Positions 1 through 64,000 of a stretch of DNA of 64,000 nt are shown here, piece after piece. Position 1 is the stretch's first letter. Each line of letters opens with the position of its first letter. The stretch lies in the NCBI GenBank assembly GCA_020160935.1, contig JAIUPL010000024.1, positions 1 to 64,000 on the forward strand. Direction: 5' to 3'. The translations under genes and the position numbers were made by a program. The notes under the pieces were generated by a model. That model was not told where the DNA came from. It worked only from the letters and a program-made list of their open reading frames with translations, and did not search any database. Source of the stretch: Bacteroidota bacterium. GTDB lineage: Bacteria; Bacteroidota; Bacteroidia; Chitinophagales; Saprospiraceae.

Positions 1-78
1 CGACGATCTTATTGGACAATGCGACTTCCCATTCCCTGGTGTGCAACTAAAGTTGCCGCTCTTTGAATCCTAAAAAGT

Positions 79-148
79 ACTACGACTTTTTGAAACTCAT
101 GATACTATGACTTAATGAAACTCGGCATAACTCAGGACTAACGACTTA
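79..148 (-). repeat. stop-anchored degenerate repeat after the VCBS protein
   Basis: On the plus strand the word ACTAYGACTT occurs about three times (near 79-88, 104-113 and 137-147) and TGAAACTC twice (91-98, 116-123). The last copy contains the complement of the stop codon of the minus-strand gene ending at 146. Positions 1-78 show nothing else I can name. This is the first of many stop-anchored spacer arrays in the window. Confidence 0.6.
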
Positions 149-3001
149 TTGCAGTACCACTCTCCGCTGCACAGCCCCTTTCTCCGTCGTCATTTCCAGC
201 CAGTAAACGCCTTTCGGATAAGTGGAAAGATCGGTCTGGAAAGATGCTTCACCTGCAGGCAGGTCGAGGCGGCGCGTTTGCAGGGTGCTGCCCTGGGTGT
301 TTTTCACGGAAACAGTCATTTTTCCACCTTTATATCCGGCGATTTCAGTTTTCAGTGTACCCGAAGTAGGATTCGGGAACAGGCGAAGATCGTCGGCCCA
401 AACAGGCGCGGAGGTATTAACAATGGTCGAATCGACAAAAGCCGTTACCGGTACGCGGGCGCTGGTACATTCATATCCGTAGAAGTCTACTTCCCAGTTG
501 AAGAAGTAGTAGTAACGCTCAAGACCGAAACTCGAGTTTTTGATGCTCAGCACTTCATCGATCACATACGGGAACGAAATGCCCTGGTTACTGCGATAGA
601 GTTGTGGGCCGGCCGTGCCGATAGATCCCTGGTTGACGGTTGGGTCGGTAGTCAGCACATAGTCGGTGCCAGGCTCAATATCGAAATCGATATCGATAAT
701 GGAGGTGCCGACAGGGATGTCCACTTGCGTCGATTGAACGGTTTGGCCGGCGCTGTTCAGCAAATCGATTTTACGGATACCTGCCTTGGTGGTGTACACT
801 TTTACCCTGTGCAGTTTGAATGGCGCGAAGCAGTCAAAAATCAGCGTTCCGTTGTAACTGTTATCGCTCACGGTAGAGCCCTGGTGGTCGACCATGCCTA
901 CAAATTCGTTCGGCGTATCGAACACAGTTGTGCTCGAAACCCAGTAGATGGTGGATGCGCTCAGTACGGGTGTTTCAAAAACATCGCCGGTGAAAATCGG
1001 CGTATTGTCCGTTTGGTTTTCATACCACTGCAGGTTGTTGCCGCTGGCAGAGAGGGTAGCGCTGTGGTCGATAGCGATCGTATCTCCTTCTACCACAGGC
1101 AATTCTGAATTCAGCACATTTACCGAAACAGCGGAAGAGTTGAATTCATTGCACAAGCCCTGTGTTGTGACGAAATAAGTGCCCGATTCAGTAACAGTGA
1201 TACTTTGCGTGGTGGCGCCGGTGCTCCATGTGTAAGCGTTGGCTGTGGAAGATGACAACTGAACGGAACCGCCTGCACAGAAAACGGTATCGCCTTGTAC
1301 GGTGAGTGTAGGAGTTTCCACCGGATCGACGATTACACGAATTACATTGGACACCGAAGAACAGCCCTCGCCGTTGGTCACAGTCACCTTGTAATTTCCT
1401 TCTTGTGTGACGTTGATGGAGGGGGTTGTTTCACCATTGCTCCATGAATATGTGAAATCGGCAGGTGCGTCCAGACGAACACTCTGGCCCGAACAAATGG
1501 TTGTGCTGCCTGCTGCAGTAATCGTAATCGGCGGCGCCTGGCAACCACCCTCATACAGGGTCAGGTATTGATTCAGCCCAGGGTTTACCAGTACATCGTG
1601 TGTGCCGGATGGCCAGTTGACTACGACCGAGTCGATTTGTGTTTCCTCACCCATTCCAAAGTGTACCTGCATGGAGTTCATGATACCATAACTCTGGCCC
1701 GAGTGTACCTCGCGCACCTGGATGCCGAGGGCGCTGTACAGGTAAATTTTGGAACCTACACCGTCGCGATTGGATTGTACGCCACGCAGGTTCAGCCCGA
1801 AATAACCATTCGAATTCCGGTTGTTGAGCCACATGGCATCCGGCGTGTTACTCGGCGTAGTATAGATATTGGCATAACCGGCGTACACATCCTGAAAACC
1901 GTCGTTGTTCAAATCACCGATAGCAAACGACTCGATATCGTTGTTGTCAAAATGATTGTTTTCGATAGTAAACGTCTTGTTGCCATTGTTTTTCAGCAAA
2001 TAATGCGAAGAACCCGACACCAGAATATCTATATAACCATCGTTATCAAAATCGCGGAAAACGCCTTGCATGTGCGTTCCGGGAATGGCATTCAGGATGC
2101 CTGCCGAAGCCGTAATATCTGTGAAATGGCCGGAACCATCGTTTTCGAGCAACTGGCTGGAAACGTCGTGGTTGGTGATGAAACAGTCGAAGTCGCCGTC
2201 GTTGTCAATATCGCCAAAATCGGCCGTCCAACTTTGTGCGCCGATCCGCAACCCGGAGGCGTTGGTTATATCCTGTGTGAACGTACCATCGCCGTTGTTC
2301 AGAAACAACTGATTGATGCGACGTGCATCGGCAGGGTTGTTCACCCCCTGGCGGCATTTGGCGATGTAAAGGTCCATCAGGCCGTCGTTGTTCACATCCG
2401 AAAAGATAGAGCCGTAGTTGCCGGAGTTATCTGATACCGGTACGGTGGTCAGGTCGATCCAGTTTTGCTGGTAGGTGAACGTACCGTCGCCGTTGTTGCC
2501 AAAAATGCGCGCCACACCATCGTCATGGCACACAAAAGCATCCAGCCAGCCATCGTTGTTGATATCGGCAAAATTGACATTCTGGACGAATGTCTGCGGT
2601 GCGTTCATCACGACCGTGTTGTAATCCGTGCCATCTTCATTGGCGGTGATAAACTTGATGCCGTCGTAACTACCACCCGACATAAAGTCTGAATAACCGT
2701 TGTTGTCCACATCGGCTGCACACATACCCCACTGGCTTTCATTGGATACGGCTGCCAATTGGAGCAAGGTAAATGGCTGATTGGGGGCTGCCTGGTACGA
2801 AACGGATAAAATACGACCCTGATCCAGGCGAATAATATCGTCCAGACCATCGCCATTCACATCCGTTACGCCAATGGCAATGCCGCTGTAATGTTCTGAG
2901 GGGGTAAGCAATTCTGTGTGTTTGGTAAAACCAATCTGGGCAACCAGATTACCGCTGATTAGCAACGTCAGCGACACAAGCATGGGTGTGGTAAATTTCA
3001 T
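146..3001 (-). CDS. T9SS-secreted VCBS/FG-GAP and ASPIC/UnbV protein
   Basis: The frame is open to 3106, but the ATG at 3001 puts a clean signal peptide (MKFTTPMLVSLTLLISG, cleaved after VAQ) at the N-terminus, so I chose it (951 aa). Residues about 30-430 carry at least seven Ca-binding-type FG-GAP/VCBS motifs (DVNGDGLDD, DINNDGWLD, DIDNDGDFD, DFDNDGYID, DLNNDGFQD). These are expected to fold as a beta-propeller. An ASPIC/UnbV domain follows at about 430-520 (SNRDGVGSKIYLYS, VVNWPSG), then two PKD/Ig-like modules with YSWSNGETT and YTWSTGATT. The last 80 residues are a type A T9SS sorting domain (LFPNPTSGTL ... YPKGVYWLEM). It is predicted to be exported and anchored or released at the cell surface; ligand unknown. 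Confidence 0.9.
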   Translation of the reverse strand: MKFTTPMLVSLTLLISGNLVAQIGFTKHTELLTPSEHYSGIAIGVTDVNGDGLDDIIRLDQGRILSVSYQAAPNQPFTLLQLAAVSNESQWGMCAADVDNNGYSDFMSGGSYDGIKFITANEDGTDYNTVVMNAPQTFVQNVNFADINNDGWLDAFVCHDDGVARIFGNNGDGTFTYQQNWIDLTTVPVSDNSGNYGSIFSDVNNDGLMDLYIAKCRQGVNNPADARRINQLFLNNGDGTFTQDITNASGLRIGAQSWTADFGDIDNDGDFDCFITNHDVSSQLLENDGSGHFTDITASAGILNAIPGTHMQGVFRDFDNDGYIDILVSGSSHYLLKNNGNKTFTIENNHFDNNDIESFAIGDLNNDGFQDVYAGYANIYTTPSNTPDAMWLNNRNSNGYFGLNLRGVQSNRDGVGSKIYLYSALGIQVREVHSGQSYGIMNSMQVHFGMGEETQIDSVVVNWPSGTHDVLVNPGLNQYLTLYEGGCQAPPITITAAGSTTICSGQSVRLDAPADFTYSWSNGETTPSINVTQEGNYKVTVTNGEGCSSVSNVIRVIVDPVETPTLTVQGDTVFCAGGSVQLSSSTANAYTWSTGATTQSITVTESGTYFVTTQGLCNEFNSSAVSVNVLNSELPVVEGDTIAIDHSATLSASGNNLQWYENQTDNTPIFTGDVFETPVLSASTIYWVSSTTVFDTPNEFVGMVDHQGSTVSDNSYNGTLIFDCFAPFKLHRVKVYTTKAGIRKIDLLNSAGQTVQSTQVDIPVGTSIIDIDFDIEPGTDYVLTTDPTVNQGSIGTAGPQLYRSNQGISFPYVIDEVLSIKNSSFGLERYYYFFNWEVDFYGYECTSARVPVTAFVDSTIVNTSAPVWADDLRLFPNPTSGTLKTEIAGYKGGKMTVSVKNTQGSTLQTRRLDLPAGEASFQTDLSTYPKGVYWLEMTTEKGAVQRRVVLQ

Positions 3002-3107
3002 CGCAGGTAGATAGATTGATGCTGAAAAATGGTGCGAAAGGTAGTGGTAAAAAAGTTGTAATAAATGTTTGTCTGTGTCACTTGGCAAATGCCCGACAAC
3101 AACCATT

Positions 3108-3149
3108 AAAAAAAATCCCGAATTTCTGCTTGGCGCAAAAATTCGGGAT
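3108..3149 (-). terminator. rho-independent terminator
   Basis: ATCCCGAATTT (3115-3125) and AAATTCGGGAT (3139-3149) form an 11-bp stem. Read on the minus strand it is followed by a run of T residues (plus-strand A run about 3108-3115). It lies 29 bases beyond the stop of the SprB-type gene, whose transcript it should end. It also sits in the leader of the next minus-strand gene. Confidence 0.8.
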
Positions 3150-3177
3150 ATGAAAAACTTGGAAACCCGGTAGTGGT

Positions 3178-6100
3178 TTATCGCACAACCGTTACGTCGC
3201 CGCGATACAACAGCACACGATCATCCAGGAATTCTACTTCAATAGTGTACACATAAACACCCGGGTTGACGTAGTCGCCTTTGTACTGACCGTTCCAGCC
3301 TTCGGAAAGGTTGTCGTTGTCAGGGTAGAAACTTTCTCTTTCGTACATCAACTCACCCCAGCGGTTGAACACGCGCATAAAGTTCACCTGCTTCACACCG
3401 GCTCCCGCATACACATTGAAGTGGTCGTTGATACCTGCAGGATTGCCCGGAATGAAAATGTTGGGAATGAACACATTGCGATTCGGGTCGATATTGATGA
3501 GTATCGAGCCCGTTCCCGTACAGCCGTTTTCATCCTGCACTACCAGCGAATAGGTCTGTGATTCGAACGTGTAGGCAGTTGGGTTGAGCACGAGCGGATT
3601 GAGCAGCAATGCTGCCGGCGACCACACAAAAGTATCTACCACTGCGCCGGTAATAATTGGCTGCAATACGATCGAGTCGCCGAGTTCAATTTCAATTTCT
3701 GCCGGGTCGAAGGATACAACGATCGGATCTGGTTCGTCGATGGTAATGGTATCGGTATATTCGCAGTTGCGCACATCATAGTAAGTAATGTAGTGCTCGC
3801 CGCCACCTACGGTGATCGGGAAATCCTGCGACAATTGCACGCCAAAATCGAGGCTGAACTGATATGGAGCGCCTGCGCCACCAAAAATGGTGTCGATCAC
3901 AAGGGTTGTTTCATCGCCGTTGCAAAGGAGCGGCTCCCAGGGCAGGTACGAACCCTGAACGGGTGGTGGATCGGCCAGTACCAGGTTGTCCAGTGTGCCC
4001 GTACAACCGGCTGCATCGGTAGCCGTTACCGCATAAGTGCCAGATGTCAGATTGGGCGCATTTACAGTGGTACTTACTACATTGGTGCCATCCGACCAAC
4101 TATAGGTGATGGTGCCGGTATTTCCTCCTGTGACCACTACGCTCAGTTCGCCGTCATTGCCACCAAAACATTGAATGTCGGCGCCCGGGCCTTCTGTCAG
4201 TACCAGTGGGTCCGGTTCGGTTACTTCCGTGCTGTAAACGCCAGTGCAACCGTTCTGGTCGCTAATGGTCACCGTATATACACCTGCTGCGAGGTTGGAA
4301 ACGGAAGCCGTATTGGCAGGTACGCTCCACATGTATGAGTAAGGGCCGCCGTTGCCGCCCGAGCCTACTACGTTTACAGCACCGTCGGCAGTGCCATTAC
4401 AAGATGCTGCCGTGCTGTCGAGGGTGGTAAATGCTACTGCCGATGGGCCGTCAATAAATATCTGATCGACCAGGAAGCAGTTGCCACCATCGGTAATGGT
4501 TACCACATTGACACCGGCGCAGAGGTCGGTTCTCAAGGAATCTGTACTGCCATTGTCCCAGACAAAACTGAAATTACCAGTGGTCGCTGGCGTAGTGGCG
4601 TATGTCACTACCGGAGAGGCCACCCCGTCGCACGTGCCAAAGCAGGATACAGGCTGAATGGGCGACGACAAGAAGGTATTTACAATGGCTGGTGGTTCGT
4701 TCAGGGTAAAATCACCTGTCAGGGTACAACCCTGCGAATCGGTTACCGACAAGGAATAAGTACCTGCTTCCACATCGATCAGGGTACTGGTAGCCTGCCC
4801 GGTAGGTGTCCAGGCGAAGGTATAGTTCGGGTGACCGCCCGAAACGCCTACGCTGATACGTCCGTTGTCATATCCGAAGCATGAAGGCTCGAGGAAGGTG
4901 GTATCCGAGAAAGTCAGCACTTCTACCGAATCGAGTCGGAGCGTATCCTGGGAAGCGCAACCTGCCAGGTCCTGGATCGTGACGATATATTCGCCACCGT
5001 TCAGGTTACAGGCTTCGTTGGTGTTGCTGGGCAGGAAGTTGCCGTTTGCGTCTTGCCATACATAACTGGAGCCGGTAGGTGAATTTACCGTCAGGCATCC
5101 GTCGTTGCCACATCGCACCGAAATGGAGTCGACACTGGTGACCGTTGGCGGGTCGGGTAGTGCAAGGTCGAATGTAAGCGAGTCCTTACAACCATTCAGG
5201 TCGGTTACCGTGATCGTGTAGGTACCTGGCACGAGGCCGTTGATGGAAGACGTCGAGGCCATATTACTCCACATGAAGGAATAGTTGGGGCCGCCGGTAC
5301 CACCCGATGTAAAGGTGCTGATAGAACCGTCGTTCTGGAAATTACAGGACGGCTGTTGCAGGCTGATGGTATCGATGACGAGTTCTGTAGGCGATGTGAT
5401 GATTACCGTAAGCGTATCGGCACAACCCACAGCGTCGGTTGCCAGTACGTTGTAGGAGCCGGCCGCCAGTCCGTCGTAGCAGGAAGTAGTGGCAGTAGGG
5501 TTGGTTTGTGTGAAACCTACCGGCGCCCAGAAAAACTGGTAAGTACCACCCGAAGCAGGCGATTCCTGTACTTCCACACAAGCCATACCGTCGTCTACTT
5601 TGGAGCAGGAGGTATTTTGCTGGGAAGAAAGAACAAGATCTACCACGCGCAGGTCTGTAAGTTCTATTTCATCGGTAGCAGTACAGCCATTGCTGTCAGT
5701 AATGGTGACGTAGTAGGAGCCAGCGCACAGATTGTCGATGACAAACGGATTGCCATTACCTGTACCATTGGCAACTGCCACTGGTGGAGTGGCCACATCT
5801 GGGGTGTATTCCCATACAAAATCGTAGGTATTGGAACCCGTATTGGTGTAGGGCGTTCCGCCGGTAGCCGTATAGGTAATGGAGCCGTTGCAAACGCCTG
5901 TGCAGGAGGCAGGATTTACCGTAATATTCTGGTCATTGATGGCGGAGGGTTGGCCCAGCGCACCGGAAGCCACCGCAGTACAACCAGTGGCTACATAGGT
6001 AACAGTAACTGCATAACTACCTGCTCCTACACCTGTTTGAGTTGAGGTACCCGGGTTGGGTACATTGGCTGGCGACCAGGCAAAAGTGAATTGTGGTGGA

Positions 6101-7821
6101 GCGGGGTTATTTACAGGAGTGGAGCCGAGCAAAACGCTGGCCGTCACCACACCATCTGTCCTCCCGTTGCAGGATGGCAACTGGCTGGTTACATCCAATG
6201 CGACGCCCAGGGTAGGAATATCAATGGTAATGGTGTCTTCCACAGTATTGCCGAAACCATTGTTGTCAGTTACCCGTATCAGGTAATCGCCGCTCATAAG
6301 GCCGGTGTACGTCGTACTGCCGCCCGCATTCGAGATATTTGCAATGCTAATTGCACCACCTGGTAGGCGCTGGCGCGTTACTTCATAAGGCGTCTGGCCG
6401 CCGGTAGCCGTTACCCGGATACTGGCAGTGCCATTACAGGTCGTATCAATTACCTCTGTGGTGAATTTAAGGGGAACGAAATCGACACATACCTGGCCTT
6501 CATCTACCGTGAGGGCTACGGCTGTACCAAATTCATCTTCCATGTTGATGGCGGAAGGAGCATTGGTAATCGTCAGTGGCGTACATTCTCCTAATTGACC
6601 AACAACAGTAAAACACACCTCAAACAACGTTTGGCCATCCGGGATGCTGATCACATTGCCCAGATTAACCTGGTCATAAATAATAGCGCCTAGTTGGCCA
6701 ATATTGGTGCCCTGCGTATTCAGGTTGCTCGCATTAAAGGTACCAATAGCGGGGTTCGGGTTCTGTACGTCGTTGTATTGAAGAATGGTAGGATCCCAGT
6801 TTACAGAAAATGAAGAACCTACGAGGTCGAAATTTTGAACCGTAACGGGAACACAAATGGTCGAACCCGGAGGCGATACCGTATCCGGCATGGCAAAAAC
6901 CACATTATCGATCGGGTTGCAGGCAGCCATGGTAATCTGGAACGTGAGGCCGCAACTTTTGCCGTCTTCTACCGTCACATCGTAAGTGCCGGTTTGAGGA
7001 ACGGAAAAGATAACATCGGCGCCATGAAACAACTGCGAGGCAGCCGTTTGGATGATCGCATGCACGTTGGGGTTGCCGTTCAGGGCAATGGAAATGGTGT
7101 AAACAGCCTGTGGATTCAGTTCAGGGTAGCCACCTTCCACGCGGAATTTACCCAGACAGTCGTTGCCGAAGTTGGTAGAAAGACCGCTTTGGGAAATAGC
7201 ATTCAGATAGGCCACCTTGAATTCTACGGCAGTATTGACATTCACGCAGGGGCCCGGAGGTGTGCCCTCAAATCCTTGTGTGGCAAAAGCATCGAGTGTA
7301 ATCGGAGCAAAGTGCAGCGTAATGGGCTGACCGCCGTTAAAAGCCGTTTGCAGGCCGCCATTGTTGTTGAACAGGATATCGCCATTGGCCTGGTCAGTTG
7401 CTACCCAAATGCCGTTGGTAGCGCCAGGCAGGATGCATGGATCGGTCAGGATTGTTGCCAGGTTGTCGCCCATAATGGTAGGCGCACAAGTGTAAAAAGC
7501 CCAGCCGATACCCGGAGCAGTGGCTGGCTGCGGGTCGCCCGACAAATCAAAGTCGCCATTGTGGTCAATTTGAATCTGGTCATTGCGGCAAAGGAAAATG
7601 GTGTCCTGGGGACCCGTCAGGTTGGTATCATTGCTCTGTCCGTTAAAAGCGCCCAACGTGAATGTGCCGGCATTGTTGCACATCATTTCGGCGTTGTTGC
7701 CAGTGGGGTGATAGACAGGAATTACACGGGTCGGAACTGAGATGTTCTTAGGAACCTGGGCATGAAGGATCGTTGTCGTGCCAAACAGACATACGAGCAA
7801 CGGGATTAGCAGTTTGTACAT
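3178..7821 (-). CDS. SprB-repeat adhesin with cohesin-like domain, T9SS type B
   Basis: This is a giant surface protein of about 1547 aa. I chose the ATG at 7821 (signal peptide MYKLLIPLLVCLFGTTTI, cleaved after LHAQ) over the TTG at 7845. After an N-terminal beta-rich region, residues about 315-450 resemble a cohesin-type domain (FAMPDTVSPPGSTICVPVTV ... WDPTILQYNDV ... DGQTLFEVCF). About eleven SprB-type repeats follow, each with PSCNGxxDGxxxVxxxGGxxxYxFxWSxG and AGxYxVTVTDxxGC. The C-terminus is the gliding-motility-associated domain (NVFIPNIFIPGN, MRVFNRWGELMYERESF, GVYVYTIEVEF), the type B sorting signal. SprB of Flavobacterium is a motile gliding adhesin; a role in adhesion or gliding here is inference. 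The spaced Cys residues of each repeat probably form disulfides. Confidence 0.9.
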   Translation of the reverse strand: MYKLLIPLLVCLFGTTTILHAQVPKNISVPTRVIPVYHPTGNNAEMMCNNAGTFTLGAFNGQSNDTNLTGPQDTIFLCRNDQIQIDHNGDFDLSGDPQPATAPGIGWAFYTCAPTIMGDNLATILTDPCILPGATNGIWVATDQANGDILFNNNGGLQTAFNGGQPITLHFAPITLDAFATQGFEGTPPGPCVNVNTAVEFKVAYLNAISQSGLSTNFGNDCLGKFRVEGGYPELNPQAVYTISIALNGNPNVHAIIQTAASQLFHGADVIFSVPQTGTYDVTVEDGKSCGLTFQITMAACNPIDNVVFAMPDTVSPPGSTICVPVTVQNFDLVGSSFSVNWDPTILQYNDVQNPNPAIGTFNASNLNTQGTNIGQLGAIIYDQVNLGNVISIPDGQTLFEVCFTVVGQLGECTPLTITNAPSAINMEDEFGTAVALTVDEGQVCVDFVPLKFTTEVIDTTCNGTASIRVTATGGQTPYEVTRQRLPGGAISIANISNAGGSTTYTGLMSGDYLIRVTDNNGFGNTVEDTITIDIPTLGVALDVTSQLPSCNGRTDGVVTASVLLGSTPVNNPAPPQFTFAWSPANVPNPGTSTQTGVGAGSYAVTVTYVATGCTAVASGALGQPSAINDQNITVNPASCTGVCNGSITYTATGGTPYTNTGSNTYDFVWEYTPDVATPPVAVANGTGNGNPFVIDNLCAGSYYVTITDSNGCTATDEIELTDLRVVDLVLSSQQNTSCSKVDDGMACVEVQESPASGGTYQFFWAPVGFTQTNPTATTSCYDGLAAGSYNVLATDAVGCADTLTVIITSPTELVIDTISLQQPSCNFQNDGSISTFTSGGTGGPNYSFMWSNMASTSSINGLVPGTYTITVTDLNGCKDSLTFDLALPDPPTVTSVDSISVRCGNDGCLTVNSPTGSSYVWQDANGNFLPSNTNEACNLNGGEYIVTIQDLAGCASQDTLRLDSVEVLTFSDTTFLEPSCFGYDNGRISVGVSGGHPNYTFAWTPTGQATSTLIDVEAGTYSLSVTDSQGCTLTGDFTLNEPPAIVNTFLSSPIQPVSCFGTCDGVASPVVTYATTPATTGNFSFVWDNGSTDSLRTDLCAGVNVVTITDGGNCFLVDQIFIDGPSAVAFTTLDSTAASCNGTADGAVNVVGSGGNGGPYSYMWSVPANTASVSNLAAGVYTVTISDQNGCTGVYSTEVTEPDPLVLTEGPGADIQCFGGNDGELSVVVTGGNTGTITYSWSDGTNVVSTTVNAPNLTSGTYAVTATDAAGCTGTLDNLVLADPPPVQGSYLPWEPLLCNGDETTLVIDTIFGGAGAPYQFSLDFGVQLSQDFPITVGGGEHYITYYDVRNCEYTDTITIDEPDPIVVSFDPAEIEIELGDSIVLQPIITGAVVDTFVWSPAALLLNPLVLNPTAYTFESQTYSLVVQDENGCTGTGSILINIDPNRNVFIPNIFIPGNPAGINDHFNVYAGAGVKQVNFMRVFNRWGELMYERESFYPDNDNLSEGWNGQYKGDYVNPGVYVYTIEVEFLDDRVLLYRGDVTVVR

Positions 7822-8096
7822 GCGTGATGTGTAAGAATTTGACAAAGAATAGGTGGATGTGTTAACAAAAGCGGGGAATTGCGCAAAATGAGATACAGTG
7901 CTCGGAAAAAACGTTGTTCAAAACGCACAACTTTAACGTATCGGCGGGACACAGGCGGCCCACAATAAAGGTGCCATGTGCGCGCAGAATGGGCGCAAAA
8001 GTAGACATTTGACAGGTATCTAACATATCAAATTCAATACAAATATTTCAATAATATGTGCATTGCCGGTTTTGAATGACGCGACAAAACGCGGCC
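7822..8096. other. intergenic leader region, no gene seen
   Basis: The 275-base spacer lies upstream of the SprB-type gene and downstream of hutI. CAAAAGTA at 7996-8003 is a minus-strand TACTTTTG, matching the Bacteroidota -7 element TAnnTTTG. No -33 TTTG lies at the usual spacing, so it is only a weak promoter candidate. No hairpin or small ORF convinced me. Confidence 0.3.
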
Positions 8097-9359
8097 TTAA
8101 CTTTTTTTATTGCTGTTTGGGCCTTCCCAGACGCGTCCGTTCAACACAATTGTGTCTACAAGGTCGGTTCCGAATGCATAAGGCAGGTAAGCCAGCGAAG
8201 GCATAGGGCGGGTAATAAAAAAACTGGCGGCTTTACCACGGGCGATGCTGCCATGTGTTTTTTCCAGTTCCATGGCCCGCGCGCCATTGAGTGTAGCAGC
8301 CTGGATGGCTTCTTCGGGCAGCATTTTCATTTTGATACATGCCAGTGCTACCACCAGCGACATGCGCCCCGAAGGCGATGAACCCGGATTGAAGTCGGTG
8401 GCCAGTACCACAGGCAATCCTGCGTCGATCATACGCCGGGCCGGGGCGTATGGTATGCCGAGGAAAAAGGCGCAGGACGGCAGCAGGGTGGGCAGGGTAT
8501 CGCTTTTTTGTAAGGCATCTATTTCTGCTTCGCCAGTGTATTCCAGGTGATCGACGGAAATCGCGCCTGCTGCAATACCGGCCTGTACGCCTCCTGTATA
8601 GCCCAGTTCGTTGGCGTGAATTTTGGCTTTGAGCCCAAATCGGGCAGCCGCTTGCAGAATTTGGCCCGTTTCTTCTACGGTAAAAAAGCCCTGGTCGCAA
8701 AAAACGTCGCAATAATCTGCCAGGTTTTCGGCTACTACCGCCGGTAGCATTTCATTGATTATCAAACGGATATAATCTTCTCTCCTTTCCTTGTATTCGG
8801 CCGGAACGGCATGTGCGCCCAAAAAAGTCGCTTTTATCGGTATCGGACTCACTGCCTTGAGCCGACGGATGACGCGCAGCATTTTTAATTCGCTTTCCAG
8901 GCTTAAGCCATATCCACTTTTAATTTCAATGGCCGCCGTGCCATAGCCGATTACTTCCTGCAAACGCTGCCAGGCATCTTCGTACAACTGATCTTCCGAA
9001 GCGGCCTGCAGACGCCGGGCAGAATTCAGAATGCCGCCGCCTTGCCGCGCTATTTCCTCGTAACTCAACCCGCGAATACGGCTTACAAATTCTTCTTCGC
9101 GGCTGGCCGCAAAAACAATATGTGTATGCGAATCGCACCAGCCTGGAAACACCATGCGCCCGGTGGCATCCAGCACCGTATCGGCCGAGGCAGGGCACTC
9201 CGACATAGGTCCAAATGCCTCGATCAGGCCGTCTTTTGCCAGCAGGTAGGCATCGTGAAGTAGGGGCAGGTCGGCCATTTCCGACCCTTTGACTACGGAA
9301 CGGAGTTGGGTTTCGGCTTGAACCAGCGTTTTGATATGTCGTACGAGCAGGGTGGACAT
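8097..9359 (-). CDS. hutI: imidazolonepropionase
   Basis: HutI hydrolyses 4-imidazolone-5-propanoate to N-formimino-L-glutamate, the third step of histidine degradation. The 420-aa protein has the amidohydrolase metal motif (GWCDSHTHIVFAASREEEF), the substrate-binding region KSGYGLSLESELKMLRVI, the second metal region HANELGYTGGVQAG, and SVDHLE. ATDFNPGSSPS follows near the C-terminus. I chose the ATG at 9359 because it starts the conserved N-terminus. The longer frame to 9464 reads through a repeat array as a Leu/Pro-rich string. No other hut gene is in the window, so the pathway genes must lie elsewhere. Confidence 0.95.
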   Translation of the reverse strand: MSTLLVRHIKTLVQAETQLRSVVKGSEMADLPLLHDAYLLAKDGLIEAFGPMSECPASADTVLDATGRMVFPGWCDSHTHIVFAASREEEFVSRIRGLSYEEIARQGGGILNSARRLQAASEDQLYEDAWQRLQEVIGYGTAAIEIKSGYGLSLESELKMLRVIRRLKAVSPIPIKATFLGAHAVPAEYKERREDYIRLIINEMLPAVVAENLADYCDVFCDQGFFTVEETGQILQAAARFGLKAKIHANELGYTGGVQAGIAAGAISVDHLEYTGEAEIDALQKSDTLPTLLPSCAFFLGIPYAPARRMIDAGLPVVLATDFNPGSSPSGRMSLVVALACIKMKMLPEEAIQAATLNGARAMELEKTHGSIARGKAASFFITRPMPSLAYLPYAFGTDLVDTIVLNGRVWEGPNSNKKS

Positions 9360-9380
9360 GGTGTTTTTTTTAATGAACAA

Positions 9381-9464
9381 GGGCAATGAACCAAGGGGCA
9401 AAAGGCAAGGGGCAAAAGGCAAGGGGCAAAGGGCAAAAGGCAAAGAGGCAAAATGCAAGGGCAA
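9381..9464. repeat. GGCAAAAGGCAAGG tandem word array
   Basis: About ten irregular copies of the words AAGGGGCAAAAGGC and GGGCAAAGGGC lie between the divergent starts of hutI and the 9553 lipoprotein. There is no opposite arm, so it is a strand-asymmetric, purine-rich array rather than a hairpin. It sits in the leader of hutI. Confidence 0.75.
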
Positions 9465-9502
9465 TTTGGAGCGGGGGCGTTCGTTTAGGCGGCAAAACTA
9501 TT

Positions 9503-9510
9503 TACTTTTG
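9503..9510 (+). promoter_or_regulatory. candidate -7 promoter element
   Basis: TACTTTTG matches the Bacteroidota -7 consensus TAnnTTTG and lies 42 bases before the ATG at 9553. No good -33 TTTG is seen at 17-20 bases upstream, so confidence is limited. Confidence 0.4.
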
Positions 9511-9552
9511 ACCGGTCATTGTGATACCGTGTTTAATTCATTTTTTAAAGCA

Positions 9553-10074
9553 ATGAAAATCAAAACTTTATCAAAAAACATCCTGTCGGGATCTTTTGCG
9601 GCGCTGCTGGCATCTGTGTTTTTCACCGCTTTTGGTTGCAAAACGGAAACTACCTGCAAATACAAACCAACGCCCATTTTTGAAGCCGGACTTCCTCATG
9701 TGACACAATATGACTTTCAAAAACAGGGCAGCAAATCACTGGAAAGCCTGCTGCTCGATACAGGCGTGCTGCTGGAAATCGACCAGGACATTTGCAATGA
9801 ATCCCGCCAGGAGTATCGTTTCAATGTAAAAGGAAACTACACTTCATTTCCCGATTCGCTCTGGCTCCGGGAAGCCTCCCGCCAGTTGGTGTTTCTCAGC
9901 ACTTTCTCGCCTAAACAGGCCGCCCTGAAAACCTGGGCCGATGTGATCGAACAACGCCGCGGCGAGATGCGCCTGGGTGAAGACCGCGAAATGGAACCTG
10001 GTATTTTTGTGCGTGTCGACCGCGTGGTTGGCCCGGATGAAAGCACGCTGGTGCTGGTGTTTTTACAGAAGTGA
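9553..10074 (+). CDS. small lipoprotein of unknown function
   Basis: A 173-aa protein starts at the ATG at 9553; the open frame reaches back to 9331 through repeat sequence and a hutI shadow. MKIKTLSKN is followed by a hydrophobic stretch ending in the lipobox FTAFGC, so it is a predicted lipoprotein. The mature part begins CKTETTCKYKPTP and holds a few Cys (CKTETTCK, DICNES) and a long amphipathic second half rich in charged residues. I recognise no family. It is convergent with the flippase gene, only 30 bases away. Confidence 0.75.
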   Translation: MKIKTLSKNILSGSFAALLASVFFTAFGCKTETTCKYKPTPIFEAGLPHVTQYDFQKQGSKSLESLLLDTGVLLEIDQDICNESRQEYRFNVKGNYTSFPDSLWLREASRQLVFLSTFSPKQAALKTWADVIEQRRGEMRLGEDREMEPGIFVRVDRVVGPDESTLVLVFLQK

Positions 10075-10100
10075 GAGGTGAGAAGCGAGATGCGAGAGGA
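10072..10100 (+). repeat. GTGAGAAGCGAGA purine array at stop codon
   Basis: The stop TGA of the lipoprotein is the first of several GTGAGA/GCGAGA words (TGAGAGGTGAGAAGCGAGAT and onward) filling the 30-base gap to the convergent flippase gene. There is no inverted arm. Confidence 0.55.
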
Positions 10101-10104
10101 GGGA

Positions 10105-11598
10105 TTAGCGTTTGAGTTTGGAGGCGAGCATGCGCAGCATGTCGTTGAGGTCGGCCGATAAGCGGAAATAGAAAGCCAGTCCGCCAAAAATCAGGGCATA
10201 CAATCCGGAGCGGATCACAATATCCAGCAGGTCGATGCCTGATTTGGGAATGAAAAATACCAGCCAGTACGCCACAAAACCGGAAACGATGACCCACAGC
10301 GTTTTGGAAGTAAAGGGCTGCAACCTGAATTTATACCACACCAGCACCACACTGATCAGGTTGTAGGATGCCACGGAAATAAGCGTGGCAATGGCAGCGC
10401 CATTGATCCCCATTCGTGGCACCAGCCACAGATTGAGCGAAATATTGGCCACCGCCAGGATGCTGAGCGACACCAGCGCATACAAATAGTATCTCGAATA
10501 ATACATGAGGTAGTTATTCAGCCCGGTGCCCATTTCCACCAGCCGGGAAATGCCGATAAAAAGAATAACAAATTTCCCGGAAGATACCTCCTTGCCGTTT
10601 GGCATGATGTGGAAAAGTTCGTCGACGGAAGTCCAGGCTGCGCCAAAAAGCAAAAAACCTGCTACCAACAGGTTGATAGACACCTTTTTATACAGGTTTT
10701 CCAGTTCCTGACGGTCGTCTTTCGCGAGGTATTGCGCCACGGAAGAAGCGCTGGCCGCATACAGCCCCTTGGTCGGAATATCGATGCCCGCAGCGATGTA
10801 ACCGGCGATGGAATACACGCCCGCATCTTTCAGGGCGCTCATGGAACCTACCATAAATACATCCACTTTAGACGCCAGTTGCAGGGCAAAACCACCCACT
10901 GCCCCGAATAGAATAAACTGCAACAACTCCTTTCGCAGCGCTGGCGTAAAAAAAGCAGGCTGCGGATCCCAGTGCCATTCTTTCAGCCAGCGCAGGTAAA
11001 AAACAAGGCTGAGCATCACCAGCATCGAATGCGCAACCAGCCCGTACAAGGCTGTTTCCAGGGAAATCCATTGTTGCCAAACAGCAATGAGCAACAACGG
11101 CGCAATAATCTTCTGTGAAAAGTCAAGCAACAAGGATGGTACAACAATCCGCTTGAAATTGGAGGAATAGACGCTCAACACCAGCCCGATCGAATAGAAA
11201 AATGCCAGGGGCAAGGCCAGCCAGAAATAAGTCGGCAACAAGGCTTCAGCACCATCTTTTGCCCTTGTCTGCATGAAATGCAGAATGTTATCCCAGAAAA
11301 TGCTGACGACCGCGGTACTGACCAATATCCCAACGCCGCACAACACCGCCAGCACCACCACGAATCCGTGGTGCCCGGAAGTCTTGTCCTGAAAACGGGG
11401 AAAAAAACGAATGGCAACCGTATTGGCTCCAAAGGTGAGCAGTGGCATGCCGATCATACCCACCGATTGCAATACTTGAAATAGCCCGTAGGCCACCAGC
11501 GCATGGGGATATACAAAAAAGGTGCTTACAGCGCCGATCATCAACCCGGCCAGGTTGACAATCGAATACTTCATTGTTTGGCGCCTTATTACCCCCAT
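10105..11598 (-). CDS. polysaccharide flippase (Wzx/MATE-type)
   Basis: A 497-aa integral membrane protein with about 12-14 hydrophobic segments spread over the whole length. The start MGVIRRQTMKYSIVNLAGLM is typical of Bacteroidota lipopolysaccharide/O-antigen flippases, which begin with a short basic stretch, so I keep the ATG at 11598 over the one at 11574. Such proteins flip undecaprenyl-linked sugar repeat units across the inner membrane. The exact substrate cannot be read from the sequence, and no glycosyltransferase cluster surrounds it here. The M43-like protease gene precedes it in the same direction. Confidence 0.85.
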   Translation of the reverse strand: MGVIRRQTMKYSIVNLAGLMIGAVSTFFVYPHALVAYGLFQVLQSVGMIGMPLLTFGANTVAIRFFPRFQDKTSGHHGFVVVLAVLCGVGILVSTAVVSIFWDNILHFMQTRAKDGAEALLPTYFWLALPLAFFYSIGLVLSVYSSNFKRIVVPSLLLDFSQKIIAPLLLIAVWQQWISLETALYGLVAHSMLVMLSLVFYLRWLKEWHWDPQPAFFTPALRKELLQFILFGAVGGFALQLASKVDVFMVGSMSALKDAGVYSIAGYIAAGIDIPTKGLYAASASSVAQYLAKDDRQELENLYKKVSINLLVAGFLLFGAAWTSVDELFHIMPNGKEVSSGKFVILFIGISRLVEMGTGLNNYLMYYSRYYLYALVSLSILAVANISLNLWLVPRMGINGAAIATLISVASYNLISVVLVWYKFRLQPFTSKTLWVIVSGFVAYWLVFFIPKSGIDLLDIVIRSGLYALIFGGLAFYFRLSADLNDMLRMLASKLKR

Positions 11599-11605
11599 TA
11601 TTCTT

Positions 11606-11667
11606 CAAACTACATGACTACTGTAGACTGCTGACTGACCACTGTCGACTGTTGACTATCAACTTTA
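11606..11667 (-). repeat. AGTCAACAGTCGACAGT word array at stop codon
   Basis: On the minus strand, directly after the stop TAA of the metalloprotease, the words AGTCAACAGTC, GACAGTGGTC, AGTCAGCAGTC and TACAGTAGTC follow one another. This variation on a 10-base CAGTC unit runs almost to the flippase start. Confidence 0.65.
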
Positions 11668-13167
11668 CTCCGTCACCGCCATTCTTTTCAGCAGCACGCC
11701 TTTTTCATTTTGCAGGGAAATGATGTAAATGCCTGCTTCCAGCGCGTCCGTTTCTATTTCCAGTCGATTGTCGCCCGGGTAAATACGCAGGTCGCGCTGC
11801 ATGCAAACACGTCCTGCTGCGTCGGTAACGCTGAGTTTGGCGGAAAGCGATTCGTCCGAACTGATGTTAAGAATGGCTGGTTGCCCTCCTGCAACAGGGT
11901 TAGGCGCCAGTTCGGCAATCACCGAACGCTCCAGTTCGTTGGTAGCGGAGATGTTGCGGGTTTTGAGTATGCCCACTTGTGTGTTTTCGTTGGGATTGCA
12001 AACGTCCCATTCGTTGTACGTGCGCACACGCCAGTACAGCGTGCGGTTGTTGGGCATGGCTTGTGTTACCGTTACACTCGTTTCGTTGTACAAGGTTTTG
12101 TAAAACAGTCGGTTAATCACGCTCATAGAAGGCGTGAGGAACACTTCAACGACATAAATCGTGGCATTGGGAACGGGATTCCACACCAGTTCGAAGTTGT
12201 TGTATTGAACGATGTGCGAGTCGATCGGGCTTACCAGTTCGGCCGCCAGTTCGTCATCTACACCAATACCGGGCTCCGAAACCTGCAGGTAACTATCGTG
12301 TTCCGTTTGCAAATTGGCGCGCATAGCGGCAATCTGTTCGGGCGAAAAACGCGAGGCACACACGTCAGAAGCATATCCCATAATCAGGGTAGCATCCGAA
12401 CGGAAAGACACATTGTTTGGATCATGCTGTAATTGTTCGCTTTCATGCTCGTCCGTACACTGCCAGCGGTAGTTGAGGTAATCAGGTGGCGTATCGCAAA
12501 AGAAATCGCCGGCATTTTCACAATTGGAGCCATCGGTACGTTCCACCTCTTTGTTGCCCATCGTATTGGGAGCAGGCTGAGAATAATCCCAATCGGTACC
12601 TTCCCACCCCGAGAATGGGTGAGGAAGTGAAAGATGGTGGCCTGCTTCATGCGACCAGGTGGTGTTGTTTTCACTCGAACAGCCAGTGCCAAGCACGATG
12701 GCGTCTCTCCACGCATAACCGCAGTTGCCGGCAGGATCGCCCACTACAAAGGCATTCAGTCGACCGGGAATTTTATTCTGATCGATCATTTCTGCACCAC
12801 CAGGCCAGTAATCATGCTCATACCAGTCGGAATTGTTGATAAATCGAACCGGATCGCCCGGTACCAGGTAGAACTGGATATTGGCATCGGTGTACAACTC
12901 GTTCATCCTGCAAATGGCACGCACCGCTTTGTCGAAAGGAAACAGGTTGGTACCCTGGTCGGTGCCAATAATGTGCACCGTAACAGGTACATACAGGGTT
13001 TCATCCGAGCGCGAAGAAGTTATTTCATACCGGTGGTCTTTGTACCACTCCATCCAGGGTGTTACTCCGGCATTGCCACACCAGTTATTATTCAGGAGTT
13101 GGGCTTGCGCAGCCGAGTAGATACAAAACAAGGCTACAGAAAGGATGATTTGTTTGCAGGACATCAC
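11665..13167 (-). CDS. secreted M43/pappalysin-like metalloprotease, T9SS type A
   Basis: A 500-aa secreted protease. MMSCKQIILSVALFCIYSAA is a signal peptide cleaved near QAQ. The zinc site HEAGHHLSLPH (H173, E174, H177, H183) fits the metzincin HExxHxxGxxH pattern, except that Ser180 replaces the usual Gly. The downstream LIMGYASDVCASRFSPEQ supplies the Met-turn and the C...F..Q context of M43 peptidases. An FN3-like module (about 305-405) precedes a C-terminal type A sorting domain (about 420-500: LAPNPVAGGQ ... LEAGIYIISLQ). It should act outside the cell or on the surface; the substrate is unknown. Confidence 0.88.
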   Translation of the reverse strand: MMSCKQIILSVALFCIYSAAQAQLLNNNWCGNAGVTPWMEWYKDHRYEITSSRSDETLYVPVTVHIIGTDQGTNLFPFDKAVRAICRMNELYTDANIQFYLVPGDPVRFINNSDWYEHDYWPGGAEMIDQNKIPGRLNAFVVGDPAGNCGYAWRDAIVLGTGCSSENNTTWSHEAGHHLSLPHPFSGWEGTDWDYSQPAPNTMGNKEVERTDGSNCENAGDFFCDTPPDYLNYRWQCTDEHESEQLQHDPNNVSFRSDATLIMGYASDVCASRFSPEQIAAMRANLQTEHDSYLQVSEPGIGVDDELAAELVSPIDSHIVQYNNFELVWNPVPNATIYVVEVFLTPSMSVINRLFYKTLYNETSVTVTQAMPNNRTLYWRVRTYNEWDVCNPNENTQVGILKTRNISATNELERSVIAELAPNPVAGGQPAILNISSDESLSAKLSVTDAAGRVCMQRDLRIYPGDNRLEIETDALEAGIYIISLQNEKGVLLKRMAVTE

Positions 13168-13284
13168 AGTTGAGTTATAGTTGGTCGCACAAAAATCGCA
13201 ACTCTGTTGGCAATAAAGGTACTCGTTGGATTTTTTTTACGGCCAACCAGCGACAATTCTGTTTTCGATTGGAGGATTAGGGGC

Positions 13285-13341
13285 ATTCTGTTCGGCTTCG
13301 CCTCCCAAGTCCCCCATTCGGGAGGCGAAGCCGAACAGAAT
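13285..13341 (-). terminator. 22-bp stem hairpin downstream of paaA
   Basis: Arms 13285-13306 and 13320-13341 are perfect complements (core TTCGGCTTCGCCTCCC) with a 13-base loop. It lies 17 bases beyond the paaA stop on the minus strand. A strong T tract is missing on the minus side, whereas a T run follows on the plus side (13345-13351). It may also shield the promoter of the protease gene. Confidence 0.6.
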
Positions 13342-13357
13342 ATCCTTTTTTAATCTC

Positions 13358-14314
13358 TCACGCTGCTTTGGTTTGCGCTGTGCGCTGGCGTTTCTTTTCG
13401 GCATAAGCCAGCGCGGCTTCCCGCACCCAGGCGCCTTCTTCATGCGCTTCCACGCGGGTACGCAGGCGTTGGCGGTTGCAAGGGCCGTTGCCGTTCACCA
13501 CATTCCAGAATTCTTCCCAGTCGATCGCTCCGAAGTCGTAGTGGCCGCGTTCCTCATTCCAGCGCAAATCCGGGTCGGGAATTGTCAGCCCCAGTACTTT
13601 CACCTGTTCGGCAATCATGTCGACAAAGCGCTGGCGCAATTCGTCGTTGCTGAAACGTTTGATTTTCCATTTCATGCTCTGTGCGCTGTTGGGCGAGGCG
13701 TCGTCGGAGGGCCCGAACATCATCACAGCAGGCCAGTACCAGCGGTTGATGGCGTCCTGTGCCATGTCGCGTTGTTCGGGCGAACCTTTGGCCAGCGTCA
13801 GCAATATTTCAAAACCCTGTCGCTGGTGAAAACTTTCTTCCTTGCAAATGCGCACCATAGCGCGGGCGTATGGCCCATAGGAACAACGGCAAATAGGCAC
13901 CTGATTCAGGATGGCAGCGCCATCTACCAGCCAGCCAATGGCGCCCATATCGGCCCAGGAAATAGTCGGATAGTTGAAAATGGAAGAGTATTTTGCTTTG
14001 CCGGAATGCAAATCGGCAATCATTTCGTCGCGACTCGTCCCCAACGTTTCGGCAGCGGAATACAGGTAAAGGCCGTGGCCTGCTTCATCCTGCACTTTGG
14101 CCAGCAAAATGGCCTTGCGTTTGAGCGAAGGCGCCCGCGAAATCCAGTTGCCTTCGGGCAACATCCCTACGATTTCGGAATGCGCGTGCTGGCTGATCTG
14201 GCGAACCAGCGTTTTGCGGTAGGCATCGGGCATCCAGTCTTTGGGCTCAATGCGGATATCAGCATCTATTTTAGCCTGAAATTCGGCTTCGAGTGAGTGC
14301 GTGGTGGCAGACAT
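13358..14314 (-). CDS. paaA: phenylacetyl-CoA epoxidase subunit A
   Basis: PaaA is the catalytic di-iron subunit of ring 1,2-phenylacetyl-CoA epoxidase. The 318-aa length fits the family. Both ferritin-like iron motifs are present: [20 protein letters not shown] (ExxH) and [15 protein letters not shown] (ExxH). Other conserved stretches are [51 protein letters not shown] and [20 protein letters not shown] chose the ATG at 14314; the frame to 14491 reads through an A/C-rich repeat. PaaB, PaaC, PaaD and PaaE are not next to it: the neighbours are a protease and an Lrp regulator. The gene is therefore an orphan here, and its partners must be elsewhere or absent. Confidence 0.92.
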
Positions 14315-14356
14315 ACAAGTGGGTGGGTGGGCTGTTTTATTGGCAAAGATACTGTA

Positions 14357-14561
14357 AGTGTTTTTGTGTTTTTGTGTTTTAGTGTTTTGGAGACTTCGCG
14401 CTTGGCATTTAGTTGTAAGGATGAGAGTTTTCAAAAATCCGTATGCACACGGTTTTCTGAACACTCCCCTGAATTCCATCACAAATGCCAAGCGCGAAGC
14501 ACTTCAAAAACACCAAAACACAAAAACACAAAAACACAAAAACACAAAAACACAAAATTCA
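14357..14561. repeat. long inverted repeat of GTGTTTTT words
   Basis: The left arm (14357-14410) is built of GTGTTTTT words plus CTTCGCGCTTGGCATTT. The right arm (14483-about 14556) is AAATGCCAAGCGCGAAG plus ACACAAAA words. The arms pair over more than 50 bases with a few mismatches. The loop contains a smaller imperfect palindrome around TCCGTATGCACACGG. The array ends at the stop TGA (14559-14561) of the Lrp gene and fills the gap to paaA. Confidence 0.8.
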
Positions 14562-15032
14562 CAAAGGTACCCCCGTTTCATACTTCAATTCCGTCAGAAC
14601 AAACGAACTCTGCGCATTTCCCACATTGTCGAGCCGGGCCAGTTTATCTACAATAAAATGCTGATATTCAGCCATATCGCGCACCACAACTTTTAAAAGG
14701 TAGTCGAATCCGCCGGCAATGTGCAGCACTTCTGTCACTTCCGGAAGGGCACAAACGGATTGTTCAAATTGTTTGAGGCGCTCCAGTGCATGCTCTTTGA
14801 GTGAAACTGCGCACATCACCAACAGAGATTTATCCACTTTTGTTCGATCTACCAGGGCTACGTATCCCCGAATAATGCCTGAACGCTCGAGGCGTCTGAT
14901 CCGTTCATACACGGGCGTGGTGGAAAGTTGGAGTTGAGCGGCAATTTCCTTGTGGGTCATAAAAGCATCTTTTTGAAGGAGCCGCAGGATGGTCAGGTCG
15001 GTGGAATCGAGCAGGGTAGTAGAAGCAGCCAT
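14559..15032 (-). CDS. Lrp/AsnC-family transcriptional regulator
   Basis: A 157-aa protein of usual Lrp length. The N-terminal AsnC-type helix-turn-helix (about 8-60: LDSTDLTILRLLQKDAF, THKEIAAQLQLSTTPVYERI, RRLERSGIIRGY) is followed by a RAM ligand-binding domain (about 65-150: MCAVSLKEHALERLKQFEQS, GGFDYLLKVVVRDMAEYQHF). It is divergent from the methionine gamma-lyase-type gene at 15191 across 158 bases. This is the usual arrangement for a local Lrp regulator of an amino-acid catabolic gene. The effector is probably a sulfur or branched amino acid, by inference from the neighbour. Confidence 0.93.
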   Translation of the reverse strand: MAASTTLLDSTDLTILRLLQKDAFMTHKEIAAQLQLSTTPVYERIRRLERSGIIRGYVALVDRTKVDKSLLVMCAVSLKEHALERLKQFEQSVCALPEVTEVLHIAGGFDYLLKVVVRDMAEYQHFIVDKLARLDNVGNAQSSFVLTELKYETGVPL

Positions 15033-15094
15033 GTAATACAGTAGAATATTTTTCCGGAAACGATTGATTGAATTCCTGTTTTTAGATGTTTTTT

Positions 15095-15174
15095 CTGAAA
15101 TGAATGTAATGATAGATTTATTTTCTGCAATTCATTAAAATTTTGGAATGAATATGCTAGTCTGATCACATTTG
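15095..15174 (+). promoter_or_regulatory. candidate promoter with Lrp-like operator repeats
   Basis: Three related words lie in the divergent spacer: CTGAAATGAATG (15095-15106), CTGCAATTCATT (15125-15136) and TTGGAATGAATATG (15143-15156). They share an AATGAAT/ATTCATT core in both orientations. CACATTTG (15167-15174), one mismatch from TAnnTTTG, with TTTG at 15142-15145, could be the promoter for the 15191 gene. Binding by the adjacent Lrp protein is inference. Confidence 0.4.
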
Positions 15175-15190
15175 CAGAAAATACCTGACC

Positions 15191-16444
15191 ATGCAAAATC
15201 ATTCCTTTCATCCGGAAAGCCTCATGATGTCTTACGGATACCGGCCCGAATGGTCGGAAGGCGCCATCAAATGCCCCATTTTCCAAACCTCCACGTTTGT
15301 ATTTCCTTCGGCTGAAGAAGGCAAGGCGCATTTTGAAGTGGCCTATGGCCTGCGCGACCGCCGGGACGGCGAGCGGGAAGGCCTGATTTACAGCCGCATC
15401 AACAACCCCGATCTGGAAATTCTGGAAAACCGCCTGTGCCTTTGGGACAAGGCCGACGATTGTGCCGTGTTTGAAAGTGGAATGGGCGCTATCACCACCG
15501 TGCTGCTCGAATTCCTGAAACCCGGCGACTTGCTCGTACACACCACGCCTTTGTATGGCGGCGTCGACCATTTTATACGCCACTTTTTGCCAAAAATGGG
15601 GGTACACACGATGGAATTTCACCCAGGCGATTCACAGGAAATGCTGGAATCACAAATCCAGGCTACCGGCCATGCCGACCGGCTGGCGATGATTTACGTG
15701 GAAACTCCGGCCAATCCTACCAATGCTTTATACGACCTGCAAATGTGCCGCTCGGTAGCCGACCGTTTTTCCAATTCCGAAAAACGGGTGCTGGTAGCCG
15801 TCGACAATACCTATATGGGCCCTGTTTGGCAGCATCCGCTGCGCTGGGGCGCCGATTTTTCCATATACTCGGCTACCAAATACATTGGTGGCCACAGCGA
15901 CGTGATTGCAGGCGCTGTTTGTGGCAACAATGGCAACATGAAGCGCGTAAAAGGACTTCGTACTTTTCTGGGAAATATGGCCGGACCCTGGACGGGCTGG
16001 CTCCTGCTGCGCAGCCTCGAAACCCTGCACCTGCGCATGGAACGGCAGGCTTCTACTGCCGCACAAGTAGCGGCTTTTCTGCAATCGCATGCCAAAGTAG
16101 AAAAAGTGCATTATCTCGGTTTCCTCGACCCGCAGCGCGATGCACAGCAATACGACATTTTCAAACGCCAATACACGTCTGCCGGCGCTATGCTGTCATT
16201 TGAAGTACGCGGCGGGGAAGCGGCGGCATTTAAAGTGCTCAATCAATTGAAAATGATCAAATTAGCCGTTAGTCTTGGAGGCACGGAGTCGCTCGCGCAG
16301 CACCCCGACACCATGACGCATGTAGGTGTGGCGCTGGAACACAAACGCGCCCTGGGCATTACGCCGGGTATGATTCGCCTGTCGGTAGGTGTGGAACATC
16401 CCGATGATTTGATATGGGATTTGAGGCAGGCGCTGCTGGATTGA
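15191..16444 (+). CDS. PLP-dependent cystathionine gamma-synthase/methionine gamma-lyase family enzyme
   Basis: A 417-aa member of the Cys/Met metabolism PLP family. The fold-type I motifs are clear: YSRINNPDLEILENRL, ESGMGAITTVLLEFLKPGD, TTPLYGGVDHFI, VAVDNTYMGPVWQHPLRWGA, and the PLP lysine in YSATKYIGGHSDVIAGAV. SLGGTESLAQHPDTMTH and RLSVGVEHPDDLIWDL close the C-terminal domain. The family covers cystathionine gamma-synthase, cystathionine gamma-lyase and methionine gamma-lyase, and the sequence alone does not decide. Pairing with a divergent Lrp regulator fits a catabolic lyase acting on methionine (compare the mde-type arrangement), so I favour methionine gamma-lyase without naming it. 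Confidence 0.85.
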   Translation: MQNHSFHPESLMMSYGYRPEWSEGAIKCPIFQTSTFVFPSAEEGKAHFEVAYGLRDRRDGEREGLIYSRINNPDLEILENRLCLWDKADDCAVFESGMGAITTVLLEFLKPGDLLVHTTPLYGGVDHFIRHFLPKMGVHTMEFHPGDSQEMLESQIQATGHADRLAMIYVETPANPTNALYDLQMCRSVADRFSNSEKRVLVAVDNTYMGPVWQHPLRWGADFSIYSATKYIGGHSDVIAGAVCGNNGNMKRVKGLRTFLGNMAGPWTGWLLLRSLETLHLRMERQASTAAQVAAFLQSHAKVEKVHYLGFLDPQRDAQQYDIFKRQYTSAGAMLSFEVRGGEAAAFKVLNQLKMIKLAVSLGGTESLAQHPDTMTHVGVALEHKRALGITPGMIRLSVGVEHPDDLIWDLRQALLD

Positions 16445-16474
16445 CGATTGCCGATGTTCGGAAAATGGAAAAGC

Positions 16475-16732
16475 GACTATTCGCATATTGTACCTCTGTG
16501 TTACGTTGGTTACAATACAACAATAGCCAAGCGTTATTCAGGAGGTGGTATGGGCTTTAGCCCGTCGGGATAGCGCCATTCATGGCGCTCTAAAAAATAA
16601 TAAATAAAACGCCTTAAAAGGCGCTATCCCGACGGGCTAAAGCCCATACCACCACCTGAATAACGCTTGGCGTATCTCGCATATAGGTTTTGCCAACTGT
16701 AAAAAGGGACAGGGTACAATATGCGGATAGTC
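16475..16732. repeat. nested palindromic element, family B copy 1
   Basis: The inner arms 16526-16577 and 16620-16671 pair over 52 bases with one mismatch. They include GGCTTTAGCCCGTCGGGA and end in GCCAAG/CTTGGC. The outer arms 16475-16494 and 16713-16732 (CATATTGTAC against GTACAATATG) pair over 20 bases with one mismatch. A second related copy lies at 42843-43309. It fills the 306-base gap between two convergent genes, which holds no gene. It resembles a REP/MITE-like element. Confidence 0.85.
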
Positions 16733-16750
16733 ACTACCGTAAATTTAGAA

Positions 16751-18223
16751 TCAAACCCTCGCCACCAGTGCCTCGTCCTTGCTCTCCAGCAACGACGATC
16801 CCATCAGGTATTCATCTACCTGTCGGGCGCATTCGCGGCCTTCGCTGATGGCCCAGACGACCAGCGATTGTCCGCGGCGCATATCGCCGGCAGTGAACAC
16901 CTTGGCGATGTTCGTTTTGAAGGCTTTTTCAGTGGCGCGCACATTGCCGCGTTCGTCGAGTTCCACATCCAGTTCCTGTAAGAGTCCTTTTTGCTGCGGA
17001 TGCAGGAAACCCATGGCCAGCAAGGCCAGTTCGCAGGGGATTTCGCGTTCGGTGCCCTCAATTTCCTCAAAACGAGCGGGTCTTCCATCCGGCCCGGCTT
17101 TCCATTCAAGGTCGACCACGCGCAGGGCGCGAAGTTTGCCTTTGGCATCGCCGAGAAATGCTTTGGTGAGGATGGCCCATTGGCGCATACAACCTTCCTC
17201 GTGCGAGGTGGAGGTTTTCAGCAGCATGGGGTAGGTGGGCCAGGGCATGTTGGCAGTGCGCTCTTTGGGCGGCACAGGCAGCAGTTCAAACTGCGTTATC
17301 GAAGCGGCGCCCTGCCGTTTGGAGGTGCCCACGCAGTCGCTGCCGGTGTCGCCACCGCCGATGACCACCACATTTTTTCCGGTAGCCAGAATATCCGTTG
17401 TGGAAACGGGCCGCTCGGACACCCGTTTGTTTTGCTGCTTCAAAAAATCCATGGCAAAATGCACGCCGTCGAGGCTGCGGCCCGGCGCTTCCAGGTCGCG
17501 TGGGATGGTGGAGCCACCCGCCAGCACTACGGCCTGAAATTCGCGCAAGAGGTCGTTGACCGGTATGTTTTCGCCCACATTGGCATTGCAGCGGAAGGTA
17601 ATGCCTTCGGCTTCCATGAGTTGAATGCGGCGGTCGATGACCGATTTTTCCAGTTTGAAATCCGGAATGCCGTAGCGCAGCAAGCCGCCGGGTGCATCGT
17701 CGCGTTCAAAAACCGTCACGCTGTGCCCCGCGCTGTTGAGTTGGGCGGCAGCAGCCAGCCCGGCAGGGCCGGAGCCGACTACTGCTACTTTTTTGCCGGT
17801 GCGTACGAATACCTTGCGCGGCTGCACATAGCCTTCCTGAAAGGCTATTTCTATGATGTGTTTTTCAATTTCCTCGATGGCCACAGGGGGCTGATTAATG
17901 CCCAGCACGCAGGCGCTTTCACAGGGGGCAGGACAAATGCGGCCCGTGAATTCGGGGAAATTATTGGTGGAAGCCAGGATTTCGTAGGCTTCTTTCCAGT
18001 CGCTGCGGTACACCGCGTCGTTGAACTCCGGAATGATATTGCCCAACGGACATCCGTGGTGGCAAAATGGCACGCCACAGTTCATGCAGCGCGCTGCCTG
18101 CTCGTTGAGTTGGGGTTTTTCAAACAATTGAACAAATTCGCGGTAATGCTGAATCCGCGTGTCCGCCTTTTCCTTATTGGGTGTTTGGCGGGTATATTCT
18201 ATGAAACCTGTTGGTTTGCCCAT
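16751..18223 (-). CDS. gltD: glutamate synthase (NADPH) small subunit
   Basis: GltD supplies NADPH electrons, through FAD and Fe-S centres, to GltB for making two glutamates from glutamine and 2-oxoglutarate. The 490-aa protein has the N-terminal Cys clusters CMNCGVPFCHHGCPLGN and CPAPCESACV. The FAD Rossmann motif VAVVGSGPAGLAAAAQL and the NADPH Rossmann motif VVVIGGGDTGSDCVGTSKR follow, with a C-terminal FTAGDMRRGQSLVVWAISEG. The start is the ATG at 18223 (MGKPTGFIEYTRQ); upstream is only repeat. It lies downstream of gltB in the same direction with a 168-base spacer filled by repeat arrays. Confidence 0.95.
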   Translation of the reverse strand: MGKPTGFIEYTRQTPNKEKADTRIQHYREFVQLFEKPQLNEQAARCMNCGVPFCHHGCPLGNIIPEFNDAVYRSDWKEAYEILASTNNFPEFTGRICPAPCESACVLGINQPPVAIEEIEKHIIEIAFQEGYVQPRKVFVRTGKKVAVVGSGPAGLAAAAQLNSAGHSVTVFERDDAPGGLLRYGIPDFKLEKSVIDRRIQLMEAEGITFRCNANVGENIPVNDLLREFQAVVLAGGSTIPRDLEAPGRSLDGVHFAMDFLKQQNKRVSERPVSTTDILATGKNVVVIGGGDTGSDCVGTSKRQGAASITQFELLPVPPKERTANMPWPTYPMLLKTSTSHEEGCMRQWAILTKAFLGDAKGKLRALRVVDLEWKAGPDGRPARFEEIEGTEREIPCELALLAMGFLHPQQKGLLQELDVELDERGNVRATEKAFKTNIAKVFTAGDMRRGQSLVVWAISEGRECARQVDEYLMGSSLLESKDEALVARV

Positions 18224-18227
18224 TTCT

Positions 18228-18304
18228 AGAGAGTGAGAGAGTGAGAGAAGTGAGAGAGTGAGAGCGTGAGAGAGGTGAGAGAGTGAGAAGCGAGAGGTGA
18301 GAGA
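18228..18304 (+). repeat. GTGAGAGA purine array in the gltB-gltD spacer
   Basis: Roughly ten GTGAGAGA/GAGAGTGAGA words lie in a row, immediately upstream of the gltD start. On the transcript (minus strand) it is a CU-rich tract directly before the start codon. No clear ribosome-binding site is visible within it. Confidence 0.75.
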
Positions 18305-18350
18305 ATGGCCGCTCTGAAAGTGTAGATTTTTCCCTTTTCGAGTGGCCAAT

Positions 18351-18397
18351 TATCAACCCTCATCAACCTTCATCAACCTCATCAACCTTCATCAACC
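18351..18397 (-). repeat. GGTTGATGAA array containing the gltB stop
   Basis: On the minus strand the gltB stop TGA sits inside the first of about five GGTTGATGAAG/GGTTGATGAG words. The array therefore begins at, and includes, the stop codon. Confidence 0.75.
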
Positions 18398-21300
18398 ATT
18401 TCCAACTATTGCCTTTTCTGCCACCGCCGCTTTTTTCGCCGCCAGCACCCGTTTGTAATCTTTTGGAAATACCTTGATGAAATTACCGATTTGATTGTCC
18501 AGATCGCTGAGTACAAACTGCGCCAGGGTACTGCCGGTCAGAGCCTGGTGTTTTTCCAGCATAGCCGTCAATTCCCGCACATCCACGGCATCCAGCGGAT
18601 CCAGGTCGATCATTTCAGTGTTGCATTGTGAGGCGAAGTTTTTCTGCGTATCCCACACATAAGCGACGCCGCCGCTCATGCCTGCGCCGAAATTGCGCCC
18701 GGTGCGACCCAGAATCACCACTTTTCCGCCTGTCATGTACTCGCAGCCATGGTCGCCGATGCCTTCCACCACTACTTCCGCGCCGGAATTGCGCACACAG
18801 AAACGCTCACCGGCCTTGCCCCGGATAAACGCCTCGCCGGAAGTAGCGCCGTAAAACGCTACGTTGCCCACGATGCTGTTTTCCTCCGGAACAAAACCCG
18901 AAACGCGATCGGGATAAATCACCAAACGCGCGCCGCTCAGGCCTTTTCCAAAATAGTCGTTGGCGTCGCCTTCCAGTTCCATCGTCACGCCCCGTGTGTT
19001 GAAGGCGGCAAAACTCTGTCCGGCCGTGCCTGTAAATTTGAAATGAATCGTGTCTTCAGGAAGCCCTTCTGCCTTGTAGCGCTTGGTAATTTCATTCGAC
19101 AACAAGGTGCCCAGCGCCCTGTCCGTATTGATGACGTTGAATTCGGCGCGGACGGGCGTGCGGTTTTCCAGCGCAGGTCGGGCGGCTTCCAGCAGTTTCC
19201 AGTCGAGGATATTGGCCAGTCCATGATCCTGCGATTCCTGGCAATACAGTCCGAAGGTTTCGCCATCCGGCTCTTTGTGGAGCACGGGCGACAGATCGAG
19301 GTGCTTGTGTTTCCAGTGCGTAATGTCGGGGCGCATTTCCAGAAAATCCGACTGACCGATCATTTCATCTACCGTACGGAAGCCCAGTTCGGCCATGATT
19401 TCGCGGAGTTCCTGGGTCAGGAATTTGAAAAAGGTCACCACCTGATCGGGGTCGCCACCGAAACGTTTGCGCAGTTCGGGGTCCTGCGTAGCAATGCCGA
19501 CCGGGCAGGTGTTGAGATGGCATTTGCGCATGAGGATGCAGCCTTCCACCACGAGCGCGGCCGTAGCCACACCCCATTCTTCAGCGCCCAGCAGGGCTGC
19601 AATAGCGATGTCGCGACCCGTTTTCAGTTGTCCGTCGGTCTGAACCGTCACGCGGCTGCGCAGGCGGTTTTTCACCAGCGTTTGGTGCGTTTCGGCCAGG
19701 CCCAGTTCCCAGGGCAGGCCCGCGTGTTTGATCGAACTGATGGGCGAAGCGCCCGTGCCGCCGTCGTACCCTGCAATGAGGATCACATCGGCTTTGGCTT
19801 TGGCTACGCCCGCAGCGATGGTACCCACACCTGCTTTCGACACGAGTTTTACGTTGATACGCGCCGCACGGTTGGCATTTTTCAGGTCGAAAATGAGTTG
19901 CGCAAGGTCTTCAATCGAGTAAATATCGTGGTGCGGCGGCGGCGAAATCAGGCCCACGCCGGGCGTGGAGTGCCGCACTTTGCCGATCCAATCATCCACC
20001 TTGTGGCCGGGCAATTGCCCACCTTCGCCGGGTTTTGCGCCCTGTGCCATTTTGATTTGCAGTTCGTCGGCCTCACTCAGGTACATGCTCGTGACGCCAA
20101 AACGCCCCGAAGCCACCTGTTTGATGGCGCTGCGCATGGAGTCGCCGGGCTGCAACTGCTGGTGTGGCGGCACCAGCGAGCCGTCGGCCAGGATGTCGGA
20201 AATAGAGCCGTAGCGGCGTTCGTCTTCGCCACCTTCTCCCGTATTGCTTTTGCCGCCCAATCGGTTCATGGCGATGGCCAAAGTCGTATGCGCTTCCCAG
20301 GAAATGGAGCCGAACGACATAGCACCCGTAGCAAAGCGCCGGTAAATGTTTTCTGCCGGTTCTACTTCATCGATGGAAATAGGCGCTCGTTTGCGTTTGA
20401 ACTGGAACAAACTCCGCAGCGTGCAGGCTTTTTCCCCCAGTTCGTTGATGGTACGCGAGTATCGTTTAAAGGTGGCGTAGTCGTTCGTTTTGGTGGAATG
20501 TTGCAGCAGGTGAATGCTCTGCGGATTAAACAGGTGGTATTCGCCCTTGCGTTTCCACTGGTAAATGCCGCCCACCGGCAGGCGCTCCACTGGAATACTT
20601 TTCCGACTGAATGCCAGGTGGTGCTTGGCCAGCGTTTCGCGGGCAATTTCATCCAGTCCCAGCCCTTCAATGCGCGACACAGCGCCGGTAAAATATTTGT
20701 CCACCACACTGTGATTCAGGCCAATAATTTCAAAAATCTGGGCGCCCTGGTACGATTGCAGGGTGGAAATGCCCATTTTGGAGAAGATTTTCAGCAACCC
20801 GTCGCACACGGATTTGATGTAATTTTTTTCCAGTTTGGTGTCATCCAATGTTGTGTCGAGGTCGCCGCGTTGTTTCATATCGCGGATGGTCGACAGCGCC
20901 AGGTACGGGTTGATGGCCGTGGCGCCGAAGCCCAGCAGGCAAGCGAAATGGTGCGTTTCCCACACGTCGCCGGCTTCTACCACAATGCCTACTTTGCCGC
21001 GATAACCTTTGCGGATAAGGTGGTGGTGTACGGCAGAGGTGAACAGCAGAGAAGGTACAGCCGCGTGTTCGGAGTCGATAGAACGGTCGGACAACACCAG
21101 CACTTCAAAGCCGTCTTCCACCGCATCCACGGCGTAGCGGCAGATGCGATCGAGCGCTTTTTGCAGCGAACCCGGGCGGCCGTCGGCGCGGTAATACATT
21201 TGCAGGGTTTTTGCCTGGAAATTACCCGTGTCGATGCTCCGCAGTTTTTCCAGTTCGTAGTCCGACAACACCGGGTGGGGGAGTGCTACGGCGTGGCAGG

Positions 21301-22993
21301 TGAGCGGGTCTTCCGACAGCAGGTTGCCGATATTTCCCAAAAAGGTGTTGAGCGACATCACGAGGCGCTCGCGAATGGGGTCGATGGGCGGGTTGGTCAC
21401 CTGCGCGAACAACTGTTTGAAATAACTCGACAGGTGCTGCGGCTGGTCGCTCAGGGCTGCCAGCGGAACGTCGGTTCCCATGGAGCCAATGGGTTCCTTG
21501 CCATCGAGGGCCATGGGCGCGATGACCGTTTGCAGGTCTTCTGTGGAGTAGCCGAATGCTTTCTGGTATTTGAACACTTGCGCCGTTTCGAGCGGTGCGA
21601 AGGTGACCCGTGGCTCGGGCAGTTCCTGCAGGCGGATTTTATGTTTGTTGAGCCAGTCGCCGTAGGGCTTTTGCGAACAGACGTCCTGTTTCAGTTCTTC
21701 GTCGCTGATAATGCGGCCCTGCGAGAGGTCGACGACAAACATTTTGCCGGGTTGCAGGCGTCCTTTTTCCTTCACCAGTTTTGGATCGACGGGCAGCGCA
21801 CCCGTTTCCGAGGCCATGATCACGCGGTCGTCGGTCGTCACGCAGTAGCGCGAAGGGCGCAGGCCGTTGCGGTCGAGCGTGGCGCCGATGATATTGCCGT
21901 CGGTAAAGGAAATAGAGGCCGGGCCGTCCCAGGGCTCCTGAAATGAAGCATGGAATTCGTAAAACGCCCGTTTCACCGGGTCCATCTCCTCGTGGCCGTC
22001 CCAGGCTTCCGGAATGAGCATCATCATCACATGCGGCAGCGAGCGGCCGCTCAGCGTGAGTAGTTCGATGATGTTGTCGAGGCAGGCCGAGTCAGATTGG
22101 CCGCCTGTCACAATGGGCAGCAGCATTTCCATTTCTTCCTTGCTGAAAAATGGCGATGTCCAACTTTTTTCGCTGGTTTTCAGCCAGTTGATATTGCCCT
22201 GCACCGTATTGATTTCGCCATTGTGGGCGATAAAACGGAAGGGCTGCGCCAGTTTCCACGATGGGAAAGTATTGGTAGCAAAACGCGAGTGCACGAGTCC
22301 GAACGCGCTCACGAGGTTGGTATCGGACAGGTCAGGGAAATACCCGCGCACCTGGAGACTGGTCAATTGCCCTTTGTACACCACCGTTTTGTACGACATG
22401 GAGGCGATGTAAAAACCGATCTCGTCCTTGCGTACGGTGCTGTGTATCAGGTGGGTAGCGTAGTTGCGCAGCACAAAGAGTTTGCGTTCGAACACCATCG
22501 GATCGTTGATGCTGTCGGGGCAGGCGATAAACACCTGCTCCATTTCAGGCTCTACCGACAGTGCCGTGGGGCCGATGCCTTCCGGATTGACGGGCACCTT
22601 GCGCCAGGTCAGTACAGGCATGCCGAGTTGTTCGGCAGTCTGGATAAAAATATCGCGGCACTCCTCGCGGAGACGTAATTCTTTTGGAAAAAACACCACG
22701 CCCACGCCGTAGCGGCCGAAAGGCGGCAGTTGCAGGCCCGATTGCAGGCATTCGCGAAAGAAAAACGCGTGCGGCGTCTGAATCATGATGCCCGCCCCGT
22801 CGCCCGTATTGGGCTCGCAGCCACAGGCGCCCCGGTGCTCCATATTTTCGAGCAAGGTGAGCGCGTCCGAAACTGTCTGGTGATTTTTATTGCCTTTCAA
22901 ATTGGCTACAAAGCCAATACCGCAAGCATCCGATTCGGCTTGCGGAACATAAAGCCCCCGTTGTCGAGGCTGGTCGTCTTCTACTGTACGCAT
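18392..22993 (-). CDS. gltB: glutamate synthase large subunit
   Basis: A full-length 1533-aa GltB. The class II amidotransferase N-terminal Cys is Cys24 in SDACGIGFVANLKGN, preceded by a 23-residue leader that would be processed. The central and FMN domains carry GQSDSACLDN, GNIIGATLDRNGLRPSRY, YDGGTGASPISSIKHAGLPW and RRYGSISDILADGSLVPPHQ. The 3Fe-4S ligands are in CILMRKCHLNTCPVGIATQ. The C-terminal beta-helix GXGXG domain is present (GGKVVILGRTGRNFGAGMSGG). The order gltB-gltD on the minus strand is the usual operon. A 475-base leader region precedes it. Confidence 0.97.
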   Translation of the reverse strand: MRTVEDDQPRQRGLYVPQAESDACGIGFVANLKGNKNHQTVSDALTLLENMEHRGACGCEPNTGDGAGIMIQTPHAFFFRECLQSGLQLPPFGRYGVGVVFFPKELRLREECRDIFIQTAEQLGMPVLTWRKVPVNPEGIGPTALSVEPEMEQVFIACPDSINDPMVFERKLFVLRNYATHLIHSTVRKDEIGFYIASMSYKTVVYKGQLTSLQVRGYFPDLSDTNLVSAFGLVHSRFATNTFPSWKLAQPFRFIAHNGEINTVQGNINWLKTSEKSWTSPFFSKEEMEMLLPIVTGGQSDSACLDNIIELLTLSGRSLPHVMMMLIPEAWDGHEEMDPVKRAFYEFHASFQEPWDGPASISFTDGNIIGATLDRNGLRPSRYCVTTDDRVIMASETGALPVDPKLVKEKGRLQPGKMFVVDLSQGRIISDEELKQDVCSQKPYGDWLNKHKIRLQELPEPRVTFAPLETAQVFKYQKAFGYSTEDLQTVIAPMALDGKEPIGSMGTDVPLAALSDQPQHLSSYFKQLFAQVTNPPIDPIRERLVMSLNTFLGNIGNLLSEDPLTCHAVALPHPVLSDYELEKLRSIDTGNFQAKTLQMYYRADGRPGSLQKALDRICRYAVDAVEDGFEVLVLSDRSIDSEHAAVPSLLFTSAVHHHLIRKGYRGKVGIVVEAGDVWETHHFACLLGFGATAINPYLALSTIRDMKQRGDLDTTLDDTKLEKNYIKSVCDGLLKIFSKMGISTLQSYQGAQIFEIIGLNHSVVDKYFTGAVSRIEGLGLDEIARETLAKHHLAFSRKSIPVERLPVGGIYQWKRKGEYHLFNPQSIHLLQHSTKTNDYATFKRYSRTINELGEKACTLRSLFQFKRKRAPISIDEVEPAENIYRRFATGAMSFGSISWEAHTTLAIAMNRLGGKSNTGEGGEDERRYGSISDILADGSLVPPHQQLQPGDSMRSAIKQVASGRFGVTSMYLSEADELQIKMAQGAKPGEGGQLPGHKVDDWIGKVRHSTPGVGLISPPPHHDIYSIEDLAQLIFDLKNANRAARINVKLVSKAGVGTIAAGVAKAKADVILIAGYDGGTGASPISSIKHAGLPWELGLAETHQTLVKNRLRSRVTVQTDGQLKTGRDIAIAALLGAEEWGVATAALVVEGCILMRKCHLNTCPVGIATQDPELRKRFGGDPDQVVTFFKFLTQELREIMAELGFRTVDEMIGQSDFLEMRPDITHWKHKHLDLSPVLHKEPDGETFGLYCQESQDHGLANILDWKLLEAARPALENRTPVRAEFNVINTDRALGTLLSNEITKRYKAEGLPEDTIHFKFTGTAGQSFAAFNTRGVTMELEGDANDYFGKGLSGARLVIYPDRVSGFVPEENSIVGNVAFYGATSGEAFIRGKAGERFCVRNSGAEVVVEGIGDHGCEYMTGGKVVILGRTGRNFGAGMSGGVAYVWDTQKNFASQCNTEMIDLDPLDAVDVRELTAMLEKHQALTGSTLAQFVLSDLDNQIGNFIKVFPKDYKRVLAAKKAAVAEKAIVGNG

Positions 22994-23468
22994 AGTGTGA
23001 AGGCTCTTTCCGGCGGCAGAATCTGCGAACGGAAATGGTCAAAATGGTAAATAAATGGTGCTGATTTGGTCCTATTTGGACAGTGGTGGTGAGGGCCCAG
23101 GTGCAATTGGAATCAGAGTGGTTTAACACTCATTTAATCTGCGCCGGGAAGGCAAATTTATTTTTTATTTCAGTAGTAATTCTAATAGTAGAATGAAATT
23201 TCATGAAAACCAAGATAGTCAGAATGAATAAGAATTTCTACTTTCAGAAAAAAATACTTGAAATGGCGATTCTCCGGAATTATTATTTAGCAGAATAGTG
23301 GTTCGGGAAATTTTTTGTTTGGAATGGAGAATTGTTAATGCTTGGTGATAGGACAGTATTGCTATAAAAGACACAAAAAGTTTTTATTTTAAATGTTGCC
23401 CTTTAAATAAAAACAAATAATACATTTGGCCCACTAAAATCATTTGTTACACCTAAACCTTCTTTCTT
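22994..23468. other. 475-base AT-rich divergent regulatory spacer
   Basis: The spacer lies between the starts of gltB (minus) and the DUF1761 gene (plus) and has no ORF. CAAATTTA at 23153-23160 is a minus-strand TAnnTTTG candidate for gltB. ATGAAATTTCAT (23193-23204) is a perfect 12-base palindrome. AGAATGAAT at 23221-23229 repeats the AATGAAT word seen upstream of the 15191 gene, possibly an Lrp-type site. All of this is inference from motifs. Confidence 0.4.
23396..23428 (+). promoter_or_regulatory. candidate promoter of DUF1761 gene
   Basis: TACATTTG (23421-23428) matches TAnnTTTG and lies 40 bases before the ATG at 23469. A TTG at 23396-23398 is 22 bases upstream, slightly longer than the usual spacing. 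Confidence 0.4.
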
Positions 23469-23963
23469 ATGTCATTCAACTGGCTGGCCCTGTTTGTAGC
23501 GGCCCTCATTCCCCTTCTCATTGGTTTTGTTTATTACCACGAACGTGTATTTGGCAATGCCTGGATGAAAGCCAGCGGCGTGACGCCCGGCAATTCGGAC
23601 GGCATGGCGCGCATTTTCGGCATGACCTATTTTTTCAGCCTGATGCTGGCCATCATCCTGCAATCTGTCGTCATACACCAGACGCACATCATGTCGCTGC
23701 TGATGAACGAACCGGGTATCAACGACCCTAATTCAGATATGGGCAAATGGCTGGCCGAATTCATGGGCAAATACGGCAATAACTTCCGCACTTTCAAACA
23801 TGGCGCCCTGCACGGCACCATTGCAGGTATTTTTATCGCCCTGCCCATTGTGGGTATCAATGCCCTGTTTGAGCGCAGAAGCACCAAATACATCCTGCTC
23901 CATGCCGGCTACTGGACACTGACGCTGGCGTTGATGGGGGGAGTGGTGTGCGGATGGAAATAG
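23469..23963 (+). CDS. DUF1761 family membrane protein
   Basis: A 164-aa protein with four hydrophobic segments: about 5-23 (WLALFVAALIPLLIGFVYY), 50-68 (IFGMTYFFSLMLAIILQSV), 112-130 (LHGTIAGIFIALPIVGI) and 142-161 (LLHAGYWTLTLALMGGVVC). This is the layout of DUF1761. Its function is not known. It stands alone in an operon, divergent from gltB and convergent with the FtsX permease. Its stop TAG is the start of a repeat array. Confidence 0.8.
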   Translation: MSFNWLALFVAALIPLLIGFVYYHERVFGNAWMKASGVTPGNSDGMARIFGMTYFFSLMLAIILQSVVIHQTHIMSLLMNEPGINDPNSDMGKWLAEFMGKYGNNFRTFKHGALHGTIAGIFIALPIVGINALFERRSTKYILLHAGYWTLTLALMGGVVCGWK

Positions 23964-24091
23964 TGAGTAGTGAGTAGTGAGTCCGTAGAGTTGACCATAT
24001 TCTTCTGGGGCCTTCTAATTGTGGAACACTACTCACCACTCACCACTCACTACTCACTACTCACCATTCACTACTCACTACTCACCATTCA
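23961..24091. repeat. TAGTGAG inverted repeat joining two convergent stops
   Basis: The array TAGTGAGTAGTGAGTAGTGA starts at the stop TAG (23961-23963) of the DUF1761 gene. The opposite arm, CACTACTCAC words with CATTCACT variants (about 24029-24091), ends at the complement of the stop TGA (24089-24091) of the permease gene. The arms can pair over about 20 bases, and the right arm is roughly three times longer. The loop (23984-24028) shows nothing else. Confidence 0.85.
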
Positions 24092-26518
24092 CTCGCTTCT
24101 CAAACTTTCCGCCGGATTCGCTCTTGCTGCGCCCCAGGTTCTCAGCCCTACCGTCAGCAAAGCCACCAGCAGGGCGATACCGATAGTGAGGGCGAACAAC
24201 CACCAGGAAAGCGGCGTGCGATAGATAAAATCCTGGAGCCAGGCCTGCATGGCATAGTAGGCCAGCGGCGTGGCGATGACAGCAGCGATGAGCACCAGCA
24301 GCAGAAAATCGCGGCTGAGCAGGCCGATCACGCTGCCTACAGAGGCGCCCAGTACCTTGCGAATGCCGATTTCCTTGGTGCGCTGAACGGCCATGAGCGT
24401 CGCCAGTCCGAACAGGCCCAAGCAGGAAATCAGGATAGCCAGGGCTGCAAAACCCTTGCAAAGGGCCGAAAAACGCGATTCGTCGCGGTAAAACGCCGCA
24501 ATTTTTTCATCCATAAACTGCCCGTCGAATACCTGTTCCGGGAACGTTTTTTCGAATGCCTGCTGGATGGCGGCAGTGGTAGCCTCTATGTTTTCGGGAG
24601 CGATTTTGATACCTGCCGTGCCGTAGTCCGATTTTCGGCTAAAAATTGCCATAGGTTTCATTTCGTCTTTTGCGGAATTGGCGGTAAAGTTTCGCACCAC
24701 GCCCACTACAGGCAAGGGTTTCCTGCTACCGATGCGCAGGTTTTTGCCGATGGCCTCTTCGGGATTTTTTACGCCCAGTTTTTTCAAAAGAAATTCATTG
24801 ACCACGTATTCCCGGATCGTGTCGCTTTGCACCAGCATTCTTCCTGCTGCCAATTGCAGACCGTATGTATTGAAATAATCGGCATCCACCATTTTCATGT
24901 AGGTGCTGAACGGCGCATCTTCTGTGCTGTTGAAAGCAAAATTGCTGGCCCAGTTATTTCCGGAGGAGGGCACGTCGCTGCTGAAACTCACAGCCGATAC
25001 GGCCGGAATAGCCTTTAGTTCGTTTTTGAACTGCTGGAAACGCTGTACGCTCGAACTGTCGCTGCTGATGCCTTGCAATACATACACCAGATCGGGTTTG
25101 AAACCGAGGTCCATGTTGCGCAAAAAATTCATCTGGCTGATGGTCACCAGGGTGCCGATGATGAGCGCTTGTGCAATTACAAACTGGCTGATAACCAGCG
25201 CTTTGCGCAACGAAACGCCGCCCACTGTGGCAGAAGTGATTCTGTTTTTCAGCGCTTTTACCGGCTCAAATCCCGACAAGACCATCGAAGGGTAAAAACC
25301 GCCCAGCAGGCTTACCAGTACCGTTGCAAGCAGTAGAAAGCCCAGTACGGCCGGGTGGCTCAGAAATGGCTGAGAAGCCGGCACATCAGACACAAAGCGC
25401 AACAAGGGCGAACACAATGCAGCCAAAAACGCGCCGCACAGCACGGATGCCGCCACGAGCACGAAGGTTTCGCCCATGAACTGCTTCACCAACTGCATGC
25501 GCGCGCCGCCGAGCGATTTGCGCACACCCACTTCCCGGGCACGACCGGCGGCCAGTGCAGTGGCGAGGTTGACAAAATTGAAACAGGCCATCATGAGCAC
25601 CAGCAAACCGATGAGCGATAGCACCCAGAGTTTGCTTTTTTCGGTCAAGTGCGTACCGGCGGGGCTGCCGTAGCGCTCGTCGAAGTGCGCCTCGCTCAAG
25701 GGCTGCAGCGCATGGGTGCGTTTGCCGCGCGGACTGTTGTAGTGTTCCTTGCCCACCTGCGCCAGTGCGGTATTGGCGGCATTCCACTGGCCGGCGTCGG
25801 TCAGTAGGGCAAATGCCTGGTCGTTGCTGCTGGTGCTGCCCCACTCGGGGAAGAAGAAGTACAGATCGGGCGATTTTTTCAGGGTTTCATAGGAAATAAT
25901 AGAATGGCACTGAAAATCGGAATTTGCTGGTGGCGTACCCACCACGCCACGCACTGTAAGCAGCACCTTGTTGTCCATCACGAGGGTTTGGCCGAGGGCC
26001 ATTTGCCAGGTTCCGAAGCATTTTTCGGCCATTTTTTCGGACAAAATGACTGTATTGGGTTCTTTAAGCGCCGAAGCATCGCCGGCAAGCCAGGGCCAGT
26101 CGAAAATGGCAAAAAAGGAAGGTTCGGTGAAAATGGCCGTCTCGTGTTCGTCGTCGGTGGCAAATTTCCGGCCCGTCATGCTGCCTGGTGTCGTGGGCAC
26201 GGTAAACGTAGGCCAGGAGGTGTGTATGCGGGCAAACTGAGCGAATGGCGTCACTTTTTGTTGCATTTCATCCATCGCTGGAACAGGAATGCCTGCTGTA
26301 AAAAACTCGCCTTCCGAGTTCACCACGTCGTTGGTGACAATTCGGCCAATGCGGTCGTAATTTTTGTAAAAGGTGTTGAAACTCAATTCATAATGCACCA
26401 GCCTGAAAATAAGCAGGCTGGCAGCCACGCCGACTGCCAAACCGGTAATATTGATGAGGGTGTAGGTTCGGTTTTTGAACAAATGGCGTACTGCCAGGCG
26501 AAAATAGTTCTGTATCAT
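24089..26518 (-). CDS. FtsX-like ABC transporter permease (MacB type)
   Basis: An 809-aa protein with two MacB periplasmic-core plus FtsX modules. The N-terminal part (MIQNYFRLAVRHLFKNRTYT) leads into TM1 (INITGLAVGVAASLLIFRLV). A periplasmic domain spans about 45-280, then three TMs near 290-420 with the FtsX hallmark ALAAGRAREVGVRKSLGGAR. A second periplasmic domain (about 440-660) is followed by three C-terminal TMs with LMAVQRTKEIGIRKVLGASV. Bacteroidota carry many such permeases without an adjacent ATPase, and none is adjacent here. The family works in efflux, lipoprotein handling or sensing by mechanotransmission; the cargo is unknown. Confidence 0.92.
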   Translation of the reverse strand: MIQNYFRLAVRHLFKNRTYTLINITGLAVGVAASLLIFRLVHYELSFNTFYKNYDRIGRIVTNDVVNSEGEFFTAGIPVPAMDEMQQKVTPFAQFARIHTSWPTFTVPTTPGSMTGRKFATDDEHETAIFTEPSFFAIFDWPWLAGDASALKEPNTVILSEKMAEKCFGTWQMALGQTLVMDNKVLLTVRGVVGTPPANSDFQCHSIISYETLKKSPDLYFFFPEWGSTSSNDQAFALLTDAGQWNAANTALAQVGKEHYNSPRGKRTHALQPLSEAHFDERYGSPAGTHLTEKSKLWVLSLIGLLVLMMACFNFVNLATALAAGRAREVGVRKSLGGARMQLVKQFMGETFVLVAASVLCGAFLAALCSPLLRFVSDVPASQPFLSHPAVLGFLLLATVLVSLLGGFYPSMVLSGFEPVKALKNRITSATVGGVSLRKALVISQFVIAQALIIGTLVTISQMNFLRNMDLGFKPDLVYVLQGISSDSSSVQRFQQFKNELKAIPAVSAVSFSSDVPSSGNNWASNFAFNSTEDAPFSTYMKMVDADYFNTYGLQLAAGRMLVQSDTIREYVVNEFLLKKLGVKNPEEAIGKNLRIGSRKPLPVVGVVRNFTANSAKDEMKPMAIFSRKSDYGTAGIKIAPENIEATTAAIQQAFEKTFPEQVFDGQFMDEKIAAFYRDESRFSALCKGFAALAILISCLGLFGLATLMAVQRTKEIGIRKVLGASVGSVIGLLSRDFLLLVLIAAVIATPLAYYAMQAWLQDFIYRTPLSWWLFALTIGIALLVALLTVGLRTWGAARANPAESLRSE

Positions 26519-26757
26519 AGGTAGTTCCGGCGTAAGTAGGAATGATGGTGCTGAAATACGTCACAGGTTGTGCCGAAAATGTATGGTGTTGATTTTCAGA
26601 TATATGTGCAAGATTTTAGAATCTCTTTGTGTCCGAAAACGAACACGTTTGTGCGTTCGCGTACGGAAGTGCATACGGTGAAGTCATGCAAGTAACATAT
26701 CCCACTGAAATAGAGGCCATTGTTCAGCGGCATGCCGACATTTTCTAAATACTAGTG

Positions 26758-26867
26758 GTGTACTCTACGCATAGTGGCCTTTGTGAAACCTTGGTGTTCT
26801 TTGTGGTAAAAAATTTAAACACAAAGAACACCAAGGTTTCACAAAGGCCACTATACGTAGAGTACAC
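26758..26867. repeat. family A palindrome, copy 1
   Basis: Arms 26758-26805 and 26820-26867 pair over 48 bases with one mismatch. The words are GTGTACTCTACGC, GGCCTTTGTGAAACC and TTGGTGTTCTTTGTG. It lies in the 587-base spacer between the divergent permease and lipoprotein genes, so it cannot serve only as a terminator. The rest of that spacer (26519-26757, 26868-27105) holds no ORF or other structure I can support. Confidence 0.9.
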
Positions 26868-27065
26868 ATTTAGTATTGGTTGAAGAAGTCAGGAACGCCT
26901 CATTGTTTCTGTAAAATGAAAAGTCACGAACCGCTCGTCTAAAAAAGCACTAACAGACCAACCCTTTTCAATTCACAAACGTCTGTGTCAGTAAATTCTG
27001 ACAATTTGCAGCGTTTAGGCAAATTATTGCATCTACGCTCTGTAGCGATTCCCAACAAACGGCTA

Positions 27066-27073
27066 TATCTTTG
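27066..27073 (+). promoter_or_regulatory. candidate -7 promoter element of the peroxidase operon
   Basis: TATCTTTG matches TAnnTTTG and lies 32 bases before the ATG at 27106. A -33 TTTG at standard spacing is not seen, so this is a moderate candidate for the three-gene operon 27106-30308. Confidence 0.42.
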
Positions 27074-27105
27074 ACAAAACATTTACCAGCATTAACCCTA
27101 TAAGC

Positions 27106-28419
27106 ATGAGACCACTCCTGAAGCATTCACCCGGCTTTTTGTTTTTTTTCCTGCTATTGCTTGCTGCGAGTTGCAGAGAGCAACTGAAGGTAGATAATAC
27201 CGACCAGAATTTTCCACTTACTGTAAATGCGCAAAAGCAGGAAGACAACGTATTGCTCACCTGGGAGGCTGCCAATGTTTCCAATTTCAACAAATATGTA
27301 ATTGTTCGCTCCCGCAATCCCATCCCTGCAGGGCTAAGCCCGCTTTTTTCCAGCGGTGATATTGAAATTGTTTTTCAGTCGGACGATATAGATACTACCT
27401 CATTTACAGACCAGGCATTGCCCATTCTACAGGAACTTTACTACAAACTTTATATCAATATCGGCGATCGTTTTATTGAAAGCGCCTCGGTATCGCTTAC
27501 ATTCGATAACCTGTTGGTGGATGGGAATGGCAGCGTTATCAAGTTTTTTCCCGATTCGAACTGGATAATTCTGGGCGATGACTTTATGGGCACTTTGCGG
27601 GTGGTGAATTACAATACCAAGCAGGTGGTAGCCAGCAGAAACGTATCTTTTACGAATTTTGACAACATGTGTTTTGATGTGGCTGTCGAAAATGGCAAAC
27701 CGGTGCTGTACTGGTGGGCCGGTTACACCAATTTTTACAAATACCAATTGCCCGATCTGGTACAACTCAATTATTGGCCGGTAGCATTTTCCGGGTTTTC
27801 CATTGCTGTCGACGATAATTTTGTGTACACGACGCAGTACGATTACAACCAGAGTTTTTCGGCACGCCGCAAATCGGATATGAGCGTCGTCATGCCGCAT
27901 TATCGGGCCGATTATTACACGCACCGTACCCTGGCGATTCTCGACAAGGCCACCCATTATGTGCTGGAGGTGTCGCCATACCGGCTGCTTACTTACAACG
28001 TGAACCCGACTACTGGTGACGTGACCAATATTACAGAGAAGTCGACCAATACTTTTAACCTGTTTTACAGAGATATTCCGGTTTCCAAGGACAATCAATA
28101 TTTCATTCCGCAATACGACGGGTCGGTGTACGATCGCACGCTGAATCTGGTGACCAGTATTCCATTTATAAACAATGGATATGTGGATGTTGATTTTTCT
28201 GCTGATGGACAGTTTATTTATGCGCTGTACCAGGATTTTACCTTTGGCAATGGTTCGCTTATTCAGAAATTTACATTCCCGGGTATGCAGCAAGTGGCCA
28301 GCAGGCGCTTCAATACGATTTCGCCCAGAACGGTAGAGGCGGTTCCAGGGGGCGTGATTTTTGTTGGAAGCGGGGTGAACGGATTGAATCAGGTGTTGGT
28401 AAAGAAAGTTACCTTGTAA
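27106..28419 (+). CDS. lipoprotein with FN3-like start and probable beta-propeller
   Basis: A 437-aa predicted lipoprotein. MRPLLKHSPGFLFFFLLLLA is followed by the lipobox AASC at Cys23. An FN3-like stretch (about 38-115: VLLTWEAANVSNFNKYVIVR) is followed by aromatic-rich, irregular repeats about 40 residues long (NWIILGDDFMGTLRVVNYNT, HYVLEVSPYRLLTYNVNP, FIYALYQDFTFGNGSLIQKF). These look like propeller blades. I recognise no named family. It is the first gene of a tight cluster with an outer-membrane protein (62 bases downstream) and a di-haem peroxidase. Confidence 0.75.
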   Translation: MRPLLKHSPGFLFFFLLLLAASCREQLKVDNTDQNFPLTVNAQKQEDNVLLTWEAANVSNFNKYVIVRSRNPIPAGLSPLFSSGDIEIVFQSDDIDTTSFTDQALPILQELYYKLYINIGDRFIESASVSLTFDNLLVDGNGSVIKFFPDSNWIILGDDFMGTLRVVNYNTKQVVASRNVSFTNFDNMCFDVAVENGKPVLYWWAGYTNFYKYQLPDLVQLNYWPVAFSGFSIAVDDNFVYTTQYDYNQSFSARRKSDMSVVMPHYRADYYTHRTLAILDKATHYVLEVSPYRLLTYNVNPTTGDVTNITEKSTNTFNLFYRDIPVSKDNQYFIPQYDGSVYDRTLNLVTSIPFINNGYVDVDFSADGQFIYALYQDFTFGNGSLIQKFTFPGMQQVASRRFNTISPRTVEAVPGGVIFVGSGVNGLNQVLVKKVTL

Positions 28420-28481
28420 GAGCAGATGTCCTTTTGCATGAGCCCATTAAAATGAATTTACCCTAACATAACAGAATACCT

Positions 28482-29153
28482 ATGACCCGAATACTACTCC
28501 TGATGCTGGTGGTGCTGATTGGTGCAGGAAGGCTGAGCGCGCAAGATGAAGTGCCAGAAAAAAAACGCCTGATGATCAGCAATGAACTGGGGGTGAATTT
28601 CACCAACATCCTCAACAAGATCATCAAGATCAACCGCGATTCCGCCAACGAGAACCCGTATCTGCTCACATACCGCCTCGGGCTCAACCGCAAATGGGGC
28701 ATTCGTACGGGAGTGGGCGGCTCGAATCGGTACACCGAAACCCGCGAAGAAGGCTTTGCAGATTCCGAAACCGATCGAAATACTGCGCTGGATGCCCGCC
28801 TCGGCTTCGATTACCGCATCGAACTGGGCCGTCGTTTTGAAGGGAGTTTCGGCCTAGATGCAGTCGGAAAATGGCGTACGCACAAGCAGGTGTCCGACAG
28901 TGGTTTCGATGTGATTCAGCGCATTGAACAATCGGAAGGATATGGTGGCGGCCCGTTTGTAGGCCTGCATTTCTGGATTACACCTAACCTGGCGCTTTAT
29001 ACCGAAGCCAGTTTCTATATGCTGTACAGCAAGCGGGACACCGCTCGTATTTTTAAAAACTTTCCCGAGTTGAACGACCAGATTTTCCGGGAAACCAACG
29101 AGGATCTGGTCACGACGCTACCTTCCAGTATTTTTGTGATATACCGATTTTAA
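28482..29153 (+). CDS. outer-membrane beta-barrel-like protein
   Basis: A 223-aa protein with a signal peptide (MTRILLLMLVVLIGAGRLSA, cleaved at AQD). It has alternating amphipathic strands (YLLTYRLGLNRKWGIRTGVG, NTALDARLGFDYRIELGRRF, PFVGLHFWITPNLALYTEAS) and ends in aromatic FVIYRF. C-terminal Phe after a strand is typical of outer-membrane barrels. The size suggests an 8-stranded barrel. No catalytic motif is visible. It sits between the lipoprotein and the peroxidase, 33 bases before the latter. Confidence 0.75.
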   Translation: MTRILLLMLVVLIGAGRLSAQDEVPEKKRLMISNELGVNFTNILNKIIKINRDSANENPYLLTYRLGLNRKWGIRTGVGGSNRYTETREEGFADSETDRNTALDARLGFDYRIELGRRFEGSFGLDAVGKWRTHKQVSDSGFDVIQRIEQSEGYGGGPFVGLHFWITPNLALYTEASFYMLYSKRDTARIFKNFPELNDQIFRETNEDLVTTLPSSIFVIYRF

Positions 29154-29186
29154 AAAGCCTCTTCTCATTTCTAAAGTATTTTTCAC

Positions 29187-30308
29187 ATGAAAAATATCCA
29201 CCGCTTTGCCCTCGCCGTCTTGCTGCTACTGAGCGGAATGACTGCTCTGACGAATTGCAAAAAAGACAATTCGCTGCCTTACAAATACGAATCGGAAGTG
29301 CTGAACCTGCCCGATCAGCCGTATGCGTACCGCGACCAACAAATTCCCTCGCATCTGGCTAATATCGCTACCGTGCTCCAAAGCAAGGTGACCGACCAGG
29401 GTGCTACGCTCGGCCGGGTGTTGTTCTACGACCCCAAACTTTCGCTCAACAACAAAATTTCTTGCTCTTCCTGCCACCTGCAAGAAAAAGCATTTTCTGA
29501 TGGCAAACGCTTCAGCACCGGTTTTGACGGCGGCCTGACCAAGCGCAATGCCAGTTCGATTGTGAATCCGGCTGCCCTGCAGAACTTCTTCTGGGATGCC
29601 CGCGAACACGATCTGCAAAGCATGGTGCTCCAGCCTATCAAAAACCACATCGAAATGGGCATGGATAATTTCGATGCGCTGGAGAAAAAACTTGGCCAAC
29701 TCGACTACTATAAACCCTTGTTCGCCGACGCTTTCGGTGACGACAAAGTAACCCGTGAACGGATTGCCGACGCCATGAGCCAGTTCCTGAACTCCATGGT
29801 GACCAGCAATTCCGGTTTTGATGCAGCGGTGCCCGGCGGCTGGGGTGTACAAAATCCAGGCGCACTCACCGTTCAACAACAGCAGGGTATGAACCTGTTC
29901 TTCGGTCAGGCACAATGCGGCGTTTGCCACAACCCGGTATCCAATGGCTCGTTCTTCAATGAATCTTTTGCCAACATCGGGCTCGATGCCAACCCTGCCG
30001 ATAAAGGCCTGGGCGCCAATCAGCCCGGTATGGATGGTATGTTCAAAATTCCTTCGCTGCGCAATGTTGCCCTCACGGCGCCCTACATGCATGATGGCCG
30101 TTTTGCTACCCTGCGCGAAGTAGTGGACCACTACAGCGATAAAATTGAAAACACGCCCAACCTGCACTGGACCCTGCGCGGTTTCGACGGCCAGGCACTG
30201 CGCATGAACCTGACGGATCAGCAAAAAGACGACCTGGTGGCTTTCCTGCAGGCACTGACCGACCAGCAATATGTGAACGATCCGAAATACTCGAATCCGT
30301 TCAAATAA
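29187..30308 (+). CDS. di-haem cytochrome c peroxidase (MauG/CcpA family)
   Basis: A 373-aa lipoprotein (lipobox LTNC, Cys24) with two c-haem motifs: CSSCH at residues 93-97 and CGVCH at 244-248. The family stretches LGRVLFYDPKLSLNNKISCS, FSDGKRFSTGFDGG, RNASSIVNPA, FWDAREHDLQSMVLQPI and PSLRNVALTAPYMHDGRFATL are all present. The last contains the Met ligand region (APYMHDG). It reduces H2O2, or oxidises a substrate, in the periplasm using electrons from small cytochromes. It is the last gene of the operon and is followed by a terminator. The two small cytochromes at 34.9-36.0 kb could be donors, but they are in another unit. Confidence 0.93.
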   Translation: MKNIHRFALAVLLLLSGMTALTNCKKDNSLPYKYESEVLNLPDQPYAYRDQQIPSHLANIATVLQSKVTDQGATLGRVLFYDPKLSLNNKISCSSCHLQEKAFSDGKRFSTGFDGGLTKRNASSIVNPAALQNFFWDAREHDLQSMVLQPIKNHIEMGMDNFDALEKKLGQLDYYKPLFADAFGDDKVTRERIADAMSQFLNSMVTSNSGFDAAVPGGWGVQNPGALTVQQQQGMNLFFGQAQCGVCHNPVSNGSFFNESFANIGLDANPADKGLGANQPGMDGMFKIPSLRNVALTAPYMHDGRFATLREVVDHYSDKIENTPNLHWTLRGFDGQALRMNLTDQQKDDLVAFLQALTDQQYVNDPKYSNPFK

Positions 30309-30333
30309 CAGATATTTCGGTACTGAAATGCTC

Positions 30334-30374
30334 AATCCTGAATCTTCCGTTTGGAGGGTTCAGGATTTTTTTTG
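30334..30374 (+). terminator. rho-independent terminator
   Basis: AATCCTGAA (30334-30342) pairs with TTCAGGATT (30359-30367) and is followed by a T8 run. It lies 26 bases after the peroxidase stop and ends the three-gene operon. Confidence 0.88.
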
Positions 30375-30424
30375 CGCGTGTTGGAGATGAATATCAGGTA
30401 GTTCGGAATCAGGATTCAGGTATA

Positions 30425-30456
30425 TTTGGAGTTTCTTTTGGCTACAAGTACATTTG
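30425..30456 (+). promoter_or_regulatory. promoter of the AAA/DUF4276 cassette
   Basis: TTTG (30425-30428), a 20-base spacer and TACATTTG (30449-30456) match the Bacteroidota TTTG-N19-TAnnTTTG promoter well. It lies 45 bases before the ATG at 30502. TATATTTG (30421-30428) is a second possible -7. Confidence 0.55.
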
Positions 30457-30501
30457 TCTCCGGCAAAAATCCCAAACAAACATGCTAAACCAGACCATAT
30501 T

Positions 30502-31563
30502 ATGATCGAACGAATTATCATTGAAAATTACAAATCCATTCGTAAGATGGATTTGAATTTGGGTACTATTAATATATTGATTGGCGCAAATGGGGCAGGA
30601 AAGAGCAATTTCATTTCATTTTTTGAAATGACAAGTTCAGTGTTAAACGGCAATATCGAATCGTATAGTAAATTGAGAATTGGGTCTACACTCATGTTTC
30701 AGGGCCCCAAGAGATCTTCTTATATAGGTGGACTCATAGATTTTGATAATACCAAGGTGTATAATTTTAAATTAATTTTGAGGAATGATGAATCTTTAGA
30801 ATTAAATCAAGCAGGTTTCCGATTGAATGCTTACAACAAGACGAATAAAGATTATGATTCGTGGCCTGTTTCAGATAATGGACATAAATTAAAAAAGAGC
30901 ATCGAAGAATTGACAGCGGATTATGCAAATAGTTTTCAGGTTTATCATTTTCATGATACTGGTTCGTCTTCTCCATTGAAACAAACCGGTCCAATTGACG
31001 ATAACTATTTTTTACGACCCAATGGGGCTAACTTGGCTGCTTTTCTTTATTTCTTAAAAGAAAAACATGAACTGCACTTTCAGCGGATTCAATCTGCAGT
31101 ACGCTCGATTGCTCCTTTTTTCGAAAAATTTGATCTGAAACCCAGAAACTTGAATCCTGATCAAATAAAACTTGAATGGAAGGAAAAGGAATCTGATATG
31201 TACCTGGATGCGCATCAACTATCAGATGGGACCCTTCGATTTATCGCTTTAGCAACATTATTGTTACAGCCCAATCCACCCAAAACTATCATTATTGATG
31301 AACCAGAATTAGGCCTGCACCCGTTTGCCATTCATAAATTGGGTGCGTTACTAAAAAAGGTATCTGTGACAAGCCAGGTGATTGTTTCAACCCAGTCTGT
31401 AGAACTACTGAATGAGTTTGAGCCGGAAGATATTATAACAGTAGACAGAAAAGAAGGGAATTCGGTCTTTAACAGGTTAGATGAGGTACGCCTTAGCCAC
31501 TGGCTTGATGAATTTTCATTAGGGGACATTTGGCAAAGAAATATCATTGGAGGGCAGCCATGA
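30502..31563 (+). CDS. AAA ATPase (AAA_15/21, SMC/RecF-like)
   Basis: A 353-aa ABC/SMC-type ATPase. Walker A is GANGAGKS (residues 28-35), after the family start MIERIIIENYKSIRKMDLNL. The signature-like LSDGTLRFIALATLLL is followed by Walker B in TIIIDEPELGLHP and a switch region in VIVSTQSVELLNEF. A predicted coiled or insert region lies between. I chose the ATG at 30502; the frame opens earlier, but the family start is here. Its stop overlaps the DUF4276 start (ATGA), indicating translational coupling. Base composition is visibly AT-richer than the neighbours, a sign of transfer. AAA plus TOPRIM pairs occur in OLD, AbiL and PARIS-type phage defence. Confidence 0.9.
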   Translation: MIERIIIENYKSIRKMDLNLGTINILIGANGAGKSNFISFFEMTSSVLNGNIESYSKLRIGSTLMFQGPKRSSYIGGLIDFDNTKVYNFKLILRNDESLELNQAGFRLNAYNKTNKDYDSWPVSDNGHKLKKSIEELTADYANSFQVYHFHDTGSSSPLKQTGPIDDNYFLRPNGANLAAFLYFLKEKHELHFQRIQSAVRSIAPFFEKFDLKPRNLNPDQIKLEWKEKESDMYLDAHQLSDGTLRFIALATLLLQPNPPKTIIIDEPELGLHPFAIHKLGALLKKVSVTSQVIVSTQSVELLNEFEPEDIITVDRKEGNSVFNRLDEVRLSHWLDEFSLGDIWQRNIIGGQP

Positions 31564-32246
31564 AAAGGATATATACATTGGTTGAAGGGCATACGGAAAG
31601 GGAGTTTGTCTCCAGGATTTTGGCGCCTTTTTTTGGTGAGAAGGGCATTTTAATTTCACCTATCCCGATGCTTAAAAGTGGTGGTGGTATGGGATTTTCC
31701 AATCTCGCTCAATTTAAAAACAACGTAAAACGCCTACTTCACGAAGTGGATCAACCTATCATTACAACAATGGTTGACCTGTATCGATTTCCTGTACATT
31801 CTGATGATGCTTCGGAAGAAACTGCCTTAAAACAATATAGCATCGAACCGAATATAACAATCCGGATTTCGGGATTCAAAATGGTGATGGATCAGGCAGT
31901 TCAAAAAATTAAACCCTATCCATTTTTTATTCCTTATATTCAAAAATACGAATTTGAGGCTTTGCTCTTTAGCGATCCAAATGCTTTCAGCATTGAAGAC
32001 GATGCAATTCGGCAAGATGTGGAAGCAGTGCTACATGCTACCTCTGGCCCGGAAGAAATAAACACTTCTGAAAAAGGGCATCCTGCTCAAAGGCTTATTG
32101 ACATATATGCGTCACATGATAAAAAATATCAAAAGGGAGCCGATGCAGTGGATATTGCCGAAGTGACAGGTATAGAAACAATACTTGCCAAATGCCCGAA
32201 TTTTCGGCTTTGGATAGAAACACTTACCAATAAATCAAATGAATGA
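31560..32246 (+). CDS. DUF4276 family protein, TOPRIM-like
   Basis: A 228-aa protein starts at the ATG at 31560, overlapping the upstream stop by four bases. The TOPRIM-type N-terminal Glu motif is VEGHTEREFVSRIL. The acidic second motif is TTMVDLYRFP, and the DUF4276 hallmark is KYEFEALLFSDPNAF (about 125-139). The motif usually read DxD is reduced to a single clear Asp (VDLYRFP). The family is predicted to be a nuclease partner of OLD/AAA ATPases, so a role in anti-phage defence is inferred from context. It shares the AT-rich composition of its partner. Confidence 0.85.
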   Translation: MKRIYTLVEGHTEREFVSRILAPFFGEKGILISPIPMLKSGGGMGFSNLAQFKNNVKRLLHEVDQPIITTMVDLYRFPVHSDDASEETALKQYSIEPNITIRISGFKMVMDQAVQKIKPYPFFIPYIQKYEFEALLFSDPNAFSIEDDAIRQDVEAVLHATSGPEEINTSEKGHPAQRLIDIYASHDKKYQKGADAVDIAEVTGIETILAKCPNFRLWIETLTNKSNE

Positions 32247-32427
32247 TCGATTGGTCATTGCGTGAATTTTCCGCTCTTAGCATTGTTTAATGCTTCTTTG
32301 CCGCCAAAAAAGTACTCTTCTCACCTCCAATCGAGGTATTCGCCCTACCTTCGCCACTCTTTTGCCGCATTTCTCCCTGGAGAATATGCGTATTGCCCGA
32401 CCACTTTCCAAATATTACTTCTTCAAA

Positions 32428-33696
32428 ATGGATGCTAACAGCCGTATTTACACCGATTCAGAGATTGGTAGACTGAAAAAAGTGATTGTTCACCGCCCCG
32501 ATGAAGGCATTGCCCGCATCACCCCGAAACGTGCCGGCGAATTGTTGTTCGACGATATTGTACACCTGCCCAAAATGCAGGATGAACACGACATTTTTGT
32601 AAATGTACTACGCGCATTTGTTGGTAAAGACAATGTGCTGGAAGTGCGCGACCTGCTGGCAGAAAGCACCCGGGATGAAGAAAGCAAGTACGAAGTAATC
32701 AACAAAATCACCGATTTTGAGGAGTTGCCCTATTCATTTATCCCGCGCCTGGCCGGTCTGTCGCCCGAACAATTGGCCGATACGCTCATCACCGGCTACC
32801 TCGAACCCGAAGACCGGATACTGTTCGACCCGATTCCAAACCTTATTTTCACACGCGACCTGGCCGTGACGGTCAAAGAACACGTGATCATTACCAAGGC
32901 GGCTAAAGAAGCCCGTTTCCGCGAAAACTTCCTTACCCGACTGATTTTCAGCAGCCACCCGGTATTTCGCCGACTGAAGGCAGACGGAAAAACCATCAAC
33001 CTGAACCGCGTCGATAAGTTTCCGCCCAACAAACGCGGCGAAACCATCAGCATTGAAGGCGGCGATGTGATGATGCTTCACAACGATTACCTGCTCATCG
33101 GTTCTTCCGAACGCACCAACAACTACGCATTCGAGGCGCTGAAAAACTACCTGTTCGACCGCGGCATCATCAAAAACGTGGTGCAGGTGAATATTCCTGC
33201 CGAGCGCACTTATATGCACATCGACACGGTATTTACGCAGATCAACCACAACCACATGGTGGGCTACAAACCCATTGTGCAAGATGGGCTCGGCTCGTAC
33301 GTGGACGTACATCGCTCTACCGGCGAGGAAGTGGAATACTCCAGTCTCAAGGATTTTTTGCTGGCTGAAGTGAACCCGAAAATGGAATTTATCTGGGCCG
33401 GTCGCGGCGAGAGCCCCTACCAGGAACGCGAACAATGGACGGATGGCTGCAACCTGGTGGCACTCAAGCCTGGTGTAGCGGTTACCTACGATCGAAATCC
33501 GATCACAGAAAAAGCATTCAAGGAAGTAGGTTACAAAGTTATTGGCGCTGAAAAACTGCTGCGCGATATTGAAAACGGGAAAATCACCCCCGACAAGGTG
33601 GAAAATACCATCATCACCATTCCTTCCAATGAGTTGTCGCGTGCACGCGGCGGCTCGCACTGTATGACCTGCCCGATTGAGCGCGAAGCCGTTTAG
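32428..33696 (+). CDS. arcA: arginine deiminase family protein
   Basis: Arginine deiminase hydrolyses L-arginine to citrulline and ammonia. The 422-aa length matches the family. The sequence has SEIGRLKKVIVHRPDEG, LFDPIPNLIFTRDLAVTV, ISIEGGDVMMLHNDYLLIGS, HIDTVFTQI (His/Asp of the catalytic pair) and the nucleophile in GGSHCMTCPIE (Cys412). I chose the ATG at 32428 (MDANSRIYTDSEIG); ATG 32386 is an alternative. No carbamate kinase or ornithine carbamoyltransferase is nearby, so an energy-yielding pathway is not shown here. Other amidinotransferase-fold activities are possible, although FTRD and the GGxxxC motif fit a deiminase. Confidence 0.85.
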   Translation: MDANSRIYTDSEIGRLKKVIVHRPDEGIARITPKRAGELLFDDIVHLPKMQDEHDIFVNVLRAFVGKDNVLEVRDLLAESTRDEESKYEVINKITDFEELPYSFIPRLAGLSPEQLADTLITGYLEPEDRILFDPIPNLIFTRDLAVTVKEHVIITKAAKEARFRENFLTRLIFSSHPVFRRLKADGKTINLNRVDKFPPNKRGETISIEGGDVMMLHNDYLLIGSSERTNNYAFEALKNYLFDRGIIKNVVQVNIPAERTYMHIDTVFTQINHNHMVGYKPIVQDGLGSYVDVHRSTGEEVEYSSLKDFLLAEVNPKMEFIWAGRGESPYQEREQWTDGCNLVALKPGVAVTYDRNPITEKAFKEVGYKVIGAEKLLRDIENGKITPDKVENTIITIPSNELSRARGGSHCMTCPIEREAV

Positions 33697-33840
33697 TTAT
33701 TGGTTATCAGTTATTGGTTATTAGGGGTGGGTAAGGGTTTATTTTTACAAATGCATGGCTGCACTTATTGTGAAGCCATGCATTTGTAAAAATAAACCCT
33801 TACCCACCCCTAATAACCAATAACCAATAACTGATAACTA
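33694..33840. repeat. 67-bp-arm hairpin spanning two convergent stop codons
   Basis: Left arm 33694-33760 and right arm 33774-33840 are complementary over all 67 bases apart from a local shuffle of TTATTGG and TTATCAG words. The loop is 13 bases. The first three bases are the stop TAG of the arginine deiminase gene. The last three are the complement of the stop TAG of the M48 gene. It should act as a bidirectional terminator; see findings. Confidence 0.95.
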
Positions 33841-34665
33841 CTTCAGTTTTCCCCGCCACTCCTCAATCGCTTCCTTGATCCGCTCGGCGCGGTTTTCCGG
33901 GTCGGGGTGGGTGCTTTGAAACTCGGGGGTGCGGTTGGGCCCCGCGGCTTGCTTCAGAATTTCCATCACACTGATGAGGTGTTCGGGGTCGTAGCCCGAT
34001 TCGAGCATAAAACGAACGCCGAGGTTATCGCTCTGCAGTTCCTGATCGCGGCCGTATTTCAGAGAAATCATATTGGCCACGGCCTGGGCGATGTAGGCCG
34101 AATTGGGGTTCGAGGGATCATAAGTGGCCATGGTGGCAGCCCCTGTAAGTCCTTGAGCCAGTTCCATTTGCGCCATTTTTTCGGCACTGTGGCGCGCTAC
34201 TACGTGGCCCACTTCGTGGCCGAGTACCCCTGCCAGCATATCCTTGTCGAGGCTGCGGCCATCGGAGGTGAGGCGGTACAACAGGGCTTCCGTGATAAAA
34301 ATCTGGCCACCGGGCAGTGCAAAAGCGTTGATTGTTTGCTGGTCGGCAAGCAGGTGGAAATCGTATTGGTAAGGCGTTTTGGAAGCCGCCGAATTGCGTA
34401 CGACATCATTGCCGACCTGTTTGACGATGGCAGCAGCCTGTTGATCGCGGCTAAGACCGCCAAATTCCTGCGCCATTTCGGGTGCGCTCTGCAGCCCCAT
34501 GGCAATTTCCTGCTCGGGCGACATGGAAATATGCTGTGTTTCTCCAGTGATGTCATTCACACTGCTTTGTCCGTAATATTTAAACAGGGCAAATGCAGCC
34601 ATCACGGCAGCGATGATAAGGGTAGGAGGGATGCGGAAACCACCGCTTGGACGTTCGCCTGACAT
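33838..34665 (-). CDS. M48-family metalloprotease
   Basis: A 275-aa membrane-anchored zinc peptidase. One N-terminal TM (about 13-30, PPTLIIAAVMAAFALFKY) is followed by a periplasmic domain with the M48 motif HEVGHVVARH (His150, Glu151, His154). The third ligand region is GRDQELQSDNLGVRFM. Also conserved are INAFALPGGQIFITEALL and STHPDPENRAERI. It resembles the BepA/LoiP-like outer-membrane quality-control proteases, but lacks a TPR tail. It is convergent with the arginine deiminase gene. Confidence 0.93.
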   Translation of the reverse strand: MSGERPSGGFRIPPTLIIAAVMAAFALFKYYGQSSVNDITGETQHISMSPEQEIAMGLQSAPEMAQEFGGLSRDQQAAAIVKQVGNDVVRNSAASKTPYQYDFHLLADQQTINAFALPGGQIFITEALLYRLTSDGRSLDKDMLAGVLGHEVGHVVARHSAEKMAQMELAQGLTGAATMATYDPSNPNSAYIAQAVANMISLKYGRDQELQSDNLGVRFMLESGYDPEHLISVMEILKQAAGPNRTPEFQSTHPDPENRAERIKEAIEEWRGKLK

Positions 34666-34938
34666 AAGTTTTTCGTTTTGAATGGTTTATGAATTGCGAT
34701 GTTTGGAATGGGCTATTTTACTCGTGTCAAAATATGACTTTTTCCGGAAAAGCGGCCCGGAGCGGTATTTAAACTGCAAAAGAGGTGTTTGGTCACATCA
34801 GGTGCGAAGAGTGTCAAATAACGAGTAAATGTGATTTGAACACCCAACCAATTAGCGCTGCTTTCCTGTCATTTCAAGTGTTTATGGAAGAGTACTGCAG
34901 GCTATATCCAACATTCTTCTAACGACTAAAAATTGGCT

Positions 34939-35301
34939 ATGAAAACATTGCGTATCATCCCGGCAGTGCTGCTGGGAGCAGTTTGTGTGTGTGCCTGTCA
35001 GCACAAGGAAGACATGGCTCCTGCACCCGAGAAATATTTTCCACGTGTAAAAACCATCATTACCAATAACTGCCTGAGTTGTCACAGCGCTGTTAACGGC
35101 ACCTGGCAAGGACGTCCTACATCGTTTGATACCGATGAAGAAATTGTAGCAGCCAATGCCAGTATCAAAGCCTCGGTAGCCGACCCTGCGTCGCCCGGCC
35201 CTTTCGGCAACAAACGTATGCCGGTCAATGGGGAACTGTCCTCGGAAGAAATTGCCACGATTGTTACCTGGCTGGAGAAAGGCGGGCGCTCTACAGACTG
35301 A
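34939..35301 (+). CDS. small c-type cytochrome lipoprotein
   Basis: A 120-aa lipoprotein (MKTLRIIPAVLLGAVCVCAC, lipobox at the last Cys) with one haem motif, CLSCH, in TIITNNCLSCHSAVNGTW. A Met ligand candidate is in GNKRMPVNGELSSEEIATIV. The layout is that of a class I cytochrome c near the membrane surface. The second cytochrome starts 134 bases downstream in the same direction. A role as electron carrier is inferred from fold. Confidence 0.85.
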   Translation: MKTLRIIPAVLLGAVCVCACQHKEDMAPAPEKYFPRVKTIITNNCLSCHSAVNGTWQGRPTSFDTDEEIVAANASIKASVADPASPGPFGNKRMPVNGELSSEEIATIVTWLEKGGRSTD

Positions 35302-35435
35302 ACCGTTGCGGTTTCATGAATTAAAAAAGGAAATTCAACCTGATTTTCTGGAAGTTATGCTATGTAAATACCATTTTTGTGCGAAGTAAAAGGAGGCTTT
35401 CTGAATTTACTGAACAACCTAAATGCATACTTTCC

Positions 35436-36020
35436 ATGAAAAGAATCACCCTGCTTGCAACAGGCACACTGCTGGTATTTCTCTTTATACAGTGCGCGCA
35501 GCATACTGAAAAACCCAAAAATGACACTCCTGAACCTCCAACTGCTGCTGTCGACGACGTTAAGCGCGGCGAATACCTCGTACAAACCATGGGTTGCAAT
35601 GATTGCCATTCGCCCAAGATCATGACCCCGCAAGGCCCTGCACCCGATCCCAAACGACTGCTTTCCGGGCACCCTTCGGATGAAGTGCTGGCGCCCATCG
35701 CTGATAAAAACGTGCTCAAAGGGTACGCCCTGTTTTCGATGGGACTCACTGCCGGTATCGGCCCCTGGGGTACCACTTACGCCGCCAACCTCACGCCCGA
35801 CGAAACAGGCCTGGGCAACTGGACGCTCGAACAATTCGGCAAAGCCGTACGTCAGGGCAAATCCAAAGGTATGGACAATGGCAGAATGCTGCTGCCGCCC
35901 ATGCCCTGGCAAAACCTCGTGAACCTCAGCGACGCCGACCTGAAAGCCATCTGGGCGTACCTGCGTTCCATTCCACCCGTGAAAAACGTGGTGCCGGCGC
36001 CTGTGCCACCGGCCAGATAG
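35436..36020 (+). CDS. c-type cytochrome lipoprotein
   Basis: A 194-aa protein starts at the ATG at 35436 (MKRITLLATGTLLVFLFIQC, lipobox ending in Cys20). The single haem motif is CNDCH in QTMGCNDCHSPKIMTPQG. The middle (GTTYAANLTPDETGLGNW, FGKAVRQGKSKGMDNGRML) and the Met ligand region LLPPMPWQNLVNLSDADLKA match cytochrome c domains of the alcohol-dehydrogenase/DUF-type cytochromes. It ends IPPVKNVVPAPVPPAR. It likely pairs with the cytochrome upstream. Confidence 0.85.
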   Translation: MKRITLLATGTLLVFLFIQCAQHTEKPKNDTPEPPTAAVDDVKRGEYLVQTMGCNDCHSPKIMTPQGPAPDPKRLLSGHPSDEVLAPIADKNVLKGYALFSMGLTAGIGPWGTTYAANLTPDETGLGNWTLEQFGKAVRQGKSKGMDNGRMLLPPMPWQNLVNLSDADLKAIWAYLRSIPPVKNVVPAPVPPAR

Positions 36021-36090
36021 TCGAACAGAAACGATGGTGTCACGCAGCACATATTTCCGCCTCCTTTTCTGCTCTGATTGACACATGCAC

Positions 36091-36201
36091 GTGTACGCTA
36101 CGCCCTGTGCCCTTTGTGAAACCCTGGTGGTCTTCGTGGTAAAAAATTTAACCACAAGGGACAAAAAGGGTGGCACAAGGGGCGCAAAGCGCAGCGTACA
36201 C
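36091..36201. repeat. family A palindrome, copy 2
   Basis: Arms 36091-36140 and 36151-36201 pair imperfectly over 50 bases (GTGTACGCTACGCC against GCGCAGCGTACAC, CTTCGTGGT against ACCACAAGG). It is the most diverged copy. It lies in the 328-base gap between two same-strand genes. I see no gene in the remainder, although TATCTTTC at 36297-36304 is a weak -7 candidate for the next gene. Confidence 0.8.
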
Positions 36202-36348
36202 AAACTATTAAATTCGTTTTTCCCCGGTTCCGTACCACCTCGCCGGGTTAAAAAAATGCTAAAGTCGAACTTCTGACACGCCCATACCAACGCCCGTATC
36301 TTTCCCGTCCGTCTTGGAAGTGTTGATCAAATAATTCAATGACTTTCC

Positions 36349-38016
36349 ATGAAAATGAATACCCTCGTCTTCCGCATTGCATTACTCGCCCTGCCGCTTA
36401 CATCAACTGCACAAGCCTGGAAATGGGCCGAGAGTCTCGGAACACCCAATAATGCGACCGTTATCAAAAATATTCGCCCTTACACAGGCGCTCAGGCACT
36501 GGTGTTCGGTTCGTTCGCGGCGCCATCGCTCACCCTTGGCAGCCATATGGTTGGGAATGCCGGTCAGGACGATGGTTTTATTGCCATTGCCGACGATACC
36601 GGCCAATACACCTGGGCGGCAGCGTTCGGCGGCGCCGGGCTAGACTATGCAGTCGATGCCGCTGCCGGCGCTGGAGGCGAACTGGTGGTAGCGGGTACTT
36701 TCACCAGCATTGCGCTGACAATCGGAAGCACAACCCTGCCGAACAATGGAGAAACAGATGCTTTTCTGGCCAAATACAACGCCGATCACTCCCTTGCCTG
36801 GGCCCACAACATCGGTACGGCCAACATCGATGAAGTGAGCGCCGTGGTGATGGATGCTGCCGGAAATGCGTATGTGTCGGGACAGGAAATCGACAAGTTT
36901 ACCCTGACGACCAAACACGTTTTTCTGAGAAAATACAACGCTTCCGGCACGCTGGTCTGGGAAAAAAAAGGAACGCAGCAAGGCGGCATCCTGCAATCCA
37001 CCGCTCTGTGCATCGATGCCGATCAGGCGGTGTATCTGGGCGGCTCCTTATATGGAACCGTCACGTTCGACAATATCAACCTGACGAGCGAATGGAGTTA
37101 TGCCGCTTTTATCGTGAAATACAATGCCGCCGGCGCCATTCTCGACACGCTTACCAATACCAACATCGATCGATTCAACAGCATGCAGGCGCATGGAGAT
37201 CATATTTACGCCTGCGCTGAACGGGTCAACTGGGCCATCGGTTGGGGCTGGCCACTGTCTGATTCAAAAATTCAGGTGTTCCAGTTCAACACCGATCTTC
37301 AACAAATTTGGGAAAAATCTGCAGGCGGCGAATCGCCTTCCCAGAGCCTCGATATTGCCCGAAGCATGAGTGTTGACAATGAGGGCAATGCGTACGTAAC
37401 GGGCTATTTCTTTAGCGATACGCTGCATTTCGCAGGCCAGGCTTTGCCCAACCTGTTCAACATACACTACTATTACCCGCAAATTTTTGTCCTCAAATAT
37501 GCCGCAGACGGCACGGAACTTTGGGGCAAATCGTACGGCGGCATCCACACCGATGTGGGCATGGGCATTTATGCTTTTGGCGAGGACCAGTTTTTCCTGG
37601 GTGGTCATTTCGACTCCGATCCTTTGGCTTTCGGCGACTACGAACTGCACAACACGGGCACGCTCGATTCGATGTACGTGCACCTGCGCCCTTCCCGTTT
37701 TCTGCGCAAAACGATGGGTTTTCTCAGCGTTTTTGATAAAAATGTGAGCAGCACCTTGCCGGAGCCTTCCTTGCAAGAAGTGGCTGTTTTTCCCAATCCG
37801 GCTTCCACTCAGATCACTATTCGCCTGAAATCGCCGGCAAATTCTTCAGTTCAACTTCAGATCAGAACCTCGGACGGGCGTGTGGTGCGGCAACATGAAT
37901 ATGGCAGCACGTCGCTCGAAATGCGGGAAGACGTCAGTTGCCTGATGCCGGGGATTTACTTTGTTACATTGCAGACAGCAGGCGGTGCTGCTTCCGGAAA
38001 ATTTGTAAAGTGGTGA
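36349..38016 (+). CDS. T9SS-secreted SBBP beta-propeller protein
   Basis: A 555-aa secreted protein (signal peptide MKMNTLVFRIALLALPLTST, cleaved after AQA). Residues about 30-450 contain SBBP-type propeller repeats, each with DxxGNAYVxGxF or an equivalent (DAAGNAYVSGQEI, DADQAVYLGGSLYGTVTFD, DNEGNAYVTGYFFSDTLHF) and FLAKYNADHSLAWAHN-like strands. The last 76 residues are a type A sorting domain (VAVFPNPASTQITIRL ... LMPGIYFVTLQ). It is predicted to be a surface or released propeller; ligand unknown. Confidence 0.88.
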   Translation: MKMNTLVFRIALLALPLTSTAQAWKWAESLGTPNNATVIKNIRPYTGAQALVFGSFAAPSLTLGSHMVGNAGQDDGFIAIADDTGQYTWAAAFGGAGLDYAVDAAAGAGGELVVAGTFTSIALTIGSTTLPNNGETDAFLAKYNADHSLAWAHNIGTANIDEVSAVVMDAAGNAYVSGQEIDKFTLTTKHVFLRKYNASGTLVWEKKGTQQGGILQSTALCIDADQAVYLGGSLYGTVTFDNINLTSEWSYAAFIVKYNAAGAILDTLTNTNIDRFNSMQAHGDHIYACAERVNWAIGWGWPLSDSKIQVFQFNTDLQQIWEKSAGGESPSQSLDIARSMSVDNEGNAYVTGYFFSDTLHFAGQALPNLFNIHYYYPQIFVLKYAADGTELWGKSYGGIHTDVGMGIYAFGEDQFFLGGHFDSDPLAFGDYELHNTGTLDSMYVHLRPSRFLRKTMGFLSVFDKNVSSTLPEPSLQEVAVFPNPASTQITIRLKSPANSSVQLQIRTSDGRVVRQHEYGSTSLEMREDVSCLMPGIYFVTLQTAGGAASGKFVKW

Positions 38017-38021
38017 GTTTT

Positions 38022-38246
38022 TAACACGAGGTTCTTTTTAACACAAAGGTTTTTTACCACAAAGTTTTTTACCGCGAAGATTTTTTTACCACAAAGGACA
38101 CCAAGGTTTCACAAAGGACACAAGGGGTTGCACAAAGAACACAAAGTATTGTATTTGAACTCTTTGTGTCCTTTGTGAAACCTTGGTGTCCTTTGTGGTA
38201 AAAAAATCTTCGTGGTAAAAAAACAATAAAACCTCCGTGTTTAAAC
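38022..38246. repeat. family A palindrome, copy 3 (extended)
   Basis: The core arms 38088-38124 and 38162-38199 (ACCACAAAGGACACCAAGG against its complement) are perfect over about 37 bases. Outer degenerate arms extend to about 38022 and 38246, with repeated TTTTTTACCACAAAG and GTGGTAAAAAAA units. It starts 6 bases after the stop of the SBBP protein and fills the gap to the next gene. Confidence 0.88.
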
Positions 38247-38270
38247 CTCCCCCTCAAATCAATACAACCT

Positions 38271-41200
38271 ATGCTCATGTTTTCCAGCACCCGTATACAC
38301 CTGGCCGTTTTGTCAATTGCGGCGCTCTTCGCCTTGCCATCAGCCAGCGCCCAGATACAGATCAACGAACTGCTGGCCGTCAATTCCACCATCGCCAGCG
38401 ACCCCGATTTTGGCGAGTTTTCCGATTATGCTGAATTGATCAACAATACTGCTGTACCCATCGACCTGGGCGGCTACACCCTCAGCGACGACCCGGCAGA
38501 AACGGATAAATGGGCGCTGCCGGCACTGACGCTCCAACCCGGTGAACTCCTGCTCGTCTGGACCGACGGGCAGGACAAACGGCCCGGCGACACGGCTTTT
38601 GTGGCCTACAAAAACGCCACTGCCACGATGAGCGCTTTGCATGCCGGTTTCCGCCTGAGCGGCGACGGCGAATACCTGGGCCTGTACAACCCGCAGGGCA
38701 ATTTGATGGATGAGATCACCTATTGCGTGCAGGCAGGCGATGTGTCGTACGGGCGCAGCACGGCTAATCCTTCACAATGGATTTATTTCGGCGAACCAAC
38801 GCCCGGCGCTGCCAACTCGCCCTTTGGCTCGGCTTCCATGGAAACGCCGGGAACACCCGTTTTTTCACTCGCGGAAGGATTTTATGACACCCCGCAAATG
38901 CTGCACCTGAGTACGCAGGAGCCGGGCGCAGTGATCCGATACACATTCGATGGGACGACACCCAATGCTGCGTCGCCAGTTTTCAGCACCGATATTCCGA
39001 TCAGCCTCAACCTCTCCATCAAAGCGCGGCTGTATGTGCCGGGTAAAATGCCGGGCAAGGTGATCACCAAATCCTTTTTTATCAACGAGAACAAGCAAAT
39101 GCCGGTGCTCTCGATCACCTCCAATGCCGCCAATCTGTACGGCTTTGATTTCGGTATCCTGCAAAATGCCATCAAAGACCGGGAAGTGCCTGCCACCATC
39201 GAGTACTTCGAGCCGGGCACGGGTGAACGCGCCTTCCTTTCCGGAGTTGGGCTGCGGGTGTTTGGCAGTTCGATTTACAACTTACCGCAGCGCCCCATTT
39301 CCGTGCGTTTCAAGGAAAAATACGGCGACGAAGTGCTGAAATATCCTTTGTTCGAGGGAAAATCCATTCCGCGTTACACCTCGTTTTTGCTGCGCAATGG
39401 CGGCAATGATTTCAACACCGCCTATTTCCGCGACGGACTGGGCGTACACCTCGTTAAAGGAAAAATGGACATCGATTACCAGGATTACAAACCCTGTATT
39501 GTGTTCATCAATGGCGCGTACAACGGCATTTACGAACTCCGCGAACGCCTCGACGAGCAGTACATCAGCAGCAACCACGAAATCAACGCCGACAACCTCG
39601 ATTACCTCGAAGACAGCCTGCAAGTGGTGGCAGGAGACGCGTACGACTTCGAGGATCTGATGCATTTTGTACAGCAACACGACCTGAGCGATTCCGCTAC
39701 ATTCGCCCGGGTTGCTGCCCGCATCGACCTCAGCGAACTCAGTAACTACCTGATTCTCAGGTCGTTCATCGGCTATCAAATTGCCGACCTCAACAACCAC
39801 TACTGGCGCAACCGCGACAACCAAGGCAAATGGCGCTGGGTGGCGGCCGACCTCGAACATGCTTTCGGGCAACTCGGCGGCGACCCCTACACAGACAATA
39901 CCATCGCCAAACTCGCCGGAATAGCGGGCAACCTGCCGGACTGGTCGACGCTGATGTTCAAGCGCCTGCTGCAAAACCCCGGCTTCCGCGACGAATTTAT
40001 TCAGCGCTCTGCTGCTTACCTGAACACGATTTTTCAGCCTTCCAGTACGCTCCAAACCGTTGACAGCCTGAAAAACCTCCTGCAACCACAGATGCCCAGG
40101 CACATCGGGTGCTGGCATTCGCCGCCGTCTATGGCCGTGTGGCAGGGGAATGTCGGCATGCTGAAAACTTTTTTGCAAAACCGCCCCGCGTTTTACCGCC
40201 AGCACCTGAGCAATTTATTTGGAAAACAGGACAGCGCGCAAGTGTCGCTGCACATCGTCGGGCAAGGCAAGGTGCTGCTCAGCGGCGTGGCATTTTCCGA
40301 AAACATGCAGGGGCCATTTTTCAAAAATACCCACATCAAACTGCAAGCCCTGCCTGCGCCCGGCCACCGCTTTGTGGGCTGGCAGGGTGTGAGCGGCAAT
40401 GGCGAATATGCCGACCTGACGCCTGTGGGCGACACGGCTTTCACGGCCATTTTTGAGCAAATACCAAATATCAGCATCATTCCGCCCCTGATTTCGGCCG
40501 ATACCACTTTGGCCGCTGCTGCATCTCCCTGGTTTGGTTTTGATGACGTGACGGTGCTGCCCGGCGCTCGCCTGCGAGTGGAAGCAGGCGCCACGCTGCT
40601 GCTGAGCGACGGCGTTTGTTTGGATGTGCAGGGCGGATTGCGGCTGGAAGGCACCGCCAGTCAGCATGTGCGCATACAACCCGACCCCTTGCCTTCGGCG
40701 CGGCGTTCGTACTACGGACAGTCGGGTTTTTGGGGCAGCATCCAGGCCGAAGAACCGACGGACAGCGTGGTGATTCGGTATGCCGACCTGCGGGGCGGTA
40801 GTTTCGGGCGCGACCGCAGCCGCCATTTTTCTACGATTTCCGCGTACGATTGTCCGCTGTGGGTGGAACATTCGACCATTTCGGAGGGCAAAGCGCCGCT
40901 CATCGCCCGGGGCGGCAGCGCTTACATCGGGTACTCCGAATTTCACACTTTTGTCAGTTGCAATGGTTTTGTCAGCCTGTACGACATGGACGCGCCGCTG
41001 ATCGAACATTGTGTGTTTGCCGGAAACCGCGCCATCAACACCGACGGCATCGACATCAAGGGCGTGACGAACGGCATCGTGCGCCAAAACCACGTGTACG
41101 GCTTCCTCGGCTCCAACTGCGACGCGATCGACCTCGGTATTTACACGGAAAACTGCCTTGTGGAGCAAAATATCGTACACGACTGCTCGGATAAGGGCAT

Positions 41201-42845
41201 TTCTATCGGCTCGCAATCGGACGCGCTCGTTCGCCGAAACGTGATATACGACTGCGACCTCGGCGTGGCCGTAAAAGACAGCCTGGCAGTAGCGCACATC
41301 GACCAGAACACGTTTTATGGCAACCGGCAGGCGGTGTCCTGTTATGAAAAAAGCGCCCTGCGCGGCGGTGGCAAGGCTTTTGTGAAAAACACGATTTTGT
41401 CGACCTCCACGGAGGCGAGCGTTTATTTCGACGCAAAATCCAGCGTGGAGACCAGTTATTCGCTTTCCGACCGCGAGGTGCTGCCTGGAACAGGCAATCT
41501 GCACACCGATCCGGCGCTCGTGTTTCCGTCTGCGGGCAATTTCGAACTTGCGCCCGGCTCGCCTTGCATCGACAGCGGCGATCAGTCCTCACCCGACGAC
41601 CCCGACGGCAGTCAGGCGGATATGGGCGCGTACTACACCCATTCGGGAGCGTCCGCGCTGACGCTGCACATCAACGAATTTCAATACCACCCGCCGTTCA
41701 ACTACCCCACGGGCGACTGGGTGGAACTATACAACCGAACCGAACTACCCATCGACCTCACGGGCTGGCGTATGGCGCAGGGACTGAACGAGTTGGTGTT
41801 TCCGGAAAATACGACCGTGCAGCCGGGTGCTTACCTCGTGGTGTGTCAGGATACGGCGCAATTCCGCCTGTTTTATGCCCATTCGGCCCCACTGGCAGGT
41901 AATTTCCACTTCGATCTGGACAACAAAGCCGGAAAAATTGCCCTGTACGACTCCTCCGGAACGCTGGTTCACAGCGCGCGCTACGCCGACACGCGCCCCT
42001 GGCCGCCGCTGGCCGACGGTTTAGGCGCTACCGTGGAACTGGAACAAAACGCCGCCGGCAACCTGCCCACCGACTGGCGCGAAAGCCATGTGCTGCTGGG
42101 CACGCCTGGCTTGCCGAACAGCCTCCCGCCCGATGTGTCGGCGCTGTTTGTCAACGAAATTTTGGCCTCCAACACCCAGTCGCTCCCCGACGAGCAGGGC
42201 GCATACGACGACTGGTTTGAACTGTACAATGCTTCCGACGACTCGCTGAACGTGGGCGGCCTGTGCTTCACCGACAATGTGACCGAGCCTTGCCGCTGGC
42301 AGGCGCCTATGCATTTCCCCGACCTGACTACGTTGCCGCCGCACGGCTTCCTGCTGCTCTGGGCCGACGGGCAGCCGGGACAGGGCCCTTTGCACGCAGA
42401 CTTCAAACTGAGCGCAGCCGGCGAAACGGTGGCCATTTTTCAGCGCAGCGGTTTCGGCTATGCCGAACAGGAACGCCTGAACTTCGGCCCGCAAACGCCT
42501 GATATTTCCCGAGGCCGCTACCCCGACGGCAGCGCAGATATTCGTTTTATGCTGCCCACGCCCGGCGCGACGAATGTCGCTTCGGGCACGGCCGAGCCGC
42601 CGCCGCTGCCCCTGGAACTGTACCCGAATCCTTTTTCGGAATGGTTGTTTGTCAGCACCGAAACCGTAGAAAAACCTTACCGCCTGACCCTGCTGAATGC
42701 GCAGGGTCAGGTGGTGTACCGGGCCGAGGGGCTGCGGGATGAGCAGGCGCGGATACATCGGGGCGGACTGCCGGCGGGGGTGTATTGGGTGGTGGTGTTG
42801 GATGGGAAAGGGAGAAGGTATGGGGGGAAAGTGGAGGCGGATTGA
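38271..42845 (+). CDS. lamin-tail/CotH/beta-helix T9SS surface protein
   Basis: A 1524-aa modular secreted protein (signal MLMFSSTRIHLAVLSIAALF, cleaved after SASA). Order: lamin-tail domain (about 27-165, INELLAVNSTIASDPDFGEF); a chitobiase C-terminal-like Ig module (about 200-260, GAVIRYTFDGTTPNAASP); a CotH-type kinase-fold region (about 265-600, FINGAYNGIYELRERLDEQY, WRWVAADLEHAFGQ); an InlB_B-like module (GHRFVGWQGVSGNG). A right-handed parallel beta-helix follows (about 740-1110, GIDIKGVTNGIVRQNHVYGF), then two further lamin-tail domains (about 1125-1260, 1285-1430) and a type A sorting domain (LELYPNPFSEWLF ... LPAGVYWVVVL). CotH proteins phosphorylate coat proteins in Bacillus; activity here is not shown. 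Confidence 0.9.
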   Translation: MLMFSSTRIHLAVLSIAALFALPSASAQIQINELLAVNSTIASDPDFGEFSDYAELINNTAVPIDLGGYTLSDDPAETDKWALPALTLQPGELLLVWTDGQDKRPGDTAFVAYKNATATMSALHAGFRLSGDGEYLGLYNPQGNLMDEITYCVQAGDVSYGRSTANPSQWIYFGEPTPGAANSPFGSASMETPGTPVFSLAEGFYDTPQMLHLSTQEPGAVIRYTFDGTTPNAASPVFSTDIPISLNLSIKARLYVPGKMPGKVITKSFFINENKQMPVLSITSNAANLYGFDFGILQNAIKDREVPATIEYFEPGTGERAFLSGVGLRVFGSSIYNLPQRPISVRFKEKYGDEVLKYPLFEGKSIPRYTSFLLRNGGNDFNTAYFRDGLGVHLVKGKMDIDYQDYKPCIVFINGAYNGIYELRERLDEQYISSNHEINADNLDYLEDSLQVVAGDAYDFEDLMHFVQQHDLSDSATFARVAARIDLSELSNYLILRSFIGYQIADLNNHYWRNRDNQGKWRWVAADLEHAFGQLGGDPYTDNTIAKLAGIAGNLPDWSTLMFKRLLQNPGFRDEFIQRSAAYLNTIFQPSSTLQTVDSLKNLLQPQMPRHIGCWHSPPSMAVWQGNVGMLKTFLQNRPAFYRQHLSNLFGKQDSAQVSLHIVGQGKVLLSGVAFSENMQGPFFKNTHIKLQALPAPGHRFVGWQGVSGNGEYADLTPVGDTAFTAIFEQIPNISIIPPLISADTTLAAAASPWFGFDDVTVLPGARLRVEAGATLLLSDGVCLDVQGGLRLEGTASQHVRIQPDPLPSARRSYYGQSGFWGSIQAEEPTDSVVIRYADLRGGSFGRDRSRHFSTISAYDCPLWVEHSTISEGKAPLIARGGSAYIGYSEFHTFVSCNGFVSLYDMDAPLIEHCVFAGNRAINTDGIDIKGVTNGIVRQNHVYGFLGSNCDAIDLGIYTENCLVEQNIVHDCSDKGISIGSQSDALVRRNVIYDCDLGVAVKDSLAVAHIDQNTFYGNRQAVSCYEKSALRGGGKAFVKNTILSTSTEASVYFDAKSSVETSYSLSDREVLPGTGNLHTDPALVFPSAGNFELAPGSPCIDSGDQSSPDDPDGSQADMGAYYTHSGASALTLHINEFQYHPPFNYPTGDWVELYNRTELPIDLTGWRMAQGLNELVFPENTTVQPGAYLVVCQDTAQFRLFYAHSAPLAGNFHFDLDNKAGKIALYDSSGTLVHSARYADTRPWPPLADGLGATVELEQNAAGNLPTDWRESHVLLGTPGLPNSLPPDVSALFVNEILASNTQSLPDEQGAYDDWFELYNASDDSLNVGGLCFTDNVTEPCRWQAPMHFPDLTTLPPHGFLLLWADGQPGQGPLHADFKLSAAGETVAIFQRSGFGYAEQERLNFGPQTPDISRGRYPDGSADIRFMLPTPGATNVASGTAEPPPLPLELYPNPFSEWLFVSTETVEKPYRLTLLNAQGQVVYRAEGLRDEQARIHRGGLPAGVYWVVVLDGKGRRYGGKVEAD

Positions 42846-43309
42846 ACAGGATTTTTGGGATTGGAAGGATTAGAAGGATTTCCGTTTAGATGTCTAAAAT
42901 TTATCCAATATAGAGTATACACATATTGTACTCTGCCGTTTTTTGTTGTGCCGTAGCCGTTAGCCGATACCATGATTGCCAAGGGCGAAGGGGTGGTGGT
43001 GGTATGGACTTTAGTCCGTCGGGACAGCGCCATTTATGGCGCAAAAAGTATTATTTTTTTTGTGGGCGCCATAAATGGCGCTGTCCCGACGGACTAAAGT
43101 CCATACTACCACCCCTTTGCCCTTGGCAATACTCGCAATTATGGCCCCTGTTGGCATGCTTGCAAAGGTTATGAACTGAACTGACTAAATCGAAGTCTGT
43201 TTGTCCCGCATAGGGTACAATATGCGACAGTCATTTTATCCAATTTTAAAATTTGTCGACATCAAATTGGGAATCCTTCTAATCCCTTCAATCCTGATAA
43301 TCCTGTTCA
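42843..43309. repeat. three-layer nested inverted repeat, family B copy 2
   Basis: Outer layer: about 42843-42902 pairs with about 43245-43309 (both read TGAACAGGATT then GGATTRGAAGGATT-like words and GATGTC). These begin at the stop codons of the two convergent genes. Middle layer: CATATTGTAC (42922-42931) pairs with GTACAATATG (43215-43224). Inner layer: 42978-43042 pairs with 43066-43127 (GCCAAG ... GGACTTTAGTCCGTCGGGAC ... TTTATGGCGC). The inner and middle layers match the 16475-16732 element. No gene lies in this 461-base gap. Confidence 0.9.
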
Positions 43310-44686
43310 ACCTCCCAGCCCCCTCGCCTTTTCAAAATACCCTTCCGCCAGTTCGTTTTTGCCCATTTTTTGGCAGATGTCGCCCATTTTGTTGTACGAT
43401 ATCTTCAAATTCTTTTTGAACTGCGCATTGTCGGGGCTGCTTTGAAAGGTGAGTTCCGTCATTTCCAGGCCTTTTTCAAAATAGAAAAATGCTTTTTCGA
43501 GGTCTTCCAACTTTTCATACAACTCGCCCAATTTGTAATACGAAATGGCGAGTCCGTTTTTGAAGGCCACATTGTTGGGATAGTCCTTGAAGAGTTCTTC
43601 AAATAATTGGGTTTCATCTTCAAAGAACTTCAAAGCCTGCTGCAAATTGCCCAAAGCCGTGTGCGTAGAGCCGAGTTTTTCGTAAGAAATGGCGAGGTTA
43701 TTCTTGAACATTGAAATAGAAGGAGTTTTTGTGGATAACTCCAGTTCAATTTCCTTATATTTCTCAAAATGCAACAATGCATTGTTCAAATCACCTCTAA
43801 GCAAATAGAGGTATCCGAGCCTTTCATGTCCAAGCCCTACATCGTTTTTGTCATCAGAAAGGGATGCTTGTTCAATTGCTTTTTCAAATAGCGGAAGCGC
43901 ATCTTCCAGTTTACCAAAAACATTAAGAATGTCCCCTTTCTGAATCCATATCCAGGGTTTTTCATTATCCTGGACGTGCTGCTCCCAGGTATCAAGAGTA
44001 GAAAATGCCAGATCGTATTTTCCTAAATCATTGGCAGCATTAACAATCTGGGGATAAAGCGTAAGGCGGTATGCCAGTTCTGTTTCCGGGGTGTTGTCCA
44101 ATAACGAAATAAGGCGACGGAGTTCAGTATCATCCGTATTTACTATTTCGGCCTTTGGAATATATTTTTCTGGAGTTATGTCTGAGACAGCAGTGGCAAC
44201 TTCTTTTTCCAAATCCAGCATCAGGGAGCGAAAAGACCAAAGATCAGGCATTTTTTCCATGATGGTTTTTGCATACAATTCGCCGGTAGTGGCGGGAACA
44301 AAAACAAAAAGAGCGATCGGAGATTGAGCGAGTTTGTCGCGACGGAGGTTTAGCCCTGCAGTGATCTGACGCCGCCTTTCATTATTGGCAGCCATTTGAG
44401 GAGTTTCTCGTTGAAGAGAGTCACGGTCTTCTTTCAGTACATCGTCAAAGTTTTCAAGAAAAAAGAAGCCTCTGTTTATGGAAAAATAGGCATCCAAAAT
44501 GCTACGATAATCGCTCGCCGCTGCGTCGGCTTTCAGGAAAGGGCGATCAGGGAATCGAGATTGCAGGTCGCTTTCAAGTTGGCGCAGAAACGAATAGTGA
44601 TTGAACCGTACAATCACAAAGCGGAATGCCTCTGTACGAAGCAGTTTGAACAAAGGTCTTGTTTCTTCGGTATAATTATCCGACAT
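43307..44686 (-). CDS. TPR protein with degenerate NTPase-like N-terminal domain
   Basis: A 459-aa protein starts 11 bases inside the end of the upstream ATPase gene. Residues about 1-180 form a distinct globular domain with FRFVIVRFNHYSFLRQLESD, NRGFFFLENFDDVL, LNLRRDKLAQSPIALFVFVP and MPDLWSFRSLMLDLEKE. From memory, LNxxRDxL and PDxWSxRS mark the P-loop-less region found before TPRs in STAND-like proteins. No Walker A is visible. From about 190 on come six to seven TPR motifs (LGHERLGYLYLLRGDLNNAL, NNLAISYEKLGSTHTALGNL, KNGLAISYYKLGELYEKLED). The pair looks like a sensor/effector or scaffold system; no nuclease motif is seen. Confidence 0.82.
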   Translation of the reverse strand: MSDNYTEETRPLFKLLRTEAFRFVIVRFNHYSFLRQLESDLQSRFPDRPFLKADAAASDYRSILDAYFSINRGFFFLENFDDVLKEDRDSLQRETPQMAANNERRRQITAGLNLRRDKLAQSPIALFVFVPATTGELYAKTIMEKMPDLWSFRSLMLDLEKEVATAVSDITPEKYIPKAEIVNTDDTELRRLISLLDNTPETELAYRLTLYPQIVNAANDLGKYDLAFSTLDTWEQHVQDNEKPWIWIQKGDILNVFGKLEDALPLFEKAIEQASLSDDKNDVGLGHERLGYLYLLRGDLNNALLHFEKYKEIELELSTKTPSISMFKNNLAISYEKLGSTHTALGNLQQALKFFEDETQLFEELFKDYPNNVAFKNGLAISYYKLGELYEKLEDLEKAFFYFEKGLEMTELTFQSSPDNAQFKKNLKISYNKMGDICQKMGKNELAEGYFEKARGLGG

Positions 44687-46031
44687 GTTGCTTGTAAAGA
44701 GGCGACTCCTCTATAACAGGATTGACGCGTTTGTATGTACCATCATTGTATTCAAGTACAATGAGTTTTTCCAGCAAATCTTGCCATTTCTCATCAAAGG
44801 GAATGTACTGTCCTTTTGCATTGGCTTCCTTCAAAATTTTGAGCAAAGCCAGGTCTTCGGCTGAAACGTATTGGGAGGTTTGTGCCGCCAGTTTTTGAAT
44901 GCCTCTGTCCAGGTCTTTTGCAAAAATTTTGTTCACATCCTCATCCGCATACATATTGGTGTATTCTAGTATGCGCAATAATTCACGCGGCGAGCCACCA
45001 CCATACAGGATTGCTTTTCTGACAGTTTCTGGCTTGTCAAAGAGACTGGCATCAATTCTTCTATACACGAACTCTTCAAATCGTTTAATGGCTTCTTCTA
45101 CTATGGCGCTATCTTTCTCCCGAATTTTCACAAAAGGGAAAGAAACAACTGTACAGAACTGGGTTAGTTTTTGAGCCATTGGCATCAGTTCGATGGGCAG
45201 CGTGAATATTGTATTCACTTTAATTTGTCGGATGCGATCTGCTTCGTCGATGATTATCTTTTTACGAATATCAGTTGTTGCCGTTTTTTCCAGACCATCC
45301 ACTACAAACATAATTTCTTTGGCAATTGTTTGCTTCCGTAAAACGATGTTGACGGCTTCAATGAACTCGTTGATTTTTAAACTAAATTCTGTGAAGTTGC
45401 TACGGAAGGTAGTCCGGATTTTTTCTGCATTTTCTTTGTTTCCGGTGATATTTGATTTCAATTTGGCGGTGACACCCAGGAAACTAAACCAACTGGGGCT
45501 TTTCGCTTCTACCTCCAGTTCAAAGCCACCTTCTTTTTTGATGCTTTTGTTCACTTCTTTGACGCGTTCGCTAAACCAGTCAAAAAGGGAAGCCAAAATA
45601 TCTTTATCTACATCCAAATTTATTTTTTCAAACTCCTGAAAGAGCCTTTCCAACTGGAAAATCAGGATGTCCATGTATTCCATGTCGTTGAGATCCAAAC
45701 CATCGTCCAGATTACAAGTTACACAGAAAAAGCAGTCTTTATTGTGAAGTTTTTGAGAGATTTTGGCTAATTCAGACGTTTTTCCTGACCCTCGCATACC
45801 AGCCAAAAAGAGCAATGCTTTATTGACACGATTGGCTTCCTGATTGAAAATAAAGGTTTTTGGATGTACATTGAGGGTCTTGTAAATCATGCGATCCTCA
45901 AAATCACCACGCACATCGGAAAAATCGGTATAAAATTCATGGTCTGGTGTAATAGGTACATCAAACCGTACTGCGTTATCTACTTCAGCAAGCGTTTTTG
46001 CCTTTTTGTAAAAACTTAGGTCCGTACTCAT
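44676..46031 (-). CDS. P-loop ATPase (STAND/KAP-like)
   Basis: A 451-aa soluble ATPase. Walker A is GMRGSGKT (78-85). Walker B is in MFVVDGLEKT (Asp245, Glu248). VNTIFTLPIELM and GGGSPRELLRILEYTNMYAD resemble the sensor and lid region of STAND/ORC-type NTPases. The C-terminal 80 residues (LALLKILKEANAKGQYIPF, LEKLIVLEYNDGTYKRVNP) look like a winged helix. A long helical insertion (about 110-200) separates the Walker motifs. The end overlaps the start of the TPR gene, so the two are probably made together. Base composition is AT-richer than the flanks. Its role in conflict or regulation is inference. Confidence 0.85.
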   Translation of the reverse strand: MSTDLSFYKKAKTLAEVDNAVRFDVPITPDHEFYTDFSDVRGDFEDRMIYKTLNVHPKTFIFNQEANRVNKALLFLAGMRGSGKTSELAKISQKLHNKDCFFCVTCNLDDGLDLNDMEYMDILIFQLERLFQEFEKINLDVDKDILASLFDWFSERVKEVNKSIKKEGGFELEVEAKSPSWFSFLGVTAKLKSNITGNKENAEKIRTTFRSNFTEFSLKINEFIEAVNIVLRKQTIAKEIMFVVDGLEKTATTDIRKKIIIDEADRIRQIKVNTIFTLPIELMPMAQKLTQFCTVVSFPFVKIREKDSAIVEEAIKRFEEFVYRRIDASLFDKPETVRKAILYGGGSPRELLRILEYTNMYADEDVNKIFAKDLDRGIQKLAAQTSQYVSAEDLALLKILKEANAKGQYIPFDEKWQDLLEKLIVLEYNDGTYKRVNPVIEESPLYKQHVG

Positions 46032-46146
46032 CTAGTCAATGAATTTTGAGGCACAAAAGTACAGCAATGAGTGCGAACTTTCAAAAAGTTGTCAAACCTG
46101 GTTTACAACATATCTTCAACCCTCAAAAACACCACTGCCCACCCGC

Positions 46147-46728
46147 ATGTCCGAACTCGCTACCCGCATCCACGCCTTTTTCAACCAGTACCACCCCGTC
46201 CCACTGGAATACTGGGAACGCTTTGCCGCGCGGATGCACCGACGGCGTTTTGCCAAAAATGAGGTGCTAAAACAGGCAGGTGAAACGGAGCGCTACCTAT
46301 CCTTTATCACGGAAGGGGTAGGTGGCGCCTTCGCTTATCGGGAAGGGCGCGAGGTGTGCCTGGATTTCTCTACAGAGAATCAGTTTTTTGGCGATTATGC
46401 CTCGTTTTTGCAGCAGCAGCCGGGCCCGGTATTTACCATGGCCGTAGAGCCGTTGGAAGTGTACAGCATCGGATTCGCAGATTTGCAGCAACTATACAAT
46501 ACCACGCCGGAGGGCATTCGGGCGGCCCGGGCGGCAGCCGAAGCATTGTTTATCGAAAGCCAGCAACGCCAACTCGATCTGCTGATCAAAACGGCCGAAG
46601 AGCGCTACCGCGAACTATTTGCTGCTTATCCCGACCTGCTGCTGCGCCTGCCACAGAAACACATCGCTTCGTGGCTAGGGATCACACCTGAAAGTTTGAG
46701 CCGAATACGAAAATCGGTAGCGACGTAG
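46147..46728 (+). CDS. Crp/Fnr-family transcriptional regulator
   Basis: A 193-aa protein starts at the ATG at 46147. The cNMP-binding-type beta-roll is at about 20-120 (FAKNEVLKQAGETERYLSFI, GREVCLDFSTENQFFGDYAS) with a long dimerisation helix (about 120-150). The C-terminal helix-turn-helix is RLPQKHIASWLGITPESLSR. This is the Bacteroidota short form of Crp, whose effector is usually unknown. It runs divergently from the STAND-like ATPase, about 115 bases away, so it could regulate that pair. Confidence 0.9.
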   Translation: MSELATRIHAFFNQYHPVPLEYWERFAARMHRRRFAKNEVLKQAGETERYLSFITEGVGGAFAYREGREVCLDFSTENQFFGDYASFLQQQPGPVFTMAVEPLEVYSIGFADLQQLYNTTPEGIRAARAAAEALFIESQQRQLDLLIKTAEERYRELFAAYPDLLLRLPQKHIASWLGITPESLSRIRKSVAT

Positions 46729-46783
46729 CGGGATGGGACAATGGTAAGACGGATTTTTTCGGATTTCAACGGATGGTTTTCAT

Positions 46784-46915
46784 AAAAAGCGCGGTGTACG
46801 CTACGCCTTGTGTCCTTTGTGAAACCTTGGTGCACTTCGTGGTTAAAAAAATTTTACCACAAAGGCCACCAAGGTTTCACAAAGGACACAAGGCGTAGCG
46901 TACACCGCGCTTTTT
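46784..46915. repeat. family A palindrome, copy 4
   Basis: Arms 46784-46843 and 46856-46915 are 60 bases each, with only a few mismatches in the inner part (GCACTTCG against GGCCTTTG). They include AGCGCGGTGTACGCTACGCC. The loop is 12 bases. It is the most complete copy and lies in the 329-base gap between two same-strand genes; no gene is seen there. Confidence 0.93.
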
Positions 46916-47057
46916 GAGAAATATACGCCATAAACTGACAAATTCGCTTCATCCCGAGTTTCCTCCTGCTATGGCGCGCACCTCGATTTCTTACCATACA
47001 TCAATGTTTGACTTGCCCGCCCGCCGGAATTTTGCAACAAAAATTCCGGCCTTTCAC

Positions 47058-47750
47058 ATGAAGCACCCATTCCTTCCCATTCTGCTCTCCGCACTCGGTA
47101 CGGCTGCACTCCTTCCGCTCAATTATTTCCTGGAGCCGCAACTGCATCTTTCCTTTTCAGAAAATCCGGCGATTAACCGCATGGCAGCCGCACAGATATG
47201 TACGCTCGCGCTAGTGGCCCTGGTGTTGTGGGCTGTGCGGCGTCTTCATCCCGAGGGTTTTCGAAAATACTGGTGGCTGGGCGATGCGGCTGCGCCCGCT
47301 GAAAAAGTGGCCTGGCTCGGCATCAGGGAAAACGAGTCGTGGCGTTCGGTGGGCGCAGGGTTTTCGCTGGTGGTGACAGCAGCCACAGCCGCATTTATGT
47401 GGTTGGGTGTTTACCAAAAAACGCCCATTGTCTGGCTCGATTTGTTGCCCTGGGTGCTGCTCTTTTCCCTTTCCAATTCATTTTCCGAGGAAATGCTTAC
47501 TCGTTTCACCCTGGCAGCCGGGCTCGACGGGGTGCAGAGCAAGGCACAAATTTGCCTGTGGAGCGCAGCCATTTTCGGGGGAGTACACTTTTTCGGTACT
47601 CCCGGCGGCATCATGGGCGTCTTGATGGCCGGGTTCCTCGGCTGGCTGCTGGCCAAATCGGTCGTGGAAACACGGGGCTTTGGCTGGGCCTGGTTCATTC
47701 ATTTTTTGCAGGATGTGGTCATCATTTTTGCATTGCTGCATGTGGAGTAG
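47058..47750 (+). CDS. CPBP-family intramembrane glutamic protease
   Basis: A 230-aa membrane protein (start ATG 47058) with about five to six TMs. The three CPBP (CAAX/Abi) motifs are present: EEMLTR (Glu144, Glu145, Arg149), FGGVH (Phe173 to His177) and HFLQD (His215 to Asp219). The family includes Rce1-like CAAX proteases and bacteriocin self-immunity proteins. The local context (Crp regulator upstream, TPR/barrel protein downstream) does not specify its substrate. Confidence 0.9.
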   Translation: MKHPFLPILLSALGTAALLPLNYFLEPQLHLSFSENPAINRMAAAQICTLALVALVLWAVRRLHPEGFRKYWWLGDAAAPAEKVAWLGIRENESWRSVGAGFSLVVTAATAAFMWLGVYQKTPIVWLDLLPWVLLFSLSNSFSEEMLTRFTLAAGLDGVQSKAQICLWSAAIFGGVHFFGTPGGIMGVLMAGFLGWLLAKSVVETRGFGWAWFIHFLQDVVIIFALLHVE

Positions 47751-47817
47751 TGGGTGTTTGTCTCATAAGTACGGTACAAAGAAATAAGTTGGACTAATAT
47801 TTTGTATTCCATCCTGA

Positions 47818-47850
47818 AAACCTATGAGGTTTTTAAAACCTCATAGGTTT
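47818..47850. terminator. perfect hairpin AAACCTATGAGGTTTT
   Basis: AAACCTATGAGGTTTT (47818-47833) and AAAACCTCATAGGTTT (47835-47850) are perfect 16-base complements with a 1-base loop. It lies 68 bases after the CPBP stop. The rest of the gap 47751-48156 holds no gene I accept; an open frame at 47856-48341 has no recognisable start or composition. Confidence 0.75.
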
Positions 47851-48156
47851 AACGCTTGAATAAATTAAAATTTGGCAGACGGTATTTGTTGGGCACTCAT
47901 GAGACAGCCACAAGGCTCACCCAATCCGCACATTCCCCTCCCCAACCCGCATTTCCCACCACCGAACCAGAAACCACCTCTTTTTCACCCCAAAAACGCC
48001 ATTTTTCCCGCCTTTTCCGATTCAGTCGCCTATTCGCCCCACTGAGTCAGCCGAACTTTTGCTTCAGATTGTTTGAGTTGCAGGCGCTTTCGCTGCGTCC
48101 CCATCTTGCAGCCAATTCATCGATCATTTCCCATTGTCGAACAAAAACAATCTCGT

Positions 48157-49479
48157 ATGAAATCCCTTGTCACTTTTATCTGTATGCTTGTTGCGGGACT
48201 GTCGGCGCTGTGCGCCCAGGACCTCGGGCAAGCGCGGCAACTGGCCATTTCGGGCCGACACGCCGATGCCGAAAAAATGTTCGGCCAACTGCTCCAGCAA
48301 GACCCCGACAACCTCGAAACCATGCTGGCTGCTGCGTATAACTACGCCTGGAGCGGGCAGTACGACAACGCCCGCAAAACCTTCGACCGCGTGCTCACGC
48401 TGTCGCCCAGGCACCCCGAAGCACTTATCGGAAAAGGCTACACCCTGGCCTGGGCGGGTGAATACGGCGCTGCTAAAACGCCGTTTCAAATCCTCGACAA
48501 AGTGTCGCCCGGCAGTTGGGAGGCCAAAAAAGGACTCGGTTATGTGTACCTCTGGCAGGGCAACAGCCCCGTCGCCATCCGTTATTTTGAAGAACTAGTG
48601 CTGGCATTTCCCAAAGAAATCGAGTACTACAACGCCCTTGGGCAGGCCTACGTCCAGGACGGGCAAATGAAAATGGCGCGCATCACGCTCGAAAGCGGCC
48701 TGGCCCTGGAACCCGGCAATCGGGTAGCGCAGGAATTACTCAACAGCACCTACCAGCAAGCGGCGCCACTCGAACTGGACGTGGTGACCGGCTACAGCGT
48801 GGCCGATGGCGAGGGCAATTTCGGCTTGCGCACCTTGCAAATCAACCGCGTGGTGAACAAATCCCTGCGCCTGTTTCTGCGCTACGACAACTCCCTGACA
48901 CTCGACTTGTCCTCCCTCGTGCGCCAAAACCAGCAAGGCATGTCCTTCACAGGCGGTGGTGTGGTGAAATGGGATCGCCGCTTGGTTACGCGCCTCGACT
49001 ACGGCATGCGCCTCCTGCCCGGCAGCCTGCGCCAGCAGGTGCTGAGCGGCGAGCAGGTGCTGTTTCTGCCCAACAACATGGCGCTGAAAGCAGGCGGCTT
49101 TCTCGGACTCAGCAAGCAGGTCAACAACGAATGGATGACCTATCTGGGTGTTCGGGTGCCGGTCAGCAAGGCTTACGCCATCGAGCCGTATTACTTCTAC
49201 GCTCATGTGGAAAACAGCCCCTTGCCCGAAAGCAGGATTATGCTGAACAACCAGTTTCGGCTGGGCCGCGGCTACGAACTCAACCTCGGCGCCTTGTACG
49301 GCAAAGCCGGTTACCGGCCGGAAGGTGGCGGCAGCAACGACCTGCGCGGCGCTTTCTGTTCGGCTATCCTGCCCTTCAACAAGTACATCTGGGGGCTGGC
49401 TTCACTGCGCTGGGAAAAAGGGCCGTCGAGCCAACTGACGGCTTTTACTGCGGGCATCAAGTGCAGAATGGAGAAATAA
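48157..49479 (+). CDS. TPR plus outer-membrane beta-barrel exopolysaccharide-type protein
   Basis: A 440-aa protein (signal MKSLVTFICMLVAGLSALCA, cleaved before QDL). Residues about 22-210 carry five TPR-like helical pairs (GRHADAEKMFGQLLQQDPDN, GQYDNARKTFDRVLTLSPRH, NSPVAIRYFEELVLAFPKEI). From about 215 the sequence is amphipathic strands of an outer-membrane barrel (RLFLRYDNSLTLDLSSL, MTYLGVRVPVSKAYAIEPYY, RGYELNLGALYGKAGYRP). TPR plus barrel is the plan of BcsC/PgaA/AlgK-E-type secretins and of the YaiO family. The next gene encodes a BcsA-like glycosyltransferase, so I infer polysaccharide export. Confidence 0.85.
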   Translation: MKSLVTFICMLVAGLSALCAQDLGQARQLAISGRHADAEKMFGQLLQQDPDNLETMLAAAYNYAWSGQYDNARKTFDRVLTLSPRHPEALIGKGYTLAWAGEYGAAKTPFQILDKVSPGSWEAKKGLGYVYLWQGNSPVAIRYFEELVLAFPKEIEYYNALGQAYVQDGQMKMARITLESGLALEPGNRVAQELLNSTYQQAAPLELDVVTGYSVADGEGNFGLRTLQINRVVNKSLRLFLRYDNSLTLDLSSLVRQNQQGMSFTGGGVVKWDRRLVTRLDYGMRLLPGSLRQQVLSGEQVLFLPNNMALKAGGFLGLSKQVNNEWMTYLGVRVPVSKAYAIEPYYFYAHVENSPLPESRIMLNNQFRLGRGYELNLGALYGKAGYRPEGGGSNDLRGAFCSAILPFNKYIWGLASLRWEKGPSSQLTAFTAGIKCRMEK

Positions 49480-49560
49480 GCGGCTCCGGTTCACCTACTT
49501 TTTTTACAACAGACAGGCAAGTCACCTTTTCCCACACAGCGGGGCTGTTTTTTCTTGTAA

Positions 49561-49691
49561 AACCACGATTTTTTATTTAACCACCAAGGACACAAAGGAT
49601 TGCACAAAGAGCACAAAGTATTGAATATTAGACCTCCGTGTCCTTTGTGTAATCCTTTGTGTCCTTGGTGGTTAAATAAAAATTAGTGGTT
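49561..49691. repeat. family A palindrome, copy 5
   Basis: Arms 49561-49618 and 49634-49691 pair with few mismatches (AACCACCAAGGACACAAAGG against its complement; AACCAC/GTGGTT at the ends). The right arm ends 31 bases before the ATG of the glycosyltransferase and could fold in its leader RNA. Confidence 0.88.
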
Positions 49692-49721
49692 CAACCGGAA
49701 AACAACGGTAAGGCGCTCGCC

Positions 49722-51617
49722 ATGTCCTCAACCTTCCTTCCCATGAACGTTCAACCTACCAACCTCGATTTTATACACTCCCCGGCCCTCCCCAAACCAC
49801 TCGTTTCAGCTGAAAAATCGCATCAAAACAGCCACGCTAAACAGGCAACAAAAACCGTGCAGTCGCCCAGCCCGGCCATGTACCTCGTCGTTTTCGGCGT
49901 CTGGATGGCGGCTTTGGTGTGGTTTCAGCCGCGTTTGTTTCTCTTGCTCGACATGGCCTACAACTGGCCGAGCCGCCTGGCGCTGCTGACCTTCATCTTT
50001 TTCATCGACTTTGCCTGGTTGTATGGCGTGTACAACCTGACGGTGATCGGATTTGCAGCATGGTATCGCTCTTTTTCCCAAAAAAGCACCGAACAACTGG
50101 CGGTTATGCCACTGTTGCACCATCCGCCGATTGCTGTTTTGTACACCACCTGCAATGATTTTGTGGAAAAAAGCGTGCTTTCCTGTGTACAGCAGGATTA
50201 CCCGAACTACCGCGTGTACATCCTCGATGATTCCTCGGATGCGGGTTGTAAAATGCAGGTAGACCAGTTTGCGGCCCGCTATCCCGCGCTGGTACAGGTG
50301 GTGCGCCGTGCCGACCGCAAGGCGTTCAAGGCTGGCAATATGAACCACGGTCTGGCCAATGTAGCCATCACGGAGCCCTATTTTGCCATTGCCGATGCCG
50401 ATGAAATCCTGCCACCCGATTTTCTGAGCAAAACCGTGGCAGTGATGGAAAACGACCCGACTTGCGGCTTCGTGCAGGCCAACCACCGCGCCAATCCGGA
50501 GTCTGAATCCGCCCTGTCGCATTCGGTGGGTGTCGGCATTGATATTCACTGGAAATGGTGCCAGCCGCTGCGCAACGACTACGGTTTTGTGATGTTTCTG
50601 GGCCACGGGGCCTTGCTGCGCCGCAAATGCTGGGAAGAAATGGGCGGTTTCCCCGACATCGTCAGCGAAGACCTGGGTTTTGCCATCCATGCCCGTGAAA
50701 GCGGCTACCGCGGCCGTTTTCTGGAAAATGTGGTGTGCTACGAGGACTTTCCTGATTCCGTACGCGCTTTTCGCATCCGCCACATGAAATGGACGCGTGG
50801 CACTTCCGAATTCCTGTCGAAAAAAATGGGCTGGCTGCTGCGCGCCCGAAATATCACCTGGACCGAGAAGTTCGACATCCTGTTCCCGACGCTCAACCTG
50901 CCGCTCACGCTTCTGTACTTTGTGTTTATGCTGAACGCCAATTTGCTCTTGCCCCTGTTTTTCGGTTTCTCACAGGACGTGACGTTTGTGTTGGGCGGAC
51001 GGGAATTTCAGATGCCGATTATGGCCCTTGCCCCGGGTTTTCAGGTGATTTATGACTGGGATTTTTACCTGATTACCTTGATGACTTTCTTTGCGCCGGT
51101 GCTGTCGTTTATTATTGCTATGGCCCATAAGCCTTGGAAATTATTCAAATTCCTGAGTCACAGCACGGTGTTGTATGCTGCGCTCACGCCCCTGTCGAGT
51201 ATTGGTGTGCTGGCGTATTTTATTTCAGGAAAAGCCACATTTCTGGTGACCGGCGACGCACGTCAAACCGAACACAAGGCTGAAAAGACAGGCTCCGGCT
51301 GGCTGTCGCAGATACGCGAAGGTTGGCAGCAATTGATCGGCAAAAGCCACCCCGATACGCGCATTGTGCAGGGTTTTGAAATCGCAACGGGGCTGTTGTT
51401 CGGCCTTGCGGCGCTGGTCATGTTCCAGATTTCCTTTTTGGGCTTGTGTCTGGCTTTTTTGATGTTGCCCTTGCTGCACCATGTCGATTGGGATAACCGG
51501 GTGGTCAGGAAACTGGTGTACATTCCATTTTTGTTGATTTTGCTGGGCGTTACGCTTTCGGGTTTGAGTGTGTTTGGAATGAAAGCGGTATTTTTTGGGT
51601 ACGGGTTTCATTTTTGA
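49722..51617 (+). CDS. membrane glycosyltransferase family 2, BcsA/HasA-like
   Basis: A 631-aa processive-type GT2 synthase. I chose the ATG at 49722; GTG 49686 and ATG 49743 are possible. Two N-terminal TMs (about 52-110) are followed by the catalytic domain: VLYTTCNDF (first Asp, about 145), KAGNMNHGLA, the UDP-binding DAD (225-227), SED (315-317, TED-type), and RHMKW (353-357) where QxxRW is expected. Four to five further TMs follow (about 375-600). A cellulose-, hyaluronan- or PNAG-type product is plausible. No PilZ domain is seen, so c-di-GMP control is not evident. The RHMKW change is noted in the findings. Confidence 0.88.
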   Translation: MSSTFLPMNVQPTNLDFIHSPALPKPLVSAEKSHQNSHAKQATKTVQSPSPAMYLVVFGVWMAALVWFQPRLFLLLDMAYNWPSRLALLTFIFFIDFAWLYGVYNLTVIGFAAWYRSFSQKSTEQLAVMPLLHHPPIAVLYTTCNDFVEKSVLSCVQQDYPNYRVYILDDSSDAGCKMQVDQFAARYPALVQVVRRADRKAFKAGNMNHGLANVAITEPYFAIADADEILPPDFLSKTVAVMENDPTCGFVQANHRANPESESALSHSVGVGIDIHWKWCQPLRNDYGFVMFLGHGALLRRKCWEEMGGFPDIVSEDLGFAIHARESGYRGRFLENVVCYEDFPDSVRAFRIRHMKWTRGTSEFLSKKMGWLLRARNITWTEKFDILFPTLNLPLTLLYFVFMLNANLLLPLFFGFSQDVTFVLGGREFQMPIMALAPGFQVIYDWDFYLITLMTFFAPVLSFIIAMAHKPWKLFKFLSHSTVLYAALTPLSSIGVLAYFISGKATFLVTGDARQTEHKAEKTGSGWLSQIREGWQQLIGKSHPDTRIVQGFEIATGLLFGLAALVMFQISFLGLCLAFLMLPLLHHVDWDNRVVRKLVYIPFLLILLGVTLSGLSVFGMKAVFFGYGFHF

Positions 51618-51762
51618 TTTACCACGAAGTTATTTTTTACCACGAAGGACACAAAGGTTTCACAAAGTTCACAAAGTGTTGTATGTGAACCCTTTGTGAA
51701 CCTTGTGAAACCTTTGTGTCCTTCGTGGTAAAAAACTTCGTGTAAAACCCTTCGCGGTAAAA
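51618..51762. repeat. family A palindrome, copy 6, between convergent stops
   Basis: Inner arms 51638-51676 and 51692-51731 pair (ACCACGAAGGACACAAAGG against CCTTTGTGTCCTTCGTGGT). Outer words TTTACCACGAAG and CTTCGCGGTAAAAAA extend to within a few bases of both stop codons (TGA 51615-51617 and TAG complement 51765-51767). Confidence 0.88.
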
Positions 51763-51764
51763 AA

Positions 51765-54700
51765 CTACCGCACCACCAAAATTCTGGCACCTGTTCGCCC
51801 TTCTGCCGACACCTGCACTACATACGCACCTGCAGGAAGCCCGCGCAATTGCACCTGTCTGCTCCCGTTTGCCAACGTCTGTTGAATCAGGCTTTTTCCT
51901 GCACTGTCGAATACCTGAACCAATACAAAATTTTCATTGTCAGGCAATTGTATCAAAACAGGCTGATGTGCAGAAGCCGGATTCGGGCCCATGCTGAATT
52001 CCAGCGCGCCTGACATTTCAGTCACTCTGGACGCATCATCCACAATCGTCACCGCCGTGTTGGTCACCACGGGCGCATTGTAATCGAAGTAAATGGACGC
52101 CGTATTGGTCAGGCTGTCGCCGTCCGCCAGATTCGGTAGAGCAGCGATGGAATACTGCACAAAACCATGGCTGCCTGCTTCATCTGAAATGCTGTCGGGC
52201 AAATGAATCTGATCGAAAAAGAACTCCAGCACGCGTGGTTGCACAAAACGCACCCGCACCGGGTGGCTGGCTGCATCGAGCCGGAATGTGAGCGGGTTGA
52301 AATCCGTTTCCAGCGTGTCTAAAATACGCACGAAAGTAGCCGGGTAATTGCCGGTATTCTGGAAACGAATGCGGTAGCCCAGTCGTTTTTCCGCCTGAAT
52401 ATCAGCAATTGGCACCGTGTTGCCCTGCAATGCCGTTTTGTCGTTGGGGTCGAAAGAGCCAACGACGGTTTGCAGCAACGTATCCAGGTTGTTTTCGGGC
52501 AGGTCGTCGGGCCAGGTGTTCGTTTCCACCCAGGCGATATTTTGTAAGGTTGCGCCTATCGGTACTGATCCTGACAAGAGCACCGTGGCGCTCACTACCT
52601 TATTCCCCAGGGGCGAGAGCGCTATATTGCTCCACACGATGGTATCGTTTTGTAAAACAGCCGGCGGTTCGGCATGCAGGAATTCATAGCCGGGTGCAGG
52701 CACCAGTTTTACGGTGGCGCCGGCTGTTTGCAGACTCGCATTTTGCACGTATCCTGTCAGCGACAATGTAAAGCCAGGTCGTGGTACTGTGTTGTCTGTC
52801 AGTAAAATATGTATGTCGTTGGTATCGGAATACAGTGCAAAATCCAGGCTGTCTGCAGGCTGATTTACGGCATACTGCATCGGCGACGCAGTCAGGAAAG
52901 AGTAGGGCAGGACAGGCTTCAGGATGTCGGGCGAATCGTACAACAAAGCGAAGTAACCCTGTGCATTGCTCAACGCATAGTGCTGGTTATTTTGTGTAAA
53001 TACCAATACGTGCGGTACACCCTGCTCGTCACCGTCCATTTGCTGGTTGTTGTTGCTGTCGGCAAAAATGCGGCCTTGTAATTTTAATAAAACCAGTTCC
53101 GAAACTTTGGTGTGTACCATTAATGCTACTGCGGTATTGCTGCCGGGATAATACACGGTCATGGACATATACACATCGTCGCCGAAGGTTTTTAGAAAAT
53201 CTACCCCTGCAATGTAAAATTCTGAGAAGATGCCTGCTGGCGGCACATTCGACAAAAACCACGGATCGCCGCCACTGTCGCTGTAAACGGTACGGGCGCT
53301 GTTGGTGGCAAAAACGCGGTCACCGACACCTGTCATCAAGGTTGGGTTAATAAAAGGCTCCTCCGGAGGCCCAGGCAAATAAGCCCAACTACCACCCTGA
53401 TTATCAGACATATACAGGCCATATTCGGCCGATTTTGCAAATACCCGCTCTCCCACTACAAACAATTCCTCACATATGAATCCGAAAGGTAACCCGTTAT
53501 TCGCCGGCACAAATGTTTGACCCGTATCGAGCGAAACCTGTATGCCATCGCCAACCGGGCTGTTGGTGAAAATAAGGCCATTGAGCACTTGCATTCGATA
53601 AACATTCTCCACATTGCCCGGAAGTGGCTGAAATTCCTGAGTGTCGATATCATAAGAATACAGCGCAAAACCAAAGGCTAAAACCAGGACCTTCTGTCCA
53701 CCCAAATACCTGAATGTTTGAATAAACGGGGCATCGGGGTCATCGAACGTCCATGTTTCACCGTTGTCTTCAGAACGTAAAAAACCATGCTGACCATCAT
53801 AGTTTATAAGTATTACACCATTTATTTGTTGTATTTCCCCTGCAAATCCACTTTGGAAATATCGGACGAGCCGATAGGTTATCCCACCATCAAATGTAGT
53901 GTAGAGCCGATATTGGTCTACAACCACCCAAGACGCAGGGCCGGTTTTTAGCGCGTCTAAAAAAGGGCTGGTTGGCAGGCCCGACTGTCGGGTTTCCCAC
54001 TGCGTTTCATCTTCAGAAATGGCGTAGCAATTCGTATTGGTTAACAGGCGTTTGCCGCCGGGTGTGAGGTAACTTTTGAACATCGTCTCCGTAAAGTCGA
54101 TTTGGGGGTACACCTGTGTCCAGGTCACGCCGTTGTCGGTACTGCGCCACTGGCTGATGATGCCCATATCGTCGCGGCGGGTAGCCAGCAGTGCATCACC
54201 TTCTTCCAGCATATTGAGGATAAACGAACCATTGAAAAACGGCAGCGAGTTCCAGGTCTCGCCGCTATCGTCCGAACGCATGAGCACTCCTACCTGGTTG
54301 TTGTAAAAAATGCTGCTTCCATGCACCAGCAAGCGGTCGTACCCTACGCCCTGGTTATTGATCGGAATGTTGGAAATTGATTTTTGCCAGGTCACGCCAT
54401 TGTTGTCCGACCAGCGGATACCATCTGTGCTGAGCAGCAGCAGGCGTTGTCCAAACTCGACCATGCGCAGGTTGTAGTTAAATGCCGGCGCTGTAAAAAT
54501 GGCTTCATTGTCATCACTGCCGCGCAACTGCCGCACTACATTTTCATAACTGACCAGCAGCATAGTATCTTCCCGGATGACCTTGGACACCGGCCCGCTC
54601 AGGCCCACTGCGCCCCAGAACTGAAATGACAGGCCGCCGTCGTCGCTGATCCAGGTAGAATCCTTGCCATTGCGAACAGCCGAAGCATACACTTTATCCT

Positions 54701-54938
54701 GCCGCGTCCAAATGGCGTATGCATTTCTCGGGCCGTTTTGTGCGCGCTGCCAGTGCGCGCCGTAGTCGTCGGTGTAACTCAGCCCGAGCCCGTGCCCGGC
54801 CAGCAATCGTTCGTTGTATCTACTTGCAGCAGTGAGGGTTGTAGAAGGCGTTTGAAACTGGAGGGTGTCCCACTGCGACCAGGCATTTTGGTAAAAAAAC
54901 AGGAGCAGCAGGAGGGTAGGGAAGAGGCGTAGAGGCAT
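51765..54938 (-). CDS. T9SS-secreted BNR/sortilin-like repeat protein
   Basis: A 1057-aa secreted protein (start ATG 54938, signal MPLRLFPTLLLLLFFYQNAW). Residues about 25-620 are a BNR/VPS10-like propeller with Asp-box repeats (SDDGGLSFQFWG, SDNNGVTWQKS, SDDSGETWNSL, STDNGVTWTQV, SEDNGETWTFD, SDNQGGSWAYL). A carboxypeptidase/SdrB-like module follows (GRIFADSNNNQQMDGDEQG). The conserved Bacteroidota module SFDPNDKTALQGN ... FQNTGNYPATFVRILDTLE ... NTASIYFDYNAPVVTNT (DUF7619-like, about 840-970) precedes the type A sorting domain (FSMGPNPASAHQPVLIQL ... LPAGAYVVQV). It is predicted to bind glycans or proteins outside the cell. Confidence 0.88.
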   Translation of the reverse strand: MPLRLFPTLLLLLFFYQNAWSQWDTLQFQTPSTTLTAASRYNERLLAGHGLGLSYTDDYGAHWQRAQNGPRNAYAIWTRQDKVYASAVRNGKDSTWISDDGGLSFQFWGAVGLSGPVSKVIREDTMLLVSYENVVRQLRGSDDNEAIFTAPAFNYNLRMVEFGQRLLLLSTDGIRWSDNNGVTWQKSISNIPINNQGVGYDRLLVHGSSIFYNNQVGVLMRSDDSGETWNSLPFFNGSFILNMLEEGDALLATRRDDMGIISQWRSTDNGVTWTQVYPQIDFTETMFKSYLTPGGKRLLTNTNCYAISEDETQWETRQSGLPTSPFLDALKTGPASWVVVDQYRLYTTFDGGITYRLVRYFQSGFAGEIQQINGVILINYDGQHGFLRSEDNGETWTFDDPDAPFIQTFRYLGGQKVLVLAFGFALYSYDIDTQEFQPLPGNVENVYRMQVLNGLIFTNSPVGDGIQVSLDTGQTFVPANNGLPFGFICEELFVVGERVFAKSAEYGLYMSDNQGGSWAYLPGPPEEPFINPTLMTGVGDRVFATNSARTVYSDSGGDPWFLSNVPPAGIFSEFYIAGVDFLKTFGDDVYMSMTVYYPGSNTAVALMVHTKVSELVLLKLQGRIFADSNNNQQMDGDEQGVPHVLVFTQNNQHYALSNAQGYFALLYDSPDILKPVLPYSFLTASPMQYAVNQPADSLDFALYSDTNDIHILLTDNTVPRPGFTLSLTGYVQNASLQTAGATVKLVPAPGYEFLHAEPPAVLQNDTIVWSNIALSPLGNKVVSATVLLSGSVPIGATLQNIAWVETNTWPDDLPENNLDTLLQTVVGSFDPNDKTALQGNTVPIADIQAEKRLGYRIRFQNTGNYPATFVRILDTLETDFNPLTFRLDAASHPVRVRFVQPRVLEFFFDQIHLPDSISDEAGSHGFVQYSIAALPNLADGDSLTNTASIYFDYNAPVVTNTAVTIVDDASRVTEMSGALEFSMGPNPASAHQPVLIQLPDNENFVLVQVFDSAGKSLIQQTLANGSRQVQLRGLPAGAYVVQVSAEGRTGARILVVR

Positions 54939-55069
54939 GGTTAAAATCGGGTTGAGAAGTGTTTTGAAGTAGGGTGGTTTTACAGTAAAAGTATAAATTT
55001 TTTTGCAAAAAACGGATTTGTTACCTCTCATCCATGAATATAGAAAAACGATCTGTCGATCTGTCTAAT

Positions 55070-55174
55070 CTACGCTTTGTGCTCTTTGTGAAACCTTTGT
55101 GAACCTTGTGGTAAAAATTTTTAACCACAAAGAACACTACGGTTTCACAACGGACACAAAGCGTAGAGTACACC
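55070..55174. repeat. family A palindrome, copy 7
   Basis: Left arm 55070-55112 and right arm 55124-55174 pair imperfectly (CTACGCTTTGTG against CACAAAGCGTAG; CTTGTGGT against ACCACAAAG). It lies in the 418-base divergent gap between the BNR gene and the GltD-like gene. The remainder (54939-55069, 55175-55356) shows no gene. Confidence 0.85.
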
Positions 55175-55356
55175 TAGAATAAAAACCAAAAATAAAATCA
55201 GTTTTAAACCCTGCTACGTCGAATAGAGCATGAAATCGGAATGCCCGGCGCCACCATCCCACATGATCTAAATTCCCATCACAGGTATCGCAGGTCATTC
55301 TTTCAGCCTGCCGTGTGCATGAAACTTGCCCCATCGTTGCACTTCAATCGTATGCC

Positions 55357-56997
55357 ATGGCATTTTCACACACAGACCTGACCCACAAACCCGACCTTGG
55401 AGGGCATGGCGCAGGCACCGGCTCCACCCGCACGAAGCGACCGGAATACGTCGATTTTCTTCCTCCTTGCAACCATGCTTGTCCGGCAGGTGAAAATATT
55501 CAAGCCTGGCTGTCCCTGGCGCAAGCAGGCGACTACCGCGCAGCCTGGGAAAAACTCACAGAAGAAAATCCCATGCCAGCCATTCACGGGCGCGTTTGCT
55601 ACCACCCCTGCCAGAGCGCCTGCAACCGCAATTCGCTCGATTCCACGGTAAGCATCCATGCCGTGGAGCGTTATCTCGGCGACCGCGCCATCGAGGAAGG
55701 CTGGCGTTTTCCGAAACCCCAACAAAAAACAGGCAAACGCATCCTGGTCATCGGAGCAGGGCCCAGCGGACTCTCCGCTGCGTACCACCTCGCCCGCCTC
55801 GGCCACGAAGTGAGCATTTTTGAAGCAGGCCCCGTTGCCGGTGGAATGATGCACTTCGGCATTCCTGCCTATCGCCTGCCCCGCAACATCCTGCAAGCGG
55901 AAGTGCAGCGCATCGCCGACCTCGGTGTCGATATCCGGCTCAACTACAAAGTGAGTGATGTAATGGACGAAAAAACGCGGGGCAATTTCAATGCTGTGTT
56001 TATCGCCATTGGCGCCCACATTGGCAAAAAAACCGACATCCCGGCCCGCGAAGCAGGCAAAATCCTCGATGCCGTCAGTTTCCTGAAAGAAGTCGAACTC
56101 GGCGGTACACCGCGCATCGGACGACGCGTGGCCATCTACGGCGGTGGTAATACGGCCATGGACGCTGCCCGCGTAGCCAAACGCCTCGGCGCCGAAGAAG
56201 CCCTGATTATCTACCGCCGCGACCGCGAACACATGCCCGCCCACGATTTTGAAGCCGACGAGGCCCTCAGCGAAGGCGTGAAAATACACTGGCTGCGTAC
56301 CATCAAAAACCTCGATGAAACCAGTATCACCGTCGAGCGCATGAACATCGTAGACGGCAGGCCCGTACCGACCGGCGAACTGGAAACGCTCGAAGCCGAC
56401 TCGCTTATTCTGGCGCTTGGGCAGGATACGGAAACCGATTTCCTGAAAGGTATCGATGGGATACAGTTCCAACCCGATGGCACGGTCGTGGTCGATGAAC
56501 ACATGATGACCGGCCATGCGGGCATTTTCGCCGGGGGCGACATGGTGCCCAGTGAACGCAGCGTGACCATCGCTACCGGACACGGCAAAAAAGCCGCCCG
56601 CAACATCGACGCCTGGCTGCACGGCACGACGTACGACAAAAAGCCCAACAACGCCATCGTCAACATCGAACAATTGCAGGTATGGTTCCGCACCCACGCG
56701 CCTTTGCAGCAACAGGTACACCTCGAGCCAGAAAAAGCAGTAGGCAGTTTTGATGAAATCGTCGGCGGTCTCAGCGAATCTGAAGCCCGATACGAAGCCC
56801 AGCGCTGCCTTTCCTGCGGCAACTGCTTCGAATGCGACGGCTGCTACGGCGCTTGCCCGGAAGGCGCGATCATCAAGCTGGGTAAAGGAAATCGCTACGA
56901 ATTCAACTATTCGCTTTGCACGGGCTGCGAAGTATGCTTCGAGCAATGCCCATGTCACGCCATCGATATGGTTCACGAGTCACAACTCTTGTCATGA
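55357..56997 (+). CDS. GltD-like Fe-S flavoprotein with C-terminal 2[4Fe-4S]
   Basis: A 546-aa NAD(P)H oxidoreductase. The N-terminal Cys clusters CNHACPAGENIQAWL and CYHPCQSACNR are as in GltD. The FAD Rossmann motif ILVIGAGPSGLSAAYHLARL and NAD(P) motif VAIYGGGNTAMDAARVAKRL follow, with AGIFAGGDMVPSERSVTIAT closing the FAD domain. The tail adds two ferredoxin motifs: CLSCGNCFECDGCYGACPEG and CTGCEVCFEQCP. I chose the ATG at 55357. Its stop overlaps the start of the pyruvate:ferredoxin oxidoreductase (ATGA), so it very likely passes electrons between NAD(P)H and that enzyme. It is not gltD itself, since gltBD is at 16.7-23 kb. Confidence 0.88.
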   Translation: MAFSHTDLTHKPDLGGHGAGTGSTRTKRPEYVDFLPPCNHACPAGENIQAWLSLAQAGDYRAAWEKLTEENPMPAIHGRVCYHPCQSACNRNSLDSTVSIHAVERYLGDRAIEEGWRFPKPQQKTGKRILVIGAGPSGLSAAYHLARLGHEVSIFEAGPVAGGMMHFGIPAYRLPRNILQAEVQRIADLGVDIRLNYKVSDVMDEKTRGNFNAVFIAIGAHIGKKTDIPAREAGKILDAVSFLKEVELGGTPRIGRRVAIYGGGNTAMDAARVAKRLGAEEALIIYRRDREHMPAHDFEADEALSEGVKIHWLRTIKNLDETSITVERMNIVDGRPVPTGELETLEADSLILALGQDTETDFLKGIDGIQFQPDGTVVVDEHMMTGHAGIFAGGDMVPSERSVTIATGHGKKAARNIDAWLHGTTYDKKPNNAIVNIEQLQVWFRTHAPLQQQVHLEPEKAVGSFDEIVGGLSESEARYEAQRCLSCGNCFECDGCYGACPEGAIIKLGKGNRYEFNYSLCTGCEVCFEQCPCHAIDMVHESQLLS

Positions 56998-59900
56998 AAT
57001 CAGAAAAAAAACATACCGTTATCACCCTCGATGGCAATGAAGCAGCGGTGTACGTCGCCTACCGCGTCAACGAGGTGTGCGCCATATACCCCATCACGCC
57101 TTCTTCGACCATGGCCGAACTGGCCGACGAATGGGCTTCCAAAACCTACAAAAACATCTGGGGCAATATTCCCGAAGTGATTGAAATGCAGAGTGAAGGC
57201 GGTGCTGCGGGTACCGTTCACGGCGCCCTGCAAACCGGCGCCCTTACCACCACCTTCACCGCTTCGCAGGGCCTGATGCTCATGCTGCCCAATATGTACA
57301 AAATCGCGGGCGAACTCACTTCCACGGTTTTCCACGTAGCAGCGCGGGCGCTGTCGGCACAAGGCCTGTCCATTTTCGGCGACCACCAGGACGTGATGGC
57401 TGCGCGTACCACAGGTTTTGCCATGCTGGCAGCCGCCGGTGTGCAGGAGGCGCACGATATGGCATTGATTGCCCAGGCCACGACCCTGAAAGCGCGGATT
57501 CCGTTTATCCATTTCTTCGACGGCTTCCGCACCTCGCACGAACTCAACAAGATCACGTTGTTGTCCGACAATGAAATTCGGGCAATGATCGACGACGAAT
57601 ACGTTTTTCAGCATCGGAAAAGAGCCCTCAACCCCGACCAGCCTTTTATTCGCGGCACGGCCCAAAACCCCGATGTGTACTTCCAGGGCCGCGAAACGGT
57701 GAATCCGTTTTACGCTGCTGTTCCGGATATTCTGAAAGCGGAAATGGAAAAATTCCGCGCCCTCACCGGCCGCAGTTATGCTCCGGTGTCCTACTTCGGA
57801 GCGCCCGATGCCGAACGCGTTTTAGTCATCATGGGCTCGGGTAGCGAAACCGCCATTGAAACCGTGCAGTTTTTGCAGCAGTTTGGTGAAAAAGCGGGCG
57901 TCGTGAAAATCAGCCTGTATCGTCCCTTCCCGGCCGATGATTTCATTGCCGCATTTCCCAAAACCGTTCGGAAAATCGCCGTGCTCGACCGCACAAAAGA
58001 ACCCGGCGCTTCCGGCGAGCCGCTGTACCAGGATGTGCTGGTGAGTTTTGCAGAGGCTTTTGCCAATGGAAAACTGGCCGGTATGCCGCTCATCGTGGGT
58101 GGTCGCTACGGCTTGTCGTCGAAAGAATTCACCCCGGCAATGGTAAAATCCGTGCTGGACGAATTGCAAAAAGACGTACCGAAAAACCACTTCACAGTGG
58201 GTATTCACGACGATGTAGGTTTTACCAGCCTCGATGTCGACACCACGTTTACGCTCGATGAAGGCGGCTGGACACAAGCGCTCTTTTTCGGCCTCGGCGC
58301 CGATGGCACCGTGGGCGCCAACAAAAACAGCATCAAAATCATCGGCGAAAACACGGAGTTGTTCGCACAAGGTTATTTCGTGTACGACTCCAAAAAGTCG
58401 GGTGCAAAAACCGTGTCGCACCTGCGTTTCGGCAAGAATCCGATTCATGCGCCCTACCTCATTTCTGCGGCTGACTTCATTGCCTGCCACCAGTTCAATT
58501 TCCTGGAAAAGGAAGAAATGCTGAAATGGGCCAAACCCGGCGCTACGTTCCTGCTCAATAGTCCGCACGCAGCGTCGGAAGTATGGAATTACCTGCCCCA
58601 GGCTGTGCAGCGCAGCATCCTCGACAAAAACATCCGAGTGTTTGTCATAGACGCCACGGAAGTGGCCCGCGCTACGGGTATGACCGGCCGCATCAACACC
58701 ATTATGCAAACCTGCTTCTTTGCCTTGTCGGGTGTGTTGCCTCCGGATCGTGCGATTGCCGAAATCAAAAAAGCCATTGAAAAAACCTATTCCAAAAAAG
58801 GGAAAGCCGTTATTCAAAAGAACTTCGAAGCGGTAGACCAAACGTTGGAAAACCTGTTTGAAGTAAAAATTCCCGCACAGGTAACGGCGCCCGCGCCCAA
58901 AGGCCAGCGCATACCGGAACATGCCGGCGAATTTGTCCGCAGCGTCACCGAAAAAATGATGGCTGGCCTGGGCGACGATATTCCCGTCAGCGCCCTGCCT
59001 ATAGACGGCACCTACCCGAGCGGCACCACCAAATGGGAAAAACGCAACATTTCTGACCGCATCGCCATTTGGGAGCCCGACATTTGTATTCAGTGCGGCA
59101 ATTGCAGTTTTGTGTGTCCGCACAGTGTCATTCGCTCCAAATTTTTCAATAATGGCCACCTGAAAGAGGCCCCCGATGGCTTCAAATCGGCGCCGATCAA
59201 TGCGCGCGGTTTTCCGGAAACACAGTTCAGTTTGCAGGTGTACCTCGAAGACTGCACGGGCTGCAACCTGTGCCACGAAGTATGCCCGGTGAAAGACGCT
59301 GCACAACCAGGTTTCCGCGCCATCAATCTGGGTGAAAAAGAACCGATTCTGAATGTCGAGCGGGAGAACATTGAGTTCTTCGAACAATTGCCGAAAAACG
59401 AACGCCCCGGCGTCAATTTCTCCACGGTACACGGTGTGCAGTTCCTCGAACCCCTGTTCGAATTTTCCGGCGCTTGCGCAGGTTGCGGCGAAACGCCTTA
59501 CATCAAGGTGCTGACGCAATTGTTCGGCGACCGCCTGCTGGTGGCCAATGCGACGGGTTGCTCCTCCATCTTCGGGGGCAATTTGCCCACCACACCCTGG
59601 ACGAAAAACAGCGAAGGGCAAGGCCCGGCCTGGTCGAACTCCCTGTTTGAAGACAATGCGGAATTTGGCCTGGGTATGCGCCTCACGGCCGACAAACAAC
59701 TGTCCATTGCGCACCAATTGCTCGAAAACCTGCGCCCCGAACTGGGCGATGAACTGGTCAACGGCATCAAAAATGCGCCGCAACTGCTGGAAAGCGAAAT
59801 CGCCGAACAGCGCAGCCGCGTGGCCGCTCTGAAATCGAAATTACTCCAAATGAGCACTTCGGAAGCCAAACACCTGCTCTCGGTGGCCGACCAACTTGTG

Positions 59901-60572
59901 CACCGCAGCGTGTGGCTCATCGGTGGCGACGGCTGGGCCTACGATATCGGTTCCGGCGGACTCGACCACGCCCTGGCCAGTGGCCGAAACATCAATGTGC
60001 TGGTGCTCGACACGGAAGTGTACTCCAATACGGGCGGCCAAATGTCGAAAGCCACGCCGACGGCCGCCTCCGCCAAATTTGCGGCAGCAGGCAAACGCGT
60101 CGGCAAAAAAGACCTTGCCATGCAGGCTATTTCCTACGGTAACGTGTACGTGGCACAGGTGGCCATGGGCGCCAATCCGCAACAAACCCTGTTGGCGCTT
60201 CGGGAGGCCGAAGCCTACAATGGCCCCTCGCTCATTCTGGCCTACAGCCACTGCATTGCGCATGGTATCGACATGGAAAAAGGGCTGAACCAGCAAAAAA
60301 TGGCTGTTGCAAGCGGCTACTGGCCGCTGATTCGCTACAACCCGATGCTGCGCAGAAACAACCACAATCCTTTCGTACTGGATTCGCCAAAGCCGAGTAT
60401 GCCTTTCCGCGACTACGCCTACAACGAAGCGCGCTACAAAGTGCTGACACAAACCAATCCGGAAGAAGCCGAAAAACTCATGGTGCTGGCCCAGGAAATC
60501 GTGGATTTACGCTGGAAATCGTACGAGGAAATGGCTGGGTTTGGGGCGCATGAGTTTCAGCCGGTGTTTTAG
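56994..60572 (+). CDS. nifJ: pyruvate:ferredoxin (flavodoxin) oxidoreductase
   Basis: A 1192-aa fused homodimeric-type PFOR. Domain I has NEAAVYVAYRVNEVCAIYPI; the next part has VIMGSGSETAIETVQFL and TFTLDEGGWTQALFFGLGAD (gamma domain). Two 4Fe-4S motifs are CIQCGNCSFVCPH and CTGCNLCHEVCPVKD. The proximal cluster and TPP domain have FSGACAGCGETPYIK, NATGCSSIFGGNLPTTPW, GGDGWAYDIGSGGLDHAL and NVLVLDTEVYSNTGGQMSKA. It interconverts pyruvate plus CoA and acetyl-CoA plus CO2 with low-potential electrons. It is coupled to the upstream flavoprotein and followed by ppdK; the direction in vivo is not fixed by sequence. Confidence 0.95.
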   Translation: MKSEKKHTVITLDGNEAAVYVAYRVNEVCAIYPITPSSTMAELADEWASKTYKNIWGNIPEVIEMQSEGGAAGTVHGALQTGALTTTFTASQGLMLMLPNMYKIAGELTSTVFHVAARALSAQGLSIFGDHQDVMAARTTGFAMLAAAGVQEAHDMALIAQATTLKARIPFIHFFDGFRTSHELNKITLLSDNEIRAMIDDEYVFQHRKRALNPDQPFIRGTAQNPDVYFQGRETVNPFYAAVPDILKAEMEKFRALTGRSYAPVSYFGAPDAERVLVIMGSGSETAIETVQFLQQFGEKAGVVKISLYRPFPADDFIAAFPKTVRKIAVLDRTKEPGASGEPLYQDVLVSFAEAFANGKLAGMPLIVGGRYGLSSKEFTPAMVKSVLDELQKDVPKNHFTVGIHDDVGFTSLDVDTTFTLDEGGWTQALFFGLGADGTVGANKNSIKIIGENTELFAQGYFVYDSKKSGAKTVSHLRFGKNPIHAPYLISAADFIACHQFNFLEKEEMLKWAKPGATFLLNSPHAASEVWNYLPQAVQRSILDKNIRVFVIDATEVARATGMTGRINTIMQTCFFALSGVLPPDRAIAEIKKAIEKTYSKKGKAVIQKNFEAVDQTLENLFEVKIPAQVTAPAPKGQRIPEHAGEFVRSVTEKMMAGLGDDIPVSALPIDGTYPSGTTKWEKRNISDRIAIWEPDICIQCGNCSFVCPHSVIRSKFFNNGHLKEAPDGFKSAPINARGFPETQFSLQVYLEDCTGCNLCHEVCPVKDAAQPGFRAINLGEKEPILNVERENIEFFEQLPKNERPGVNFSTVHGVQFLEPLFEFSGACAGCGETPYIKVLTQLFGDRLLVANATGCSSIFGGNLPTTPWTKNSEGQGPAWSNSLFEDNAEFGLGMRLTADKQLSIAHQLLENLRPELGDELVNGIKNAPQLLESEIAEQRSRVAALKSKLLQMSTSEAKHLLSVADQLVHRSVWLIGGDGWAYDIGSGGLDHALASGRNINVLVLDTEVYSNTGGQMSKATPTAASAKFAAAGKRVGKKDLAMQAISYGNVYVAQVAMGANPQQTLLALREAEAYNGPSLILAYSHCIAHGIDMEKGLNQQKMAVASGYWPLIRYNPMLRRNNHNPFVLDSPKPSMPFRDYAYNEARYKVLTQTNPEEAEKLMVLAQEIVDLRWKSYEEMAGFGAHEFQPVF

Positions 60573-60728
60573 TTGAGGGGGTTGAGAAAGTTGAGAGGTT
60601 GAGGGGTTGCGGCGAATGGACAGATAAATCATTCCCTTACCCGGAGCGCTTGTGTTCAACCCCTCACCCCCCTCAACTTCTCAACCCCTCACCCCCCTCA
60701 ACTTCTCACCCCCCTCACCCCCCAACCA
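60570..60728. repeat. GTTGAGGGG inverted array between PFOR and ppdK
   Basis: GTTGAGGGG/GTTGAGAAA words begin at the PFOR stop TAG (60570-60572) and run to about 60611. The complementary CCCCTCAAC/CCCCTCACC words run about 60657-60728, up to 30 bases before the ppdK start. They form an imperfect inverted repeat in the 186-base gap between two same-strand genes. Confidence 0.82.
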
Positions 60729-60758
60729 ACCCTATCCACTCACAAATACCTAATCATC

Positions 60759-63491
60759 ATGGCACAACAAATTAAATACGTGTATGCTTTTGGCGCCACC
60801 AGGACCGACGGTGATGCCTCCATGAAAAACTTGCTGGGCGGCAAAGGCGCCAACCTGGCCGAAATGTGCCGATTAGGCATTGTCGTGCCACCCGGCTTTA
60901 CCATCACCACAGAAGCCTGTACCGAATATACCCTGAAAGGGAAAGATTACGTGCTGAACCTCATCAAAGAAGAGGTACAACAAGGCGTAGCAAGGCTGGA
61001 AGCCGAAATGGGTAAAACCTTTGGTAATTCTGCCGATCCGCTCCTGCTGTCGGTTCGCTCCGGCGCCCGCGCTTCCATGCCCGGTATGATGGATACCATT
61101 CTCAACCTGGGGCTCAACGACGAAGCCGTGGAAGGGCTGGCCAAAAAGGCGGGCAACGACCGTTTTGCCTGGGACTCCTACCGCCGTTTTATTCAAATGT
61201 ACGGCGACGTGGTTATGGGCCTCAAACCCGTTTCCAAAGAAGACCACGACCCCTTTGAAGTGGTGATCGACATGGTAAAAGACGCCAAAGGGGTAAAACT
61301 CGACACCGACCTCGATGCTGACGACTTGCGCGAACTCGTGCAACGTTTCAAAGCGCTGATTCGCGCCCGCCTCGGCCGCGATTTCCCCACCGAACCCTGG
61401 GAACAACTCTGGGGCGCCGTAGTGGCCGTTTTTGAAAGTTGGAACAACGACCGCGCAAAAGTGTACCGCGAACTAAACGACATCCCCGAATCCTGGGGTA
61501 CCGCCGTCAACGTACAGGCCATGGTGTTCGGTAACCTGGGCAACACCAGCGCCACAGGCGTAGCCTTTACCCGCGATGCCGGTACGGGCGAAGACCTGTT
61601 CAATGGCGAATTCCTTGTAAACGCACAGGGCGAGGACGTAGTGGCCGGTATCCGTACGCCACAGCAAATTACCCTGGAAGGATCGCGCCGCTGGGCCAAA
61701 CTTGCCTGTATTTCCGAAGAAGAACGCCGCACGCAATATCCTTCGCTGGAGGAAATTATGCCCGAGGTGTACAAACAACTTCTGAACGCTGAAACTACCC
61801 TCGAAAACCACTACAAAGACATGCAGGACGTGGAGTTTACCATCCAGGAAGGCAAACTCTGGATGCTGCAAACCCGCAACGGCAAACGTACAGGGACGGC
61901 TATGGTGCGCATTGCCATGGAAATGCTCCGACAGGGTATGATCGATGAAAAAACGGCGCTGATGCGGATTTCGCCCGACCGCCTGAACGACCTGCTACAC
62001 CCCGTTTTCGACAACAAAGCCAAACAAAACGCCCGTGTGCTGGCACGCGGCCTGCCTGCCTCGCCGGGCGCTGCCAGCGGCCAGATCGTATTCTTTGCCG
62101 ACGAAGCCGAAACATGGACCAACAAAGGCCACGCCGTGATTCTGGTGCGGGTTGAAACCTCGCCCGAAGACCTGCGCGGAATGCACGCAGCCAAAGGTAT
62201 TCTGACCGCCCGCGGTGGTATGACCTCACACGCTGCCGTAGTAGCCCGCGGTATGGGTAAATGCTGCGTGTCGGGTGCCGGCGCTGTGCATGTCGACTAC
62301 AAAACCCGTGTGATGACCATCGACGGACAAACCTGGAACGAGGGCGACTGGATTTCACTCAACGGCTCCACAGGCGAGGTGTACGAAGGAAAAATCGATA
62401 CGATGGATGCCGAACTCAGCGGCGATTTTGGCGCCCTGATGGAACTGTCGGACAAATACCGCAAAATGGAAGTGCGTGCCAATGCCGACACACCTGCCGA
62501 TGCAAAAATTGCCAGAAGGTTTGGCGCAACAGGTATCGGACTTTGCCGCACCGAGCACATGTTCTTCGAAGGAGAACGTATTCAACTGGTGCGCGAAATG
62601 ATTCTCGCCGACGATGAAGCAGGCCGCCGCAAGGCACTGGCCAAATTGCTGCCCATCCAGCGCGGTGACTTTGAAGGACTGTTCCGCGAAATGAACGGGC
62701 TACCGGTTACCATTCGCCTCCTGGATCCACCGCTGCACGAATTTGTACCGCACGACGAAACCAACCAGCAACAAATGGCGAAGGAAATGAAAGTGTCGGT
62801 CGGTAAAATCAAAATGCGCGTGGAAGAACTCCACGAATTCAACCCGATGATGGGCCACCGCGGCTGCCGACTGGGTATTACTTTCCCGGAAATCACCGAA
62901 ATGCAGGCGCGTGCCATCCTGGAAGCCGGCCTGAATATGAAAAGGCACGGAATTGAAGCCAAAGTGGAAATCATGATTCCGCTGGTAGGCACGGTACGCG
63001 AATTCAACTCGCAGGCCGACGTGATCAGGCGGGTCGCTGACAACCTGTTTGCAGAACGCGGTGAAAAAATCAAATACCAGATCGGTACCATGATCGAAAC
63101 ACCTCGTGCAGCACTCATTGCCGACAGCATCGGTACACAGGCTGAGTTTTTCTCCTTTGGTACCAACGACCTGACGCAAATGACGCTGGGATTCTCCCGC
63201 GACGACGCCGGCAAATTCCTGAATTTCTACCTGAAAAAAGGTATGTACGAACACGATCCGTTCCAGTCGATCGACCAGAAAGGTGTAGGATTGCTCGTAG
63301 GTATGGCCGTTGAAAAAGGCCGCTCCGTACGCCCGGATATCGAACTTGGTGTATGTGGCGAACACGGCGGCGATCCTGCCTCGGTGGAATTTTTCTACCG
63401 CACGGGCCTCGACTACGTGAGTTGCTCGCCATTCCGCGTACCTATTGCCCGGATAGCCGCTACGCAGGCTGCCATTCGTGGCGATAAATAA
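60759..63491 (+). CDS. ppdK: pyruvate, phosphate dikinase
   Basis: PPDK interconverts pyruvate, ATP and phosphate with PEP, AMP and diphosphate. The 910-aa protein has the N-terminal nucleotide domain (LLGGKGANLAEMCRLGIVVP, SVRSGARASMPGMMDTILN). The central phosphohistidine domain has GGMTSHAAVVARGMGKCCVS (His in TSHA). The C-terminal PEP/pyruvate barrel has GTNDLTQMTLGFSRDDAGKF and GVCGEHGGDPASVEFF. Placed after PFOR, it can convert newly made pyruvate to PEP for gluconeogenesis, or the reverse. The gap contains a repeat array and no terminator, so co-transcription is possible. Confidence 0.96.
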   Translation: MAQQIKYVYAFGATRTDGDASMKNLLGGKGANLAEMCRLGIVVPPGFTITTEACTEYTLKGKDYVLNLIKEEVQQGVARLEAEMGKTFGNSADPLLLSVRSGARASMPGMMDTILNLGLNDEAVEGLAKKAGNDRFAWDSYRRFIQMYGDVVMGLKPVSKEDHDPFEVVIDMVKDAKGVKLDTDLDADDLRELVQRFKALIRARLGRDFPTEPWEQLWGAVVAVFESWNNDRAKVYRELNDIPESWGTAVNVQAMVFGNLGNTSATGVAFTRDAGTGEDLFNGEFLVNAQGEDVVAGIRTPQQITLEGSRRWAKLACISEEERRTQYPSLEEIMPEVYKQLLNAETTLENHYKDMQDVEFTIQEGKLWMLQTRNGKRTGTAMVRIAMEMLRQGMIDEKTALMRISPDRLNDLLHPVFDNKAKQNARVLARGLPASPGAASGQIVFFADEAETWTNKGHAVILVRVETSPEDLRGMHAAKGILTARGGMTSHAAVVARGMGKCCVSGAGAVHVDYKTRVMTIDGQTWNEGDWISLNGSTGEVYEGKIDTMDAELSGDFGALMELSDKYRKMEVRANADTPADAKIARRFGATGIGLCRTEHMFFEGERIQLVREMILADDEAGRRKALAKLLPIQRGDFEGLFREMNGLPVTIRLLDPPLHEFVPHDETNQQQMAKEMKVSVGKIKMRVEELHEFNPMMGHRGCRLGITFPEITEMQARAILEAGLNMKRHGIEAKVEIMIPLVGTVREFNSQADVIRRVADNLFAERGEKIKYQIGTMIETPRAALIADSIGTQAEFFSFGTNDLTQMTLGFSRDDAGKFLNFYLKKGMYEHDPFQSIDQKGVGLLVGMAVEKGRSVRPDIELGVCGEHGGDPASVEFFYRTGLDYVSCSPFRVPIARIAATQAAIRGDK

Positions 63492-63503
63492 ACAACGGCA
63501 TAC

Positions 63504-63539
63504 AAAACCGGCTCGGCACAAAAAAACCGAGCCGGTTTT
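63504..63539. terminator. bidirectional terminator-like hairpin
   Basis: AAAACCGGCTCGG (63504-63516) and CCGAGCCGGTTTT (63527-63539) are perfect 13-base complements with a 10-base A-rich loop. It lies 12 bases after the ppdK stop, between convergent genes. Confidence 0.8.
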
Positions 63540-63588
63540 ACACCGACTCGGCCGTTTACGTACAAATACCACTTAAACTAACGTCATT

Positions 63589-64000
63589 CTATTTCCCGCT
63601 ACCGCCTGGGGGGACAGATCCGAAGGCGGAGCCGGAGCGAAGCGTGCCCGATGAAGGCGTGATTTGCGTGTTTGAGTTCAGTTCGTCCGGATTCATCATC
63701 ATCGGCATGGTGCCGTTGGTGATGATTACTTTTGAGTTAGGCGATTTGCTCAGATCGAGCCAGGCTTCCAGCGCCTTGAATTGCAACACTTCCTGCGACA
63801 GGCCGGAAGAAATAATTCTGTTGGCATCGCTGACGCCCTGTGCCTGAATGCGCTTGCGTTCGGCTTCCTGCTTTTCCTGTTGCAGCACAAACTCCATGCG
63901 CTGCGCTTGTTGTTCGGCTTCGAGTTTGTCTTCGATGGCTTTGGTCAGGTTGCGTGGCAATACAATGCTTTTCAGCAGCACAGATTCTACAACAATGCCC
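63589..64000 (-). CDS. SPFH/prohibitin-family protein, C-terminal part (partial)
   Basis: The frame runs off the window end, so only the last 137 or so residues are seen. They read GIVVESVLLKSIVLP, then a charged helix EDKLEAEQQAQRMEFVLQQE continuing into QEAERKRIQAQGVSDANRII. This is the coiled-coil tail of SPFH/prohibitin (HflC/stomatin-like) proteins. The last 45 residues are flexible and rich in Gly, Ser and Asn, and end GSVPPGGSGK. A membrane-scaffold role is expected from the family. Confidence 0.85.
   Translation of the reverse strand, partial: GIVVESVLLKSIVLPRNLTKAIEDKLEAEQQAQRMEFVLQQEKQEAERKRIQAQGVSDANRIISSGLSQEVLQFKALEAWLDLSKSPNSKVIITNGTMPMMMNPDELNSNTQITPSSGTLRSGSAFGSVPPGGSGK

Follow-up and report, generated by a model that had tools for sequence, protein, structure and literature searches.

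Word-repeat arrays at stop codons of a bacterial genome are mostly the arms of dispersed hairpin elements

The short-word repeats that begin at stop codons in the stretch of DNA analysed here (the window, 64,000 bases, C45:1-64000) are mostly the two arms of large hairpin elements that belong to dispersed families. The arms mirror one another, and the elements are biased towards gene 3' ends and convergent spacers, with a shifted stop usage beside them. Between related genomes, elements are present or absent at orthologous places, and the repeat words change. With a probability of roughly two in three, these are REPIN-like palindromes that end in word repeats, are held symmetrical through template switching and settle at gene 3' ends. 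An earlier note on this DNA had ascribed the repeats either to a mutational process that expands sequence next to stop codons or to selection for readthrough insulation and 3'-end RNA structure; as a whole, its interpretation is partly supported.

The window is part of a genome of 5.84 Mb in 51 contigs, whose nearest named relatives are Saprospiraceae MAGs: its MacB/FtsX-like protein shows 95% identity in JAEUUT010000171.1 and 78-79% in two others. The genome sample, taken without the window, comprises 990,895 bases (C14 1-300000, C51 1-340000 and at most the first 20 kb of each of C1-C20). C14 and C51 were picked for length, yet after a list of word places that names both; the strictly blind subset consists of the 19 contigs requested before any word list (350,895 bases). 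Genes were called with a home-made hexamer scorer. Tandem arrays were identified using TRF and kept at periods of at most 30, which excluded 21 of 402, and inverted repeats were scored ungapped, mostly with a cut-off of score >=20 for a hairpin. Spacers below 40 bp or above 1200 bp were dropped in the class counts of hairpins and those above 1500 bp in later hairpin counts; for arrays, spacers below 30 bp were dropped for density and those below 60 bp for the edge counts.

The window was left out of the array tally, the array-edge counts, the hairpin class counts, stop usage, the stop-proximity simulation, the blind-part and within-class figures, the genome 40-mer figures and the convergent coverage. 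It was included in the genus hairpin survey, double-word sharing, family clustering, mirroring, the comparisons of this genome (G000) with its relative G028, the RAYT-core test and the energy, T-tract and GTAG counts. Stretches chosen for listed words (L046-L048, L063-L068 and most of G028) were excluded from the array tally and the array-edge, hairpin class and blind-part counts and enter the orthologue comparisons. G028 also enters the genus hairpin survey, double-word sharing, clustering, mirroring, and the energy/T-tract, stop-proximity and RAYT-core counts; its hairpin density is not blind, because its stretches were largely picked for listed TAGTGAG words.

The association of arrays with stop codons is confirmed. 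All 12 positions given earlier as gene ends at which a repeat starts are stop codons, and at 11 of them best-lag self-identity over the 40 nt starting with the stop is above the 99th percentile of 701 coding controls. The exception, position 148, falls below that percentile and reads AAGTCGTTAGTCCTGAG, a weak form of the AGTCCTR word. Among the closed genes of the window, 13 of 35 exceed the coding 95th percentile in the 40 nt from the stop. The 40-base comparison that had been proposed for the genome was carried out on the sample, and the same percentile was exceeded by 224 of 767 stretches that begin at the stop. The figure was 136 of 770 for stretches leading up to the start, 80 of 780 for those immediately preceding the stop and 48 of 780 in mid-gene. 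Arrays of period <=30 are located mainly in spacers (305/381), which make up 14% of the sampled sequence. In spacers of at least 60 bp over 0.99 Mb, an array edge lies within 10 bp of the gene end at 131 of 481 stops vs 33 of 565 starts; by class, this is the case at 65/178 convergent and 66/303 tandem stops, and at 6/262 divergent and 27/303 tandem starts. The blind 350,895 bases give 58 of 186 stops vs 17 of 220 starts, made up of 24/74 convergent and 34/112 tandem stops and of 4/108 divergent and 13/112 tandem starts. Placement was examined in tandem spacers that measure 300 bp or more and are unfilled by the hairpin (own sample and G028). Of 36 hairpins there, 14 are at most 12 bp from the stop, whereas a uniform distribution that spares 100 bp for the promoter would give 4.6. 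At a limit of 200 bp the figures are 20 of 50 vs 13.3 expected (simulated p 0.003). As this proximity exceeds the uniform expectation with the promoter kept free, the link to the stop is real and more than promoter avoidance.

Twenty features were delimited in the window:

9372-9464: AAGGGGC array without an inverted partner, in a divergent spacer.
10067-10105: GAGAGGTGAG-type array, between convergent stops 30 bp apart.
11615-11667: GACTGTNGACT-type array without a stem, at the stop 11667 (- strand).
14358-14390 and 14513-14545: arms of a GTGTTTTT hairpin in a tandem spacer; the array, which runs to 14565, crosses the stop 14561.
16526-16671: GGTGGTATGG-family palindrome in a convergent spacer.
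18228-18397: two arrays of unlike words, AGAGAGTG and GGTTGATGA, that form no stem; the stop 18394 lies within the second array.
23959-23982: left arm of a hairpin, (TAGTGAG)3, beginning with the TAG stop of a DUF1761 gene (23469-23963, + strand); stem score 21 with 24045-24068.
23982-23996: core remnant TCCGTAGAGTTGACC, which has no partner in the best stem at this site; hairpins elsewhere contain modules of the same kind.
24027-24093: right arm of the same hairpin, with the reverse-complement word in 9.6 copies; it extends into the stop of the MacB/FtsX-like gene, a TGA at 24089-24091.
26748-26877: hairpin in a divergent spacer; the best inverted repeat in the orthologous G028 spacer scores only 9.
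33694-33840: stop-to-stop hairpin with outer word TTATTGG/TTATCAG and core GGGGTGGGTAAGG, filling the convergent spacer between arginine deiminase-like and M48 peptidase-like genes.
38065-38222: CACAAAGG-family hairpin.
42843-42883: left word arm of the GGATTAGAAGG family, beginning at a TGA stop (coordinates by eye).
42995-43113: second palindrome, of the GGTGGTATGG family, between the two GGATT arms.
43270-43309: right word arm, an inexact reverse complement of 42843-42883, ending in the stop of the gene 43307-44686 (- strand; by eye).
46784-46915: CACAAAGG-type hairpin with a 4-nt centre.
49561-49691: CACAAAGG-family hairpin.
51633-51735: CACAAAGG-type hairpin in a convergent spacer.
55069-55167: CACAAAGG-family hairpin in a divergent spacer.
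60572-60727: GTTGAGG array and CCCCTCAAC array forming an imperfect hairpin, best stem 60590-60606 with 60669-60685; the G028 counterpart holds GGTTGATGAGG and GGATTAGAAGG words.

The site at 23959-24093 is lopsided, with three copies of TAGTGAG in the left arm against about nine in the right one, and with the core remnant TCCGTAGAGTTGACC. By eye, the GGTGGTATGG palindromes in the regions 16448-16730 and 42915-43225 are flanked at both sites by outer inverted CATATTGTAC / GTACAATATG, which looks as if palindromes were nested in one another. The MacB/FtsX-like permease has 16 matches in its own genome, several of them in tandem (C51:76584-95409, C1:11748-19521 and 24089-26518 of the window). 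No known structured RNA was matched in the window by Rfam at gathering thresholds.

Most arrays are faced, on the other side of the spacer, by their own word in reverse complement, a feature overlooked in the earlier note. Among the spacer arrays, 213 of 288 overlap an arm of a long inverted repeat and 75 lie apart from any arm. Inverted repeats of score >=20 are commonest in the convergent spacers of the sample (66/95), followed by the tandem (84/329) and the divergent ones (16/133); the blind part gives 27/40, 36/123 and 6/55. In one base shuffle of each of the 557 spacers, none reached 16 and four reached 12. Where present in a convergent spacer, the hairpin covers a median of 88% of it. 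A total of 257 hairpins were collected from 1.44 Mb of sequence, which comprises the own sample, the window and a portion of G028; their median arm length is 50 bp and their ends often consist of tandem 7-10-mers. BLAST clustering, which is rough and in one cluster mixes two words, divides them into about 15 families and 19 singletons, each family with its own word and its own core. The density in the sampled genome is about 170 hairpins per Mb, in some 15 families. An inner module, GTAG[AC]GT[AT][GC]AC, which was sought within the paired arms, is found in 45 of the 257 hairpins; it occurs 63 times in the spacers of this genome vs twice in 911 kb of coding sequence.

The words had been considered private to each site, which is wrong, and their differences to exclude one mobile family, an argument that finds no support. 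With at most one mismatch, TAGTGAGTAGTGAG, which represents the TAGTGAG word, has 194 + 210 matches in the genome, compared with 38 + 31 for its reversed control, itself a real word of other members (91 + 105 in G008). The exact pattern CACAAAGGACACAAAGG gave no match in the genome. In the own sample and the window, 35 of 100 distinct exact double words occur in more than one spacer. The words fall into the dispersed families with common cores, and at 11 of 45 orthologous spacers a hairpin of one genome is missing in the other. The origin proposed earlier, local slippage in which each stop codon and its neighbours duplicate and grow, would account for words that often hold TGA or TAG and begin at the stop, for arrays that sometimes extend into the last codons, and for a short AGCAAGA-AGCAAAA stretch in G028 that stands at the same stop as a CAAGGGG hairpin of this genome. 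It is nonetheless highly improbable: slippage yields no inverted partner arm, the same words recur at many unlinked loci, including divergent spacers, which contain no stop, and two words are missing from most relatives, the AGTCCTR double word being matched 472 and 521 times in a pair of related genomes but in none of the 40 others.

The two arms of an element are more alike than arms drawn from different members of its family, although the values for mirroring are inflated by the selection of hairpins with a good stem. Partner arms are 94.9% alike (n=131 hairpins) and arms of different hairpins in one family 76.1%; in register the arms agree at 94.0% vs 77.7% when slid by one word, the register being better in 73 of 82 hairpins. 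In 11 orthologous hairpins shared with G028, the arms are mirrored at 95 and 97% on average within each genome, whereas the same arm is 69% alike between the genomes, with across-genome values from 0.47 to 0.91. Two of these 11 pairs show a weak contrast or none, C20:17766 (0.87 mirrored in G028 and 0.87 across) and C21 offset 5922 (0.91 across). Since the arms mirror each other better within than between genomes, both arms mostly change together at each place. Template switching has been described as producing or perfecting reverse-complement arms (PMC8794818), and on this analogy switching between the arms can yield such a joint change. A mutational process at stops, as suggested earlier, thus appears to act by copying from arm to arm rather than by growth out of the stop codon.

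Words differ among relatives both in their distribution and at the same place. Across the genus, the AGTCCTR double word AGTCCTRAGTCCTRAG has 235 + 237 (472) matches in this genome and 257 + 264 (521) in G028, and none in the 40 other genomes; TAGTGAGTAGTGAG is present in 5 of 41 genomes and heavy in only three. The GTTATYR word GTTATYRGTTATYRGTTAT is scattered through 16 of 120 family genomes and heavy (153 + 176) only in this one. Behind the MacB/FtsX-like stop, this genome has TAGTGAG, G028 has AGTCCTR, G016 has GAGAGGGTG, G031 has TCGTGAG, G008 and G024 have GAGTGAT/G, and G033 and G025 have AATCGAATC (by eye); among the 30 loci compared, this one included, many of the rest carry no word visible by eye. 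Behind the M48 peptidase gene, TTATTGG in this genome corresponds to AGTCCTR in G028 despite a 98% identical protein, and other genomes have TTATCAG, TTATGAG, GTTGACC, AAATGTA and more, several being wordless by eye. An orthologue search with gene 43307-44686 gave mainly repeat-protein relatives and was left aside for spacers.

Protein identity between G000 and G028 is about 92% (median of 100 reciprocal best pairs). At score >=16, both genomes have a hairpin in 11 of 45 orthologous spacers (length >0), one genome only in 11 and neither in 23. Among spacers of at least 40 bp in both genomes, median identity is 0.86 without a hairpin (18 spacers), 0.50 with a hairpin in one genome (8) and 0.63 with a hairpin in both (11). 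At C21:200001-220000 offset 11914 (L048) of this genome, a CAAGGGG hairpin lies directly behind the stop and the spacer is 238 bp longer than in G028 (C180:10659, L184), which has just AGCAAGAAGCAAAA, the short AGCAAGA-AGCAAAA stretch, with the remaining spacer conserved; this stretch is either a seed or an excision scar. In L121 (G010 C229), near a contig end, a run of about 21 G stands behind the orthologous stop, possibly an assembly problem arising from such repeats.

These distributions bear on a dedicated, genome-specific activity, such as that of a reverse transcriptase or an HUH enzyme, which would write words and rewrite gene 3' ends with a vocabulary for each lineage. Two words are indeed sharply lineage-bound and of high copy, and both arms are replaced at orthologous places with borders at the stops. 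A search limited to PF01797 found no such enzyme, GTTATYR is scattered in the family (16/120 genomes), and family cores travel with their words, for which mobile elements are the simpler account; an activity of this kind is accordingly rated as very unlikely. A bolder variant is doubtful, namely lineage dialects in which a trans-acting system would copy a few 7-10-mer words into palindromes at hundreds of stops and periodically swap words across loci, overwriting the stop and last codons.

As RNA, the hairpins are predicted to be very stable. The spacer at 33694-33843 folds at -109.1 kcal/mol (z -19), in line with the 3'-end RNA structure suggested earlier, and across 255 hairpins of at most 400 nt the median energy is -93.6 kcal/mol, with 251 at or below -40. 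A T-tract follows 32 of 514 stem ends, no more than at random spacer positions (69/1028), so that an intrinsic terminator of the usual type, for which the stable hairpin is present, is unlikely. The hairpins may contribute to the stability of mRNA 3' ends or be sites for RNase III. Selection for 3'-end structure could itself be the driving force, the hairpins being the transcript 3' ends of convergent genes, with any folding sequence kept and the words left free. This would fit the long stems in 66 of 95 convergent spacers, the energies, the 11 of 45 orthologous spacers whose stem persists in G000 and G028 alike, in many cases with changed words, and a stop proximity beyond promoter avoidance. 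It is less easily reconciled with the lack of a U-tract behind the stems, with 29 of 95 convergent spacers without a stem of score >=20, with 11 of 45 orthologous spacers that bear a hairpin in one genome only, and with seven smaller-genome relatives that have no hairpin in 213 spacers; alone, it also leaves the shared-core families and lineage-bound words unaccounted for. As the driving force, such selection is unlikely.

Those seven relatives (G001, G002, G011, G013, G018, G019 and G035; 3.4-4.3 Mb) are hairpin-less at score >=20 in the 213 sampled spacers, and six of them are also without PF01797. Element loss may accompany genome reduction.

The hairpin elements can overwrite gene ends, the stop codon included. 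TAA is used at 12 of 72 stops with an abutting arm and 19 of 97 with an arm otherwise within 40 bp, compared with 255 of 598 elsewhere (p about 1e-5 each). That this merely reflects gene order was considered and rejected, as the TAA shortage persists within convergent spacers (18/103 vs 32/87, p 0.003) and within tandem spacers (13/66 vs 112/266, p 0.0006). Between G000 and G028, for which 58 of 63 reciprocal pairs above 80% identity were scorable, genes that have a hairpin near the stop in one or both genomes end in different stop codons in 11 of 31 cases, and genes without one in 3 of 27 (Fisher p 0.04); their C-terminal ends differ in 10 of 31 and 2 of 27 cases (Fisher p 0.03); both p values count the genes on the two sides of one spacer apart. 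One gene pair ends AAG TCC TGA vs GAG AGG TGA, two words with the stop at the same place. That the elements as a rule supply a new stop which shortens or lengthens the protein does not hold at 23959-24093, where the MacB/FtsX-like alignments (30 loci, this one included) all end at residue 808 or 809 irrespective of the sequence behind; beside hairpins in general, C-terminal ends do differ more often, as counted above. For readthrough insulation, also suggested earlier, the counts are mixed. Read outward, the arms (<=42 nt, 257 arms) contain 2.89 stops vs 1.73 inward, and three frames are blocked in 93 of 257 arms vs 41, while the large TTATYRG family runs the opposite way (2.45 vs 5.29 stops per arm). 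All-frame stops as a designed insulator are doubtful on these counts.

PF01797, the RAYT type, is found in 34 of 42 genus genomes, with two matches in this genome. One RAYT gene (L225) is adjoined by a word array and a hairpin, whose core lies upstream of the gene; this core is found in 13 sampled spacers, 10 of which carry GTGAG words, the word type of the site at 23959-24093, vs 58 of 804 others (p 2e-9). The second (L226, C29:2100-3045) stands between two similar GTAGTTGGCGAGGACGCCAACTACGGCC palindromes (L226 601-740 and 1399-1545), which occur at one other place in the sampled sequence and contain GTAG; the pair around the gene is the classical REPIN arrangement. This gene context suggests that RAYT enzymes may move some of these elements. 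That RAYT presence accounts for hairpin presence was rejected after a comparison across the genus, which is confounded by clade and contradicted by G032 and G039: these MAGs (listed completeness 96%) are without a PF01797 match, yet 4 of 50 spacers of the first and 3 of 40 of the second contain a hairpin of score >=20, and about two per genome look word-like by eye. G018 is RAYT-bearing yet has hairpins in none of 19 spacers. REP/REPIN hairpins have an unpaired GTAG or CGTC tag at the foot; here GTAG was sought within the arms, where it is little above shuffles, being found in the 5' arm of 77 of 257 hairpins vs 64 in shuffled arms, and CTAC in 22 of 257. At one clean empty site (C9:7135 vs G028), a single case, no MITE-type target-site duplication is visible by eye. 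Clean empty sites were few, so that movement of the whole hairpin is inferred.

In the proposed mechanism, an element consists of a word array, a family core, a loop, the mirrored core and the mirrored word array. Such elements would spread as non-autonomous mobile palindromes in REPIN fashion, perhaps moved by a RAYT (HUH Y1) transposase. Template switching between the arms during replication would then copy word variants and copy-number changes into the partner arm, and the palindrome would stay near perfect while its sequence drifts fast. The site right behind a stop would tolerate a new element, and its overwriting by other families, because no promoter lies there and any word that supplies a stop is accepted; repeats would therefore come to begin with the stop codon. 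Transcribed, the elements would form very stable 3' hairpins. These lack the U-tract that marks intrinsic terminators and may serve in transcript protection or processing.

The elements share several properties with REPs, which are described as dispersed extragenic palindromes of 20-40 bp, mainly between convergent or co-directional genes, with doublets that form long hairpins (PMC3733652, PMC3116915). In the species shown there, most REPs are less than 20 bp away from a 3' end, and the TAG stop frequently comes from a GTAG REP (PMC3733652), so that contact with the stop is not new in itself. The present elements are likewise dispersed many-copy palindromes (257 hairpins, 19 singletons), mainly downstream of genes in convergent and co-directional spacers, with one RAYT gene (L225) beside a dispersed hairpin and the other (L226) between GTAG palindromes. 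They differ from REPs in the greater length of their arms (median 50 bp) and in the tandem 7-10-mers that frequently form the arm ends. Where the module contains GTAG, this motif is paired inside the arm, and the word part turns over between related species. Their tandem-word ends, mirrored drift and lineage vocabularies are distinct from REPs.

Heptamer repeats provide the second comparison. TAACTGA direct repeats are reported as intergenic in scattered genomes, including five Bacteroidetes, with strain-specific histories; in a Beggiatoaceae genome they lie mostly just upstream of starts and are direct, with one indirect set (PMC4679880). The present arrays are intergenic tandem heptamers too, but they lie at stops (131/481 vs 33/565 starts) and are mostly palindromic. 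The GGGAATC/GGGGAYT heptamers of Xanthomonas and Nostoc, G-quadruplex words, are described as concentrated in spacers, in many cases on the sense strand and no more than 50 bp from a stop, with some inverted pairs, and 83% keep the same gene context between two Xanthomonas (PMC4692102); here, in contrast, word and spacer length change between relatives at a median of 92% protein identity. Hairpin correction by template switching, also a process that perfects arms, has been studied in RNA genes (PMC8794818), whereas here it would act on families of word-armed hairpins.

The STRR sequences of heterocystous cyanobacteria are short tandem heptamers in intergenic DNA, a description that the present arrays share. 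Long palindromes of the kind described here are held by 66 of 95 sampled convergent spacers, where stop usage differs, and arm-to-arm copying, word turnover and stop-codon invasion are measurable between genomes at about 92% protein identity. An element uniting heptamer tandems with REP-like palindromes was not found in a limited search of open-licence papers; two repeat types that the papers cited describe apart are here united in one element.
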